Below are positions 1 to 64,000 of a stretch of DNA of 64,000 nucleotides, one piece after another (within the stretch, counting starts at the first letter, position 1; the number at the start of each line of letters is the position of its first letter). Source of the DNA: Catenaria anguillulae PL171 (lineage: Eukaryota; Blastocladiomycota; Blastocladiomycetes; Blastocladiales; Catenariaceae); NCBI GenBank assembly GCA_002102555.1, contig MCFL01000039.1, positions 167,705 to 231,704 of the forward strand, read 5' to 3'. Below the pieces are notes generated by a model. That model was not told the DNA's origin and did no database searches. It saw nothing but the letters and a program-made list of their open reading frames with translations. The position numbers and the translations under genes are program-made.

Positions 1-2081
1 GGTGCGTTGAAGAATGCTTCGGCGGCAGGCGACAGCCAGTCATCAAGCGGAACGGGCGGCGCGGCGGGCAGTGGCGGGAGCGGAGAGGGTGTGAGAAGTG
101 AGGAGACCGGAAGGGAGGTGCCGAAGTAGATTTGCAGCATGGTGGTGAGCAGCCGAGTCGGGGCCGTTGCGCAGGTGGTGAGAGTGGATAAAAATGCGAG
201 GTAGGTTTGAGCCTAGCAATTGATGGAAATGTGAGTAAGATAAGTGGTTTCGATGACGCAGCACAATACGTACACGTTCAACGGCCTCTGCGTTTTCTGA
301 TACTCGCAACGTATCCTCCATGATGGCCGACAAATCCTTGACGAGGGCGTTGACCTGTTTATTCATTTCGGCTGGCGCCTCGCCTCCCTCTCCAATCAAC
401 TCGCCCGTGCGTGCAGCCTGACACATGGCCACCGTGCCGACTTTGGCCACGGCCTGCACCCACACATGCCTGACAGCATCCGAGGGCACTTTGGTCGCCA
501 CAAGCGACTCGAGCACCAACCCGGGATCCACCCCACCCTCAGACACATACTCACCAACGATCCAGCACACGGCCGCCCACACGACGGACGCGCCCAACTT
601 GTTGGTACTCTGGCCGTTTGAGGTCAGCAGCGGCAGCAGGGAGGTGACAAGCAAGGGCCGGAGCATGGGCAAGTTTGGTCCGCCGCGCAATGCCAAGTCC
701 ATGAGGTGCGCGGCAAGCGGCGCACCGACAAGCGTGCCGGCGGCCGGATCCGTGGCCAGGTGAATCAAGGTCGCGACGAGCCATTCAATGTCGGTGACGA
801 GGGCAAATCCCGACCGCGTGAGCATGTCGAGAATGACGGATGCGGTTTTGCGGTCCATGGTTGGAGTAGGCGGCGGTGGAGGCGACGCAACAGAGCCGTC
901 GTCGGTCATGTCGGCAGGAGAAGCAGACAAAGGCGAAGCGGCAGCAGCAGTGACCGACTTGAGTAAATGCGCAACCACGTCCATGAGATTGGCCGGCGTT
1001 ACAAGCGCAGCAAGCACGTCCATGGCCTGATGGCGAATGTCGGATCCACTGCCTCGAGGCACTCAAACACGGCATCCTCGAGCTGCTCTGTGACCAAGTC
1101 TGCATGGTACGTGACGAGCTTTTCCGTTGCCACGAGTCCCACGTAGCGCAGGTTGGCGTCGCGGTGGACCAGAAATGTGACGAGCGTGTCACGACACAGC
1201 GGGGCCAGTGTTGGCCCGACGCTCGGGTGGCGCGTGAGCCCACCGAGCAGTGCGGCGTTGATGCACTCGTATTGCAGCGACATGGCTCGCGTGCCGCGAA
1301 TCAGGTCGGCAAGTGGCGGGCCAAGCTTTTTCGCAAGTCGCGGTTCCAAGTGGCACATTTGTGCAAAGACCTTGACGAGCTTGATGAGCATCCAGTTGTT
1401 GCCCGAGGAGGTGAGGAGCCCAAACAGGTGCGGTGCAAGCGGAAGGTAAGCGGCTGGATCGGCCAAGGCGAGCTCGCACACAACCGAGACGGCGCACGAC
1501 ACGACGCCCGGGTCAGTGGTGGCCGCCTCCTGAATGAGCTGCGTGAGGTGCGGGACAACCAGGTCGGACAAGTCGGGTGCAGCGACGACGGTGCGGTAGA
1601 GGGCGAGGAGCACGCGGCGGCGCGTATGCGGGTTGAAGTGGTTCGCCTTTGCGACGAGATCGTGGGCGAGGTCGCCGGCCAAATCCTTTGTGACAATCTC
1701 GGAGAGGGTGGCGACGGCGAGCGACGAGTCGAGGTTGTTGTTTGCGGCCAGGTCCTTCTTGAGCTGGTTGGTGGTGAGCATGAGGACATCCGTCTTTGGC
1801 GTGAAGATGAGCTGTGCGGCGAGGTAGCCGACGAGCTTGAGCGGGAATGGCGCCAGCGACATGCACTTGAGGATGTGGAAGGACGCCCAGTCTGCCGAGT
1901 AGCCCATCATGTGCAGGTAGGCCAGCTTGAGAACGGCGCCGGCGTTGACGTGCGGGTCCGAGGGCACGCTCACCTCGCGCCGGCACTCGGCAATGCACGC
2001 GTGGATGTACTCGTCGACCTGGTCGGGGGTCGGGCACGCGCGGATGCCGCGGATCACGTCGCTGAGCGATTTCTCAAACAT
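1..2081 (-). CDS. APL5: AP-3 complex subunit delta (adaptin), partial at the window edge
   Basis: Large adaptin of the AP-3 coat, which sorts cargo from Golgi or endosomes to the vacuole/lysosome. The N-terminus MFEKSLSDVIRGIRACP is the characteristic delta-adaptin start, followed by armadillo/HEAT repeats (LKLAYLHMMGYSADWA, then SSGNNWMLIKLVKVFAQM). The frame breaks near 1040, between ..EAVDP and DIRHQAMDVLAALVTP; one missing base restores a continuous adaptin sequence. A 61-nt intron (213-273, donor GTACGT, acceptor TTGCTAG) joins ..EAVER to AQTYLAFLSTL. The coding frame then stays open to base 1, so the hinge and C-terminus lie outside the window. It starts 427 nt from the divergent MPC2 gene. 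The family call is secure; the frameshift looks like a sequencing error because both sides are well conserved. Confidence 0.92.
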
Positions 2082-2508
2082 ATTGACTTGTTGGATGATG
2101 ATGCATTGATAGTATTAACATGTACGCTCATGCAGCAATACGATACTAACGATCCGATACGTTCTACGTTCTACGACGCACACTACAGCCCCATCGGCGG
2201 CCGACACGTGATCCGTGTTGCTCGGCCAGACACGATGTTTGGGATCTATAAGTTGGCTTCCAAATGCGTATAACGTGGCCTATATTCCAACCAATGTACA
2301 TACAAATTGTTCAGCTACTCTGTGCAATGCATCCCACGTCTACGATGCTTGCGCTCCTTGCTCCTGTGCCTTGCCTCGACCCCTGGCCCACCCACGCGAC
2401 CCGGACCTATCCCATGAACCATCCGTTTGCTGACCTTTGCGTTATCTGTGGATCGCCACCATGTAGAATACCCCAACTTCTTGAATCAACCCAATATCAA
2501 CTTGAACC

Positions 2509-2908
2509 ATGGCATCCGCTGGCACGTTTGGTCGCTTCTGGAACCACCCCGCCGGGCCCAAGACCATCCACTTCTGGGCTCCCATGGCCAAGTGGGCCTC
2601 GTCATTGCCGGCATTCGCGACATCAAGCGCCCCGCCGAAAAGCTCTCCTTGACCCAGTCGTCGTCGCTCGCCGCCACGGGCCTCATCTGGGCACGCTACT
2701 CTACGCAAATCATTCCCGTCAACTACAACCTCATGTCGGTCAACGTCTTTGTTGCCGCCACTGGCTTGTACCAACTGTATCGCATTTGGGAGTATGTGTC
2801 GTCTACTAGATTGATTGATTTTCATGTGTTGGATCCTGTTGTTGTTGACTCCGCGTCTCCCGTCTTTACAGCTACCGTCGCGAAAATCCTGAAGCGATTC
2901 CCGCCTGA
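2509..2908 (+). CDS. MPC2: Mitochondrial pyruvate carrier subunit 2
   Basis: Inner-membrane protein that forms a heterodimer with MPC1 to import pyruvate into mitochondria. The start MASAGTFGRFWNHPAGPKT leads into the family signature TIHFWAPMAKWG, then KRPAEKLSLTQSSSLAATG, WARYSTQIIPVNYNL and the last helix NVFVAATGLYQLYRIW. One G is missing from a G run near 2598 (AAGTGGGCC for an expected AAGTGGGGCC), which shifts frame between AKW and GLVIAGI. An 80-nt intron (2792-2871, donor GTATGT, acceptor TTTACAG) joins RIW to DYRRENPEAIPA and the stop. The corrected product is about 106 residues, normal for MPC2. MPC1 is not in the window. Confidence 0.93.
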
Positions 2909-3544
2909 GCGTGAACGTCTCATTCGATTGACCGTCTGTATACACTTGGCCCTCCGTGTTGCTCTTGTCATCAACCTCAGTTTTCTTTGCCTCACCTGTC
3001 AACTACCCCAAATTCATTCGTTTGATGCACATGACCGCGTTTTGCAATTGGAGCATCCACCATAGCACTCCTTCACATTGGCCACCTGGGTCGCCCGTTG
3101 TACACCTCTTCAGTGCATCCCGTCAGCAACTTGTAGACTTCAGAACCAATCTTGACTTGCTCTGTCGGCATCCATACATGGTCGCCAGTAGGATAGATAC
3201 ACATTGGACATTGCGCACCCGCACATGACGTTTTTCTGTACGTGTGCGGTGTGCCAACCAAATCGCGACGCGGTTGCCAGAATGATCCCTGAACGAGCCT
3301 CGAAATTGTCTCAACGCTTGTCCGCCTCTCATTCGAATCACAACGTTGGACCTTCTTGGGAATATCAGTCTTTTACCAACAGTGACAAAATTATGCCCAT
3401 AATCGGACGCGGTTATCCGCACTGTCATACCGCTGGCACCGGGTTGGTGTAACGGTCTGCAGCTTCAATGGCCGCATACAAAATGCCCAAGCTGCCCCAG
3501 TTTCTTTGATAGCGCAACGACGCTTCCTATGCATGCATTATTGA
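2909..3544. other. Intergenic region between MPC2 and an F-box-like gene
   Basis: About 640 nt. I see no convincing reading frame or RNA gene here. It should contain the MPC2 3' end and the promoter of the next gene. Confidence 0.5.
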
Positions 3545-5584
3545 ATGATTCACCATGATTGCCAACTTCGTAATCTCCACGACATCTTCTGCTTTCCCAC
3601 GAATGGAATCAAGAATTCAGACGCCATTGCTTTATGCAACCGCGCTCCGATCTCCACCCGTCAAGGAACAACAACAGCCAAACCGCAGTCTTCCATACTG
3701 TCTCACCTCCCGATCGAAACAGTGCTCCATGTCCTCAACCTCGTCCACCCGCGATCGCTCGCTATCTGCGCATCTTCAACGCGCCAAGTTGCTGCCATCC
3801 TGACCCACGACCCAAGCAACACGGCTCATCTGTTCCTTGCACAACTTCCCACGATCCTGTCTTTCTACGGTCACAGTCGCAGTGGAAACAGGACATCGTC
3901 AACGACATCTCCCATGTCCGATTACCTCGCAAGTCACTCGACGTCGCCAATCCTTGCCTCGCCGCTCGTCACCGACAAGCTCATGCGGCTCGCTATCCGC
4001 TATCACGGCAAATCCATCACATCTGTTGCATCCTTTCCCATCTTTCAGCTCATTCACGGCCATTGCACAAAATCCCTGTTGGATCAATTTCCCATCCACC
4101 AGCTGGTTCGGGGACCGGTCGATTCGTCGCTCGCATCAGCAGTGTGGCCCTCTCGACTCGTTGATCTGCTCATTTCCCTCATCACAACATCTCAATCGAC
4201 GCCCAAAACTGTATGCCGAATAGTCTCAACCTTGGCCAGACACTGGCCAGAGCTGCTCGCGGCCCCAATGGACCACTGGCGCACCCATCCACTCCTCGAG
4301 TTGCTTCATCTCACTCAGCCGCCCACACCCATTTCATCGGCCAAAATGGCGTCACGTCCGATTCCGTCCTCCTCACCTTGCCCGCTGCCTCATACGCCGT
4401 CGGTGGCACATCTGTTGGCATTGCTTGCCGCACGCCAGGGGCACCTCGATCTCTTGGATACACTTGCGCCACTTGTTTCTGAGGACCGCTTGCCTATCGC
4501 CGTTTACTTGCTCTCGGATCCATGGCTTGCCAAATGGTGGTGCAGCACGATGCACACCCAAGACACGATTCCTGTTGTCGCATGGGCGTACAACCAAGTC
4601 GATCCCGACTCTATCATCGATCCATTTTTCCTCACTTGCATGGACAAAGGCGACGAAAATGTTGTATCGTCCGTGTTTTTGTCGTTTGATTACCCGCGAC
4701 TCAAGTCGGCGAGCACAGGTTGCCACCTTATGTGGGCACCAGTCATGGCTTACTTGACCGATCCTTGTGCGCCACACCCGCTTCCAGCTCGCGTGGCCAA
4801 GGCGATTGGCCGGCTGCTCGGCCAAAGTATGGATCGTGGACAAGACCTGTTGCTTGCTATCGCCACAAGCGCGAAACTGGGTTGCAGTGCCCAAAGCACG
4901 CAGGCATGGCAACGCTGGACTCGAGCGCGCATGGAGATGGTATGCCGAGGATTTCGAAATCGCGAGGAACGGCTCAAGCTGTTTACACATGGTATAGTTG
5001 CCTCTCATTCATCGCATTGTCCATTTCCTTCCGAATGCTCACCATTTCATGGCTCTTTAGTATACCTCCACCTTCTCGATGACTACGAAATCCCTGCATC
5101 CTCGTCGTCACTCGCCCCACTCGTCATGCTCATGACCCACCTTGCCCCGACCGCCTCGATTCACCCAGCCGACGTGCTGATAGCAACCTACCCGCTCGCG
5201 GATCACGGCGCCGTGCGCGGCTACTTTCCGTACTTGCGGGCATTCGGCTTGGATTCTCACGACACGGCCACGTACCTATTGGGTGAGCTGGCGGCATGGT
5301 GGGCTGTACAGGCGGAAGAGCAAGAGGTAGAGGCGTCCGTTGTGTTTGCCATGGGGTTGCTTGCGGATGTGGAGGGAGATGTGGACGAGATTGTCGAGTG
5401 GTTGCATGGACAAGTTGGGGGGCATGTCGAGCGGATGCTGGCGCGTGTGTGGGAGGAGCTGGTGCAGCAGAATAATGAGCGAGGACGAGGTTGGGGTGGG
5501 AAGGTGAGGCTCGTGCCACTGGCCGGGCTGTCGAGGGTGAGAATAATTTTGGATCGACTTCGTGATATTTCGGAGGAGGAATAA
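3545..5584 (+). CDS. F-box-like protein of unknown function
   Basis: Conceptual protein of about 656 residues after removing a likely 69-nt intron (4992-5060, donor GTATAG, internal GCTCACC, acceptor CTTTAG). The intron length is a multiple of three, so the frame stays open even unspliced. Residues about 50-90 (SILSHLPIETVLHVLNLV, then SLAICASSTRQVAAIL) resemble an F-box, which would make it a substrate adaptor for an SCF ubiquitin ligase. The rest is helical and ankyrin-like in texture (LLALLAARQGHLDLLDTLAP, GDENVVSSVFLSFDYP), with no repeat clear enough to name. The start is uncertain: an ATG at 3555 in a better Kozak context (caccATGatt) is in another frame, so an early indel is possible. 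The F-box assignment is inference; no neighbour supports it. Confidence 0.55.
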   Translation: MIHHDCQLRNLHDIFCFPTNGIKNSDAIALCNRAPISTRQGTTTAKPQSSILSHLPIETVLHVLNLVHPRSLAICASSTRQVAAILTHDPSNTAHLFLAQLPTILSFYGHSRSGNRTSSTTSPMSDYLASHSTSPILASPLVTDKLMRLAIRYHGKSITSVASFPIFQLIHGHCTKSLLDQFPIHQLVRGPVDSSLASAVWPSRLVDLLISLITTSQSTPKTVCRIVSTLARHWPELLAAPMDHWRTHPLLELLHLTQPPTPISSAKMASRPIPSSSPCPLPHTPSVAHLLALLAARQGHLDLLDTLAPLVSEDRLPIAVYLLSDPWLAKWWCSTMHTQDTIPVVAWAYNQVDPDSIIDPFFLTCMDKGDENVVSSVFLSFDYPRLKSASTGCHLMWAPVMAYLTDPCAPHPLPARVAKAIGRLLGQSMDRGQDLLLAIATSAKLGCSAQSTQAWQRWTRARMEMVCRGFRNREERLKLFTHGIVASHSSHCPFPSECSPFHGSLVYLHLLDDYEIPASSSSLAPLVMLMTHLAPTASIHPADVLIATYPLADHGAVRGYFPYLRAFGLDSHDTATYLLGELAAWWAVQAEEQEVEASVVFAMGLLADVEGDVDEIVEWLHGQVGGHVERMLARVWEELVQQNNERGRGWGGKVRLVPLAGLSRVRIILDRLRDISEEE

Positions 5585-6857
5585 TCGACACAAGTTGACC
5601 AAATCTGTATTTGGGACGTCTGCAGTCATTCTAACAAGATTCACATAAAGCGCCGCTGCGCCAGGCCAGCCCGACTTCCATGGCTTGTCACACTTCAAGT
5701 ATGTTTATGGACCGGTGGATAAGTCAAGGTCGAACTGTTGGTAAATCTTGCCGTCAAGCTGGCAAGTGCAAACTTACAATGTCCGTTCACCCATTGGATC
5801 CAGAGCAATCTGTGGCGGTCGTCGCCAAAATCGACTTTGAAGGCGACTTGGACAGGCTTCGATTCAAGCGAAGAGAAATGTCTCACATTCACGTTATTGG
5901 CTGAATTCATGACTCAAGGGACAAGCACTGCAATGATTAGCTGCAAGCTTCCCGAATAGCAACGCAATGAATAGTCGGCGGTCACTCGCGGAAGGCTTTT
6001 GCACCGCCCGAGCCTCACAAAACAACCCTCATGTTCAGCGAATTGATCAGACTCGCCACGCGTTCTTCCAACAAAAATCCATGAGTTCGCGGCTGGAGAA
6101 GGTGTTAGTGCTCCAACTCAGCCAGGACAATAGCTCCGTTACGTCAGACGGTCAAGAACGCAGCAGAGCTTTCATCCAGCACTGGCGCATTCATTTGCGC
6201 CCACCAAAATCATGAATGTGATCCGCGCAGAGCTCATTTTCGGATTGGAGCGCCTCTCTATGCGTCCACAATGGATGACGGACACGGACGCCTCATTCTG
6301 TGCCAAACATCCCAGCATTCCATAATCCGCACACTTGGATCCATCCTCAGACGTTCACTGGGCGACTGGTCCGCTGGGGCTGATGGTCGGAGCTCGTCGA
6401 CCGTTTCCTTGGCTACCTTTCGCCGGCAGCCGATCGGAAATGATTGGGTATAAAGACTTGGCGCCTCCCCCTGCGTCCCTTCACATTCAAAGGCCATTTC
6501 CTTCGTTTCTGTATCGCAGTGTCCATCGCTGAGCGACGACCATCCATTTTTTTTTCCATTTCGTTTCCTTCACTGGGCCGGCATCCCTTCAACCCTCCAT
6601 TAATTGCTCAAGACCTCAAGCGTAGACGCTTTTGTGCCTCACATCCACCACCCATTCAGTCCATCTCTCCAGTCCCATCCATCCCTCGCCGGTCGAGCAC
6701 AGTAGCATTCTTGGCTCCAACTCGGTCCCGCCACCCGCCAACTACACCCTCTCAAGACCGTTTTGAACGCTTAGATCGTTTCATTCTACAACTCCCCAAC
6801 ATACTTGGCTCCAAGATCGCTTCGACTCCCCTTCCCCCAACCTTTCCCTCATTCAAC
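5585..6857. other. Upstream region of the secreted-protein gene
   Basis: About 1.27 kb without a supported gene. The last 400 nt are C/T-rich with short T runs and contain a TATA motif near 6449, as expected for the promoter and long leader of a highly expressed gene. The coding frame of the next gene is open far upstream without a good start codon. Confidence 0.4.
6449..6455 (+). promoter_or_regulatory. Candidate TATA box of the secreted-protein gene
   Basis: TATAAAG preceded by GATTGGG, about 405 nt upstream of the proposed ATG at 6858. It implies a pyrimidine-rich leader of several hundred bases. Prediction from motif only. Confidence 0.35.
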
Positions 6858-8871
6858 ATGCAATCCATCACTCTCTACGTCGTCCTCGTGGCCCTTCTCC
6901 TGGCCTCGACCCAAGCCCAAGCGCAACGCGCTCCCGCCGCCGCGCTCGCCCGCGCCACCAATGTTCCCGGGTCTGCTCCCGACGAGTCGCGCAACTTGCA
7001 GACGTGGAAGCAGGTCGTCAATGGATGCGAGGCGCCGCCTGTTGTGCGCAAGCAAAACGAACTGCGCTACCGGATCGTGGTCCCGCCCAAGGACCAGCAA
7101 CAGCTTGCGGGCAATGCCCAGGTGCGCGCCCAGTTTGAGCAGCTCAGGCAGGCATTGACTGCGTCTTGCAACACGTTCCAGCAATTGTACGTTGATGTTT
7201 TGTGAGGTGGGAACAAGTGAGACGCGTCGCTGACTCTCAATCCTCATCCATATACAGGTGCGAAACAGCAGCCAAGCTCGTCAACCAAGGTACTCAAGCT
7301 TGCACCACGGCCCACCAATCGTGTCTCGCATCCATCCCGCGCTCCGAGTCGCTTGAGCCCGTGATTGCTCCGCCCGTCCAGACCACCACGTCTGCCGCCG
7401 CAGCTGTCCCGACCAACAACTTGGCCGCGCCAAAGTCGACGACGCAACAACTTCGCCTCAACGCATCGACGTCCAGTGCTGCTGCTGCCGCGCCTACTCG
7501 TGGCGCCAACGCCGGTACTGGCCGCAACAACAACAACAACAAAACCGCTCGTCGTCGTCCAGCGCTGCAGCTGCCGTCCCACGCAAACTGTCGGCCGCGG
7601 TCGTGGCCAGCGCGACACGCCCCAGCCCACTCAATCTGCAGGCACAGGCCGTGGTGGAAACAACAACAACAATACGTCCCGTGCCGCTGGTGCATCGACC
7701 TCGTCAGCGTCGACCACCGCTGCCGCGCAACCTACGCAAGGCGCTGGCCGCGGCGGCCGGCGTCCTGGACGTGGCGGTCGCAGAACGACATCTTCGTCGG
7801 CTGCGCCGCTGCGTCGACCTCGACGGCTGCCGCAGGCGCCCAGCCGACCAACAACCTCGGCAATGGCAATGGTGGCAACAACAATGCCGGCAACGGCGGC
7901 AGTGCTGCAGGTAACTTGCAAACCTTCACTGGGGCGCTTCTCGGTATCCAAGCCCCGCAAGTCCGCAACGTTGGCGGTGCGCGTCCGTTCCAGGTCATTG
8001 TCAATGGCCAAGTCAATGGCGATTTCGTCAACCTTGCCGCGCCCTCGAGCGCTCATGTGCGGTCCAAAACAACCAGTGCTCGGATGCCATCAACGCTGGG
8101 CGCGGCAGGGCTCAGGGGTTGAACAACATTCAGGTGTGCCAGCAGCAGCAGACGCAGTGCAACGCTGCCGCGAATGGTGCTGGCAACGGTGCTGGTAACG
8201 GTGCTGGCAACGGTGCTGGTAATGGGTGCTGGTAATGGCGGAAACCAAGGAGGTAACCAAGGCGGCAACAACGGCGGCCAACAACGGTGGCAACAACAAC
8301 AATCTGACGCCTGGCCTCAACAACGGCGCGGGCTTCTGTAACGCTGTAGGTCTCGCTGGCGCCATTGCCGATGGCACCCAAAAGCGGACCTCAACCTGCT
8401 CGGCTACCGTGCAAGGTGCTATCCCCGCCTTTGATCGCATGGTTTCGACCATCATCGTGACTCCCGAATTCGGCGCACGCATCCCCCGCGGCCAAGACGT
8501 TGAGGTGACTGTCCGCACCCAAAACATGGACCTGGGCTTCTTCGAAGATCCCAACACTCGGTACTATGCCTCGCCGCAAACGCTGAACAACCAAGGCGTC
8601 ATTGAGGGTCATCAACACGTTACCGTGCAGCGCCTGGCAACTCGCAAACGCCGCCCGACCCGCGCACTGAGGCTTTGGCCTTCTTCAAGGGCTTGGACCA
8701 GGAAGACAACAACACGGGCATCTTGACTGTCACGATTCCCGGCGCGTCGCTCGACCAGCCTGGTGTTGTCCGCATTTGCACCATGACGGGCACCCGTGGC
8801 CATCAGCCCGTGCTCATGCCGTTGCACGTCGCGGTGCGCAGGACGATTGCATTCGTATCACAGTGGTCTGA
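6858..8871 (+). CDS. Secreted fungal protein with low-complexity middle and conserved C-terminal domain
   Basis: The start MQSITLYVVLVALLLASTQAQ is a clear signal peptide and decides the start codon. A 71-nt intron (7187-7257) joins ..NTFQQL to CETAAKLVNQG. The middle is rich in Asn, Gly, Ala, Gln and Arg (QPTQ, GRGRG and NGAGNGAG repeats) with paired cysteines. The C-terminal domain carries GFCNAVG, RYYASPQTLNNQGVIEGHQH, AFFKGL, HQPVLMPL and DDCIRITVV. This pattern matches a secreted fungal family often mislabelled 'ribosomal protein s17' in basidiomycete genomes. Function is unknown; extracellular or wall location is inferred from the signal peptide. At least four frame changes occur, mainly in the repetitive part, including one extra G in a 12-nt repeat array, so the exact protein cannot be given. 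Confidence 0.75.
8176..8236 (+). repeat. Short tandem repeat, five 12-nt units, coding
   Basis: Units of GGTGCTGGYAAY encode repeated Asn-Gly-Ala-Gly. The fifth unit has an extra G (13 nt), which shifts the reading frame. This may be slippage in the genome or a sequencing error. Confidence 0.85.
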
Positions 8872-9602
8872 GTGATTGCTTGCTTGTTTCCCGTTTCCCA
8901 TACCAGTTTGTTGTACTTTTGTTGTGCGTACTTGGCGAGTCCTGGGCTCCACGATTTTCATTTGTTCACTTGTCGGCGTTGTATCATTTGTCTATTGCAC
9001 TTTGAGAATCACACGACATGGCACTGAATACACTTGAATTGCTGTTGATTTTGTGCCCCCTAGCATTCCGATGGATTGCCCTCTATGTACGGTGGGAACT
9101 GGTCGGATCACCGATGATGTCAAGATGTCAACTGGCAGTCACCCGGGAAAACGATCCCATTCAGCGATTAACTGATGGGATGTGACACCGGGCGCTCGCC
9201 ATCGCTACTGACTCGATTCGCGACTGAGGTGGTCCTTCTGCTCCCTTCTGGCGCCTTCATACATATCTCCCGCTGTCTTCGCCCCATCAGACAACGACAC
9301 AAGGACTGCAGACCCATTTGCCTCAATGCGAACAATGCGGTTTGCGATTGCTAAGCATCACATGTGCAGACACGTGAGAACCGGGCTCGGTAAAATTGGA
9401 ATTGGGATTGGGGAGACCGCCACTCGGCTAATGAAAGGCGACTCTGTGATCGATGGCTATGATTGCCCGAGGCGGACGACCGCGAGACATACAAAAACCC
9501 GGGTACTGCCCCCAATCCTCCAACCCATCGCTGGTTCACCCCATGTAACCCATCCCACATTCACTGGACCACGACTCTTCGTACACACCCGACTACTGTA
9601 CC
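8872..9602. other. Intergenic region upstream of COMT copy 1
   Basis: About 730 nt. It should hold the 3' end of the secreted-protein gene and the promoter of the COMT gene. I see no gene in it. Confidence 0.4.
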
Positions 9603-10341
9603 ATGACGACCACGACCCCTCAACTCGCCGACCCTTCTGCCTGGGCTCACTACGACGGCGCCGACCACACTGCCGCGGACAACCTCAAGTACGTCCAGGC
9701 GCACGCCGAGCAAGGCAACCCAGCATCTGTGCTCAAGGCCATGGACGAGTTTGCACGCAACGCCGGCGGCCTCATGCACGTTGGCGACGACAAGGGTCCC
9801 ATTGTGGTCAATGACATTATCGGCAACTTTGTGCCATCGCACGTGCCATCGCCTCAGGATCCCGTCGTGATGGTGGAGCTGGGCGCATTCCTGGGCTACT
9901 CTGCCGTGCACTTTGCGTCTGCCCTCGCCAACAAGTTTGGCAAGGCCAAGTGCGCTACCTTTCCGTGGAAGTCGACCCGGAACGTGTGCGTGCCGCGCAA
10001 GCCGCCGCCGACTTTGCCGGGCTAGGCGATGTGGTCAAGGTGCATGAGGGTCCGCTTGAGGAGCACTTGAAGGGGGCGTTCAAGGACATTCCGCGCATTG
10101 ATTTGGTGTTTATCGATCACGTCAAGTTTCTTTACGAAGCGGACGCACGGCGGCTGCTCGAGTCGGGCAAGCTCGTCAAGGGGTCACCTTGATTGCCGAC
10201 AATGTCATTACACCCGGGTCGCCAGAGTACCTCAAGTTTGTGCGTTCGCACCCCGGATTGAAGAGCAGGCATTACGAGACGGTGCTCGAGTACAGCGACG
10301 GCAAGATTCTCGATGGGATTGAGGTGAGCGTTGTTGTTTGA
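9603..10341 (+). CDS. COMT: Catechol O-methyltransferase-like enzyme, copy 1
   Basis: SAM-dependent, Mg-dependent O-methyltransferase of the catechol type. The N-terminus MTTTTPQLADPSAWAHYDG precedes YVQAHAEQGNPASVL (compare the YVLEHA..GdP region of animal COMT). SAM motif I is MVELGAFLGYSAVHFA, then VRYLSVEVDPERV. The metal and substrate motifs are IDLVFIDH and LIADNV, and the end is LEYSDGKILDGIEVSVVV. Two single-base deletions break the frame: near 9949 (before VRYLSVEV) and near 10187 (a G missing in KLVKG-VTLIADN). The corrected length is about 247 residues, close to soluble COMT. No signal peptide is visible, so it is probably cytosolic. A diverged second copy lies at 61.8-62.6 kb. Confidence 0.88.
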
Positions 10342-10823
10342 GATGTTGGCATATGTGTGCAGCTCCTTGTTGCTGTTGAATGCAATCGCAACTTTCCCTT
10401 GTTTTCATGTACAAGAACAGTGAAGAACCATAGAGCCACAGACAAGTCCTGACTCATGTATGTTATGCCGGTGACGGTGGGTCCTGCGAGATGTGACACG
10501 GCGCCATTCGCCACTATTCCTGGGTTTATTGGGACATATGTCTCACGAATCCCTGCCCTTGTGAGTGAGGCCAACATTCATTGCTGGGCATTTGATCGGA
10601 AGTGGGAACGAGGGTCCTCGATCTTGCCAACCTCCTCGCCCACAATCTTTTGAGCCTGACATCATCATCACGACGAGCAAACGGAATTATCACTCCCTCC
10701 CAGCCATCCCATACACAGTCGAGGCAATGCATCTTGTCCGCCGCCGGCGCCGCCAGCACTCTTTCCTTGCATGAAACCCATTCCTTCGTACCTCCCGCCG
10801 TGATCGCCCTCGCTCATCTACCC

Positions 10824-10865
<42 letters not shown>

Positions 10866-10910
10866 TCGTTCCAGCTCCTTCAAGCCAGCCAGTGAAGGCA
10901 GTTCCCAACC
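10342..10910. other. Intergenic region with CA microsatellite
   Basis: About 570 nt between COMT and the carrier gene. The only structure I see is the CA repeat just before the carrier start; the last stretch is presumably the carrier 5' leader. Confidence 0.45.
10829..10864. repeat. (CA)18 microsatellite
   Basis: Perfect CA dinucleotide run of 36 nt preceded by an imperfect CACACG. It lies less than 50 nt upstream of the carrier reading frame, probably in the 5' leader. Confidence 0.95.
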
Positions 10911-12192
10911 ATGACAATACCGCACCGACAGCCCAAGCGCAGGCCCAAGCGCCACTACCAACATCGCTTACGCCATCGTCGGCACTGGCGCCCTCAACAC
11001 CAACGCCAACGCAGTCGCTCCACCACCAATCGCACCGGCGCCGATCCATTTCCCCTCGACGACAAGCCGTTGCCGACTTTATCCACGACAACCGAGTGTA
11101 TGCTTGCCATTTTGAAATCCCAATGTCATTGACAACCGCACTTATTGAACGACGTGTGTTGTCATGCCAGGACAATCTCGGCGTCCACCACCGCCATTAT
11201 TGGCAATTTGCTGGGCTATCCGTACGCCTGATTCATTCATCAGTGCTTTGCCTTTCAGACAATAAGATCCTGACCTTTATTTGGCATTTCCTTCAACAGA
11301 TTTGACTCTGTGAAAACCCGCATGCAAACCTTCTCGTACCCAACCATCGGCCACTGCATCCGACACACATACGCGACCGAGGGCCTGCGTGGCTTCTTTC
11401 GCGGGATCCTGCCACAAATGGCCACATCGTCCGTGTTCAAGACGGCTTCCTTTGCGGCCTACGTGCGCGCCAAATCGGCCATTGCCAATGCACCCAGCGT
11501 GCAAGAGGCGACGGGCCAAAGTGCCGCGGGCAAACTGTTTGTGAGCTCGTTTGGCGGCGGGTTTTGTAGCGGCGTGTTTACTGCCTTCTTGACACAACCG
11601 CTCGAGCTCATCAAGGTTTGCGGCAGTTGCAGACGCTGTTGAGCAAACAAGAGGCCGTTTTGGTGCATCCGCCAACGTCGGCGGTTCCGGGACATGCGCC
11701 ATCGCCGTCACCGTCACCGTCACCGTTGGCGGCGCCAACGCCCGCAGTCAAATCGGCGGCCGAGCTCTCCACGTATGGCATGGGACGTGCCATTTTGCAC
11801 GCGCGCGGCCCACTGGGCTTGTTTTACGGGTTCACGTCGCACTTGATCCGCGAATCGCTCGGTGGCGCCGTGTACTTTTCATCCTACGAGTTGTCAAAAC
11901 ATTACTTGTCACCTGCCGACGGATCACCGCCCAATGTCCTCGTACATGTTGCTGCAGGTGGCATTTGCGGCTTATTTGCGTGGACCATCATCTTTCCAAC
12001 GGATTCCATCAAGTCCACGATTCAAAAGGAGGCGTTGGCCCACGGCCAGTGTATGGCGGGCGCGTATGGGCGTGTGCCAGGGAAATGTATCGACAGGGTG
12101 GCATGCGCATGTTTTACCGTGGAATTGCGGCCACCATGATACGAGCAGCTCCACTTCATTCGTTGAATTGGGAGTGTATGAGGGGGTGTTGA
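10911..12192 (+). CDS. Mitochondrial carrier family (SLC25) protein
   Basis: Inner-membrane solute carrier. The first repeat carries the signature PFDSVKTRMQ, assembled across two introns (11098-11170 and 11222-11299): ..FIHDNRV + TISASTTAIIGNLLGYP + FDSVKTRMQTFSYPTIGHC. It continues with GLRGFFRGILPQM, the second signature TQPLELIKV, GLFYGFTSHLIRE and the third signature FPTDSIKSTIQKEA. The last helix region is MRMFYRGIAATMIRAAPLHS. Frame breaks near 11618 (after ELIKV) and 12051 (after AHGQ) are each one base. The N-terminus is rich in Pro, Gln and Thr. The start codon is unresolved: the ATG at 10911 is out of frame with the downstream exon by one base. A Ser/Pro insert between repeats 2 and 3 is unusual. 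The substrate cannot be assigned from sequence alone. Confidence 0.82.
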
Positions 12193-12549
12193 AGGTGTGT
12201 ACGAAAAAGGAGGATCGTGGGCCAGAGGGAGGATGGATGGCGTCGAGTATTGATTTCCGTTGCGTTGGATATGGTTGGATTGATAGATGTATACTTGTAC
12301 ACACTGCCCCGACTCCCATTTTTTTTTTTCTTGTTTTGTTGTCTGGTGGTTGACAAATGTTGGCTTTTGCGCTTGCTGGTATTTCAATCAGAATACATGA
12401 CCCCACCCATCCGACTTTTCTCTCTCTCCAGTCGCAAAAGGCGAGAAATACATTTCCGAACAAACCCGTCTTGTCCCGTAAACAAACAAGCAACAAAAAA
12501 AAAACACATTGGCCATCGGCGCCATGACAACCAATCCTCAAATGAAAAC

Positions 12550-13397
12550 TTAGGCAATGTTCTCGAGGTAATCCCTGACCTGATGGGGCAAGAGCTTCCT
12601 AAACCGCATGGCGCCCACTTCCTTTTCGGCACTTGGATGGGCCTCGACGCCGACGCCGACGTCATGATCCATGGTGATGATGCCAATCTCGAGCGAGTTT
12701 TCATTCAACTGGCCCTCAATGCCCTCCTTGAGAGTCAAAATGGCCGTGTGAATAGCATCGTCCAACTCGAGCGTGTCGCTAAACCTCTTTTCCAAAAAGG
12801 TCTTGGCGTTCAACATGTTCTTGCCAATGGCGGTGGCCTTCCACCCGAAATAAGTGCCGGAAGGGTCCACCTGATAGAGCGAGTGACCGCGGTGCTCGTC
12901 CCATCCGGCAACAAGCAGCGACACGCCAAAGGGGCGAACGCCACCCGACTGGGTGTATTCTTGCATCACGGCCGCGATTTCTTGCACAAGAATGGCCACG
13001 GGTGGGTCTTGCATGTACACGCGTTTGTACTGCTGGGCGGCTTTGCGGGCCTTGGAAATGAGCAGGCGCGCGTCGGGGCCCATGCCAGAGTAGACGACGC
13101 CGATGGTCGGGCAAATGGGCGCAACCCATTCCAGGCTTGGTCGTCGACCAGCACCGAGGCGGATTTCTTTTCGGTGGCAATGACGATGCCGTTGGTAGCT
13201 GTTTGTTTCAAGAGTGTAAAGAGTGTGCGTGAGAGAGAGAGAGGAGAGAGGAGAGTCGAGCGAGATACAAAGCCAGACGTACACTTGATGCCAATGGAGG
13301 TGAGGCCCTTGGACACGGCGTTGAGGGCGTACTCGATCTGGACGAGCTTGCCCGAAGGCGAGAAGGTGGTGAGGGAGAAGGAGTAGCGGTCGCCCAT
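12550..13397 (-). CDS. PRE8: 20S proteasome subunit alpha type 2
   Basis: Alpha-ring subunit of the 20S proteasome. The N-terminus [20 protein letters not shown] has the proteasome alpha signature [20 protein letters not shown]. An 84-nt intron (13199-13282) joins TSIGIK to [12 protein letters not shown]. Alpha2-specific segments follow: [51 protein letters not shown] and [17 protein letters not shown]. The end is [17 protein letters not shown]. One base is missing near 13146, between DDQAWN and VAPICPTIG. Length is normal for the family apart from a short insert ([17 protein letters not shown]) before the C-terminus. It is convergent with the carrier gene and divergent from the Mkt1-like gene. 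Confidence 0.95.
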
Positions 13398-13951
13398 AGT
13401 GAAGCCGATGCAGATACAGATGCAGATTCAGATGCAGATGCAGATGATGAAACGCGTTTGGATCAATCGTAGACGAGAGCTACTAGAGCACAATATAGAG
13501 TAGAGTATGGAGATGATCAGTGTGGAGGGTACTCGTGGTTGGTCAGCGGCGCGAAGATGGTGTCGGGTCGTGAGAGGTGGGGCGGAGTGTTGGCGGCCGG
13601 TGGTCGGATGAAAATGAGTTTTGGAAACGAGCGGGCCGTGTTTCATCGAGTGCAGAGGCATGAAAAGGATACATACATGAGAGTTCGATATGAAGTGAAG
13701 TGATGACTTGGCTGTTGCTCTCATTGCAGAGGTGGTGCATCAGACGAGTGATCAGCGCGCTCAATTGTCTCTGTGTGAGGATCGGCGGCCCACGCGACTC
13801 TTGGATTTGGATTCCGCCACCAAGCTTGTCGCCCTTCGCCCCTCGTCAAGGATTACATGTATATGATATGCATGCACATGCGATTACATTATACCTTTGC
13901 TGTCCCCGCCGCCCCCGCCCACTGTGACTGTGACGACTGAATCGACTCAAC
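13398..13951. other. Divergent promoter region, proteasome alpha2 and Mkt1-like genes
   Basis: 554 nt between two start codons facing away from each other. A CAGATG/CAGATT repeated stretch lies at about 13405-13447, just upstream of the proteasome ATG. No gene seen. Confidence 0.5.
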
Positions 13952-16798
13952 ATGCCCATCCGCAACCTCGAAAGTACATACTTACTTATGCTCTGTCCCA
14001 TCATGCCTTATTTTCTGCGATCACGGCTGCCCAACTACAGCTAACATTGCTGAATACTTTCCTTCAGAGTTTATCGAAAACACTCCACGGGCACTCCACC
14101 CGGCCCAGCCCATTGCCCAGCTCCAAGGCACGCGCCTCGGCATCGACGCCACCCACTGGCTCAAGGCCCTCATCAACGACGTCAAGGACCCGACCGTCCC
14201 CGCCCTCGGGCCACCCTCCAACCGCGCCTGCGCGCCGCCATTGAGCGCGACATTGACTGGTTCAAGCTCAACAAGATCACGCCCCTCGTCGTCTTTTCGG
14301 GCCTCTCGCCCCGCTCAAAGACCTCGGGCCTCTTTGCCTCGGAACACTCGCGCGCAGAGAAGCGTAAAGATGCATGGGCCTGTTACACGCGCGGCCAAAT
14401 CGGATCTGCCCATGTGGCATGGAACGCCACCCAGGCATCGTTTGCTGACATGCAGCCTGCAGTCATGGCCCTGCTCACCGAGCTCGGCGTCGAATTTATT
14501 CGTGCACCGTACGCCAGCTGGGGCCAACTCGCTTACTTTGTCAACCACCCGGCCCAGCCCGTCCATGCCTTGTACGCTGGACTCGACTTGCTCATGTTTG
14601 ACGGCGTCGACCGCCTCATTACCAAAATCGATACCTCTACCCCTGCCGCCTCTGGCACATTCACCTACGTCGACAAGTCGAGTTTCCTCGCCACCATCGG
14701 CCTTTCGAAATCGCAATTTCTCGACGCGTGCATCCTTGCCGGATTCGACTGGATCTCGACCTACGACCCGCTCGTCAGCGACCCGTCACTGCCCTTTTCC
14801 TGGCCCACGCTGATCTCCCTGCTGGTCGGCTCGCAAACAGGCATCTCGCTCGTGACCCGGCTGGGCGAGCCCAACGACGCAAAGCAACGGTACATGGACG
14901 ACTATGCACGCATCCGATGTGCCGTGCGCCATCACTTGGTGCTTTCACTGGCGGGCGCCGTTGAACCGCTTAACAAGGAAGCGGCGCCCATTGACTTGCA
15001 CGATGTGTTTGGCCACCGGCTGCCCGCCCACGTGTACTGGCACTTGGCCATGGGCCACGTGTCTGCGGGCCTCATTTCGCCACTCTTGTGGACCAGCATG
15101 CCCGAGTTTGCGCCCGCGTGTGGCGGCGAGACGAGTGAGTATCAGGACCATGTGGCCAAGTGGGCGACCGTCAGGGCGCTGGCGTCGGCCGTGGCTTGTA
15201 GATCCTGGGAAGTGCCTTACTGGCGCACCCGCAAAGTCACGGCCGTGGCGTGGTTTGCGCCCGACGACGAAAAAGCGGTGGATTTGAATGCGTTGCCCAA
15301 AGCCAAGGTGATGCCAGTGAATGGTGGTGGCAGCGAGTGGCGCGTGAGTATGGAGTGGATCGACAGACACATTGGCGGCAGCGGCGGTGCACGCGGGGTC
15401 ACGGTTGTGGATGCCTTGCCCGGGGTCAAGGGCGCCGCCCATGCCATTGATCTCGTGACGCATTTGCGCGCACTCACGGGCACCGACTCTGCTGCGCGCG
15501 AAACCGTGGGTGCGGATCGAGTCAAGGCAATGAAACCTGCACAGCTCGCGGCCACGCTCGCATTCAAGCTCCTTGAATTACGCGGGTTTATTGACCCGGA
15601 AAGCCACCGTCCAACGACCCTGGGCCACGCCCTGCTCGACGCCGCGGCAGCTTTGCAGGACCCAACATTCCAAGAACCGCTCGTACTGGCCATGGAACTC
15701 GTGCGTGACGGCCACGTGCACGCGCGGCCCTACTCCAAGCAATACCACGTGCCACCGCCCGCATTCTCGCACGCAGGGCTCTCCAGTGTCCCCACGGCAG
15801 CCGCTCCGCACGTGCTTGTGCTGACGCGACTTGGGGCCGCACTCGAGCCCGTGTTTGTGCGGTCGGGCACGGCGGCCCCGCAGTGGAAGCCCGAGCTGGA
15901 TCGCGACCAGTTGGCCGTGGCGAGCTTGTACAAGCATACGGCACGCACCTTGCATGGCGTGTGTGAGGGCATCTTGTTGCATTATGCGCCGGCAAGTGCC
16001 GGAACGGGGACCGCGGCAGCCACGGCCACAGGCACGGTGGCGGCGGGCGAGGTGGCCGCCAAGCTCCCGTTTGCGTTGATGGAAGGCGGTGGCGGTAACA
16101 AGACGGCGGCCATGGGCATTCTCGTCAGCGCGTATTTGGCACAAGTGCTTGCCATGCGTGAACGGCAAGTGCCCGAGCAGCAAGGCGTTGCTGACGACGA
16201 CGTCAGAGGCAAGGCGGAGGCCTATATCGTGGCCCGGTTTGGCGAAAACATTGTGGACCCAAGGGCCGAGATTGATCGCGTGCGCCGGTTTGTCAAGGTG
16301 GTGAGCGACGTGGTTGTGCCGAGAATGACGGCCGTGGTCGACAAGGATGTGGCCAGGCAGGTCAGAGATGCCGTGGCGTGGTGGGACGCCTTGGAGAGTG
16401 GCAAACCCGCCGTCGTCGTCGCGGTTAAGTCGTCGCTGTCGCCCGGCAAACAGCCGGGATTGGCATCGCCTGTGGCGGCTCAGCAGCAGATCCAGCAGCA
16501 GCAAGTGAGGCAAAAGTCGCCCGTAGAGACAAAGCCCGCTTCGCCGGGGGCGACGTCGTCCTCGTCGCCGACACCCGCACCCATTCCTATCCATGCACAA
16601 CAACCGTACCAGCCGTCGCCCACGCCCACGCCGCCCCCGCAGCAGCAGCACATGCATCATGCACAGCAGTACCCTGGGGCGCAGCAGGTGCAAGGGCCTC
16701 CGCAAGGTCAGCAGCACGGCCAAGGCCAGGGCCAATATCGAACCGGTTCGGGATCTGGCCGCAGTCGTGGCGGGAAGCGGACTGGCGGCCGTCGTTGA
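13952..16798 (+). CDS. MKT1: Mkt1-like post-transcriptional regulator (XPG-like nuclease fold)
   Basis: Mkt1 homologues act with Pbp1/ataxin-2 in post-transcriptional control of mRNAs, including HO and mitochondrial mRNAs in yeast. A seven-codon first exon (MPIRNLE) is joined over a 94-nt intron (13974-14067) to KFIENTPRALHPAQPI. The XPG-N-like region follows (GTRLGIDATHWLKALIND, then ITPLVVFSGLSPRS). The XPG-I-like region has VEFIRAPYASWGQLAYF, LLMFDGVDRLI and FLDACILAGFDWIST. The long C-terminal half corresponds to the Mkt1 N and C domains. The protein ends in a Gln/Pro-rich tail closing with an RGG-type GSGRSRGGKRTGGRR. One base is missing near 14222. Predicted length is about 917 residues, near the yeast 830. 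Catalytic acidic residues are not all evident, as in other Mkt1 proteins. Confidence 0.85.
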
Positions 16799-19547
16799 GT
16801 TGTGTGATTGATTGTGCGAGTGAGTGTGCTGCTTCCCCTGCTGGCTCGTGTTTTGTCCCCTTTCCGTAGAAACACGATTGGTTGCTGGGCCCCATTTGAC
16901 TGTTGATGACCATGACCATGCAGCAAGGATTTTGGATAAAGATGAATGACCGTCAGTGACATTTCCACCTTTGACGTGATTACATTTCGCATTATTTGGC
17001 CAAGAGCAACACTGCCAAGCCGGCCGCGATCGTTGAATCCTTGATTGATTTCTTTTGGCTTCTCACGCGTTTGTGGTGGATGTTGGCGTGCAAAGAGGAA
17101 AAGTGCTCTGTGGCACAAGTCGGTAAACGAGACGGCGGGCGGCGCTGGCAAGCATACACACGATGACGAGGGGAGACGAGGGGCACTGTCACAGCAGGCA
17201 AAGTCGCGCACACAATTTTACGCAGACACACAAATGCGCAGGGACATATACGCGAGGCCGGACCACATCGAGGGTCCCAGACTTGTCGCTGGTATTGGTA
17301 AACAAAAAGCCACTCGGCAAATAGTCACCGAATCTGAGGCTCAACATTCTTCACCTTCGACTTGTTCAGATTTGCTCATTCATGGTACGGACGAGCATGG
17401 ATGAGAACAGCATAAAGGTGCATCTCGCCCATAAACCATTCCTGGTCATGGCAATCAAGACAGCAAAGTGGGTGCGGTCTATGTATGTTCGACCATTAAC
17501 CGCACCGTCTTGCTCATGCACTGGAAGTGGCCGGCTCAATTGATGGCTGAGAATCGTTTGCCAAGACTGGAACGCCGCAAACTAATCTGCGTTGAACGTG
17601 TGACAGCAGAGGCACCATTCAAATGGATTCAAATGGAGTTGCCCCTGGTAAGTACATAGCAGAGCAGGTTACTCGCAAGCTCGCTGTGAGATTACGCCCC
17701 ATGCATATGTATGTACCATCCTCGAAGCGGTTGATGATTCCGGCACAACGAGACTGTCTTCCGCCCATTTTTTTCACGTTCTCGATACAGACATTAGTTT
17801 GAAACATTTCTCCGCCGGCCGCCAAACCTTTCCAAATGATCGTCAACAACGAACCGTAGCCATGATTCCCGTTTGCCCGAGGATGGCGAGCTACAATGTC
17901 ACTGACTGTGGCCCTTGAGCTTGAGTCTTTCGTTTGGTTTGCTACAGAAGTCCATACATTGGTCAGCTGGCAGCGAACTCATCACCGTTGTTTCCGACTC
18001 GGACTTTGCTCGACCCCTTTATTTACATACCGATGTATTACTTTCAAATCTTGAACATTTGAAAGCCCTCGTGGGATAATGACAACGGCCCTGCGATTTC
18101 ATGTTGAAATTCTTCTCTGCTCCGCTACCCGCAGAGTGTTATGTCCCTCTTTGTTCCTACAGCGGAAATTTTGCATACTCATGCTGATCCAACCCGTTCT
18201 CTGAGAATCTTTGAAAATTTGCCCAACGGATAGGAGAACCTTGCCAACGCCGTTCTTTGCTTGCATTTCGTTTTTTCCATCGAGAACTGTTCATTATTTT
18301 CACTTGGGCTGTGTAGGCAATCCGCTGAAGCGCAGTTTGAATCTCATGTTGCCTTCATGGTGCCCATGGCGATTGTGGACTCAAAAAGAGACCTTGGTAA
18401 ACTGACTGCATCATTAACGGCTGTACGTACTGGCGGACCATTTCTTTGGTGACGCAACCTGTTTCACTCTACTTGTCCCAACCATTGAAAAGACTTTTCC
18501 CCCTCCCACCACCTCCGCTGTTGCTGCTCGCAATGCACGTTTTTCTTTGCTCCGGCGTCGACAGCGCTCAACGCACAGACCCAACCTCCCTCCCACTCCC
18601 CAGTCCATTCACCACAATCGATTTTGTCATACTATACCCACCACAGCAAGTCGCAACAGTACGAGGTGTGGAAAAGTCGGATCGTGATCGCCGTTCAAAA
18701 GCTCAGGCACATACTAATACACCGCCGTTCATCCATGTCAAAGTTGACTTGATGTCCTCCTGCCTTTTTGCCCCCATAACGTTTTCCCATCATCATCCTT
18801 ACTCTCCTATCCCGCACTTGGTTTCCGACAGTGATCACGCACTCGGCTCTTAATTGCTGATCCCAACCATAACCGACCTCGACCCGACCCATTCACCTCC
18901 AAGTTATTTCGCGTGGACCAAAGGTCGAGTTTGCCCACTCGGCGCACTCAAGGTTAAGGCTCAATATACTATCTGCCTTTTTGGCTAAACCCATCGTACC
19001 CGTCGCAGTGACGCTTCTGGCCACTCACGCACTGTTCGTACCATCGCCTCGCATTTCTGACTTAAGTATGACTCTATCCGTACCTTACCATTCCCGCCAC
19101 CCTGCAGACCTGGCCGCCGATCTCATCGTTGGGCTGTGTACCTGGCGCCCAACCGCTCGCATTCCCCGATCTATTCCCCCTTTCCAAGCATAGGCTAGGG
19201 CAGGCGAGACTGTACGAGCCCTCGCGACCGCCCACTTGCCTCCCCGAATGCCCGTTCATGTACGTGGGCAATCGCGATCGCTCCTCGCCTTCCACCTACG
19301 ATTTCTCCCTTGAGTGTTTGTGCGGTTACCACTCACTTGGGGTGTCTGTGCGTATATATATGTTGCCTCTGCCCCTTATGTGCGGAATCACCCTCGGCAT
19401 GCTATGCAACTCACCATCCATGCATTTCAAACCTCGACTTGAGAATCACACCAGACAATAGCCGGCCGCAAATCTACACCCACCGCCGCCGTGCTTTGCC
19501 GTGCTTCCATCCGCTCCACCCAACTTCCACTTACCCCAGTCACGACC
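16799..19547. other. Long gene-free interval between the Mkt1-like and GATA genes
   Basis: 2.75 kb, by far the longest stretch in the window without a supported gene. Short open frames exist on both strands but have no recognisable domain, consistent codon pattern or splice partners. A TATATATA motif lies near 19353-19361, and C-rich leader-like sequence precedes the ATG at 19548. I read it as the 3' end of the Mkt1-like gene plus a large upstream regulatory region for the GATA factor. An unrecognised non-coding RNA cannot be excluded. Confidence 0.4.
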
Positions 19548-22500
19548 ATGTCGGCCACTCTCGTCGTGACCAACGAAGCGTTTGAGCTGCTGTGGCGGTC
19601 GCAATCGTACTGCTTCATGACGCCCGCTGCGGTTGAGAACCTTCGCAAGTCCCATGTCCAGTTTCTGGCGGAAAAGTCGCTGCATGGAACAAGATGCCGG
19701 TGCGTAGAGATCCCGTTCACTCATCACTTCATAGCCCCGATCATCTTTTCCCCATTTCCGTTCAAAATTCTTGCCCGCTTCGGCGACCCATGCCTGTGTT
19801 GCCTTCACTGAGAGGTGCAAAGGTGGCCGTTTTGCATAGAACGGGGCCTCCTGACCCAACCGGCGACAGCCCCTGTGGCGTTTGGGTTTGCGCTTGCCCA
19901 TTTCGTTGGTTTGCTTCAATCGGGGAACACCAATCGTTGCGCTCCCCGGTTTTCATTGGTCAAAAGTCGTGGACCCCATGCCCAAATTCCGAGGCTGGAG
20001 AGGTCCGCGGTCACCGCCAAATGCAAGCTCGCGATTGGTCAAGCCGTTTCCGCATCCGAGGGCACCTGATCAGGCAACAGGCAACCTTGGCGATCGTTTT
20101 TTCACGCTGTCCACCCGTTTCTCATTTTCGCCTCACCTCACTTTTCCATCTTGATCGAACTTGATCGATTCGAACGCGTCATTCTGACTCTTGTGTCCGA
20201 TGACTGGCCACTCTTGTCAACTCTTGTCAACCCACAGAACCGTTGTCCGCAAGTACTGGCGCCACGTCCCACTTCCGCAGCCGCCCGAACACAACCATGG
20301 CGCCAACATGTGCCTGATTGACCTGTCGACGTGGCCTGCGCCTCCGCCCGATGCCGTCGAGGTCATGGAGACGGATTGCACAATGTACCATCTCGACAAA
20401 GACTTTGTCTTGTGGACGGTACACCCCGCTGGCCAGCCGGAGGCCATGGTCCACTCGATTCGCGTGCTCGAGATTGCCCGCTTGATTCAATGGATGAAGC
20501 CGCGTACGGGTCCGCATCCTCATCCAAAGTCGCGCTCGCTTGTGGTTGTGGATGGGTCCGATATGACCATTCTCGCCACGTATCCACCGGGCGTCATGCA
20601 GGAAGAGCTCAGGCTTGGATCGAGCGTGTTTGAGATTATCAGCGATGAGGACCGCGGTTCGTTTGCAGAGCGGCCGCCTACCAAGCTGTATTTGCCGAGC
20701 CAAAAAGACCAGGGACAAACGAGGCGCACGTTCAATGCAGTGCCGATTATCTTGCTCGACGGGTTTATGTTTGTGATTGAAGAGGCGGATGAGGAGGAGG
20801 ATCCGAGTGTCGCGGCGGCAGAGTCCATGGTCAGTTTGTCGTCGGGCGGGCGGACCGCAGGCGGGTTTCAGCACTTGTCTGCGTTGATTCGTGAAGACGC
20901 ACAAGCGCCCGGGGGATTGGCTCATCAAGGGTCGGCTGCAGCCGATCAAGGGCCCGCGTCGTCCTCGCCGTTCCTTCCGTCGTCACCACACGTCACGCAG
21001 TCGCAGCTGCAACAACCTGAGTCGCAAGTTTCCTCAAACGCGCAGCACTCCCCACCGCCGGCGCTGCATCCTCAGTGGTCGTCTCATCCGCCAACCCCGA
21101 CTGTGCATATGCCTGCTTTGACCGCCAAACCCGTCACGTCGACTCTCCCCAGCTGGCAATTGCCCCCGCTGCCCAAGTATCGTGACTCTTTTTACGGTTC
21201 CAAGGATTCAGACGTTCCCACACAACAGCCGACTGCACGAGAAGTATCGGATCGCGTTCATCCCCAATTGCCGCGCATTCATCCTCCACGAGCGGCACCA
21301 CCGCCTGCACTTTCGCACCCAGCCGCCGCGGCGGTCGCGCCTGGCGCAATGTACGAGTCGCCGCTGTCCATGACGTTTGACGCGGGACCCTTGAGCGCCA
21401 AGGGTGCTGCGTCGTCGGGACTCGCGTCACCAATGTATGGCCAAGGGGCTGGACCGCCGCACTCTCAGGCAGCCGTCTATCCACCGCTCTTGTCGCCAAT
21501 GTCGACTCTTTCCGGCGGCCCACCGTCGCGGTCGAGCACCGCTAGCGCCTTTGCAGGTGCAAGCGAGCTGTCATGGAATGGCCAACCGCAGCAGCTGCAT
21601 TCTGCACGTGCTGCCGCGTCTCGAGGTCCATATCAGCCGTTTCAAGGTGGAATGTACGATGTCGCTGCCGACCCAGCCATGTACCCACCGATGTCGCGTC
21701 AACGGCTCGCGACGCACCACCTCCGCCAACACCCACCAGAGTTTGCGCCGGCACAAGGCGCCGTGGGCGAAATTTACTTTGAGCCACCCGTGCACCCATC
21801 ACCCCCAAACTACCCATCGTCGTATCCTCGCGGGCTCATGAATCAACCTCTCCCTCTACCGTCGCATACACGACCCATGTCTTCACTTCCATGTGCACAG
21901 CAGTCTGCGCCATATGCGTATTCCGCTCCGCCCCCGCGCATTGGCGAGGTGCCCCCACACTTGGCTGGCCCGTATCACGATGAGCGGTACGGATTGCAAG
22001 CGTACTGTCCACCGCCGCAGCAACAACAACGCCCGCCGGTGGCGCCCCTGTACGCGCCAAGAAACGGATACCCTGTGCTCCAGCCTGAGCCTCAGCCGTT
22101 TGCGCATAATCAGTCAGTCACCATTTACCCACCGTCTCGAGATCATCACAATACGTACCCGCTACAAGCTGCCGGCCGACATGCTGCGTGGGGCCCGCCA
22201 CAGTATGCCAGCGCACCGGGTTCCGACCGGCACGGGCACATGCGTTCCGCTGGATTTAATGGCTTGCCTCCACTGCCTCCTCTACCTGTGCCGCCGCGCG
22301 CAACGGTTGAGCACATGGGCGTCATGTACCAGCTCAAACAGGACGCTGCACCCGAAGCAGATACCGGTTCAACGGCAGTGGATGATTTTGGGAGCCAGGC
22401 ACCGCAAATTGCCGCCGGTTATGGGTACGGGTACCATGACCCTGGCGTCGAAAAGCCGCATCTTGCGCATCCACGGCAACAAGAGTGGCAAGCTCGCGAC

Positions 22501-23169
22501 TATCACCAGTCCAAGTACGAGTCTGTCGTTCAGGATGCCTTGCATGTGAATCAGGAGCCAAATCGGTCCGATGTGGACGACGACGACGGACAGTACGCGC
22601 CTCAGCACTATGGTTCGTTGATGGCCGGCGCACAAGGTGGCGATGGAGATGTGGGCGAGCACGATGGCGAGCCAGATGACGACGAGGATGCCCTGATTCT
22701 CGACCTTGGACATGCCCACGCCACCAGCATCGCATCCGTGGCCGCTTCCGGAAGGCGCTCCAAACGCAGCACCAGCTCACGTGTGGGCCAGCGTCTGTCA
22801 TCGAGTAAACGCAAGCGCGGGGTCTCACCACCGCTGACGCCGGCGGCCACGAGCAGTAACAGCCATCATGGCAACCAAGGGACCGGTGGCTTATCGTCCA
22901 AGTTTGTCGCTGGATACGTCAACCCTAGATACCCGATGCGTCCGAGCCCACATGGTGTGCCGTGTGCGCGTTGCGGCATGTTGGAAAGCCCAGAGTGGCG
23001 GCGCGGCGAGGCTGGGATTCGCGACTTGTGCAATGCATGTGGGCTCAAGTATTATCGCGAAAAGAAGCAGCGAGAAAAGGTGGCCAGGAAAGCAGCTACC
23101 TCCTCATCGTCGGCCCCGGTCGCAGATGCGTATGGGCCGGGAAGTTGGGACGAGCATCATCGAGACTAA
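19548..23169 (+). CDS. GATA-type zinc finger transcription factor
   Basis: The C-terminal finger at 22963-23040 reads CARCGMLESPEWRRGEAG..CNACG with spacing C-X2-C-X18-C-X2-C, followed by a basic tail (YYREKKQREKVARK). The X18 loop is the spacing of White collar-type and plant fingers; fungal AreA/NIT2 types have X17. The main exon starts at 20238 and reads RTVVRKYWRHVPLP..; an upstream exon from the ATG at 19548 (MSATLVVTNEAFELLW..) can be joined over a 538-nt intron (19700-20237). That intron is long for this genome, so the first exon is tentative. The N-terminal 200 residues look globular (VVVDGSDMTILATYPPG..); a PAS-like fold is possible but not shown. The long middle is Pro/Gln/His-rich and disordered. 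It has a nuclear, DNA-binding role by family; targets are unknown. Confidence 0.8.
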
Positions 23170-23892
23170 GCAGCGGTTTCAGCATCCGCTTCTCACCAAC
23201 CGCAGCATTTCCTTCGCACATGCTCTTGACACATCTTTTTCATCCATCTTTTGCCCTTCCTTCGTTTGTAACCGAATCGGTTGTCCACGAGTTAAATTCG
23301 TCAATATCTACGGTCCATTTCTCCACATTTACTTTGATCCATTCTCATTTATCTCTTGCGACGCTTGCCAAATGGTCCCTGGTTTGGTCTTCCATCTTTG
23401 TTTGACCCTTCGCATTTTCCCCTCCGTCCACATTCACGTTTGCTTGCTTGTGTTTTCATTTTTTATTTCTCGGTTCTTTTTGACTTTGACCGTCGCTTTC
23501 GTTACCGTAATTCCACGCAGTACCCTCCATTTTTGCCCCCTCCGTCCGTTATACTCTTCCCTGACCTGTTGTTTGTTTCTTACATGTTGGTGGTCTGCCC
23601 CGTCCCGGTTAACACATTGTTGCATCCCTTGTTCTTTGCTTCGGTGTGTTTCATTGTTGCTGTGGTTGCTGTTGTTCCTTTTCCTTGTGTCAAGAGGTGT
23701 CGTCAAGTCTGTTGCCTCCATGATTCTCAAAACACACATAAATATACCTCAATCTTTGCCTCCCTGCCACTACAGTCTCGGTGTAAATCATTACATTCAA
23801 TGCGAAGGGACTGATGTATATGGGTATGAGCAAGTCGAGAAATGGATGCGACAAAACGGTCACAAATACAGAACACAAACAACACAACAACA
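23170..23892. other. Convergent 3' region between the GATA and Tao3-like genes
   Basis: About 720 nt, T-rich on the plus strand, holding both 3' ends. No gene supported. Confidence 0.5.
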
Positions 23893-26800
23893 TCAATCGT
23901 CGTCAAGAATAGTTGACGTTGTCTCAGGATCCTGAGGCGAATCTTGTCCAACGAGCGAATCCAATGACCCACCCTCGCCCTGTCCGTCCTCAGTCAATAA
24001 GCTTGGTTCTGGTTGAGCAACCGGCACAAGTGCGACGACCTTGCGTTCAGAAGTTTTCAGTAATGTCGCCTCGGCGTCACTTGGTTGAATCGCCTCGTGT
24101 GCCGCTCCTTGATCTTCACCATCACCGCCAGTGTGAAGTAAGGTTCCCCCACCACCTGCCTCCGCGTCCACGCCACTTGACGTCAAAACGTGCCCAAGTG
24201 AATCCACCGAACCCGATGTCGGAATCGACTGCAACGAGAGCATGGACATGGACATGGCCCCTTGAATCGTGACGGGCTGGTCGACCGCTATCAAGGGCTG
24301 CGAGCTTCTGTGGTCGTTGATGGTTTGGCCCGCCATTGACAGGTTGAGGTTGGATCCATTCACGTCATTGGCCGTTCGGCCAGCGAGCTCGAGCTCCGAG
24401 CCGAGGTCGCCGCCACCATCAAGTAGTGTTGTGGCAGTGGCAGTCGCCGTTGCATCATTGGGATCAATGGTCGTGACTTGCGACTCGTTCCCCGGGTCGG
24501 AATCCGAGTCACTGCCCGCATCGTCAAGCGACGAGGAGCCAAGTGGTCGCAGGTCGCTGTTGTCTGTGGCAACCCAGGCTTGCAGACGAGTGACGGGCCG
24601 CTCTGATCCAGATGTCATCTCGCTCGTGCTCGCGTCGACATCGTCGTCGCTTCCTCCAATACCATCGCCCGCATCTACGTCCTCATCTTGGCCATTCGAG
24701 CTCAAAACCGTCACGGCAGCTGGGGAGTTTGGCATCAGTGACACGGGTGCGGATCCAATCAACACCAGGCTTTGGTTGCTGCCCATGGGGTCTCTGGCAC
24801 TGCTCGACGAGCTCGTCGTTGTACGCCCTGCACGGGCGTCACTTTGATCAGCCGCTCCAATCGATGACGCGTTTAAACTCGCGTTCAGCATTGTTTGCGA
24901 GACGAGGAGCAAGGACGATTGAGAGTCGGACGTGACTAGTGTGGTTAACGGCTTGCCCTCTGGGACAGGCGCAAGCGATTGAAGAGAGTGAGAGATGGAT
25001 TGCGATTCACCGAGTCTCGAAATAGACGGTTGCTGGTCGTCTTCAGTGTTGGATGAAGGAGCAAGAATCGAATTGACGGCGGAGGAGGCAACCGAGCTTG
25101 ATGAGGCACGAGGATCCGATGGCGCTATCGAAGCAGGCAATGAATCGGATGTGTTGAGGGCGCTGTCCTGTACCAAGGCGGGGTTCGAACTCATGAATGG
25201 CTCCGACGTGTTGCCGACAAGTTGGCGGCTGCCCATACTTGACGACGCCGCACCACTTGCCACAGTTCGAGGTAATGATGGAAACTCTTCTTGCAATCCC
25301 TCGGAAGAAGGCCGGCTCAGCTGAGACGACGACGCGATTCGGTTTCGCGGCGGCGGCGATGAGGACAGGATGGATGCAACATTGACTGCTGTAACAGAGG
25401 AGTGGGTCGAGTGCGACGTGGCAGATGGACCCAGAGACTCGGCGGCAGAATGGTACGTTTCCCGCGATACTTGTGAGTTGGAAGATGGCAGCGTCGGCAG
25501 ATGTCGCGGGCCAGTGCTGCTCAAAGCTGTGGCCGCCGATGAATGACGAGACCGGCTGTTGTTTCCGTTGCCGCCATTGATCCTTGCCCACTCTTGCATC
25601 AATGCACTTCCGGCACGGTTCTTTTTCTTGTTGATGGTACACGAGCGCGAGGGCAAGACGGCTTGACGGGATTGGGCTTCTGCTGAAACGGCCGGCATAA
25701 GCTTGAGCAAAGAGTCGGTCACTTGCAGCGCCAATGCGCTCGTTTTGGGGTCCTTGGCAAGCTCCAAAAGGGTTGCGAAATAGGTGGGGGCAACATGTCC
25801 CTCGCTGATTTGAATCGACGGCAAAATGTGCTTGAGGAACAGTAAATGAGCCTGGACAACTGTGGGCTCGAGCGACGACAAGAACCGCAGCGATCCTTGC
25901 AAAATCACGTCACCAAACGCACTCAAGAACGGGTCGCGCAAGGCATGCGAGAGTTGAAGCATAAGGTCATCTTGCGACTTGGCTCGATACTTGACCCACG
26001 TTGCGAGATACTTGACGAGTCCCTTGGATGTTGGGTGATTGAGATTGACCACTTGTCGGTACGCCTCGTCTACGTCATCGGCATAGTTGGGGCCGAGCAT
26101 GAATGACAAATTGGCAAGAAGCACAAGGACGGGCTTCCAATCAAGGTGCGGCTCCTGAACGGGAATAAGACTGTTGATTAGAACTCGTGCACCATCATGG
26201 CCGTGTGCTTGATAAATGGAGAGCAACAGCGTCGAGACCGCGTCGTATGGTGCAATAAACCCAATATCAATCTCGTTCACGCGCTTGGGTCGCCCTCGAG
26301 CAAACGGGTGGCGAGCCGAATGAGGAGATCAATGTGCTCTGCCGGAGCGCTGACCATGCTTTGCAGCACAATCTGCAGCGTCCGAATGAGCGAGTCGGGA
26401 TGACCAGAGTAGGAGGGGTGAGACAACACCGTGAGCACACTGGACAAGATTTCAGTCGTAAACTCGTGTGTCGGCAAACCACCTGCGGCATTGAGCGAGG
26501 TAGTGGAGGCCGAGATGAACAAGCGCAGCAAATCATCCAGCATGTCCTCATTGGCTCGCCGCAAACTGCAGCGAAACATTTGAAGCGACTTGATGGCAAC
26601 GTGCAAGATGGTGCAGTTGCTCGCCCAGCGTAGCGAAATCGAATTCCACGCATCCACCAATGGAACCGGCAACACTTGAACAATTTCGGAAAGCACTTGG
26701 TCAAGGTCGTCAAAGGTGGAGAAGTCGTATTGGAACAAGGAGCACAAGAAGGCTTTCATTTCGCTGGCGACAAACGAATCAGGATGATCGAGTTGAGCGA

Positions 26801-27299
26801 TCGACACTTCGAGAAACAGTGCGAGATACTGCTCAATTGTTGCGGGCGGCATGTACGATACGACCCCAGAAAGCAACAGAGTACCAACCACGCCTTCAGA
26901 CCAAGGGTGGCGGTTGGTCACGGCTGGTACAACCGCATCGAGATTGGGGACAAAAAAGGGCGAGGTCGTCGACTCGTCAGTGTCGATGGGGAACAAGATA
27001 AAGGTGGCAGGCGTGAGATACGGCAAGATGCAGGAAAAAGTTGTGTCGGCCTCGTGAATAAAGGACAGAATGACCCTGAAAAACGATATGGCGCGATCCG
27101 ATCGGGTATCCTTGGCGTATTGGACAAAGTACGAGACGACGGCTTTGAGGTTGATTACCGAGTCGACAACCAAGTTCGTCCAGCATCGTTGCAACAGCGC
27201 AGCATGGCGGTCGGAATGAGTGACTGTCAAGTACAGCAAGTTTTCGACAACGAATCTATAAATCGGTCGGTCGGGTGAGTTTCTTCTGTCTGTTGCAAC

Positions 27300-27334
<35 letters not shown>

Positions 27335-30300
27335 CGTTGTGTGCGCGTACCGAGATTCTGACAAGAGTAGCTCTGTATCCGAACCCAGCACAACATATCG
27401 CATCATGAGCGCTGCCATGGTTAAGAGCTCGGTCTGCGTATGCACATTGCTCTCCTGCACGCGGAAAAACAGCTCGGACAGCAAGCTCAAGATCCAGTCA
27501 GGGTGATTTCTCACCATGCGCTCCATGATGCTCACGCCAGCGGCCTTGCACACAATTGGGTCATTGATGGTGCGGGCCACGCTTGCCACATCCAAATCCA
27601 AAAACAAGCGGTCCTGCAAGCACTGGATCATGTCGAGAGCGTGCTTTGAAACAGACAAGTGATGTGGCGGATCCTTCAACGAAGCGGCCGCAAATGCCGC
27701 CGCACTCATGCTGCTCGACCTTGAACGCTGTCTTCCTGCTGAGTCCATAATGTTGCCGCCACCTTCAGCACCCGCTGCGGTGACTGAACCACCGGGAATG
27801 ACGGCTGCAGTCGCCATGGAGTTGACCGAGGTATTGAGCTGCGTCTTGGGGACAATTTCATGGGAATCGTCTGCCAACTTAACAAGTCCCAGAATCAAGA
27901 CGGTTTCCAGCGACGTCACCGTCCACCGCTGGCCGTGAATGGTTGAGCGAAACACGGATGCAAATGCCGACAAGTAATGCTGGGCAATCGGATCGCCACG
28001 TCGCAATGTAAAACATGATCGAGCCACGGTTTCGTGTAATGCCTTGCTGCTCGCGTTGCCCTCCAGCAGGTTGACTAGGGCGCGGAACCCAATGTCGGCT
28101 CTTTCGGACACGACGAGCATCGAGTTGATCCACGCCAAGACCTGATCTCGATCGAAACCTTCAACGGCCCCAGGAGGTGGGCGACCGGGAACGGACCCGC
28201 GCAACAATGCAGCCATAGCATCCCACGCCGCTTGCGGGCCGTCGTCGCCCCAGTCGGCAAACATGACAAACAACTGGCCACGCATATCCATGAGCTTGAG
28301 TGCGTGCTGGCCAATGCTCTCGGGCGTCAACACGCGCGAGTACAACATGGCCACAAATCTCGAAAACGCCAGCTTGACGGGTTCCATCTCGGGATTGTTG
28401 CGCTGATCCGTGATCCATAGCTTGTTGGCACGCACATAGTTCAAGATGGTGGCCAATGCCGCTGTGGGCAACCCCTCGAGCGCCGTCAACAACCGCGGCA
28501 CCTCAATCCGCAACCGATCAATCTTGCCCGGCTTTTTCGGCATGACAAACCGTTTGCCCACCCTAGTGCGAGCATCATCCGCCACCCCTTGAATCATGGG
28601 AATCATCTCATCAAGCAACATGCCCTGATGACTCGAGGACGTGTGTGCCAAGGACGCCAGTGCCGCCTCGCGGACGGCCGTGAAATCCGACCCGAGCAGC
28701 TGCAAGTAGGTGGCAAGTACCTCCCTCGGCGACGACAAGTACTTTGTGCCCAGCACCACCAAGGTGGCACACCGCCGCCAATGCACCACGCTCTCATCGG
28801 GCGGGGACCTGACGGCCGTGGTCCACAGGATGCCTGTGTCAGGAGGACTCAGGACGTTCAAAAGAACATTGGTCCGATCGAGCGCCACTTGTACGGCCTT
28901 TTTCACAGAGTCGCGCGGCAAGAAATCGACACAGTACGACATGAGTTCGGGAAACTGGACTGCCCACTCCTCAAGGCCAAGACGCGTCGTGGCCGTGGCC
29001 GCCGCCAACAAATTGGTACTCTTGAGCAAATCAATCACCACCGACTGTGCGTGCTCCAAGATTTGAATGGCGATCCGGCGCACATGCACCGACGGGGCAC
29101 ACAGCAAGTACAGCCCGAGTGCATCCAATGGCAGCTGCCGCGTATGCGCCTTGCCCTTCTCGAAAAACTCGGCATAAATCTCCAACACGCCGCGATGCAC
29201 GAGCTCGACGGCCGTGGGATCCTCGGACGCGCGGACGTAAAAGGGGACAAGCAAGTCGCACTTGCGGTCCGACGTGGCAAACACGCGCGGCTCAAGCGTG
29301 AGCAAGATGTCTTGATACACGGGCATGGGCGTCTCGGCGGCCATGCGCCCCAGGGCCGCCATGGCCTTGTCGCAAAGCACGCGGTCAATGTGAGTTGCGT
29401 ACGAGCACAGCAAGTCAATAAGGCGTTCCGTCTCGTAGAATGGAATCAAGCGCGGCGTGGACGACACGAGCACCTTGAGCAGCTCGAGAAATGGGAGTCG
29501 AGATGCAGGAATGGTTGCAATAAACACGGCGGGCGATTCGGTGGCTGGGACCAGTGGATCCAGCGGGCCGGCCTCGCTCGACAGCGAGGCATTGGCCCCG
29601 CCGGCGGCCGTGCTTGCGCTGCCCGTACTTCGCACCGTCAAAAAGTCGGCGTACAGGTTGCTTCCACTCGGCGACGCAATCTTGAGTGGGACTACGGCAC
29701 GACTCTTTTCGTCATCCAAATGAAACCCGCCCACAAGTCCATGCAACACGTCAAAGATGCGGTGCAACGAGTTGGAAATGGGTTGTAAAAAGGCTTGCTT
29801 GTGCTTGTCCTTGACCTCGGGCAACGGTGCCTGTGGCTTGGTCACCTTGGTCGGCAACGGATGCAAGGGGAACGGCGGCTTGGACTCCCCTGCAGCCGAC
29901 GCATTGATGAGCCAGTTCATGGCCTCGATCGCGATCGACATGCGGTCCGCCGACCACGACGATTCCGGGTTGCCCTGCCCCTCTACAGGGGTGCAATGAT
30001 GTTGGCCACGGTCCATACGGGATATCGCACGCCAATCATGTACAGAATATAGGCAAACAGCTCAATGGGCACCTCGAGCGGATTAATGGACCGGCGGCCC
30101 GTCGGGAACAGGAGCTTGACGAGCATGGCGATTCGCTTTTGCGCAGTGGCAGTGGGCTCCGAATTTCGGAAGAGATAGACCCAGAGAAGTTGTGCGACGC
30201 ATTTGAGCGTGTCGTGGCGGAGCGAACGGTCGCGGTCCTTGAACTTGGATTGACACATGTCCATCACGGCCATCCAGTTTTTGGAAAAGAAGTCTGGTCG

Positions 30301-31930
30301 CGAAATGCTGAGAAGGCATGCGAGGAGGGCAAATGCGGCCGTCTGGTGGCGCGGGCGAAGGGCCATTTTTTGGACTTTTGGGAACACCGACTCGACGAAC
30401 GCGACCCAAGTTGGTACGTTGACCTCGGCAGTGATTACCTGCGACGTGAAGGAAACATGAGCAAGTTGCGTGCGTTTTGGCAAGAAAAAAAAATGAATGG
30501 CAAGCGAACCTCGCAAAGCGGTGAGAGCAGCTCAACAAAGGTTTCCAGAAACGCTTGCCTAATCGATGTGTCCACGGTGTTGAGGAAAAAGTGGCCAAGA
30601 GAATCAAGAAAATCGGCCGTGTCGTCGAGTGCGTCCATGGGATACAGCTGGAGCAAAGCCATTGCGACCGGTTAGCGAAGAGCACACGATATGGCCACGC
30701 CGACACATGAGCGGACCTTGATTTGAATAAACTTGAGTCCAAAGACTATGTGCTCGGCCTTGCCTTCCTTGAGCATGTTGGCAGCCGACAATTTTCAAGT
30801 TCGCGCAAGTAGCGGTCGGTGACGGATGTAAAACTAGGCTTGAGTAACAGGGGATGTGTTGCCGATGATGAGAGCTATTCCTGTGTGCATTGCGTTGAAA
30901 ACCGGTAGAGAGAAAACGATACCGAGTGGCCGAGAGTTCACCGAGTACCCGTGCAAATAGGAAGCGTTAGCATACCAATTGCCGGAATTGCGAATGAGGT
31001 CACTGAGGGTTACGCCAACGAGAGAATAATTAAAGTCAAATCCACGAGAAGTGGCGAGTTTGACAGCAAATATTCCAGCATGACGTACGGTATTGAGAGT
31101 CGTAACTGATTGAAAGCCAGCTCCTCGCACTTGAGTCCAATGTCTTCCTTCATTGTCTCGGGCGTGACACTGCGAATGATTTCGATGAGGGTTCGGCAGA
31201 AGATGATATTGGATGCAATCTATAGGCAACCAATTTCGAATCAGTCGCTCCAGCTCGGTACCTGATAGGATGTTGAAGGGTGAGCATACCAATCGAATAT
31301 CGCGACTCGGCTCCACCACTGGCGCCTTGACACTTCCGCGCATACTCCACGAATTGACGAAACCGTTGCCATGGGCGTCTGTGGCGCCGTCTCGGGTAAA
31401 TCACCAGCGCTATCGCGCCACGCCATGAGCGTATTGATGGCCAACACGGGTGCATGTTTTGCAAGCGAGCCAAGTGTCTTCATGCACGAATCGAAATCCA
31501 CATCGACGCCTTGCTGCAAGTATCGGGCCAAGTCGATTTCGCGATCTGTTGATTGATGGAGAACCACTTCGAGTTTCGAGTCCGAGAGCGCAATGAAACG
31601 CGAAAATGTGGAATCTAAGCAGTATTCAATGCCCTGTGAGGGTGTGACTTCGACACCATGATGGCCTGAAAAGAAGCGTTGGAGCAGGTGAGCGTGGTGT
31701 GGACCGGCGCTGCCGTGAGAGGGATGGTGGTGGCTCGACAGCGAACGATGATGCTGATGATGACCGCTGATGGATCCACCGGCGCCGGGCCCTGGTCCGA
31801 CAGTGGAGGAGAAGGAGCCCGAGGAAGAGCCGACCGAGATGGGGGCGTTGATGAGCGTGCTTGTTGGCGTAGCAGCCCCAGTGCCGGTGGAGCCGTTTGA
31901 GATTGCCGAATCAGTGGAAATAAACGACAT
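23893..31930 (-). CDS. TAO3: Giant cell morphogenesis scaffold of the Tao3/Mor2/Furry family
   Basis: Scaffold of the NDR/LATS kinase (RAM/MOR) network controlling polarised growth. The start MSFISTDSAISNG precedes a Ser/Gly/His-rich leader, then the N-domain (LARYLQQGVDVDFDSCMKTL). Small exons follow: IASNIIFCRTLIEIIRS, DLIRNSGNWYANASYL, LGELSATR+FTSVTDRYLRE and KFIQIK+LYPMDALDDTADFL. Introns: 31220-31289, 31003-31088, 30834-30922, 30648-30716, 30439-30509 and 27286-27350. The central region has VPTWVAFVESVFPKVQ, GRRSINPLEVPIELFAYIL and long HEAT-like stretches; the C-terminal region ends in a roughly 580-residue Ser/Asp-rich tail. Single-base shifts lie near 30945, 30806, 30001 and 26283. 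Corrected length is about 2,500 residues, like yeast Tao3 (about 2,380). Confidence 0.88.
27301..27333 (-). repeat. 33-nt homopolymer in a Tao3 intron
   Basis: Thirty-three consecutive A on the plus strand, which is a T tract on the coding strand inside the 65-nt intron 27286-27350. It occupies half the intron, 14 nt before the acceptor, so it acts as an extreme polypyrimidine tract. Confidence 0.97.
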
Positions 31931-32443
31931 GGCGATATCACTGGTTTCTTGGCTGAGAAGTTTGAGAAAGAAGACCGCCACACCGACCGAGGCTCCAGAT
32001 GGACTTGGAAGCCTCACACGCTGAAGGGAATGGTGGTTGACTGTTCGTCACTGGTCACGGTGAAGGGGCGGAGATGATTGGAGGTAAATTGCGTTCTTTC
32101 AGAAAACGAGAACAAGGTCAATCGCCTCTCAAAATGTAGCAGTGCATGCAAATTGCATCGAGAAACTAGTCGCGTATGGGCATGGCGTCTGCCAAATTTG
32201 ATATTGTTTTTCTTGGCCTGTGCTCCTCCTCATGTCCGTTTGCTCTACATGACAGAACTGAGCGGAGTGCAGATGAAGGATCGACGAACCATTCGCAGTA
32301 CGCGCCAACCAACATAAGGCCACGCTGAACGATGTGCGCTTATTTACTGTCGCTCAACAATTCCCATGAAGCGAATCGCATGGCAAAGGTGCTGAGAAGA
32401 AACCACCTCCCAAAGCAAAGGATTATTGGCCTACCAAAGCACA
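31931..32443. other. Divergent promoter region, Tao3-like and TPR genes
   Basis: 513 nt between two start codons facing away from each other; no gene seen. Confidence 0.5.
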
Positions 32444-32876
32444 ATGGACGCTGCTCCAAAACTCTCAGCCCGCGACTCTCTCATTCAGACGATTGGATTC
32501 GTTCCCAAAGGTATGTTGAGCTTCGCGCTCCCTCCCCGGCCAACTCTTCCCTCATGAAACAACATACTTGGTAGACCCGCTTGGATGGTTGTACTGCGCC
32601 CGCGGCTTCTACAAGCTCCGCCAATACCATCAAGTGATTGAATGCCTGACTCCGGCACTCCGCAACGACCGCACAAAGAAGGAGGCTCAGCACCTATTGG
32701 CGTTTTCGTTTCTGCACACGGGTCAAGTTGAGGCGGCCTTGGGCGCGTTTTTCAAGTCGGTCGTCCTGGGAAATGACACGGATTGGCAGTGCTTGGTGGA
32801 GCTCTTGCTGGATAACCCGGTATGTTTGTCAGTGCCTAACCCGGCCAAATAACGACAGCTTCTGTCTCGAGGATGA
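32444..32876 (+). CDS. Small TPR-like protein
   Basis: Three-exon gene for about 109 residues. Exon 1 (32444-32510) reads MDAAPKLSARDSLIQTIGFV. A 64-nt intron (32511-32574) joins PK to DPLGWLYCARGFYKLRQY. Exon 2 has two TPR-like helical pairs: GWLYCARGFYKLRQYHQVIE, then EAQHLLAFSFLHTGQVEAAL. A very short 39-nt intron (32820-32858, GTATGT..CGACAG) would end the protein ..DNPLLSRG; unspliced it ends ..DNPVCLSVPNPAK. No frameshift is needed, rare for this window. TPR proteins mediate protein contacts; the partner is unknown. It ends 133 nt from the convergent FOP-like gene. Confidence 0.65.
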
Positions 32877-33009
32877 AACTGACGTTTTTGTGTTCATTTC
32901 AATCCGTGATTAGAAACTGAAATTGACATGATGATGATCTGGTTGATATTTATGAAGCCAACATTGTTTTGTAAACCGTGAACGCCTTAGATAAACTTGC
33001 GTCAGCGAG

Positions 33010-33649
33010 TCACCCTGACGATGGAAGTGTTGAATGCTCGCCTGTGGTTGTGACTGTCAAATCATGATCTTGATCCTTGGTGCCGTTTCCACTGTTTCCC
33101 TCAAATGTGGAAAGCGGTGAAGGGGCATGCTGGAATACGAGCGAGTACAGCAGCGGACTGGCAGCCGTACAGAGGGTTAGCACTGCGACAACTTGACACT
33201 CCATGATTAGTAAACAGAAACGGACAGTCTTTCCGAATTGGTGCCGCGGGTACTGACGCCAAGTGCACGCTCAACTTCTTCACGCGAAAACTGGTTTTGC
33301 TGTGTTCCAGATTCTGATGAAACCTAGGTCAGTCTCCTCTGTATGTTTCCTACCTACCAGGACAAGCTCGAGCGCACCGTGATTGAGGACCGAGCCGGCA
33401 AGGTGTAGGCCAGTGTACTGGAGGTATTCGAGCATCAACCAGTTGATAATGCTGTTTTCCTTGGACTCTTTCGGAAGTAGATTGGGCTGACCAACCATAT
33501 TCGTGGTCGCGTAAAGTGAAGGGTTTGTCCCAGACGAATCGACAGAAGTACACGGAACGTACTGGCGCGCAAATGGCGGAGTACACTTGCGCACGCAAGC
33601 TGGCTTGAATCTTGTCGAGAATTCCCCGCCGCTCGAGCGACTCTGTCAT
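33010..33649 (-). CDS. FOP/CEP20-family centrosomal (centriole/basal body) protein
   Basis: FOP-family proteins (CEP43, CEP20/FOPNL) sit at centriolar satellites and basal bodies and are needed for cilia. The proposed start is MTESLERRGILDKIQASLR (compare the CEP20 motif LEKKGVLGHLKARIRAEVF). An intron with donor GTACGT at ICAP joins to SKENSIINWLMLEYLQY, the LisH motif, then TGLHLAGSVLNHGALELVL. A second short intron leads to VSSESG..FSREEVERALGV. A last exon probably supplies SPLLYSLVFQHAP, equivalent to PLLYGILAHF of CEP20; without that splice the frame stops at 33207. An upstream ATG at 33753 opens MASLDDLEKGSSTLK, which could be a first exon. The family is clear; exon borders at both ends are not. 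Confidence 0.72.
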
Positions 33650-34165
33650 GGCTGCATGAAACAAGCAACGTGCGTTGATCAGTCTCTCAAAGTCAGAATC
33701 ACCTCCGGCTTGAGTGTAGAGGAACCTTTTTCGAGATCATCCAGTGAAGCCATTGCGAGCAATTTTGTATTTCATAGAGTGATTGGATGCCGTATTGACG
33801 GATTTTTCGTCTTTACAGGCTGTGAGGTTGCATGGATTCGATACATATTCTCACGTCAGTCAGCGTTCGCGAGCAGGTGACAGAAACCGCACATGCAAAC
33901 TTGCTGGCCGAGTCTGCCACAACAAGAAAGGACCTGGGTGTAGTAGGCGTCAAACAATCATGCAATCAAAATTTTGCTGAGGAGCGGCGAATCGACATAC
34001 AAATAAAGGGAAACATCGCAACGCACGCACACAAATCCTGCACTCATGCAAACACAACCACCTCGACATCCAACACGGACAAAACAACAGTCACCGGCCC
34101 CGGGCCACCAACGCCTGCATCCGTCAGCGGCCCGGGACCCACGGCACCCACATCCACAGGCAAAC
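33650..34165. other. Region between the FOP-like gene and the following minus-strand gene
   Basis: About 515 nt. It contains a possible first exon of the FOP-like gene (ATG at 33753) and probably the 3' end of the next gene, whose alternative frame stays open to 34044. Nothing else seen. Confidence 0.35.
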
Positions 34166-37129
34166 TCAGCCCACTGCCGCCCCGCCCCCGCCAAGCCACA
34201 CCTGAGCCCTCTGCTGTTCGAGCTCCACGCTCACGATTCCAGGGACACTGACGCGGCCCACTGTGGCCGATGCTGCAACAACCGTATGCGACTGCGGCGC
34301 CGCCGCCGACGCCTGGACTCGTTGCACCACATTGGTAGGGGACACCACCATGACACTCGCCTTGCGACCCAAATCGAGTGCCAGGACAACAGGCTCGACG
34401 TCGGTCGAACCAGTAAAAGGAACCGCAAGTGCAACTAGCGCCACCACCGCGGCGGCGGGCTCCTCGCTGGCCTGTGCATGACCGCCGCATCAAGCGCCGC
34501 ATCTGTCCACCCGTTGGCCGTGGCGCGAAACACTACGTGGCCTGCCAGGGGACAAAGTGTGGGCGGCCCAGGTCCCGTCGAGCCCGAGCCCGAGCCCGAA
34601 TTGGGCGACGTGCGCGGTGGGACGAGCGACGATTGCACGAGCCAGTGGGCAATCACACTTGGGTACAACAAGTTACCTGCTGTGGCGGCCACGTGAGTTG
34701 GCGGGATGGCGGGACCAGCGGCTGGTGGCGGCATGGGTGACGGTGCGTGTGTGGGCAAGATGTGCGAGCCAAGAATGCCTGGGACAGCGTGCGCAGGCCG
34801 ATGCGATGGCCAGGCACCGAGCATGCGCATGCCCAAGTAGGGCGACAGCGACCACGTCCACAAGTAGGGCATCATCGGGTATAGCACGAGCCTTACCATG
34901 GCGTCCCAATCCAATGCGCATGTCGACGAGACTCGGTCAATGAGTCGGTGTGCAAGCGGCCGTAGATGTGACGGAGCAATCACCACGGGCGTCGGTGGAC
35001 TTACAGCCGGGGTCGTGGCCGTTGGAGGTGGGTAATGGACGTGCGCGCTCGCCCCATGGCCGTTGGTCGGGCTGGATGGCGTTCCAAACGACGTTGACCG
35101 GTGCTGCCCGCCACCACCTCCATACGACGTTCGCTGCGGAGCAGGCGATTGGTAATGGTACATGCTCGATCCGACTGCGCTTGTTTGTGCAGACAAGACC
35201 GAGGGCGCAGGGTAATGGCTGCGAATGGACCACCGATCAGCTGTGGCTGTGGCCGTGGCGGCGGCGCGGTCGCCTGTGGTATTGTTTGCCGATGCAGATA
35301 AACCATTGTGGTGTGCGCCTGCACCTGCGCCACCGCTGTCCTCGAGATCGCCCATGCGCAAGTGAAACACGGCTGTTGTGCTCGTCATACTCCCTGCACG
35401 ATGCCTGCGCGTGTGGGTGGACGCAACCGATAGTGTGGCAGGCGCAAGTGGCGCGAGTAACGGGGATGCTCCTCCTCCCGCTGGTCGTACTGTCGTGGTC
35501 GGTGGTGTGTGTGGCAACGGCGACGAGATCATGTCAGGAGATGTTGGCGAGAGTGGCAAAACACCCGCGGCGGCGGATGCAGACGACGACGACAAGGCTT
35601 CTGGCGGCTCGACGCTGGATGCAACCGACTCGGCGTCGTCTTGTTCTTGTTCGTCATCTTCGTCGTCTTCGTCACTGGTCCCTTGAAACGACAGCGTCAT
35701 GCTGCGGACGGGCATGAGGGATGCCGCACGCCCGCCACCGCCGTCCCAGTGTCCGCGCAACGTTCGGGTCTCCAGATCGGGAAGCGTGGATCCTTGGTCC
35801 GTGTAGATGGAGGAAGCGTTTCCTCCATTGGCGCCTCCTGGGTCGTTGGTGGATGTCGAGGACAGGGTTGAAAACAAGGATCCCGGTCGATGTACGTGGG
35901 CCGAGGCAGAGTGTGAGTAGGGATGGGTGGGAGGGCGGAAAATGCTCGAGTTGATGGTGGCGCCAGAAATGCGGTGGGATGGGGGATGGTAGATGGAGCG
36001 AGTGGACGGTGATGGTGAAAAGGTTGTTGTGGGAGAGAGGTAATGGTTATGATGTACGGTTGGGTGTGGTGGATGTAAAGATTGTGATGGCGACACTGGT
36101 GCAACAAAGTGGGACGACGCGTGTTCTGAATCGACAAAGCCAGCCGGTGCGCCTGGAAAGCAAGCCGTAGCGGCCCATAGGTTGATGGCAAATGCGAGGA
36201 TTTGTGCAAGGTCGTCGACAGTGCACGGTTGCGCAACCAGAGGGATTGGGTCGGGCGGTAACAGACAAGATGGACCGAGTGTAGCAAGCGCAAGTTGAAT
36301 GACGTGGGCATAGTGCACGTGTGGGGCAAGCCAAGACAAGATGAGAGGGGATTTGCTCGACTTTGTTGATCTTGGTGATGCATGAGCGGGTTGAGAGGTC
36401 CGAGGGTTGGCTCCTCCCGCCGAAATGCGGCGCATGTGAGCGTCCGAGAGCGCCGTGGTGGGCAGCCGAGCTGATGGAAGGTCAGGCGTGTGCAACGGTA
36501 GCCCTGGGACATCAATGGCCAGGATCAAATGTGAGAGGGCCGAGATGAGCGTTGTGTAGGAAATGGGCGACTCGAGAAAGGATGGGTTCGGGGGTGGTGG
36601 TGGACAATGAACCTGAACCAGAATTTGCTGTTGGGGCAGAAGATGGTCTATTTGTAGCCTTGCTTCTGAGTTGTTGGTGCTGTCTGCGAGTCTTTGGTGT
36701 ACGCGCTGTCATCCCCGAAATGGACGAGAGAGGGCGGGCGTTGATTGCGAGCCGCAACGCCAAGGTGGGCGTCTTTGGAGAGACAGACAAGGAGCTGGAA
36801 GCGTGTCCCGTGGGAGAGGCGGCGGCCATTTGTTTGAGGTGCAGAATCTGCAGGTCAATGAGAGCATACGAGGCGAGCATGGCGGCCAAGTGGGCCGCGA
36901 CGGGGTCCGGTAATGGCAACGGCAGGGCAGCATGTCCATCTTGGCTGTGGGCTGCAGAGGTCAAGAGCGGAATGAGCGATGAAATAGTTGGTGCACACGG
37001 CGCAAAGTGGCCTAGGGCAATGACCTGGTCAACTGTGGGCCAGAGATGCTCGAGGGCGCGATGGAGGCGGGCGTGGGCCGCGTGCGGGTTGGGAGCGGCA
37101 TCGGCCAGTGTGGATTGCTTGATTCCCAT
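34166..37129 (-). CDS. Unknown protein with myristoylation-type N-terminus
   Basis: I do not recognise this family. The start MGIKQSTLADAA fits the N-myristoylation rule (Gly2, Ser6). Helical segments follow: LHRALEHLWPTVDQVIALG, AAHLAAMLASYALIDLQILH, then after a one-base shift near 36594 SFLESPISYTTLISALSH and LILAIDVPGLPLHTPDL. The middle (about 350 residues) is disordered, rich in Ser, Thr, His and Pro, with an acidic patch (DEDDEDDEQEQDD). The C-terminal part has HRLIDRVSSTCALDWDAMVR and LYPMMPYLWTWSLSPYLGMR, a conserved-looking hydrophobic stretch. A second shift near 34462 continues the frame through VVALVALAVPFTGSTDVEP to a stop at 34166. Lipid-anchored membrane association is inference from six residues. 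Confidence 0.6.
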
Positions 37130-37900
37130 AGTGTTCAAGATGCAGTTTATCTTCGTATTGGATCGTATTGCATGGAGTTGCTCGGTATGTATGGCCACTT
37201 TGTTGATGTCCAATACGCTCCACGGTTGGTCACGTGCTTGCAATGGTCCCGGGCTGCTGCCGGCCCAGGTCGTCGAGAACATTGTGGGTCTGTTGCAATG
37301 GCGACTTTGCGATGGAAGCCACCCCATGGCCATGGCCAGCCTTGACCTCTGCAGCTGCCTGCCTTCGTTTCCACTGATGTTGGAACGCTAACATCACGCA
37401 GTGCCATGCAATAATCCATGACCGAGGATCTCTTGACCACCGCCGTGGATTCATTTCGCCGCTGCTGCTGCCGCCTGCCGTCCCATCCCACATTGGCATT
37501 GGCACTGGCACCGGCACAGCAGCTCGCAGGTGCAGGTGCGGGCCACCACCCGACACGTCTCGTAGTTGTCGTCCTTGTTACCGTGGCTCAGGTGTTTGCG
37601 CTCCGCACACCCGCCCAAGGCCATGACCATCCACTCAGGTCCACCCACCCGGCGGCCTTGACTGCCGGCACCTCTCCACCCTGGCGCCGCCGCGCGTATC
37701 GTTTCGGCGATAGGGATTTGGCGCTCGATCCTCGGTACGGTGACAAGGGATATCAGCTTGGCCATGGTTGTCGATCTTTTTCCAGCTTGCGGTTGTCGTG
37801 CAACGCTGAGCATACATCTCGCCACGAGCGCGAGAAGGGCGATGGGGGCGAGGAAGGTGACCGAGACAATTCGCAGCCGCTAGGTTACTCTCCAGCTGGA
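37130..37900. other. Divergent promoter region
   Basis: About 770 nt between two start codons facing away from each other. The frame of the plus-strand gene is open upstream to 37418, but the sequence there (CCCRLPSHP.., VVVVLVTV) looks non-coding. No gene called. Confidence 0.35.
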
Positions 37901-39859
37901 ATGCGCCGACCCACTCTCATGCCCACTCTCAACCCAAACCTGGCCTCAGGCTCAGCATCCGACACTGCTTCCTTCCCGTTGCCTGTCGACTGGTCATCCA
38001 CCCAGGGACTCTTTGTTGCCATTGCAGCATTACGCGCACACATGTCTTCTAATGGCTCTCAAACGCAACCTCTCCCTTGGCCCGTTCACACTGCGCTGCA
38101 AGTGGCTCGCTCGCTCAGCCGCCGCCTGTTGCGCATCCATCCCACTCCTCCCTTGGACGCTGACGACGATTTTGACCGGCTCTTCATTCCGACACCAGCA
38201 AACCCATCACCTGTCTGGTCCCCACTCCCTGCTTCGGCATCATCCACCACAGCCGCTGGTGGATCATGGTCCGATGTCCACGCCATTTACTCTCGAATAC
38301 ACTGGCGTCATTTCACCAACCAGGATTTCAATCTTGCACTTTACGCGCACCACCACACATGCTCCTCCTCGTCGCCCGCAACCTTGGTCAAGTTCCTTTC
38401 CTCCCATTTTATCCCCTCCACTTCCACATCTATACCGCGCGCCACCCTGTCGTTGTATCCCGACACGTCCTCGCTCGCCGTCTACCACTTGACGCGTGCG
38501 CACCGATCCACGCCCTACATCCACTCGTTGATCCACGAGCACATGGCTCGCTCCACCCACCCGCATCCTCGCAAACCGACCGGCTTGAGCACGCCACTGC
38601 GGCCGATCGCGGCATTCACGCGCTCCTTCTCGGGCAACACGACGCGTGCTTGCCACCGGCAGCACTTGTCGCCACCATCCATGCCGTGTACACTTGGTAC
38701 GCCCGCTACGCCGCCAAGGTGCTGGACGCGGGCGCACCTGCGCGCGTGCTGTGTACTGCACTTTACTTGGTGCTCATGTCGCCCAAAGTGACGCCCACGG
38801 CGGCGGCAGCGAGGCGACACCAGAGTGTTGCGCATCTTGTGGACTTGTTGGCAAAACACAATCCGTGGCCACTTGCCGCGTACGTGTGTCTTTTGCAACA
38901 CGCGTGCGCCGATGGTGGCAATAGCAACAACAAGTCGCTTGTACCCTTGTGGGTCGCGGAAATGGACGCCGATGTGCACATGCGAAGGGCGTGGCGGGCA
39001 AGTGCACATGTGCAAGGGTTGGTGTTTCGGGACCGCATGCAACGTGTACTGAATGAGAATCAGATTCAGCACGAACCAAGTCAAGGTTGGTCGCCAAGGC
39101 GGCATCGATGGCCGTGGCAAGGACATGGTTCTAGCAACAAATGGGCCGAATTGGTGGACGAGTTTGTGAGCGATCCATTGCTCACGTCCACAGCCGACAA
39201 CTGGGCGTTTGTCATTCGGTTGCTGGTGCATGACCGGGGTACCCCAAACGACCATGCGCATGTGGATCAAGTGGACAAGGCCGCTCATGTGTTTTCCCAG
39301 TCGGTCTCACACGCGCGCCCGCACTTGCGGCTGTCCCAGACCTCGTGCAAGCACAGTGTCGCGCAGGCAAAGTGGTGGATGCGGTGCGGGTGGTGTTGAG
39401 TGTGGACGGCGGGCGAGCGGTGGCAGGGGAGGTGGAACGTGCCTTGATGCCGTATGCGCGCGAGATTCGCGAGGCCTTGGTTGCCGAGGATGAGACCAGG
39501 ATGGGCACGTGAGGCATGGAGTTGGATCGGGCAGGTGGGCGCTGTGGGTGGCGCTTGCGATTGATTGCGACTGGATTGGGATGTTGCGCGGGATGGGCGT
39601 GTTGGACACTGGAAAGGTTCACATTCCGCGCGTGCTAGTAGCTGACCTGATGGTAGTGCTGGGCAAGCGCGGGATGGTCGAGGAGGCCAGTGTGGTTGTG
39701 AGCAAGGCAGGACCAGGTGGAGGGAATGGACAAGTCCAGGAGTGGGTGCATGCGTTTGAGCGCGGGGCAGAGGCCGGTGGGTTTGGGGTACGGGCGGCAA
39801 GGGCAATGGGCCACGAGCTGTGTGAGCGTGCCGTTCATGTTGGCACAGTGAATGGTTGA
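37901..39859 (+). CDS. Helical-repeat protein, possibly PPR-like
   Basis: Long coding stretch interrupted by several one-base shifts. It begins MRRPTLMPTLNPNL, then GLFVAIAALRAHMSSNG and PVHTALQVARSLSRRLL. In the next frame it has LVATIHAVYTWYARYAAKVL and APARVLCTALYLVLMSP, then VAHLVDLLAKHNPWPLAAYV. Further frames give VPDLVQAQCRAGKVVDAVRV, EVERALMPYAREIREALV, and VLVADLMVVLGKRGMVEEAS. The last resembles the PPR consensus (..li..lgk.G..eeA..v). PPR proteins bind organelle RNA, so a mitochondrial RNA role is possible but unproven. At least three frame changes prevent a reliable protein length, expected near 650 residues. It could equally be another alpha-solenoid family. Confidence 0.45.
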
Positions 39860-40249
39860 TGTTGAGTCATTTCGGCAATGAACGCGTCATTTCTTCAGAC
39901 CGTGAAAAGAAAACGTGTCCCTGCCAACGACGCTTCCTGCTCAAGAGCTCTGCTGGCAGCGGCAAAGCAGGATGCCTGCCGATCTCAATTGCGCATGCCA
40001 ACATGGACAGGGGTTAACCTTACTGCGCAGTAAGTATTGACGGACTGGAACGGGCCTGACTCGATTAGGTCTTTGACCTTGGCCTCGACAGAAACAATAC
40101 ATAAAGTACAAGAAGGGAAAAGCGACCTCAACCCAACATCCAATTACATACCAATATGGTTTCTCCTCGTAACGAGCCAATGCATCACCGTCAAATCAGC
40201 CCTTGACTGATCCAACGACCCTCTGAAATCCAAACTCCCAAAGCCCACC

Positions 40250-41874
40250 ATGTCCAAAACCGCCCGCCGCCTCTTCAAGCGCGGCAACGCCGGCTCCGGC
40301 TACAACTCGTCTGCCCCGGCCTCGGATGCCGAATTCGAATCTGACAGCGATGCCGGGTCGGTCCTCTCCATCGACGACTATGTGTACCCGTTCCCGGACA
40401 CGCCCCCCGGCGGCAACTCGGACAATGAAGGCGACGACGACTCGTCCTCGGGCAGCGGCGGCGCCCATCGCGACTTGGGCCACGATCTTCGTGCCGCCCT
40501 CGACGGCCTCTTGGAAAAGCGGGCATCCACGCGCGAGGACCATTTGGCCAAAATCATTCGCTTGCTCGGCAATCATTACATGGCAGCAGAATTGGATAGC
40601 TTGGTCGACACTGCATTGGATGCCCTTGTCAGGTGTGCGAAAAAGGAAAAGAGTCAAACGGAAAACATTGCGGCTGCGAAAGGTTTTTTTGTCTTTCTTC
40701 CTGTTTCTCGCCGCTTGAAAAATCTTGTCACTCACTCACTCGAAAACCGATTTACCTTTACTTTTCAGCACTCGGCATCTACTTTGTCACCATTGGGCCC
40801 GGCCACGAATCCCGATACACAGAAGTTGTCGATACCTTGCTTCCACTCGTCACCAAACTCACTGCGGGCCGGCCCGAACCCGTCCGCTGTGCCTTGTCCG
40901 ACCTCGTGACGCTCGCTTGCTTCACCACGGGCTCGGCAGACCACACGTCCACTCTGCTTACCACATTTGCCGACCTGGCCGCCTCGACCTTCCGCAAACT
41001 CGTCCAAGCCAACGAGGCATCGGCAGGCAACGCTGCGCTCAAGGCCGCTCAGGCCGCCGTGTCTGCCACGTCGGGCGAGGCGAAAGTCACAATCAAGAGC
41101 CAGCAAGGGATCGAAAAGCTGCCGGGAGGGAAATTGCTGCCTGTGCTACTGGCTGATTTGGGCGTCTTGTGCACGGTTGCCCGGCCAGGCGCAGTGAGAA
41201 GCGTAGCGGGCGCGCTGGGCGAAATGCTGCTCAAGGTCCTTGGGTGCACGTGCGTGAGTGCAGAAACAAAGATCTTGGCAGCCGAAAACGTGGCCATGTT
41301 GGTCGAAGTGGGTGCGCTCGATCGGCCCGACGACGACAACGACCATGGCAACGCCACGTCCAACACACCTGCATCACCATCGTCCATCAAAGCGGACGAG
41401 ACTGTGACGGCGGATCCAGCCACCATTGTGACACGTGCCATCCGCATGCTGACGGACCTGACCTCGTCCTCATCCACGTCGTCCGACCTCGCCACTTCAG
41501 TCAAGTCCACCAACCAGCGCGACCGCAAATCACAACGTGCCGCGTTTCGCGACGTGCTGGCCTACCTCGAGTCGGAAACCCCACCGCATCTCAAGCTCAA
41601 GTTTAGAAAGGAGCAAGTCGTGCTCAACACTTGGGCACAATTGCGCCAGCTCTATATGTTCCGCGCCGCGCTTGGACAATCGGTCCATGTTCATTTCTTG
41701 CTCAACCCCTTGTTGCGCGACGTGTTTGATTTCCACTTTACTGAAGATGCCGGACTGAGCAAGGCCGAGCGCAAGGCAATGTATAACCCGAGCAGCGAGT
41801 ACGCGAGGCAGCGCACGCAGATGTTGGCCAAGCAGAGGCGAGTAAGGGCCAGCAAGATTGGCCAGTTTGATTGA
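40250..41874 (+). CDS. Interferon-related developmental regulator (IFRD) family protein
   Basis: IFRD proteins (IFRD1/2 in animals) are transcriptional and translational co-regulators, and IFRD2 binds inactive ribosomes. Exon 1 starts MSKTARRLFKRGNAGSGYNS, has a Ser/Asp acidic region, then LRAALDGLLEKRASTREDHL and DALDALVRCAKKEKSQTENI. An 86-nt intron (40683-40768, donor GTTTTT, acceptor TTTTCAG) joins AAAK to ALGIYFVTIGPG, the start of the armadillo-like IFRD domain. The IFRD C-terminal domain is at the end: QRDRKSQRAAFRDVLAYLES, EQVVLNTWAQLRQLYMFRAA and NPLLRDVFDF. No frameshift is needed. About 512 residues, comparable to animal IFRD proteins. Confidence 0.9.
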
Positions 41875-42008
41875 TTGTCTTCTTTTTTGATGGCAATCGA
41901 GTTTTGTTACATTTCTCTCCGATTTCCACATTGTATTTATTCCTTGCCCTTTGTTTGTCTTGTCTGACCGTATACATACTAAATATATAGCCCATGCCAT
42001 TCGTTGAT

Positions 42009-42488
42009 CTACTCTTTCAACGTGCCCAACCTCGCCAACTTGACCTTTTGCACCCACATGCGGTCCAAATCCCAAACCTTGCCCGTGACGTACGGGTCCG
42101 AACGCATCAAGTCCAAAACGGCCTGCTTGCTGGGCATATCGAGCAAAAACATGCTGCCAAACATCTTGTCGCCATCGTCTGTGAGCTGAGCGCCGCCCGC
42201 AAGCAGCAAGCCCTGCGATTGCAAGTTGGCCGCGTGTTTGAGATGGGCAGGCCGGGCGGCCAAACGGCGGGCAGGCGCGTCTGCGTCGGTAAAGTCTGGG
42301 ATCGTGATGAGGTAGTGGATAGCTGTGGGACAAGGTTCGGGCCACAGGTGAGTATATGAGGGTTGAGGATGGCCGGGCCGACAGATTGGGCGGGGACGTA
42401 CGCGGGCAGAGCGAGCGGCGGCCACGGGTCGCATGGCCGTGGTGGCGGCGGCTGGGCGGATCAGTGAGGTGGCGCGAGACAAGATCAT
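42009..42488 (-). CDS. YCII-related domain protein, probably mitochondrial
   Basis: Small protein with a ferredoxin-like YCII fold. The N-terminus MILSRATSLIRPAAATTAMR, rich in Arg, Ala, Ser and Thr without acids, looks like a mitochondrial presequence. After a roughly 79-nt intron (42323-42401, donor GTACGT, acceptor CCCACAG) the domain reads IHYLITIPDFTDADAPARRL, ARPAHLKHAAN, LLLAGGAQLTDDG, GSMFLLDMPSKQAVLDLMRS and DPYVTGKVWD. The His in RPAHLKH and the late Asp are typical of YCII proteins. The intron phase is off by one base, so an indel in exon 1 or an alternative donor is needed. Function is not established for the family in fungi. It ends 134 nt from the convergent IFRD gene. Confidence 0.8.
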   Translation of the reverse strand: MILSRATSLIRPAAATTAMRPVAAARSARVRPRPICRPGHPQPSYTHLWPEPCPTAIHYLITIPDFTDADAPARRLAARPAHLKHAANLQSQGLLLAGGAQLTDDGDKMFGSMFLLDMPSKQAVLDLMRSDPYVTGKVWDLDRMWVQKVKLARLGTLKE

Positions 42489-43012
42489 GGTGGTGGGCTG
42501 AGCTGGGCCGGGCAGGTTTGAATGGATGGTGCAACGGTGAATGATGGCGTGCGTAGGACAAAAGAATGCATTCGGGCATGTAAATGTCATATGTACCAGA
42601 GAGAGGGAGAGGGTTTACGGATTGGCTGCGTGCCGGAGTCGCGCCCCCAACAAAGCCGAAGTCGCAAGACCGGCGGTTGCGAGAAGTCGCGTTCATGACG
42701 ACAAGCATCATATATTATGGATTGTGAAGTCCAATGCCCATGCAAGGCGTGAAAGAAGTCGGCTTAACGAGACAGAGATACCTATTGAATGTACCAGTAT
42801 TCGCTTTCACCTTTGCCCGTGCTGATGAAAGAATCACATCATCGTGACCGAACTATTGGAGACGATGAGGTGGCGGACCTGCTGGCAATAAATGTCATGG
42901 TCCGCGAATGAACGTCGAGAACGTGGGACACAACGGGAAAAGTGTTGCAACCGAAAACGTCATAATCAAGTCTGTATTCCTTCAACGTGTATGTGTCTCC
43001 CCCAGCCCTGAT
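42489..43012. other. Intergenic region upstream of the YCII-like gene
   Basis: 524 nt; presumed promoter of the YCII-like gene and 3' region of the NDP kinase. No gene seen. Confidence 0.45.
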
Positions 43013-43778
43013 TTAGACAACGCCAGGATGTGCCACTCGAAAGGTGGCCAAATACGACTCGACGGCCGGATCCTTCGGGAAAAAAAAGTCGAGTTCTCTC
43101 ACGGCAGTCTCAATGGAATCTGCGATATCCCGTCACACTCGCTAAAGTCAGCTATCCACCCTCCACAAACCCACTGGTGCATCATTGGCGAGACGTACCC
43201 GACCCATGGAACGAGTTCCGAGTATCCGTCAACCCAAACTGACCCCTTAAACTCGTTGGCGCCACGACCTGCGCCTTCACTGGATGCGTGGGCCCAATCA
43301 TTTCCCTCCATCTTGTAATGGCGTCCCCGCCATCGTGTTGATCTGTGGTGTGCAAGATCATGGCCAAAAACGGCCCGCTCGTCATGTAGCTTGTGAGCCG
43401 ATCGTAAAAGAACTTGCCCTTGTGTTCGGCGTAAAAGCGGCCCGCGTCACGTGGAGTCCAGTGGACGCGGCGCGAGCGGACGAGTTCGAGGCCAGCAGCA
43501 GGCAGCTGCGCGTGAACGTCAGCGACAGTGATCGGGTCGGCGTAGATGTCGGGTTTGAGGAGGGCAAGGGTGAGGGAAAATGCCGGGCGGTCGAGTTGAG
43601 GTGCGGCGGTTGTGGTTGAAGAATGGAGCCGAGCAGGTGGTGCAGCGTGGGCCACAAATATTGGCCGTGGTTGTTTGGAAAGGAAGGAGGGGAGGGGACG
43701 ATGGGCAACAGGGACCCGGAGACGAGGAGTCATCATGGATGGTAATGTGGACGGAGGTAGGAATGCAGAGGGTTTCAT
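43013..43778 (-). CDS. NME6: Nucleoside diphosphate kinase, NME6 type
   Basis: NME6-type family member. The N-terminal extension (MKPSAFLPPSTLPSMMTPRL..) is Arg/Ser/Ala-rich and presequence-like, in keeping with the mitochondrial location of NME6. The kinase domain begins FSLTLALLKPDIYADPITV (NME6: LTLALIKPDAVAHPL). It continues GRFYAEHKGKFFYDRLTSYM, SGPFLAMIL and MIGPTHPVKAQVVAPTSLRG, with the catalytic motif TDTRNSFHGS. A 79-nt intron (43120-43198, donor GTACGT) joins HGS to DSIETAVRELDFFFPKD, the family's conserved end. The catalytic His is present, so activity is possible, though animal NME6 is weak on its own. About 228 residues. It starts 200 nt from the divergent I78-type gene. Confidence 0.9.
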
Positions 43779-43978
43779 GGCGTGCAGTGGCAGTGTACGT
43801 GTTGGGTCATGAAATATGAATTCGAATATTCCGGCATGAACATCCAGACCCCCCGATTTGCTTTGCTCCTGATTGCTTGCAGTCGCAACGCAACGTGCTC
43901 GCGTCGTCGGTGTCTCGCTTCACGCGCCGTCAGCACCCCGACAAGCAATGCTCTTTGGCTCTCTGAACCTTAAGCTTC
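43779..43978. promoter_or_regulatory. Compact divergent promoter
   Basis: Only 200 nt separates the start codons of the NME6-type and I78-type genes, so both promoters must lie here. No TATA-like motif is obvious. Confidence 0.5.
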
Positions 43979-44401
43979 ATGAATCGTATTTCGTCGACGC
44001 TGTTCCGCCTTCGCAACTTCTCCCTCTCTTTCACACACCCCGGTATCCGCACCATGAGCAACCCCAACGACGCCAACCACTGGACCTCTACCCTCATTGG
44101 CAAGACCCTCGTCGACGGCCCCGTTGCCGAAGCCCAGGTCTGTCTCAAACTGCTTGTCGCGGCTCGCCGACATTGTCTTCATGGACCTGTCTTTTCTCTT
44201 GCGCCGCACGCATGCTCACAACCAACATCATGTACTTTTTCGTTTCACACACAGGCCGCAACCCACGTGTCAAAGTCGACCTTGCCCAACCCGCACCGTA
44301 TCATCAAGCCAGGTTACATGGTCACCATGGATTTCAACGAGGCGCGCTTGAATGTGCACACCGACGACAGCAACAAGGTTACCAACGTCCGCTATGGTTA
44401 A
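43979..44401 (+). CDS. Peptidase inhibitor I78-like small protein
   Basis: Two-exon gene. Exon 1 reads MNRISSTLFRLRNFSLSFTH.., with an internal ATG at 44054 opening MSNPNDANHWTSTLIGKTLV. A 117-nt intron (44138-44254, multiple of three) joins VAEAQ to AATHVSKSTLPNPHRI. The core PGYMVTMDFNEARLNVHTDD followed by KVTNVRYG matches the I78 consensus (PG..vT.D....RlNv..d....i), a family of small serine-protease inhibitor-like proteins. The 25-residue extension from the first ATG is basic and hydroxylated without acids, so the longer form may be targeted to mitochondria and the shorter one cytosolic; this is inference. The usual family cysteine at the end is absent (VRYG instead of a CG ending). Confidence 0.75.
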   Translation: MNRISSTLFRLRNFSLSFTHPGIRTMSNPNDANHWTSTLIGKTLVDGPVAEAQVCLKLLVAARRHCLHGPVFSLAPHACSQPTSCTFSFHTQAATHVSKSTLPNPHRIIKPGYMVTMDFNEARLNVHTDDSNKVTNVRYG

Positions 44402-44853
44402 GAACCGATTCGCGTCGACAACGCCACCCAACACGTCGTTGTCGTTGGCCAACAGTCGAGGACGGCGGAGGCGCAGTAGTGTTTGAAGTTGTACATATTT
44501 CTGTATCATATAAGACACTGCGCGAGGAGCCTGTCTTTCTTCACTTCGCTCGTCTTGGACGTAAGGGCAATGCTTGACGCGCTCTGCCCGTCCGCTTGCG
44601 CCTGTTTCGCCTGAACCCGGTCGGGGCCGACCTTGGGACTGTCGTTCTTCTCGATGCTCAAGGGAGCTCAAGGGTAGAAGTGCGAGAAAAAAAAGCTCGA
44701 GTGCCATGGTAAAGCCGGGAGTGACTTGAGGCACGCATGGCTGCGCTCCACGTCTCCGAGGCTTGATGACCATGGTGACAAAAACAGCATCAGCGATAAA
44801 GAGAAGCATTACACCCCCGATGATTTGACCTCAAGCATCATCCTCACTACCAT
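44402..44853. other. Intergenic region before DUF4139 copy A
   Basis: About 450 nt. The last roughly 25 nt before the ATG (CCTCAAG..CCTCACTACC) resembles the leader of copy B, so the duplication includes a little 5' flank. No gene seen. Confidence 0.45.
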
Positions 44854-47200
44854 GAACTCGACCCACACCACCGACACCCGGGCTGGCCCGCTGATCTTGC
44901 CTGCAACCGACCACCCTGTCACCCATGTCACCGTGTACCGCGACCGTGCCGAAGTGGCCCGCAAACTCGCCGCCGTCTCCATCAAGCGCACATCCCCAAC
45001 CACCATCCAGCTCCGTGGCCTGCCGCGCTCGCTTGACACAAACTCGGTGCGCGTTGAGCCGCTCACCAACAGTGCCCGTGTCCTGATTGCCGACGTGCAA
45101 GTCGCAGACCAGCTGGAACGCGTGGAAAAGAAGCCAGAGGAGGAGGCGGCGGCTGAAGACGATGCATGGCGAAAAAGAAGACCAAGGTGACTGCCGCTGA
45201 TGTGGCGGCCAAGCGTACCGAGCTCGAATCTGCGCGGATCAAGCTCAAATATCTCGTCACTACTCGCTGTATGTTCAAGACCAGCTTGGCTCATCAAGCA
45301 GTACGCCGATGCACGTGCGTCGACCGTCAAGCTGGACAGTGGCGCAGACTTGGTCAAGGACTTTGTGGCCGGGTTTGTGCCGAGCCACGAACACGTCGGC
45401 AAAGACCTGACGCTGCGCAAGGTGCAGCTGGATGAGCAAGTCAAGGATGCGGAAGCAAACGTGGCCGACCTGGACGATTGGGTGAGGTCGCACGAGTACT
45501 TGGTGCAGAGGAAGGATGATGAGGCAGAGTATGAAATGGTCATGTCTGTCTTCGTTACACTCGAGGTGCCAGAGAAAGCCAGTTCCGAGGGTGACGCAGA
45601 GTCGATTGAGACAGATTTGCTTGTCAGCTACGGTACGCTCTGTTGCTCAATCGCTGCTTTGCTAATGGTTGTACTAACTGTTAGCTCGTGAACTCGAATT
45701 AGTTGTCCCCAACGCCCGCTGGTCGCCACACTATGACCTGCGCGTCTACTCGCGCGACAATCTCGCTCACTTGACCTACAACGCCAACCTGCGTCAATGG
45801 ACGGGCGAGGACTGGACCAAGGCGCAACTCGTGCTGTCGACCGCATCGATCGCGTCTATTGGCCACGACCTGCCCAAATTCACGTCCCGCTGGGAACTCC
45901 GCGAAAAAGCACCACCGCTTCTGATGCGTAAGATGTCTCCCATGAAGCGGTCTGGAGCACCGCCACCGCCGCCGCCACCTGCACCGGGTGGTACTGTCGC
46001 GATGATGGCCGTTTGCGAGGAAGGGTTGGCCCCATTGGCTGCGAGTGCCATGGTGGCACTTCCACCGCCGGCACCCAAGCCCGTGATCAGCGCACCAAAG
46101 GCCGAGGTCCTGGCCGAGGATACCGGGTTGACGGCGGCTGCATTCAAGATTGCCATGCCGACCACGGTCCCAAGCGACAATGTTGATCATCGTGTCGCAA
46201 TTGCAGTGCTGCAGCTGCCTGTGTCGTTTGCACGCGTGGCTGTGCCCAGGCTGGCGCCGGGCAAGGTGTTTTTGGAGGGCACCGTGACCAACGAGTCGGA
46301 TTACGTGCTTGTTCCAGGAGAGGCAAGGGTTGGCATCGATGGGTCGTTTGTGGGCAAGTCGGCTCTCGACGTATGTCCATCTTCTCGTTCGTCATTGGTG
46401 TATGCGAACGCCAAGCTTACCTACCCAGTTTACTCACTTTTCCTTGGTAGTTGGTCATGCCAAAAGCCACATTCAAGCTCAACCTCGGGCTCGACCCGAC
46501 CATTGAAATCACGCTCAAACCGACCCAGAAACAAACCGAGCTTGGCAAGCCCAAACCCACGGGTGCACTGGCCCTGTTTGCCGGCAGCGGCAACGTTGCC
46601 TCGCCCTCGACCGTCCCTGCCGTTGCGGCCGTCATGACACCCGGGTGCAAAGTCGTCATGCACACGAACCGCATTGTGATTGCCAACAAGGCCGGCGGAA
46701 ATGACGGTGGCAACGCGCAGTCGGCAGCGGCACCTGCGCGGATTCGCGTGTCGGATCAGATTCCAACGGCACAGCATGCCGACATTCACATTGTGCTGGT
46801 TGATCCCGATTTGAGCAAAGGGTCAGGGGTTGCAGTGCATGTCAAGGCGAGCCGGAATGCGGCCGCGGATGAGGCGGCAACGGGTGCGGGCACGAGCGTG
46901 GCTGCTCAGGCGGCTGCGAGCGGTGGTAGCATGGGATCGCTCAAGCGTGCCAAGTCCTCGTCGGCCGCCAAGCTGCCTGCTGCTGTTGCCGCTGCATCAA
47001 TCACTGGCGGTGGACGATTGCCCGTGTTTTACAAGGACGTGGGCGAGCTCGAGTGGGACGTGGATGTGGATGCGGGCAAGTCGACCGAGATTGTGTGCAA
47101 GTATGCTCTCGTGTACCCGAAAGATTTCAAGGTGGAAGGGTTGACAAGCAAGTGAGAGTGTTGCCGTCGTTGCCAGCGGGGGTTTTGCGTTTGTTATCAG
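44830..47200 (+). repeat. Inverted repeat arm A (DUF4139 gene duplication)
   Basis: Near-identical at base level, in opposite orientation, to 54822-57195. Homology begins in the short 5' leader and fades about 50 nt after the stop codon. Introns and one 131-nt coding block differ. Confidence 0.9.
44854..47155 (+). CDS. DUF4139/DUF4140 (mucoidy inhibitor A-like) protein, copy A
   Basis: The N-terminal DUF4140 part has HPVTHVTVYRDRAEVARKLA, then LRGLPRSLDTNSVRVEPL. A coiled region follows (KTKVTAADVAAKRTELESAR, LRKVQLDEQVKDAEANVADL). The DUF4139 domain starts RWSPHYDLRVYSRDNLAHLT and YNANLRQWTGEDWTKAQLVL, with EGTVTNESDYVLVPGEARV later and YKDVGELEWDVDVDAGKSTE at the end. Introns: 45633-45684 (52 nt) and 46371-46450 (80 nt). 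Compared with copy B, one base is missing near 45166 (EDDAWRKRRPR) and another near 45290 (GGCTCATCAAG for GGCTTCATCAAG). The family occurs in bacteria and fungi with unknown biochemical role. Residues encoded by 45904-46034 (Pro/Met-rich, ending ..PPPPPPPAPGG..) differ completely from copy B. Confidence 0.85.
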
Positions 47201-47465
47201 CTTCAAAGTTGTGCACATGTATTCAGTTCTTGAGTTGTGTCCTTGACGTACATAACTCGTGCGTTGATTCTCAAGCTCAGCCGGGCTGAAACTGGTCTGT
47301 TCGTACAACTATCACCAACGCAACCCTCAGATTTACACAATGTACCGCAATATGTGTATTGTTCGGTGGAAAGAATGAACTATCCGGCCATATGAAAAGT
47401 AGTGAGAGCAAAGCTCAAACATTGGCGTTTGCAGCATTGGCGTGCGTTCTTCATCCGTGAGTGAT

Positions 47466-49041
47466 TCATCCCTTTTGAGTTGTGTGGATGTATGTGAATT
47501 GGCTGCGTTCAGGGTGCAGCATACAGTGAAAACAAAAGATAATGTCCGTCTTATTGCTCAGCATCACCTTTGGCCTGAGCTTTGGCGGAATCGCACGCAA
47601 AATCTCCAACAGCTCCGTCAAGTGGCGCTCATCCAATGCCGAGGCCTTCTCGCAAGTGACCTTGGTAAAGAGTTTCTTCACCATCTGCTCCAGGTCGTTC
47701 TTGGCCACGCCGCGGTGGGAACGGTACGTGCGGACAATGTGCTCGGCCAACGGACCGTTGACCTTGACGATTTCGTAAACGGACGCAAATCGAGCACACA
47801 CACGAAAGTAATTGCGAATCTACATGTGTGTCATTGTGAAGCGGACAGTGAGCGTGTGCGCGTGGGGCAAAAGAATGCTGGTTCGAGCAAAAGAGAACCG
47901 TACTTGGTTAATGGACACGCTTGCGATTGCACTGTCAAACACTGTCATCAAGGTCTCCCACTTGAATGTACAGTTCTTGTGGCAATGCGCCGTGATAGCT
48001 GACCAACCACGCTCGATGGCTGTGCATATAAGTAAATACATCCAGTCAGTGGCGGGGTAAAGGGTCGCTCAATTTCAAGGAAGATGTGTTAAATGAAATT
48101 GGGCGTACGATTCAGCTCTGGGTGAAACTTGGGAAGGACAAGGACAAGGTGGCCATATTTTCGAATCAGTTCGGCGAGTCGGCACTCTTAAGCTTGAAAG
48201 TCAGGCTGAGAATCAAGCATGCGGCGACAGCAGCAATCAATTCGGGAGTATCGCTCGGGATCTTTTTCAAACGCCCCTCGACATTGGGCACAAACTCCAA
48301 TCAGGTTGTTCTTGACAAGCCGATACACGTTGCGGTTGCGCTCTTCCAACACACGCTGCATCCCTGTGGGAATGACCATGTCAGCACGAGTAGATGACAA
48401 TGAAAGCTCAGTGAATGAAGTCGAAACGAACCTTTGGGCACCCTTTTCCCATTCTCAACCACCCACATCGGCTGAATCACCTTCACACCTGCCTTGTTCA
48501 CAAACCAAACATCTCGCAATTTTTTTTTTCCCCACCAGTACCCTTGTTCATGCTGGTACATAGGGTACGTGTCTCACCAGCGCCATAGAGGGAGTTGAGT
48601 GCAACAGCGGTGTTTTCGGGTACAACCGAGTCGTACTTGTACGACTTGCGCTCGGGGTCCATGAGCTGGGTATCGACATCGTAGAATGACAGTCTGTGGA
48701 ATCGGAGGAATAAGAATGAACATGGGAATGGAATGGAAGCAACGTAAGCATGAAACAAGTTTACCTTTTCCTCTTTGGTCACCGGCATACGTGCCGGAGG
48801 AGTTGTGTGGCGATCCACGAGGTGAACCATGATGGTCCATGAGCTTTCCGTGAAACGAGTTGGCCGCCAAATCAACCAGAAATGCATTTGTCTGCGCAGT
48901 CCGATTCCCGACATCTATTATAATTTTGGGCTCAGCCTTTGCGATTTCCGAGTTGAAATGGGTCACCTCCTCGGGGCAGGGAGTACTGACTTGAGAGACG
49001 ATCGATTCGACGGCTGGCGCATCAAAAGCACCGGGTAGCAC
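47466..49041 (-). CDS. DDE-superfamily transposase with spliceosomal introns
   Basis: Exons join in frame over GT..AG introns. KYDSVVPENTAVALNSLYGA is followed by DVWFVNKAGVKVIQPMWVVE, then VPKG+MQRVLEERNRNVYRLV. Next come CAQCRGAFEKDPERYSRIDC and CCRRMLDSQPDF, then LPKFHPELN+PIERGWSAITA, SINQ+IRNYFRVCARFAS and VRTYRSHRGV. VPKGMxxVLEER, CxxC..DCC..R.L..QPDF, LPKFHxELNPIE and ..YKSHR are hallmarks of a widespread fungal DDE endonuclease family related to Tc1/mariner. The Asp in KYDS and Glu in NPIE would be catalytic. One stop (near 48187, after QPDFQA) is likely an indel. Upstream of 48693 exon structure is unclear. No terminal inverted repeats found. It may be a mobile copy or a domesticated gene. 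Confidence 0.72.
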
Positions 49042-49966
49042 GACATCAAGTTGAAGTCTTGAGCGAGTTACTGGGCGTCATGCAAGCCGGCATAGCCCTG
49101 TTGACCATCCTGGTACGAGTTGGCAACAGGCGATGTGTAATCGTACCCGCCAGCGCTGGTTGATCGGAGACGCCCATTGGGTCCAGCAGGTTGGGCGATG
49201 CAAGGGGCAAGTCAACGTTGGACCCAGCGTCTGAGTGGCTGGCGGCGGAGCTGGAGGGCAAGCGGGAGGCAGATGGGGCAGCAGTGGAGTGGGTGAGCGG
49301 CACAGCGGCGGCCGAGTGGACGAGGGGCGGAGTGGCCTCTGGGCGGGTTAGAGGAACCTGGGCATCGTAACGGTTGCGGTCTGCATAATGGTTTGCCTTG
49401 AATTGCTCATGGTGGCGATTGGCGGAATATGTGTCGGATTGCGATTGGGTTGGCGAGTCATTGCCCATAGCCCTGAGTTGATCGCGGTGTTGTTCGGCTT
49501 AGATGCGACCGTGGTGGATTCCTCGATCATCACGCTATGTACAAGACTGGGCCATTTGTTGATCACTTCACGTGTGTGACGATGATGCCAAGGTTTTGGC
49601 TGCGGCAACAGTTGCCTTGCTGGTTGAAGTTGGCATCCTGCAGTCGGAATACAAGGACGAAGTGTTGCACTTGGTCACCCTATTACAGCCTTGGCAGGAT
49701 AGAGAAGAAATAAACGGCTTACATTTGTGAGAGTATTGCAAACGACAAGTAAACATGAGATGTCAAAGCATCGGGGACGACAAAAAGTGGTGAATCCGAA
49801 ACCAATGCCATAATGCAAAAGGGAATGTGCAGCGGCGACGGAATGCAATCAAAAGCACTAAAAAAAAAATCAATCTGAAAAGGACGCAAAATTGAGACGA
49901 CGTCGAGAGACATTATGGCTGAACGACACAGGTGCCACGGACAAGCACATAGCCTTTGCGCGCTGC
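49042..49966. other. Unassigned region between the transposase and VAP genes
   Basis: About 925 nt. A minus-strand frame (49046-49468) rich in Ser, Ala, Pro and Thr might be an N-terminal exon of the transposase gene, but I could not join it by a clean splice. The plus strand has a hydrophobic frame (49388-49579) that I take as chance. Nothing else recognised. Confidence 0.3.
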
Positions 49967-51449
49967 TCACCCGCTACGCATGAGCAGTCCAATCACCATT
50001 CCCACAACCCCCATGATGGCCACCACCAACCACCCTTGCATCCCGGACAACATTCCTCCTTGAGCCCCCAAATACTGGCCGTCCGGCCCATACCTTCCGC
50101 TTCTGCCATGATAAAACGATCCGGGATTACTCCCGTTGAAGTATCCCGACTCGCCGATCTCATCCTCCACAAACCCGTCCAAGGGCGGCATTGGTGGAAC
50201 GAGGCCCTGAGTATCCAACCGGCGCAGCGCTGCGCGATTGGTGGTGATTTCATCCCACGCACGCGCCAGCTGCGACTCGAGGCGAGCGATGCGAATGTGC
50301 GGCGCAATATCTGAGGGGCCCATGGGCGTCATGGTTGCCATCGAGTCCATGGAAAGCGCGGCACCGGAATCCGAGTGGTGCATGCCATGCGGCCGGTGAT
50401 GATGGTGCATGCCCTGGTGATGTGAGTTGCCGTACATGCCTGCGCCGGCGTTGCGCATGGGTGTTGGAATGCCCGCGTGTAATCCGTTGCCGTGGGGGTT
50501 GTGCGAGTAGCCGTATGGCTGTGGAGGTGGGTAGATGCCATTTGAATGCAATGGCGGCGGGGATGGGGTTGTCGAAAGGAGATTGCGCACGGAACTGGAG
50601 CGGCCGCCAGGAGACAGCAGGCTGCGTAGGCCCTTGGACGCGCGCGACATGGACGCAGAGACGTTTTGTGGTGACGTGTGCGGAATCGGGCTAGTGGCGT
50701 GGCTCATGGAGTTGTTGGTATACATGATGGGTTCTGACGGTGAGCGTTGTGGCTGGCGTGGCAGGGACATGCCCCAATCGGAGCGAGCTGGGGATGCGTA
50801 TGGAACTGAGTAGCGTGAGGCAATGAGCATGGTGGGAAGGATCTGAAGACAATCAGAGTCGGACGGTCGCGCGCACCATTGTTGTCCATGGTCCCATACT
50901 GGTTGGGTGGAGAGCTGAATGGGAAGCGAGCACGGAGCGGTGCTCGTGAATCCGCGTTGGATCCAGAACGGGCCACTATGCAAGAAAGCAGTTGGGCGAG
51001 ATTAGTCAATCATTGCGCCGATGATAAATGAGTTCAAGCGTACCAGTGCCAACAGATCCATTCCGACCTCATGTGGACGTAGCAATACCGACTCGATGAG
51101 AAACTTGTCCTTGCCGCGCATGGCGCGATCCATGTCGTGCTGCAGGCATGCCGTCACAGAGAGAATGGTGGTCGAGCCTGGGTGGACCAGTCCGGCATTG
51201 GGACGAACGACATAGTGTTTGGGCGCGGTTGTCTTGACCTTGTAGGCGGCGACCGTGTCCTTTGATGGGTTGAATAACCGGATAGTCACGGTGTCCGTGA
51301 CGTCTGCCAAGAGCAACGCGTCGAATTACTTGGCGTGGTCAGTATTGTTGTCCGTGGCACTCGAGATGATCAGGGCAACATGGCGAACACGGCGGGGATA
51401 GCATACGGGAAAAGGATAGCTCCGAGTAGGGCGAGAGCTCGAGGACCAT
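49967..51449 (-). CDS. VAP/Scs2-type MSP-domain protein with C-terminal membrane anchor
   Basis: VAP proteins tether the ER to other membranes by binding FFAT motifs. Exon 1 (51407-51449) gives MVLELSPYSELSFS. A 103-nt intron (51304-51406) leads to VTDTVTIRLFNPSKDTVAAY and the MSP signature KTTAPKHYVVRPNAG, then HPGSTTILSV and KDKFLIES. A second intron (50976-51043) follows MDLLAL. The long linker is rich in Ser, Pro, Gly and His (HHRPHGMHH). Near the end are a coiled segment (IRIARLESQLARAWDEI) and a tail anchor GWLVVAIMGVVGMVIGLLM followed by RSG. The frame just after intron 2 is uncertain and may hide an indel. The linker is much longer than in yeast Scs2 (244 residues total). Confidence 0.82.
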
Positions 51450-52523
51450 GATCGAACCGGCGCTGTATCAAGGAATCTGAAATCGGGGAGGGGCATGGAC
51501 AAGCGGAGAATGAGATCGCCACGAAATGTGATCTCAATGTGCCGAGTCGAGGGTTGTACTGATGGCCAGTTGTTCGGCGAGGACTCTCCAAGAACGACTT
51601 GGTGGTGCCTAAAGTGCAATGCACAGAGTAGCTATTGCATTTGTAAGTGTCTTGCATTCACGGATTGTGGCCGGTCGCGGCGTACGCGTGCGGCCGCTGC
51701 AGGGTTGCTCTCTTATGTTCAATGTGACACTGGCTCGTGGACCAGCCGTGGACTTGGCTTCGAAATCCGGATTCTCGACATGTCCATCGGCATGACCTTG
51801 CAGCTGCCCCCAATAGGACACGGTGGATTCGTGAGTCTTGGGGGCCAGGAACCGTTTGCCAAATTGACGGGTCCTGAAACTAGCCAAGTCCTGTCTAGAC
51901 ACATTGCTGGGTACACAGCTGAGCATGTAGAGTCTGCGCCGGTGTCCTTTGTTCATGTCGCCGCTTCCCTGTCAAACCTCACACACAAAAGCATCTTTGC
52001 AAAGACACTCGTTCCACCACGGTCCCACAATGCTCCTTACGAATGCCGACTGATGGAGCGTACGAGTCGCCAATTCAGATCGTCATCTGCTTCGGCCTTC
52101 GAGTGGCTCGAGCGAACACGAGTTGAACGTGAATGCTCCACTCCACCATTTCTGAACGGCCCCCCTCGAAGCCCTAGAATAGCCGCCGCGCACGGTTGCA
52201 GCCGGTGCCATGTAAATAGTCAGCCAAAGCAATAGCCCGAGACGTTGATCAAGCTCCAATTCCCAAATCCAATTGCTGCCTTGATTCGCTCCACCCCGCC
52301 GACTGCCAACCGCACCTGCACAGAGCAATTATCCACCCTTGTCCTCACCACGCCAAACACCATCCGCATGGGACAAAGCAGGTCAAACGGCCCACGGCCA
52401 AAAGCCTCTTGAGTCTGCCGTGCCTCATTCTACCGCTAGTGTGACATGTTTGACCAGTCCGCGCATGTCAAGGCAGTCAGCTGACCGTCGGTTTTCGGTT
52501 CGGTAGTCTGAAGAAGGCAGCGA
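51450..52523. other. Region upstream of VAP gene with an unassigned plus-strand frame
   Basis: About 1.07 kb. It includes the VAP promoter. A plus-strand frame at 51495-52235 would encode 246 residues with a Cys cluster (CLKCNAQSSYCICKC), but I recognise no domain and it could be chance in GC-rich DNA. The left end of the piggyBac-like element may also be here; no TTAA-flanked terminal repeat was found. Confidence 0.3.
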
Positions 52524-54429
52524 ATGCCGACAGCAGCCCAGAAGGACAAACTCCTCGCAAGCGTGCCGGGTAGACGATGCAACCAATTCAGCAACGAGCT
52601 CGCCAACACAGCACACCCCACGCGCAAGCGCGCGTCGCAAGCGCAGCCGAAACCAAACAAGTCGACGTCGGGCGACGAGGAGGTCGATCCACCAGAAAAG
52701 TCGCAAATCGGCGATGACCAAGTAGGTGCTGAGTGTGCCGAGTCAAGTGCGACGAGGGGGAAAATGATGGTGAGGAGGATTCAGACGATGAGGAGAATCA
52801 CTGGGACCATCAGTAGTCCGTTGGTATGTGTGTCACATCTTTCTCATCACTTCATGGCAACCCAGACTGAGCATTGACCGTTTCCAGTGGAAGCATTCCA
52901 AGGCCTTTGGGACAAGGAGAAAGCCTCCTGGCTTCGCTGGGTACCGGTATCCTCGTCGTCTCCGACACCTGGCTCGCCACCGCCTACCTCCCCACCGCCC
53001 GGCTCGCCGCCGCCTACGTCGTCAGAAAATCGCGACCCAAAATCCACCACAGGCGATGCGTCGCCAAAACCTCAACCACATCCGCATGTGTCCAATCCGT
53101 TCCCGCACACCGACCCCCCCCCCCCCCCCCTGGGCCGACGATTGATTTCGGTGACGACAAAGATCTGGCCGGCTGGCCGCCAATCCGGATCTTTCTCATG
53201 CTGCTTCACAACGCCAACGTGGGTTCGCACAGCTTCTTGGGCGACATGGTATTTGGGACGAACGGCTACGCCCAGTTGCATGATGCGCCGGATTGGAAGC
53301 CGTTAGATGAAGCAGAAGCTTGTCGGTTCATTGCGCTCATCCTGGCTATGGGTCTTGTGCAAAAGCCAGACTTGTCGGCATATTGGCTTGAAGACACCGT
53401 CGACTCGACACCCAACATTGCAAAGATCATGCCAAGGGATCGCTTTTTCCAAATTTTGCGCTGGTTGCATTTCCGGAAACCCAGGTTGCCGGGGTAAGAT
53501 GACAGAGGAGCAGAGGCGCATGCGTAAGATTGGGGTCATGATGGACCACATCAACCGAGCTTTTGCCGCAGCGTACAACACCGGTGAGCATGTTTCCGCA
53601 GACGAGATCATGGTCAAGTTCACCGGCCGCCTCGCATTTGATCAGTATTGCCGGCAAAGCCAACAAAGTGGGGCATCAAGGTGTGGGCGCTTGCGGATCC
53701 AACAACTGGTTACCTGTACTACACCAAGGTGTGCACGGGCAACGACGCCACAACCGACGAATTGGGCACCGGACTGGGTGGCGGAGCGATCTTGTCCATG
53801 ATGCAGAGTGCCACCTCCTCGGCAAAGCACACGGTGGTCTGACATTTCTTTACGTCGCCATGTCTAATTTACCGGCTCCTCGACAAGCGTACGCACATAT
53901 TCGGTACAGCGCGCACGAACCGTGTCGGGTTTCCATTGAAGATTGTCGAGTTGCCCAAGAAGGAGAAGCATGCGCGCGGCGACCATCGGGCCGCAGAGGT
54001 GGATGTGCCACTTTCTGGCGGCAGCTTGGGCCGCATCTCAGCCTTTGGGTGGTTCGACAACCAGGCCGTGTGCCTTCTTTCAAGCAAGCATGCCGCCGGC
54101 GATTTGGATTCCGTCAAGCGCTGGGACACCAAGGAAGGTGGACGGGTCCCAATTCCTGCGCCAACAGCCGTCATGGAGTACAACCGCAAGATGGGTGGCG
54201 TGGATTTGGCTGACCAACTGCGGACGTATGCATGGAGGCATTTTTGATCAGTCAAGTGGTGGAAGAGAATGTGTCATTTTTGCATCAAGCAGATGTGTAC
54301 AAATGCGTATGCGTAGTCATTTACCACGAGCTCGCCAAGTGCCTCGGCCTCAAGCAGAACGTGAGTAATGGTGACTTCATTCGTAGTCTCGTCGAGGATC
54401 TTTCAGATGCTCGGCGGAGACGCATGTAA
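52524..54429 (+). CDS. piggyBac-like transposase (DDE_Tnp_1_7), frame-disrupted
   Basis: Transposase that cuts and pastes DNA at TTAA sites. An N-terminal Ser/Lys-rich part is joined by a likely short intron (GTATGT near 52821 to TTTCCAG near 52888) to VEAFQGLWDKEKASWLRWVP and a Pro/Ser-rich linker. The catalytic part includes FLMLLHNANVGSHSFL, MPRDRFFQILRWLHF, MMDHINRAFAAAYNTG, ADEIMVKFTGRLAFDQY, KPTKWGIKVWALADPTTGYL, FGTARTNRVGFP, MEYNRKMGGVDLADQLRTY and KWWKRM near the end. Asp of ADEIMV and of GGVDLADQ match catalytic positions; the middle Asp lies where two bases appear lost near 53840. At least five frame changes occur, one at a run of 17 C. It could be an inactive relic or an intact element with sequencing errors. 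Confidence 0.82.
53114..53130 (+). repeat. 17-nt poly-C run inside the transposase frame
   Basis: Seventeen consecutive C encoding a Pro run. Frame changes at this point, consistent with miscounted homopolymer length. Confidence 0.95.
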
Positions 54430-54866
54430 CGATGTCCCATATGTACCAGCTCACAGTGTTCCACTCTGCTCAACTTGAAGTGTGTCGGGTCTGCAAAATA
54501 GGACGAGTATGACCACGAAGATTGCTTGGGATCAACATGGTCGCACGCTGGGGAATAGCAGGCCAGACAATATTGGAGCAAGGCATTTTTGACTGGGTTG
54601 ACAGGATGATGCACTCGGAGGCAACATTTACGAACGTGTTTGACGAGGGTATATGCCGAATAACCTCATTCAAATAACCCTCTCAATGTTGCGGAGGCTG
54701 ATACTGACCTCTCTTTCCCATCACGGTCCGCTCTACATTCTTTTGTGCGGACAGGCGAATACGTCATGCACAGAGTACGTCAAGATCACAACTGAAGAAG
54801 TGAATGCATTGGACACTTGAAGCTGATGACAAACGCAAACCCCCGCTGGCAACGACGGCAACACTC
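54430..54866. other. Region between the piggyBac-like gene and DUF4139 copy B
   Basis: About 440 nt. It contains the end of the transposase element and about 45 nt of 3' flank shared with copy A. No gene seen and no obvious terminal inverted repeat. Confidence 0.4.
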
Positions 54867-57195
54867 TCACTTGCTTGTCAACCCTTCCACCTTGAAATCC
54901 TTCGGGTACACGACAGCATACTTGCACACAATCTCGGTCGACTTGCCCGCATCCACATCCACGTCCCACTCGAGCTCGCCCACGTCCTTGTAAAACACGG
55001 GCAATCGTCCACCGCCAGTGGTTGATGCAGCGGCAACAGCAGCAGGCAGCTTGGCGGCCGACGAGGACTTGGCACGCTTGAGCGATCCCATGCTACCACC
55101 GCTCGCAGCCGCCTGAGCAGCCACGCTCGTGCCCGCACCCGTTGCCGCCTCATCAGCGGCCGCATTCCGGCTCGCCTTGACCTGCACTGCAACCCCTGAC
55201 CCTTTGCTCAAATCGGGATCAACCAGCACAATGTGAATGTCGGCGTGCTGTGCCGTTGGAATCTGATCCGACACGCGAATCCGCGCAGGTGCCGCTGCCG
55301 ACTGCGCGTTGCCACCGTCATTTCCGCCGGCCTTGTTGGCAATCACAATGCGGTTCGTGTGCATGACGACTTGCATCCGGGCGTCATGACGGCCGCAACG
55401 GCAGGGACGGTCGAGGGCGAGGCAACGTTGCCGCTGCCGGCAAACAGGGCCAGTGCACCCGTGGGTTTGGGCTTGCCAAGCTCGGTTTGTTTCTGGGTCG
55501 GTTTGAGCGTGATTTCAATGGTTGGGTCGAGCCCGAGGTTGAGCTTGAATGTGGCTTTTGGCATGACCAACTACCAAGGAAAAATGAGTAACTGGGTAAG
55601 CTTGGGCGTTCGCATACACCAAGACGAACGAGAAGACGGACATACGTCGAGAGCCGACTTGCCCACAAACGACCCATCGATGCCAACCCTTGCCTCTCCT
55701 GGAACAAGCACGTAATCCGACTCGTTGGTCACGGTGCCCTCCAAAAACACCTTGCCCGGCGCCAGCCTGGGCACAGCCACGCGCGCAAACGACACAGGCA
55801 GCTGCAGCACTGCAATCGCGACACGATGATCAACATTGTCGCTCGGGACCGTGGTCGGCATGGCAATCTTGAACGCAGCCGCCGTCAACCCGGTATCCTC
55901 GGCCAGGACCTCGGCCTTTGGTGCGCTGATCACGGGCTTGGGTGCCGGCGGTGGAAGTGCCACCATGGCACTCGCAGCCAACGGAGCTGGCGCCGCTTGT
56001 GGCATTTGCATGGAACTTTCAACTGTGGCCGATGTGGGAATGTACGCCGGCGACGTTGGCATGTAAGCGGACAATCGGGCCGACAGGCGTACCGGCGGTG
56101 GAACCCGCTCGCGAAGTTCCCAGCGGGACGTGAACTTGGGCAGGTCGTGGCCAATGGACGCGATTGATGCGGTTGACAGCACGAGTTGCGCCTTGGTCCA
56201 GTCCTCGCCCGTCCATTGACGCAGGTTGGCGTTGTAGGTCAAGTGAGCGAGATTGTCGCGCGAGTAGACGCGCAGGTCATAGTGAGGCGACCAGCGGGCG
56301 TTGGGGACGACTATTGAAGAAGAAGTACGAGTAGTCAGAATGCGACGTAATTACGAAAAGAGAAGACGGGAAGCAACAAGCGCGCACCGTAGCTGACAAG
56401 CAAATCTGCTTCAATCGACTCTGCGTCACCCTCGAAACTGGCTTTCTCTGGCACCTCGAGCGTAACGAAGACAGACATGACCATCTCATACTCTGCCTCA
56501 TCATCCTTCCTCTGCACCAAGTACTCGTGCGACCTCACCCAATCGTCGAGCTCGGCCACGTTTGCTTCCGCATCCTTGACTTGCTCATCCAGCTGCACCT
56601 TGCGCAGCGTCAAGTCCTTGCCGACATGTTCGTGGCTCGGCACAAACCCGGCCACAAAGTCCTTGACCAAGTCTGCGCCACTGTCCAGCTTGACGGTCGA
56701 CGCACGTGCATCGGCGTACTGCTTGATGAAGCCGAGCTGCTGCTGTACGACAGACCGTGTGGTGACGAGATCTTCGAGCCTGATCCGGGCCGATTCGAGC
56801 TCGGTACGCTTGGCCGCCACATCAGCGGCAGTCACCTTGGTCTTCTTTTTCGCCTTTGTATCGTCTTCAGCCGCCGCCTCCTCCTCTGGCTTCTTTTCCA
56901 CGCGTTCCAGCTGGTCCACGACTTGCACGTCGGCAATCAGAACACGGGCACTGTTGGTGAGCGGCTCAACGCGCACCGAGTTTGTGTCGAGCGAGCGCGG
57001 CAGGCCACGGAGCTGGATGGTGGTTGGCATGTGCGCTTGATGGAGACGGCGGCGAGTTTGCGGGCCACTTCGGCACGGTCGCGGTACACGGTGACATGGG
57101 TGACAGGGTGGTCGGTTGCAGGCAAGATCAGCGGGCCAGCCCGGGTGTCAGTGGTGTGGGTCGAGGTCATTGTAGTGAGGGCGTTGCGTGAAGTT
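54822..57195 (-). repeat. Inverted repeat arm B (DUF4139 gene duplication)
   Basis: Mirror of 44830-47200. Coding exons match almost base for base; introns and a 128-nt coding block (55982-56109) do not. Confidence 0.9.
54867..57170 (-). CDS. DUF4139/DUF4140 (mucoidy inhibitor A-like) protein, copy B
   Basis: Same architecture as copy A: DUF4140 start MTSTHTTDTRAGPLILPA, coiled region (KTKVTAADVAAKRTELESAR, VVQQQLGFIKQYADARAST), then the DUF4139 domain. One C is missing near 57025 relative to copy A (KRTCQPP against KRTSPTT). Copy B keeps the frame where copy A is broken, including the stretch EDDTKAKKKTKV. The first intron (about 56312-56390, ending CAATAG) differs in sequence and splices to VVPNARWSPHYD, so six residues present in copy A (ARELEL) are missing. 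The variable block reads ..PPPVRLSARLSAYMPTSP.. instead of the Pro-run of copy A. The two copies together allow most indels to be recognised as errors. Confidence 0.85.
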
Positions 57196-57562
57196 GAGGA
57201 CTCGCAAAAAGGATGTATTCATTGCCTGGTAAATAAATGGGACGTGGGTACTGGCTTCGTCGCGGCACCGCTGTCCACCAACCTTCACTTCAGACCACGA
57301 CTTTGGTCTCCTTTCCGTTGCCAGTGGTGGCAGCAAGTCATTTCAATAATGAGTCAAAATCATGTATCGTACAGACATACATATACAATAACAGAGGAGG
57401 CGGTCATCGACAACGGTACGGTATCAACTAGTGGGAAGTATTGACATTGTGCTTTGCCAACGACCAACGAGGAAAAGAGCAACAAATAGACTGCAGAGGA
57501 AATCAATACAGAAACTAACGAGAGCGACGCCAATGGGCAAAAGGCACGACGCCCGTCACAAT
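57171..57562. other. Intergenic region between DUF4139 copy B and GrpE genes
   Basis: About 390 nt; promoter of copy B and 3' end of the GrpE gene. No gene seen. Confidence 0.45.
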
Positions 57563-58366
57563 TTAGGACGACGTATCCTGGACCACACCCACCTGCACGG
57601 GGCGCAACACACGCCCATGCAGCTTGAACCCGGCCTTGGCCACCTGCAACAAAGTACCAGGTTCACGTCCTGGCACGGGTGCTTGGTACATGGCCTGATG
57701 AATGGCCGGATCAAACTTGTCGCCCTCGACCGCATCAATGCGCTGAATGCCGTGGCGGTGGAAGGTTTGGTGCAGCTCATTGTTGGTCAAAGTGAGGCCC
57801 TCGTGCAAGTCACGCAGATCCTTGTTGTTGGCAAGGGCCTCGGGCTTGACGGAATCGACGGCAATGGCGAGCACATCGGCGATCGACAGCAAGTCCTTGG
57901 CAAACTTTTGGACGCCGTATTGGTGGGCTTGGTCGACTTCACGCTTGGTGCGAGCGCGCTGGTTCTCGGCGTCGGCGAGCGAGCGTTGGTAGGCCGACTG
58001 GATGGGTGGTGTGCGATTGCGATTGAGAGCGGGACAGTCAGTGAGAAGGGAAGCACAAGCACGGAGGCCATGGGTTGAGGAGTTATCATACAATCACTTC
58101 CTTGAGCTTGGATTCCTTTTCTTGCAGCTGCTTGGTGAGCTTTTCAACAGAGGCAGTCAACTCGGCCACCTTGGCGTCGGGTGCGGCGACCTCGCCATCG
58201 GCCGTCTTGTCACCGGCAGCAGCATCCGACTTTTCTGCTTCCGACTTTGCAGTATCGGAGAACCGGGCCGCCGATGTTGACAGTGACCGGGAGGCGTGGA
58301 CACGGCCAAGGGGCCAGCGACCGACTTTGCGGCGGCAGTGCGGAGGGCGGAGAGGAACATGGACAT
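57563..58366 (-). CDS. MGE1: Mitochondrial GrpE nucleotide exchange factor
   Basis: Exchanges ADP for ATP on mitochondrial Hsp70 during protein import and folding. The presequence MSMFLSALRTAAAKSVAGP continues, after a one-base shift near 58305, into SRSLSTSAARFSD, a plausible processing site. A coiled coil follows (AELTASVEKLTKQLQEKESK). A 94-nt intron (57998-58091) joins LKEVI to SAYQRSLADAENQRARTKRE. The GrpE core includes GVQKFAKDLLSIADVLAIAV, NELHQTFHRHGIQRIDAVEG, DKFDPAIHQAMYQAPVPG and the end AKAGFKLHGRVLRPVQVGVV. About 240 residues, normal for Mge1. Confidence 0.93.
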
Positions 58367-58718
58367 GATAAGTGACTGGCGTTTGCTGCTACGATTGCGT
58401 CGCGAATGTATTTATCGTGCATGCATGGAATGCTGTGTGGAGACGATTCGGATTGGATGGGTGAGGTCAGTATAAACCGTAACATCGATGGAGCCAACTC
58501 ACACAACAGAAGCGCCGATCTGCTCGTGGTGCGAACACTGGCAGGCAACACAGCCTGAGGATTGAGGAACGGGGAAAAGAGCAGAACAACAGCGATGGGG
58601 ATCGCGAGACACACCACTGAAAGCACAAGCGAGACATTCCGAGCTGCGCAACGTTCGTCCACCTTCCGCCGCTTCTGATCAAGCAAAGCCCATTCACATT
58701 GAACTAGAGCACATAACA

Positions 58719-59579
58719 ATGCATGGCAACAAGCAACATGATCCTCCTTCGCCGAACCCCGCATCCAATCCAACCCTTGTCCACTTGATCCAGACCAGAT
58801 CCGATGCAGATCAGCTGATTCGACTCGCCCGCAACGCAGCCTTCCTGGGAGTCGACTTGGAGCACCATGCCGCCATTCCCATTGCCTCAACGCCGCCATC
58901 GCTCGAGCTCCTGGCCCATCGACGCCTCGCTCGGCCATCGTCCATCTCACCGTCTCAGTTTTCGCGCGCCATTGCTAAAGCCCAGCGGCCGTCGTTCGCA
59001 CTTCCTCGACAGATTGTCCAACGGACCGCCTGGCCCAGCTTGCAAATTGCTCTTCCACCATCCAACACCGACACTCCAGAAGAAAGGATGTGGCGGGCCC
59101 AGCAGATCATCAGCAGCCGGCAGAGTGTACCCATGTATTCAGCATACCCTTGTCCACGCTTTCTGACGAGCCTTGGCGACTGGAGTTGATTCGTACCTTG
59201 TTTACCGGCAGCGAGCCGTCACCGTTGCTTCATTTTTCACGGCGCCGGCAACGATTTGACCGTCCTGAGGTCTCGATTCAAAGTTGCTCCACCTCCAAGC
59301 AAGGTCATCGACATTCAGCTGATGTACAATGAGTGGCACGGCCCAAACGTCGGCAAAGGGAACCAATTCGGAGGAGGCTGGCGGCGCTCATGAGGCACCG
59401 GCTGTCAACCCGAGTCTGAACGACATTTTGGCATTCCTTGACCTCCCTACCAATCCATTCAAAGACAAGAGTCGGATACCCCGGCTGATCTGGTCGCATA
59501 CGCTGCATACGACGTGGACCAACTCATACCCGCATTCCATCGACTCCAGCGGCTCATGTTAGATTCGTCAATGTCCTGA
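58719..59579 (+). CDS. EXD1-like 3'-5' exonuclease domain protein (DEDD family)
   Basis: RNase D-type fold, reconstructed over several one-base shifts. The start is MHGNKQHDPPSPNP, then LVHLIQTRSDADQLIRLARN and FLGVDLEHH, the exo I motif (D-x-E). The next stretch CTHVFSIPLSTLSDEPWRLE and LIRTLFTG is the typical strand-helix region. Exo II is FHGAGNDLTVLRSRFKV (Asp in GNDL), followed by KVIDIQLMYNEW. Later VNPSLNDILAFLDLPTNPFK precedes the exo III motif DLVAYAAYDVDQLIPAF (Tyr-X3-Asp). All DEDDy positions appear present. EXD1-like proteins act in small-RNA or RNA processing in animals; the fungal role is unknown. Three to four frame changes make the exact length uncertain, expected near 285 residues. 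Confidence 0.68.
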
Positions 59580-59725
59580 GCGACGGGCAGCCGCCAGCTA
59601 TATATTTTACTGTCTGCGATGTGACATGGATGTGAGATTTCGGTGTCGAGCCAGTGGTGGGCGCAAGTGACATTGTGGTAGAGATTGTGTGAATGTACAA
59701 CACAGTTCGCCGAGAAGTGGCCACC

Positions 59726-61026
59726 ATGCAATTACTCATCGCAATCATCCTTTCGCTTCTCCTCGCCGTCCACGGGTTGCGTAAAAAGTCGCTGTCGACA
59801 TCGGGTGCCGCGGCGGGGCTCCTTGTCGGCCTCATCACGTTCAACCACCCACACCCAGTGTTTGGCGTCATCCTGGTGGCATTTTACCTGTCGGGCTCGC
59901 GGGTAACCAAGGTATTATTACATGAATCATCGGATGTACGTACAGCTGTCTGTTTCCAGGGTTGACGGGATCGTGTTGCTTGCCATGAGTAGATTGGCCG
60001 TGAGACAAAGTTGAGGATAGAGGAGGATTACCGCGAAGGTGCGGTCAAGCTTGAAATGCATCGATTTTTTTGATATCAACACGACTTGAAGGGTTATTGA
60101 TCCATTCGGCGCATGTCCATAGCGGGTCAGCGAAATGTTTGGCAAGTCGTTTGCAACGGCGGTGTCGGCACCCTTCTCGCCCTGACTCATCTCAGCTTGG
60201 TCGTTTCCGGCAACGCCTGCCACTTGGATAAGCCGCTGTCTCTTGCCTACTTGGCGTATGTGGCCACCGCCCAAGCATCCGTTGATTCATCTTGTGGGTG
60301 TGGCTAACTTGAAATTCTTGCCTCGGATTCAACAGACACTACGCATGCTGTGCCGGCGACACATTTGCCAGCGAAATCGGAACCGCATTTGCCTCCAAAT
60401 CCTCGCTGCCCATTCTCATCCGTCCGGTCGACGGGTATGCCTGTTCACTTGCTTTGGTCGCTGCCATCGCATGCTTACAATGCCAGCTATCCCGTCTGTA
60501 CATATAGGTCCCACACGGCACCAACGGTGGCATCACTCCCATTGGTACGCTCGCGAGCTTTGCTGGCGGCAGTCTGATGGGTGTCGTGGCATTCTTTGTT
60601 GCGCGCTTTGCTCCAGGCCGTCTGCTTGAATGCGGGGACGAACTCGTTGTGTCGTGGTTTGTCAGGCAACCGCTCTTGATGCTCTTGGTACTCGGTGGAG
60701 CATTTGGATTGGGTGGGTCCATGGTTCGTTCCAATATCATTTTTCAGATGGCTGCTTGACCATGCCGACAATGATACTCATGTACATTCCTTCCCCGTAC
60801 ACACCGCATTCTTGGTAGATTGATTCCTTCTTGGCGCAACATTGCAGGCGACCTACCATGACGTCAAGTCTGGCCGCATTGTAAGGCGACGTCGTCTGGT
60901 GGTGCTTCAAAATCGGACGTGAAGCTCGTCTCTGGCGTGCCGCTGTTTAACAACGATGTGGTGAATTTGCTGGCGAGTGGGATCACGGCAGCCATTGGGT
61001 ATGCTGTTGTGAGCGCTCATGTGTAG
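59726..61026 (+). CDS. TMEM19: TMEM19 family (DUF92) integral membrane protein
   Basis: Multi-pass membrane protein of unknown function. The ATG at 59726 has a strong Kozak context (gccaccATG) and opens MQLLIAIILSLLLAVHGLRK, then KSLSTSGAAAGLLVGLITF and FYLSGSRVTK. The intron 59922-59992 joins to IGRETKLRIEEDYREGA, then GQRNVWQVVCNGGVGTLLAL, HYACCAGDTFASEIGTAF, GTNGGITPIGTLASFAGGS, FVRQPLLMLLVLGGAFGLGG and SLLGATLQATYHDVKSGRI. The end is GVPLFNNDVVNLLASGITAA then YAVVSAHV. The CAGDT..SEIG, TNGGITP.G and D.LLGATLQ motifs are diagnostic. About four introns and at least one indel (near 60890, after SGRIV) are needed. Confidence 0.88.
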
Positions 61027-61761
61027 CTGAAGCGTTTATGCCGGGCGCAAATATGTATATCTAACATCAATGTGGTTGCACACCTTGCCAGTATGGAGGA
61101 GTGGCCTGTACAGACATGTGTGCGTGCACCTGCTGCGAAATTGAACTACATATGTATTGAGGCGGCCAGGGTTGGGTTGTGGAGTTACTTGGCATTCTCT
61201 GCAAACCCTACACCGTGCTGCCCAGTTCATTTGCCAAGTGTACCGCTGGCTCAAGGACCTGCTGGTGGAAACGGCAGTAACAATCAGTCGCGTTCTCGCA
61301 CAGACTCGCGGCTGTCGCCGCGAGACGCCAACTCTTGGCACTATTTATAGTTTACCCACATAATTTTCCCAACAACGGCTCCGAATCTGATGACCCGAGC
61401 CCATTTCAGAAAACTACTCGAGCGTGCGTTGAAATCATTGTGACATTGACTCATCTGGATGATCCCGAGACAAGGCCGAAATGACGGCCAGACCTCAGCT
61501 GGTGTATGGTTTCGCTGAGTATTGATTTATGGAAGCTGACGAGAGGATCGGGCCCCATGCTGGGTGATTATTCTATTCGCCGAAACCCGTGCCATATGTA
61601 TGTCGCTCTCTGGGCCCAAGCAGAGGTTGCCATCCATATAAAGGCAAGGCTGCCGCCTGCACGGTCTGTAGGTTCGGCATCTACCCAGTTCCGAATCACA
61701 TCCCCTGGCCTCACATTTCCGACACAAACCTACCATAACCCATCCCGGCAGCCAAACAAAC
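61027..61761. other. Intergenic region upstream of COMT copy 2
   Basis: 735 nt without a supported gene; contains a TATA motif at 61637. Confidence 0.45.
61637..61643 (+). promoter_or_regulatory. Candidate TATA box of COMT copy 2
   Basis: TATAAAG 119 nt upstream of the proposed ATG at 61762, a normal distance for a core promoter plus short leader. It suggests the copy is, or was, transcribed. Confidence 0.4.
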
Positions 61762-62613
61762 ATGCTCACCACACCCTTTCAGCCAATAAGCCACCTTCTC
61801 TGCCCATCCTCATCCATGGCTTTGCAGCCAATCCCTCAACCGCGTGGACGCCATCCACCGCCAAACACCTTTTGCTACCATTCCCACCCGGTCGACCACT
61901 TCCCTCCCAACACCCTCAGATCATGTCCATTTCGTGCAATCCCACGCCAAGCGCAACGACCCAGCATCCGTCCTGGGGCTCTTGATTATTTGCCGTCACA
62001 ACCAGCACGTCTTCGACTCCGACATCCTCATCACTCAACCCAAAGGCCGAGCTGATCATCGACGAAGTCCTGCTTCCATTTACCCCTGGCCACCAACCGT
62101 CCACATCCGATCCGCTCATCATGCTGGAACCGTTGGGGGTTTCGTCACTCGGGTACTCTGCCCTGTGGTTTGCAACCGTGCTATCGGCGCGCTTTGGCCG
62201 CGCAAACGTGCGCTACATTGCCGTGGAATCGGATCCCGAACGTGCATTTGCCGCGCAGCAGATTGTCAAGCATGCTGGGTTGGCCGATGTCATTCAAGTG
62301 GTGCTGGGCAGTGTGCAGGAACAGATGCAAGAGTTGCCAAGGCGGATCGATTTGGTGCTGCTCATGAAGCCGAAGAGCAGCGAGGACTGAGGTTGGATGC
62401 TTTGTACTTTGCAGGTGCGCGAGGGTTGATGGAGTCGGGCAGGTTGGTCAAGGGGTCCATCGTGATTGCCGATAACTTGATGGAGCTTGGGCCGCGGACA
62501 GAGTATGGGCAGTGGGCAGAGACGATCCGGGGTTGGAGTCGAGGAGGTATGAGATGATGGTGAATGAGGACGAGGACGAGTTTGATGCCGTGGAAGTCAG
62601 TGTTGTGTTGTGA
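61762..62613 (+). CDS. COMT: Catechol O-methyltransferase-like enzyme, diverged copy 2
   Basis: Paralogue of the gene at 9.6 kb. The start MLTTPFQPISHLL parallels MTTTTPQLADPS. FVQSHAKRNDPASVLGLL aligns with YVQAHAEQGNPASVLKAM. After shifts, KAELIIDEVLLPFTP leads to IMLEPLGVSSLGYSALWFA (motif I, two residues longer than copy 1) and RANVRYIAVESDPERAF. Then RRIDLVL, GLMESGRLVKG, SIVIADNL and the end FDAVEVSVVL. At the metal-binding site copy 1 has VFIDH; here the frame breaks and reads VLLMKP, though one added base would give a DE-type sequence. At least three frame changes occur. It may be an active but diverged enzyme, or a decaying copy; current sequence cannot decide. Confidence 0.7.
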
Positions 62614-62910
62614 AGGATGTATGATACTCCAGTGAATAAAGGCGAATAAGGTGTGACTGAAACATTGTCTGGACCGCAAGCAACAAGCGCAGTTACACCC
62701 AAGGCAACGAGCAAAATGACAGGTATCTTGAAGAGAAGAGGCGGCCATGTATTGATTTCCACACAGGCAAAGCAACAAGAAATGACAACTTAACCAAACA
62801 GCAACCGCAACACAACTGCGCTCCACTCCCTTGGGTGTGTTTCTGACCAACCAGCAACAGAGACCAATGCGTGAAGATGAATCCAAAGGCAATCGGTCCA
62901 CCGTGCGCGC
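62614..62910. other. Convergent 3' region, COMT copy 2 and uS11
   Basis: 297 nt holding both 3' ends; no gene seen. Confidence 0.5.
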
Positions 62911-63962
<1,052 letters not shown>

Positions 63963-64000
63963 GTTGGCGGTTTTTCGAGCTTACGTAATAAAGCTGTGCG

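Follow-up and report, generated by a model that had tools for sequence, protein, structure and literature searches.

How two copies of one gene can be almost identical over some stretches and unalignable over others is the question raised by an inverted gene pair of Catenaria anguillulae PL171, a nematode-eating fungus which belongs to a little-studied fungal group and is placed in Blastocladiomycota. The pair, with its copies on opposite strands, is situated in the window analysed here, which takes up the final 64 kb of contig C323 (positions 167705-231704 of 231,704 bases); the assembly searched comprises 41.07 Mb in 457 contigs. In the preliminary description the pair was characterized by near-identical exons with diverged introns and flanks, and gene conversion or the contribution of a spliced copy was proposed instead of a simple recent duplication. 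Gene conversion is still the best reading, since blocks of two ages are found within one gene, and the mosaic of homogenised and old blocks speaks against a simple recent duplication.

Both opposite-strand copies, designated A and B, were borne out with their start and stop codons (Table 1), the start of A being corrected from 44854 to the ATG at 44852. They converge on a spacer of 7.5 kb, their 5' ends being the outer ones, have common intron positions, and each of them keeps both introns. Pfam comparison revealed DUF4140 (4.2e-11) and DUF4139 (2.9e-21) in the ORFs of A, and DUF4139 (2.3e-31) together with TIGR02231 (7e-56) in P0001, the annotated protein of B, while DUF4140, matched in the first ORF of A, was unmatched in P0001, where the gene model is bent. 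The annotated proteins P0001 and P0002 agree in sequence with B and A, respectively, and both exceed the curated TIGR02231 cut-off (190 and 204.7 bits against 112.6); by NCBIfam the predicted products of A and B are assigned to the MuiA family (DUF4139). One-base indels break the reading frame in both copies and distort the public gene models, and P0001 and P0002 each lack segments present in the other. The genome-wide search for the DUF4139 family gave 10 matches, on C323 (both copies), C212 (two genes), C51, C47, C314, and C356, and caution is advisable with such data, as haplotype-like contigs inflate copy counts and one-base indels bend gene models here.

Table 1. Coordinates of the inverted gene pair and of the sequence between its arms (window positions).
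Feature	Position	Strand	Evidence or remark
Copy A, BCR44DRAFT_1535752, DUF4140 + DUF4139, 3 exons	44852..47155	+	Start/stop codons checked
A intron 1, 70 nt	45633..45702	+	GT...AG; diverged from B
A exon-2 linker, proline-rich, 124 bases	45905..46028	+	Between two BLAST blocks, unaligned to B
A intron 2, 80 nt	46371..46450	+	GT...AG; near-identical to B
Spacer between arms	47252..54774		Assembly-wide matches only for repeat-like parts and arm edge
Dispersed repeat	47507..48558		About 91% to segments of contigs C63 and C1
VAP-like gene, MSP domain + tail ORF	49967..51325	-	PF00635 2.4e-16
PiggyBac-type transposase (DDE_Tnp_1_7), frame broken	52871..54247	+	PF13843 in 3/3 ORFs given
Copy B, BCR44DRAFT_1515049, same gene as A	54867..57170	-	Start/stop codons checked
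B intron 2, 75 nt	55571..55645	-	Near-identical to A
B exon-2 linker, 121 bases	55988..56108	-	Between two BLAST blocks, unaligned to A
B intron 1, 77 nt	56311..56387	-	Compared segment included one extra exon base

The homology between A and B is limited to the gene, starting 10-24 bases 5' of the ATG and fading about 95 bases past the stop codon. Two BLAST blocks were obtained, 44842-45904 against 57180-56109 with 92.8% identity and 46035-47251 against 55981-54775 with 97.2% identity, and all 8 inverted pairs from the repeat search join the A arm to the B arm. Between the flanks and across the spacer no A-B similarity was detected, in agreement with the earlier statement on diverged flanks, and the left flank (40000-44850) matched only itself in the assembly-wide search. 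NDK and I78-type inhibitor genes are located left of A and a GrpE gene (PF01025, 5.1e-42) right of B; a search for three successive TTAGGG units in the window and the other loci examined gave none.

Along the alignment the difference between A and B goes up and down blockwise. The alike blocks are exon 1, the start of exon 2, and then the end of exon 2 with intron 2, exon 3, and the start of the 3' UTR, while the diverged blocks are intron 1 and the exon-2 linker, all within flanks without detected similarity. The description of exons as matching almost base for base holds for most of the exon sequence and fails in the exon-2 linker and in exon-1 alignment columns 481-540, where 16 mismatches are clustered. 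With the linker and columns 404-545 excluded, dS is 0.056, dN is 0.0058, and 17 of 359 fourfold sites differ, which confirms the likeness claimed for third codon positions. Calculated for the exons separately, dS amounts to 0.117 in exon 1 (0.075 if columns 404-545 are left out), to 0.109 in the first part of exon 2 and 0.046 in its remainder, and to 0.034 in exon 3. The two linkers are unaligned although their lengths differ by just 3 bases; for the 54-codon stretch containing the linker, where the alignment is unreliable, dN is 0.65 and dS is 1.27, values that are if anything low, since about 40 aligned bases on the left are included.

The introns, both described before as diverged, proved to be of two kinds. 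Intron 1 shows 43 matches, 27 mismatches, and 8 gap columns (61% identity, z 2.9 over shuffles), which may be taken as weak evidence of homology, and it is clearly less alike than the fourfold sites (27/70 against 17/359, Fisher p 4e-13), as the preliminary description implied; its refuting condition, silent sites no more alike than introns, thus does not hold for intron 1. Intron 2, for which the earlier claim failed, shows 72 matches, 2 mismatches (2/74), and 7 gap columns (97% identity, z 15.8), is indistinguishable from the fourfold sites (p 0.75), and lies inside the most alike tract. Thus homogenised blocks alternate with old ones along the pair, instead of exons contrasting with introns, in a two-age block analysis which covered one paralogue pair of the genome.

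The homogenisation of exons by a spliced (cDNA) donor would agree with the diverged intron 1 beside alike exons; however, such a donor cannot carry intron 2, which is homogenised, the exonic linker is unhomogenised, and neither copy has lost an intron. Therefore the spliced-copy contribution suggested earlier is already contradicted for the 3' half of the gene, and its probability as a general explanation is minimal. The mosaic with its 97% identical intron 2 and unaligned linker disfavours both this donor, for the 3' half, and the simple recent duplication. Purifying selection alone could keep exons alike, in accordance with the low dN given above, but the likeness extends to the fourfold sites and to intron 2, making this explanation extremely improbable as well. 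A single age for the whole gene is rejected, because about 5% silent difference and an unalignable stretch coexist in one exon. Since the age, selection, and cDNA readings fail, what remains is the copying of DNA between the arms, the reverse order of events with a patched recent copy, or the blending of reads during assembly, ranked in this order.

Probably, A and B represent an older inverted duplication of a MuiA-family gene, which was patchily homogenised by ectopic gene conversion between the arms. The duplication of one gene would have given both copies, and double-strand-break repair between the arms would then copy sequence from one copy to the other, with conversion tracts beginning in similar stretches and halting at heterologies, whereby intron 1, the linker, and the flanks would retain old differences. 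Silent and non-coding sites are alike within the tracts, which pass into diverged sequence of the same gene, as is characteristic of conversion. A recent date of the copying is suggested by the alike blocks, which differ about as much as alternative-haplotype-like contigs of the same assembly: the A-B dS of 0.034-0.117 by exon is similar in size to the divergence implied by the 92-98% identity over all sites among alternative contigs, error-like indels included. The searches gave no close relative with the pair by which the changes could be polarised; among the matches listed, which were drawn from a capped set of about 8,000 candidates, the nearest were proteins of Blastocladiella britannica and B. 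emersonii with 44% and 39% identity to annotated B, respectively.

The order of events may also have been the opposite, when a recent duplication or full-length conversion was followed by replacement of intron 1 and the linker in one copy from a diverged third copy or a foreign allele. The equality of linker lengths to within 3 bases is consistent with such patches, several further DUF4139 genes exist (C212 twice, C47, and C51), and the B linker is slightly closer to that of Blastocladiella emersonii (z 3.2) than the A linker (z 0.3). On the other hand, the flanks show no relation up to the very border of the gene, and no donor for the linker or intron 1 of A was found in the assembly DNA search with A, which would miss a strongly diverged donor; besides A and B, this search matched C314 and C356 and, in C212/C47, a conserved stretch of 55 bases, its counts being lower bounds. 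Taken together, this order of events appears rather unlikely. Patch replacement is itself still a form of gene conversion, in which the patches are the newer part. Dating of the duplication by the linker was also attempted and dropped, as the four-linker protein alignments (z -0.6 to 3.2) were too weak.

A third version of the gene, C, is carried by contigs C314 and C356, which cover the right flank of B from the right end of the window and both stop at window position 54967, inside the gene. They match 57250-63990 over the full or nearly the full length with 98% identity, for which reason their interpretation as extra gene copies was dropped and they are read as alternative-haplotype contigs. 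The last 1,435 bases of the two are identical to each other, gaps included. We infer that version C is an allele of B; it could also be a chimaeric contig end, and the numerous one-base gaps which it shows against A and B resemble uncorrected read errors. It equals B over most of exon 1, bar indels and a few error-like clusters, and from intron 1 onward it departs from B.

In intron 1 version C is nearer to A (86%; 9/63 differ, p 0.008 against fourfold sites) than to B (78%; 14/63 differ, with 18 gap columns), and this intron, where B and C differ too and A and C differ less, may have a high rate of change of its own. A high rate alone does not explain the linker, because B and C differ there at 1 of 165 sites, version C being B-like and not A-like, albeit the dS elsewhere in the gene is also lower for B-C (0.024) than for A-B (0.056). 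At several sites of exon 3 A equals B and C is different. The private changes of A/B/C in four segments number 10/0/0, 0/2/0, 7/0/2, and 3/0/5. Their spread is uneven by the permutation test (p 5e-5) and by the order-only test (p 0.008); the permutation covered 29 of the 54 isolated sites listed, those of columns 404-545 (12 sites) and of columns 2074-2115 (13 sites) being dropped, its segments were picked after the sites were seen, and the result depends on the accuracy of version C. Such differing histories among gene segments, observed at these 29 sites in three versions, are another characteristic of conversion; with three sequences the private changes show heterogeneity and not direction.

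The same contigs bear on an assembly artefact, in which long-read correction (long reads are assumed here) would have blended similar A and B reads and averaged away the exon differences. The frame-breaking one-base length differences in both copies, the uneven base quality, the segments missing from each annotated protein, and the final bases shared by C314 and C356, gaps included, as if from one read, are all in line with blending. Nevertheless, in exon 3 version C has substitutions of its own against both A and B (5 isolated sites after filtering) and A retains 10 private sites in exon 1, hence the versions are not fully blended, and each arm is bordered on either side by flanking sequence of its own, which makes it unlikely that the arms themselves are artefacts. 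Blending is a rather improbable source of the exon likeness, although it has to be reckoned with in view of the uneven base quality.

With respect to the conversion itself, it is conceivable, with a low probability, that it is ongoing at the polymorphism time scale and that selection keeps the two linkers, i.e., two protein variants, while the rest is homogenised. If true, the pair would be a domain-variant cassette with the heterology protecting its variable piece.

A signature of RIP or CpG decay was considered and dropped. Between A and B, 15 of the 35 differences found in alike blocks and 2 of the 13 found in columns 404-545 are CpG transitions, and between B and C 6 of 11. The A-B excess over the right-flank contigs (10/99) is significant (p 7e-5), but A-B does not significantly exceed the allelic-looking pair C212/C47, where 63 of 226 differences overall (p 0.077) and 44 of 152 in long ORFs (p 0.157) are CpG transitions; a mild excess is still conceivable.

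Among known inverted pairs, the Hsp70 genes are not known to have introns. The A and B genes do have them, and their spacer contains transposon-like pieces, by which they are unlike the Hsp70 palindromes of Drosophila; the likeness to Hsp70Aa/Ab and Hsp70Ba/Bb consists in a mirror-image pair with gene conversion, and a review of ectopic gene conversion in Drosophila treats both the palindromic Hsp70 and Amy pairs (PMC3924832). According to the same review, concerted evolution of the Amy pair is restricted to the coding sequence and the flanks are independent (PMC3924832), so Amy-p/Amy-d and A/B are alike as inverted linked paralogues with homogenisation within the gene and independent flanks. 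Unlike Amy-p/Amy-d, the tract of A and B, known from one assembly, is interrupted by the diverged exonic linker and intron 1. In mammalian BMP8A/B, DDX19A/B, and TUBG1/2, converted tracts span exons and introns next to diverged parts of the same gene (PMC2720389), as in A and B; those pairs, unlike A and B, were dated via orthologues in several mammals. The A/B pair fits a known kind of converted paralogue pairs as a fairly ordinary case, for which no published account was found in a literature search judged on titles and abstract openings, and it offers a compact, testable case of gene conversion acting patchily on inverted copies in a Blastocladiomycota fungus.

Inversion of the spacer by the arms, also suggested before, is conceivable but unsupported: C314 and C356 stop short of the spacer, and neither of them connects the right flank with a linker of A type. 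Of the genes reported in the spacer, the VAP gene was confirmed as VAP-like by its MSP domain; its tail ORF (49967-51001) gave no Pfam match, and the end of this ORF looks transmembrane-like by eye. The claim of two unrelated transposases stands for the piggyBac-type one and is reduced to a dispersed repeat for the other, in which 4 of 4 tested window ORFs had no Pfam match. A stop-free piece of the repeat copy on C1 gave a sub-threshold DDE_3 match (E 0.17), and this repeat is perhaps the remnant of a DDE-type element. Relatives of the piggyBac-type transposase, at about 70%, are present on C116, C406, and C453.

Among the differences between the two inverted DUF4139 copies, A and B, that fall in their near-identical blocks, 15 of 35 are CpG transitions, which is a larger share than in the right flank (10/99), and the excess over another pair of contigs, the allelic-looking C212/C47, is not significant. 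In exon 1 of copy A a cluster of differences was also observed amid near-identity on either side.

Coordinates of the features discussed (window positions unless a locus is named)
Feature	Position	Strand
Copy A (BCR44DRAFT_1535752)	44852-47155	+
Copy B (BCR44DRAFT_1515049)	54867-57170	-
Exon 1, 55-base stretch	44908-44962	
Copy A exon 1, difference cluster	45231-45291	
C314, contig end	L010:7168	
C356, contig end	L009:7179	

Within exon 1, a segment of 55 bases shares 84-90% DNA identity with the distant DUF4139 paralogues on C212/C47, and the proteins of these paralogues are only about 31% identical across the corresponding part. This DNA likeness may be determined either by codon bias or by a tiny converted patch.

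The assembly contains redundant, haplotype-like contigs, namely C314 and C356, which carry the right flank of copy B, and C212/C47, with approximately 92-98% identity across kilobases; gene counts based on this assembly are likely to be inflated. C314 and C356 both break off within the DUF4139 gene, at one common base, and their final 1,435 bases are identical, with the differences between these two contigs located elsewhere.

In the public gene models of both copies one-base length differences adjoin segments that are missing from the models, and these segments look as if they were false introns put in by the predictor so as to preserve the frame.
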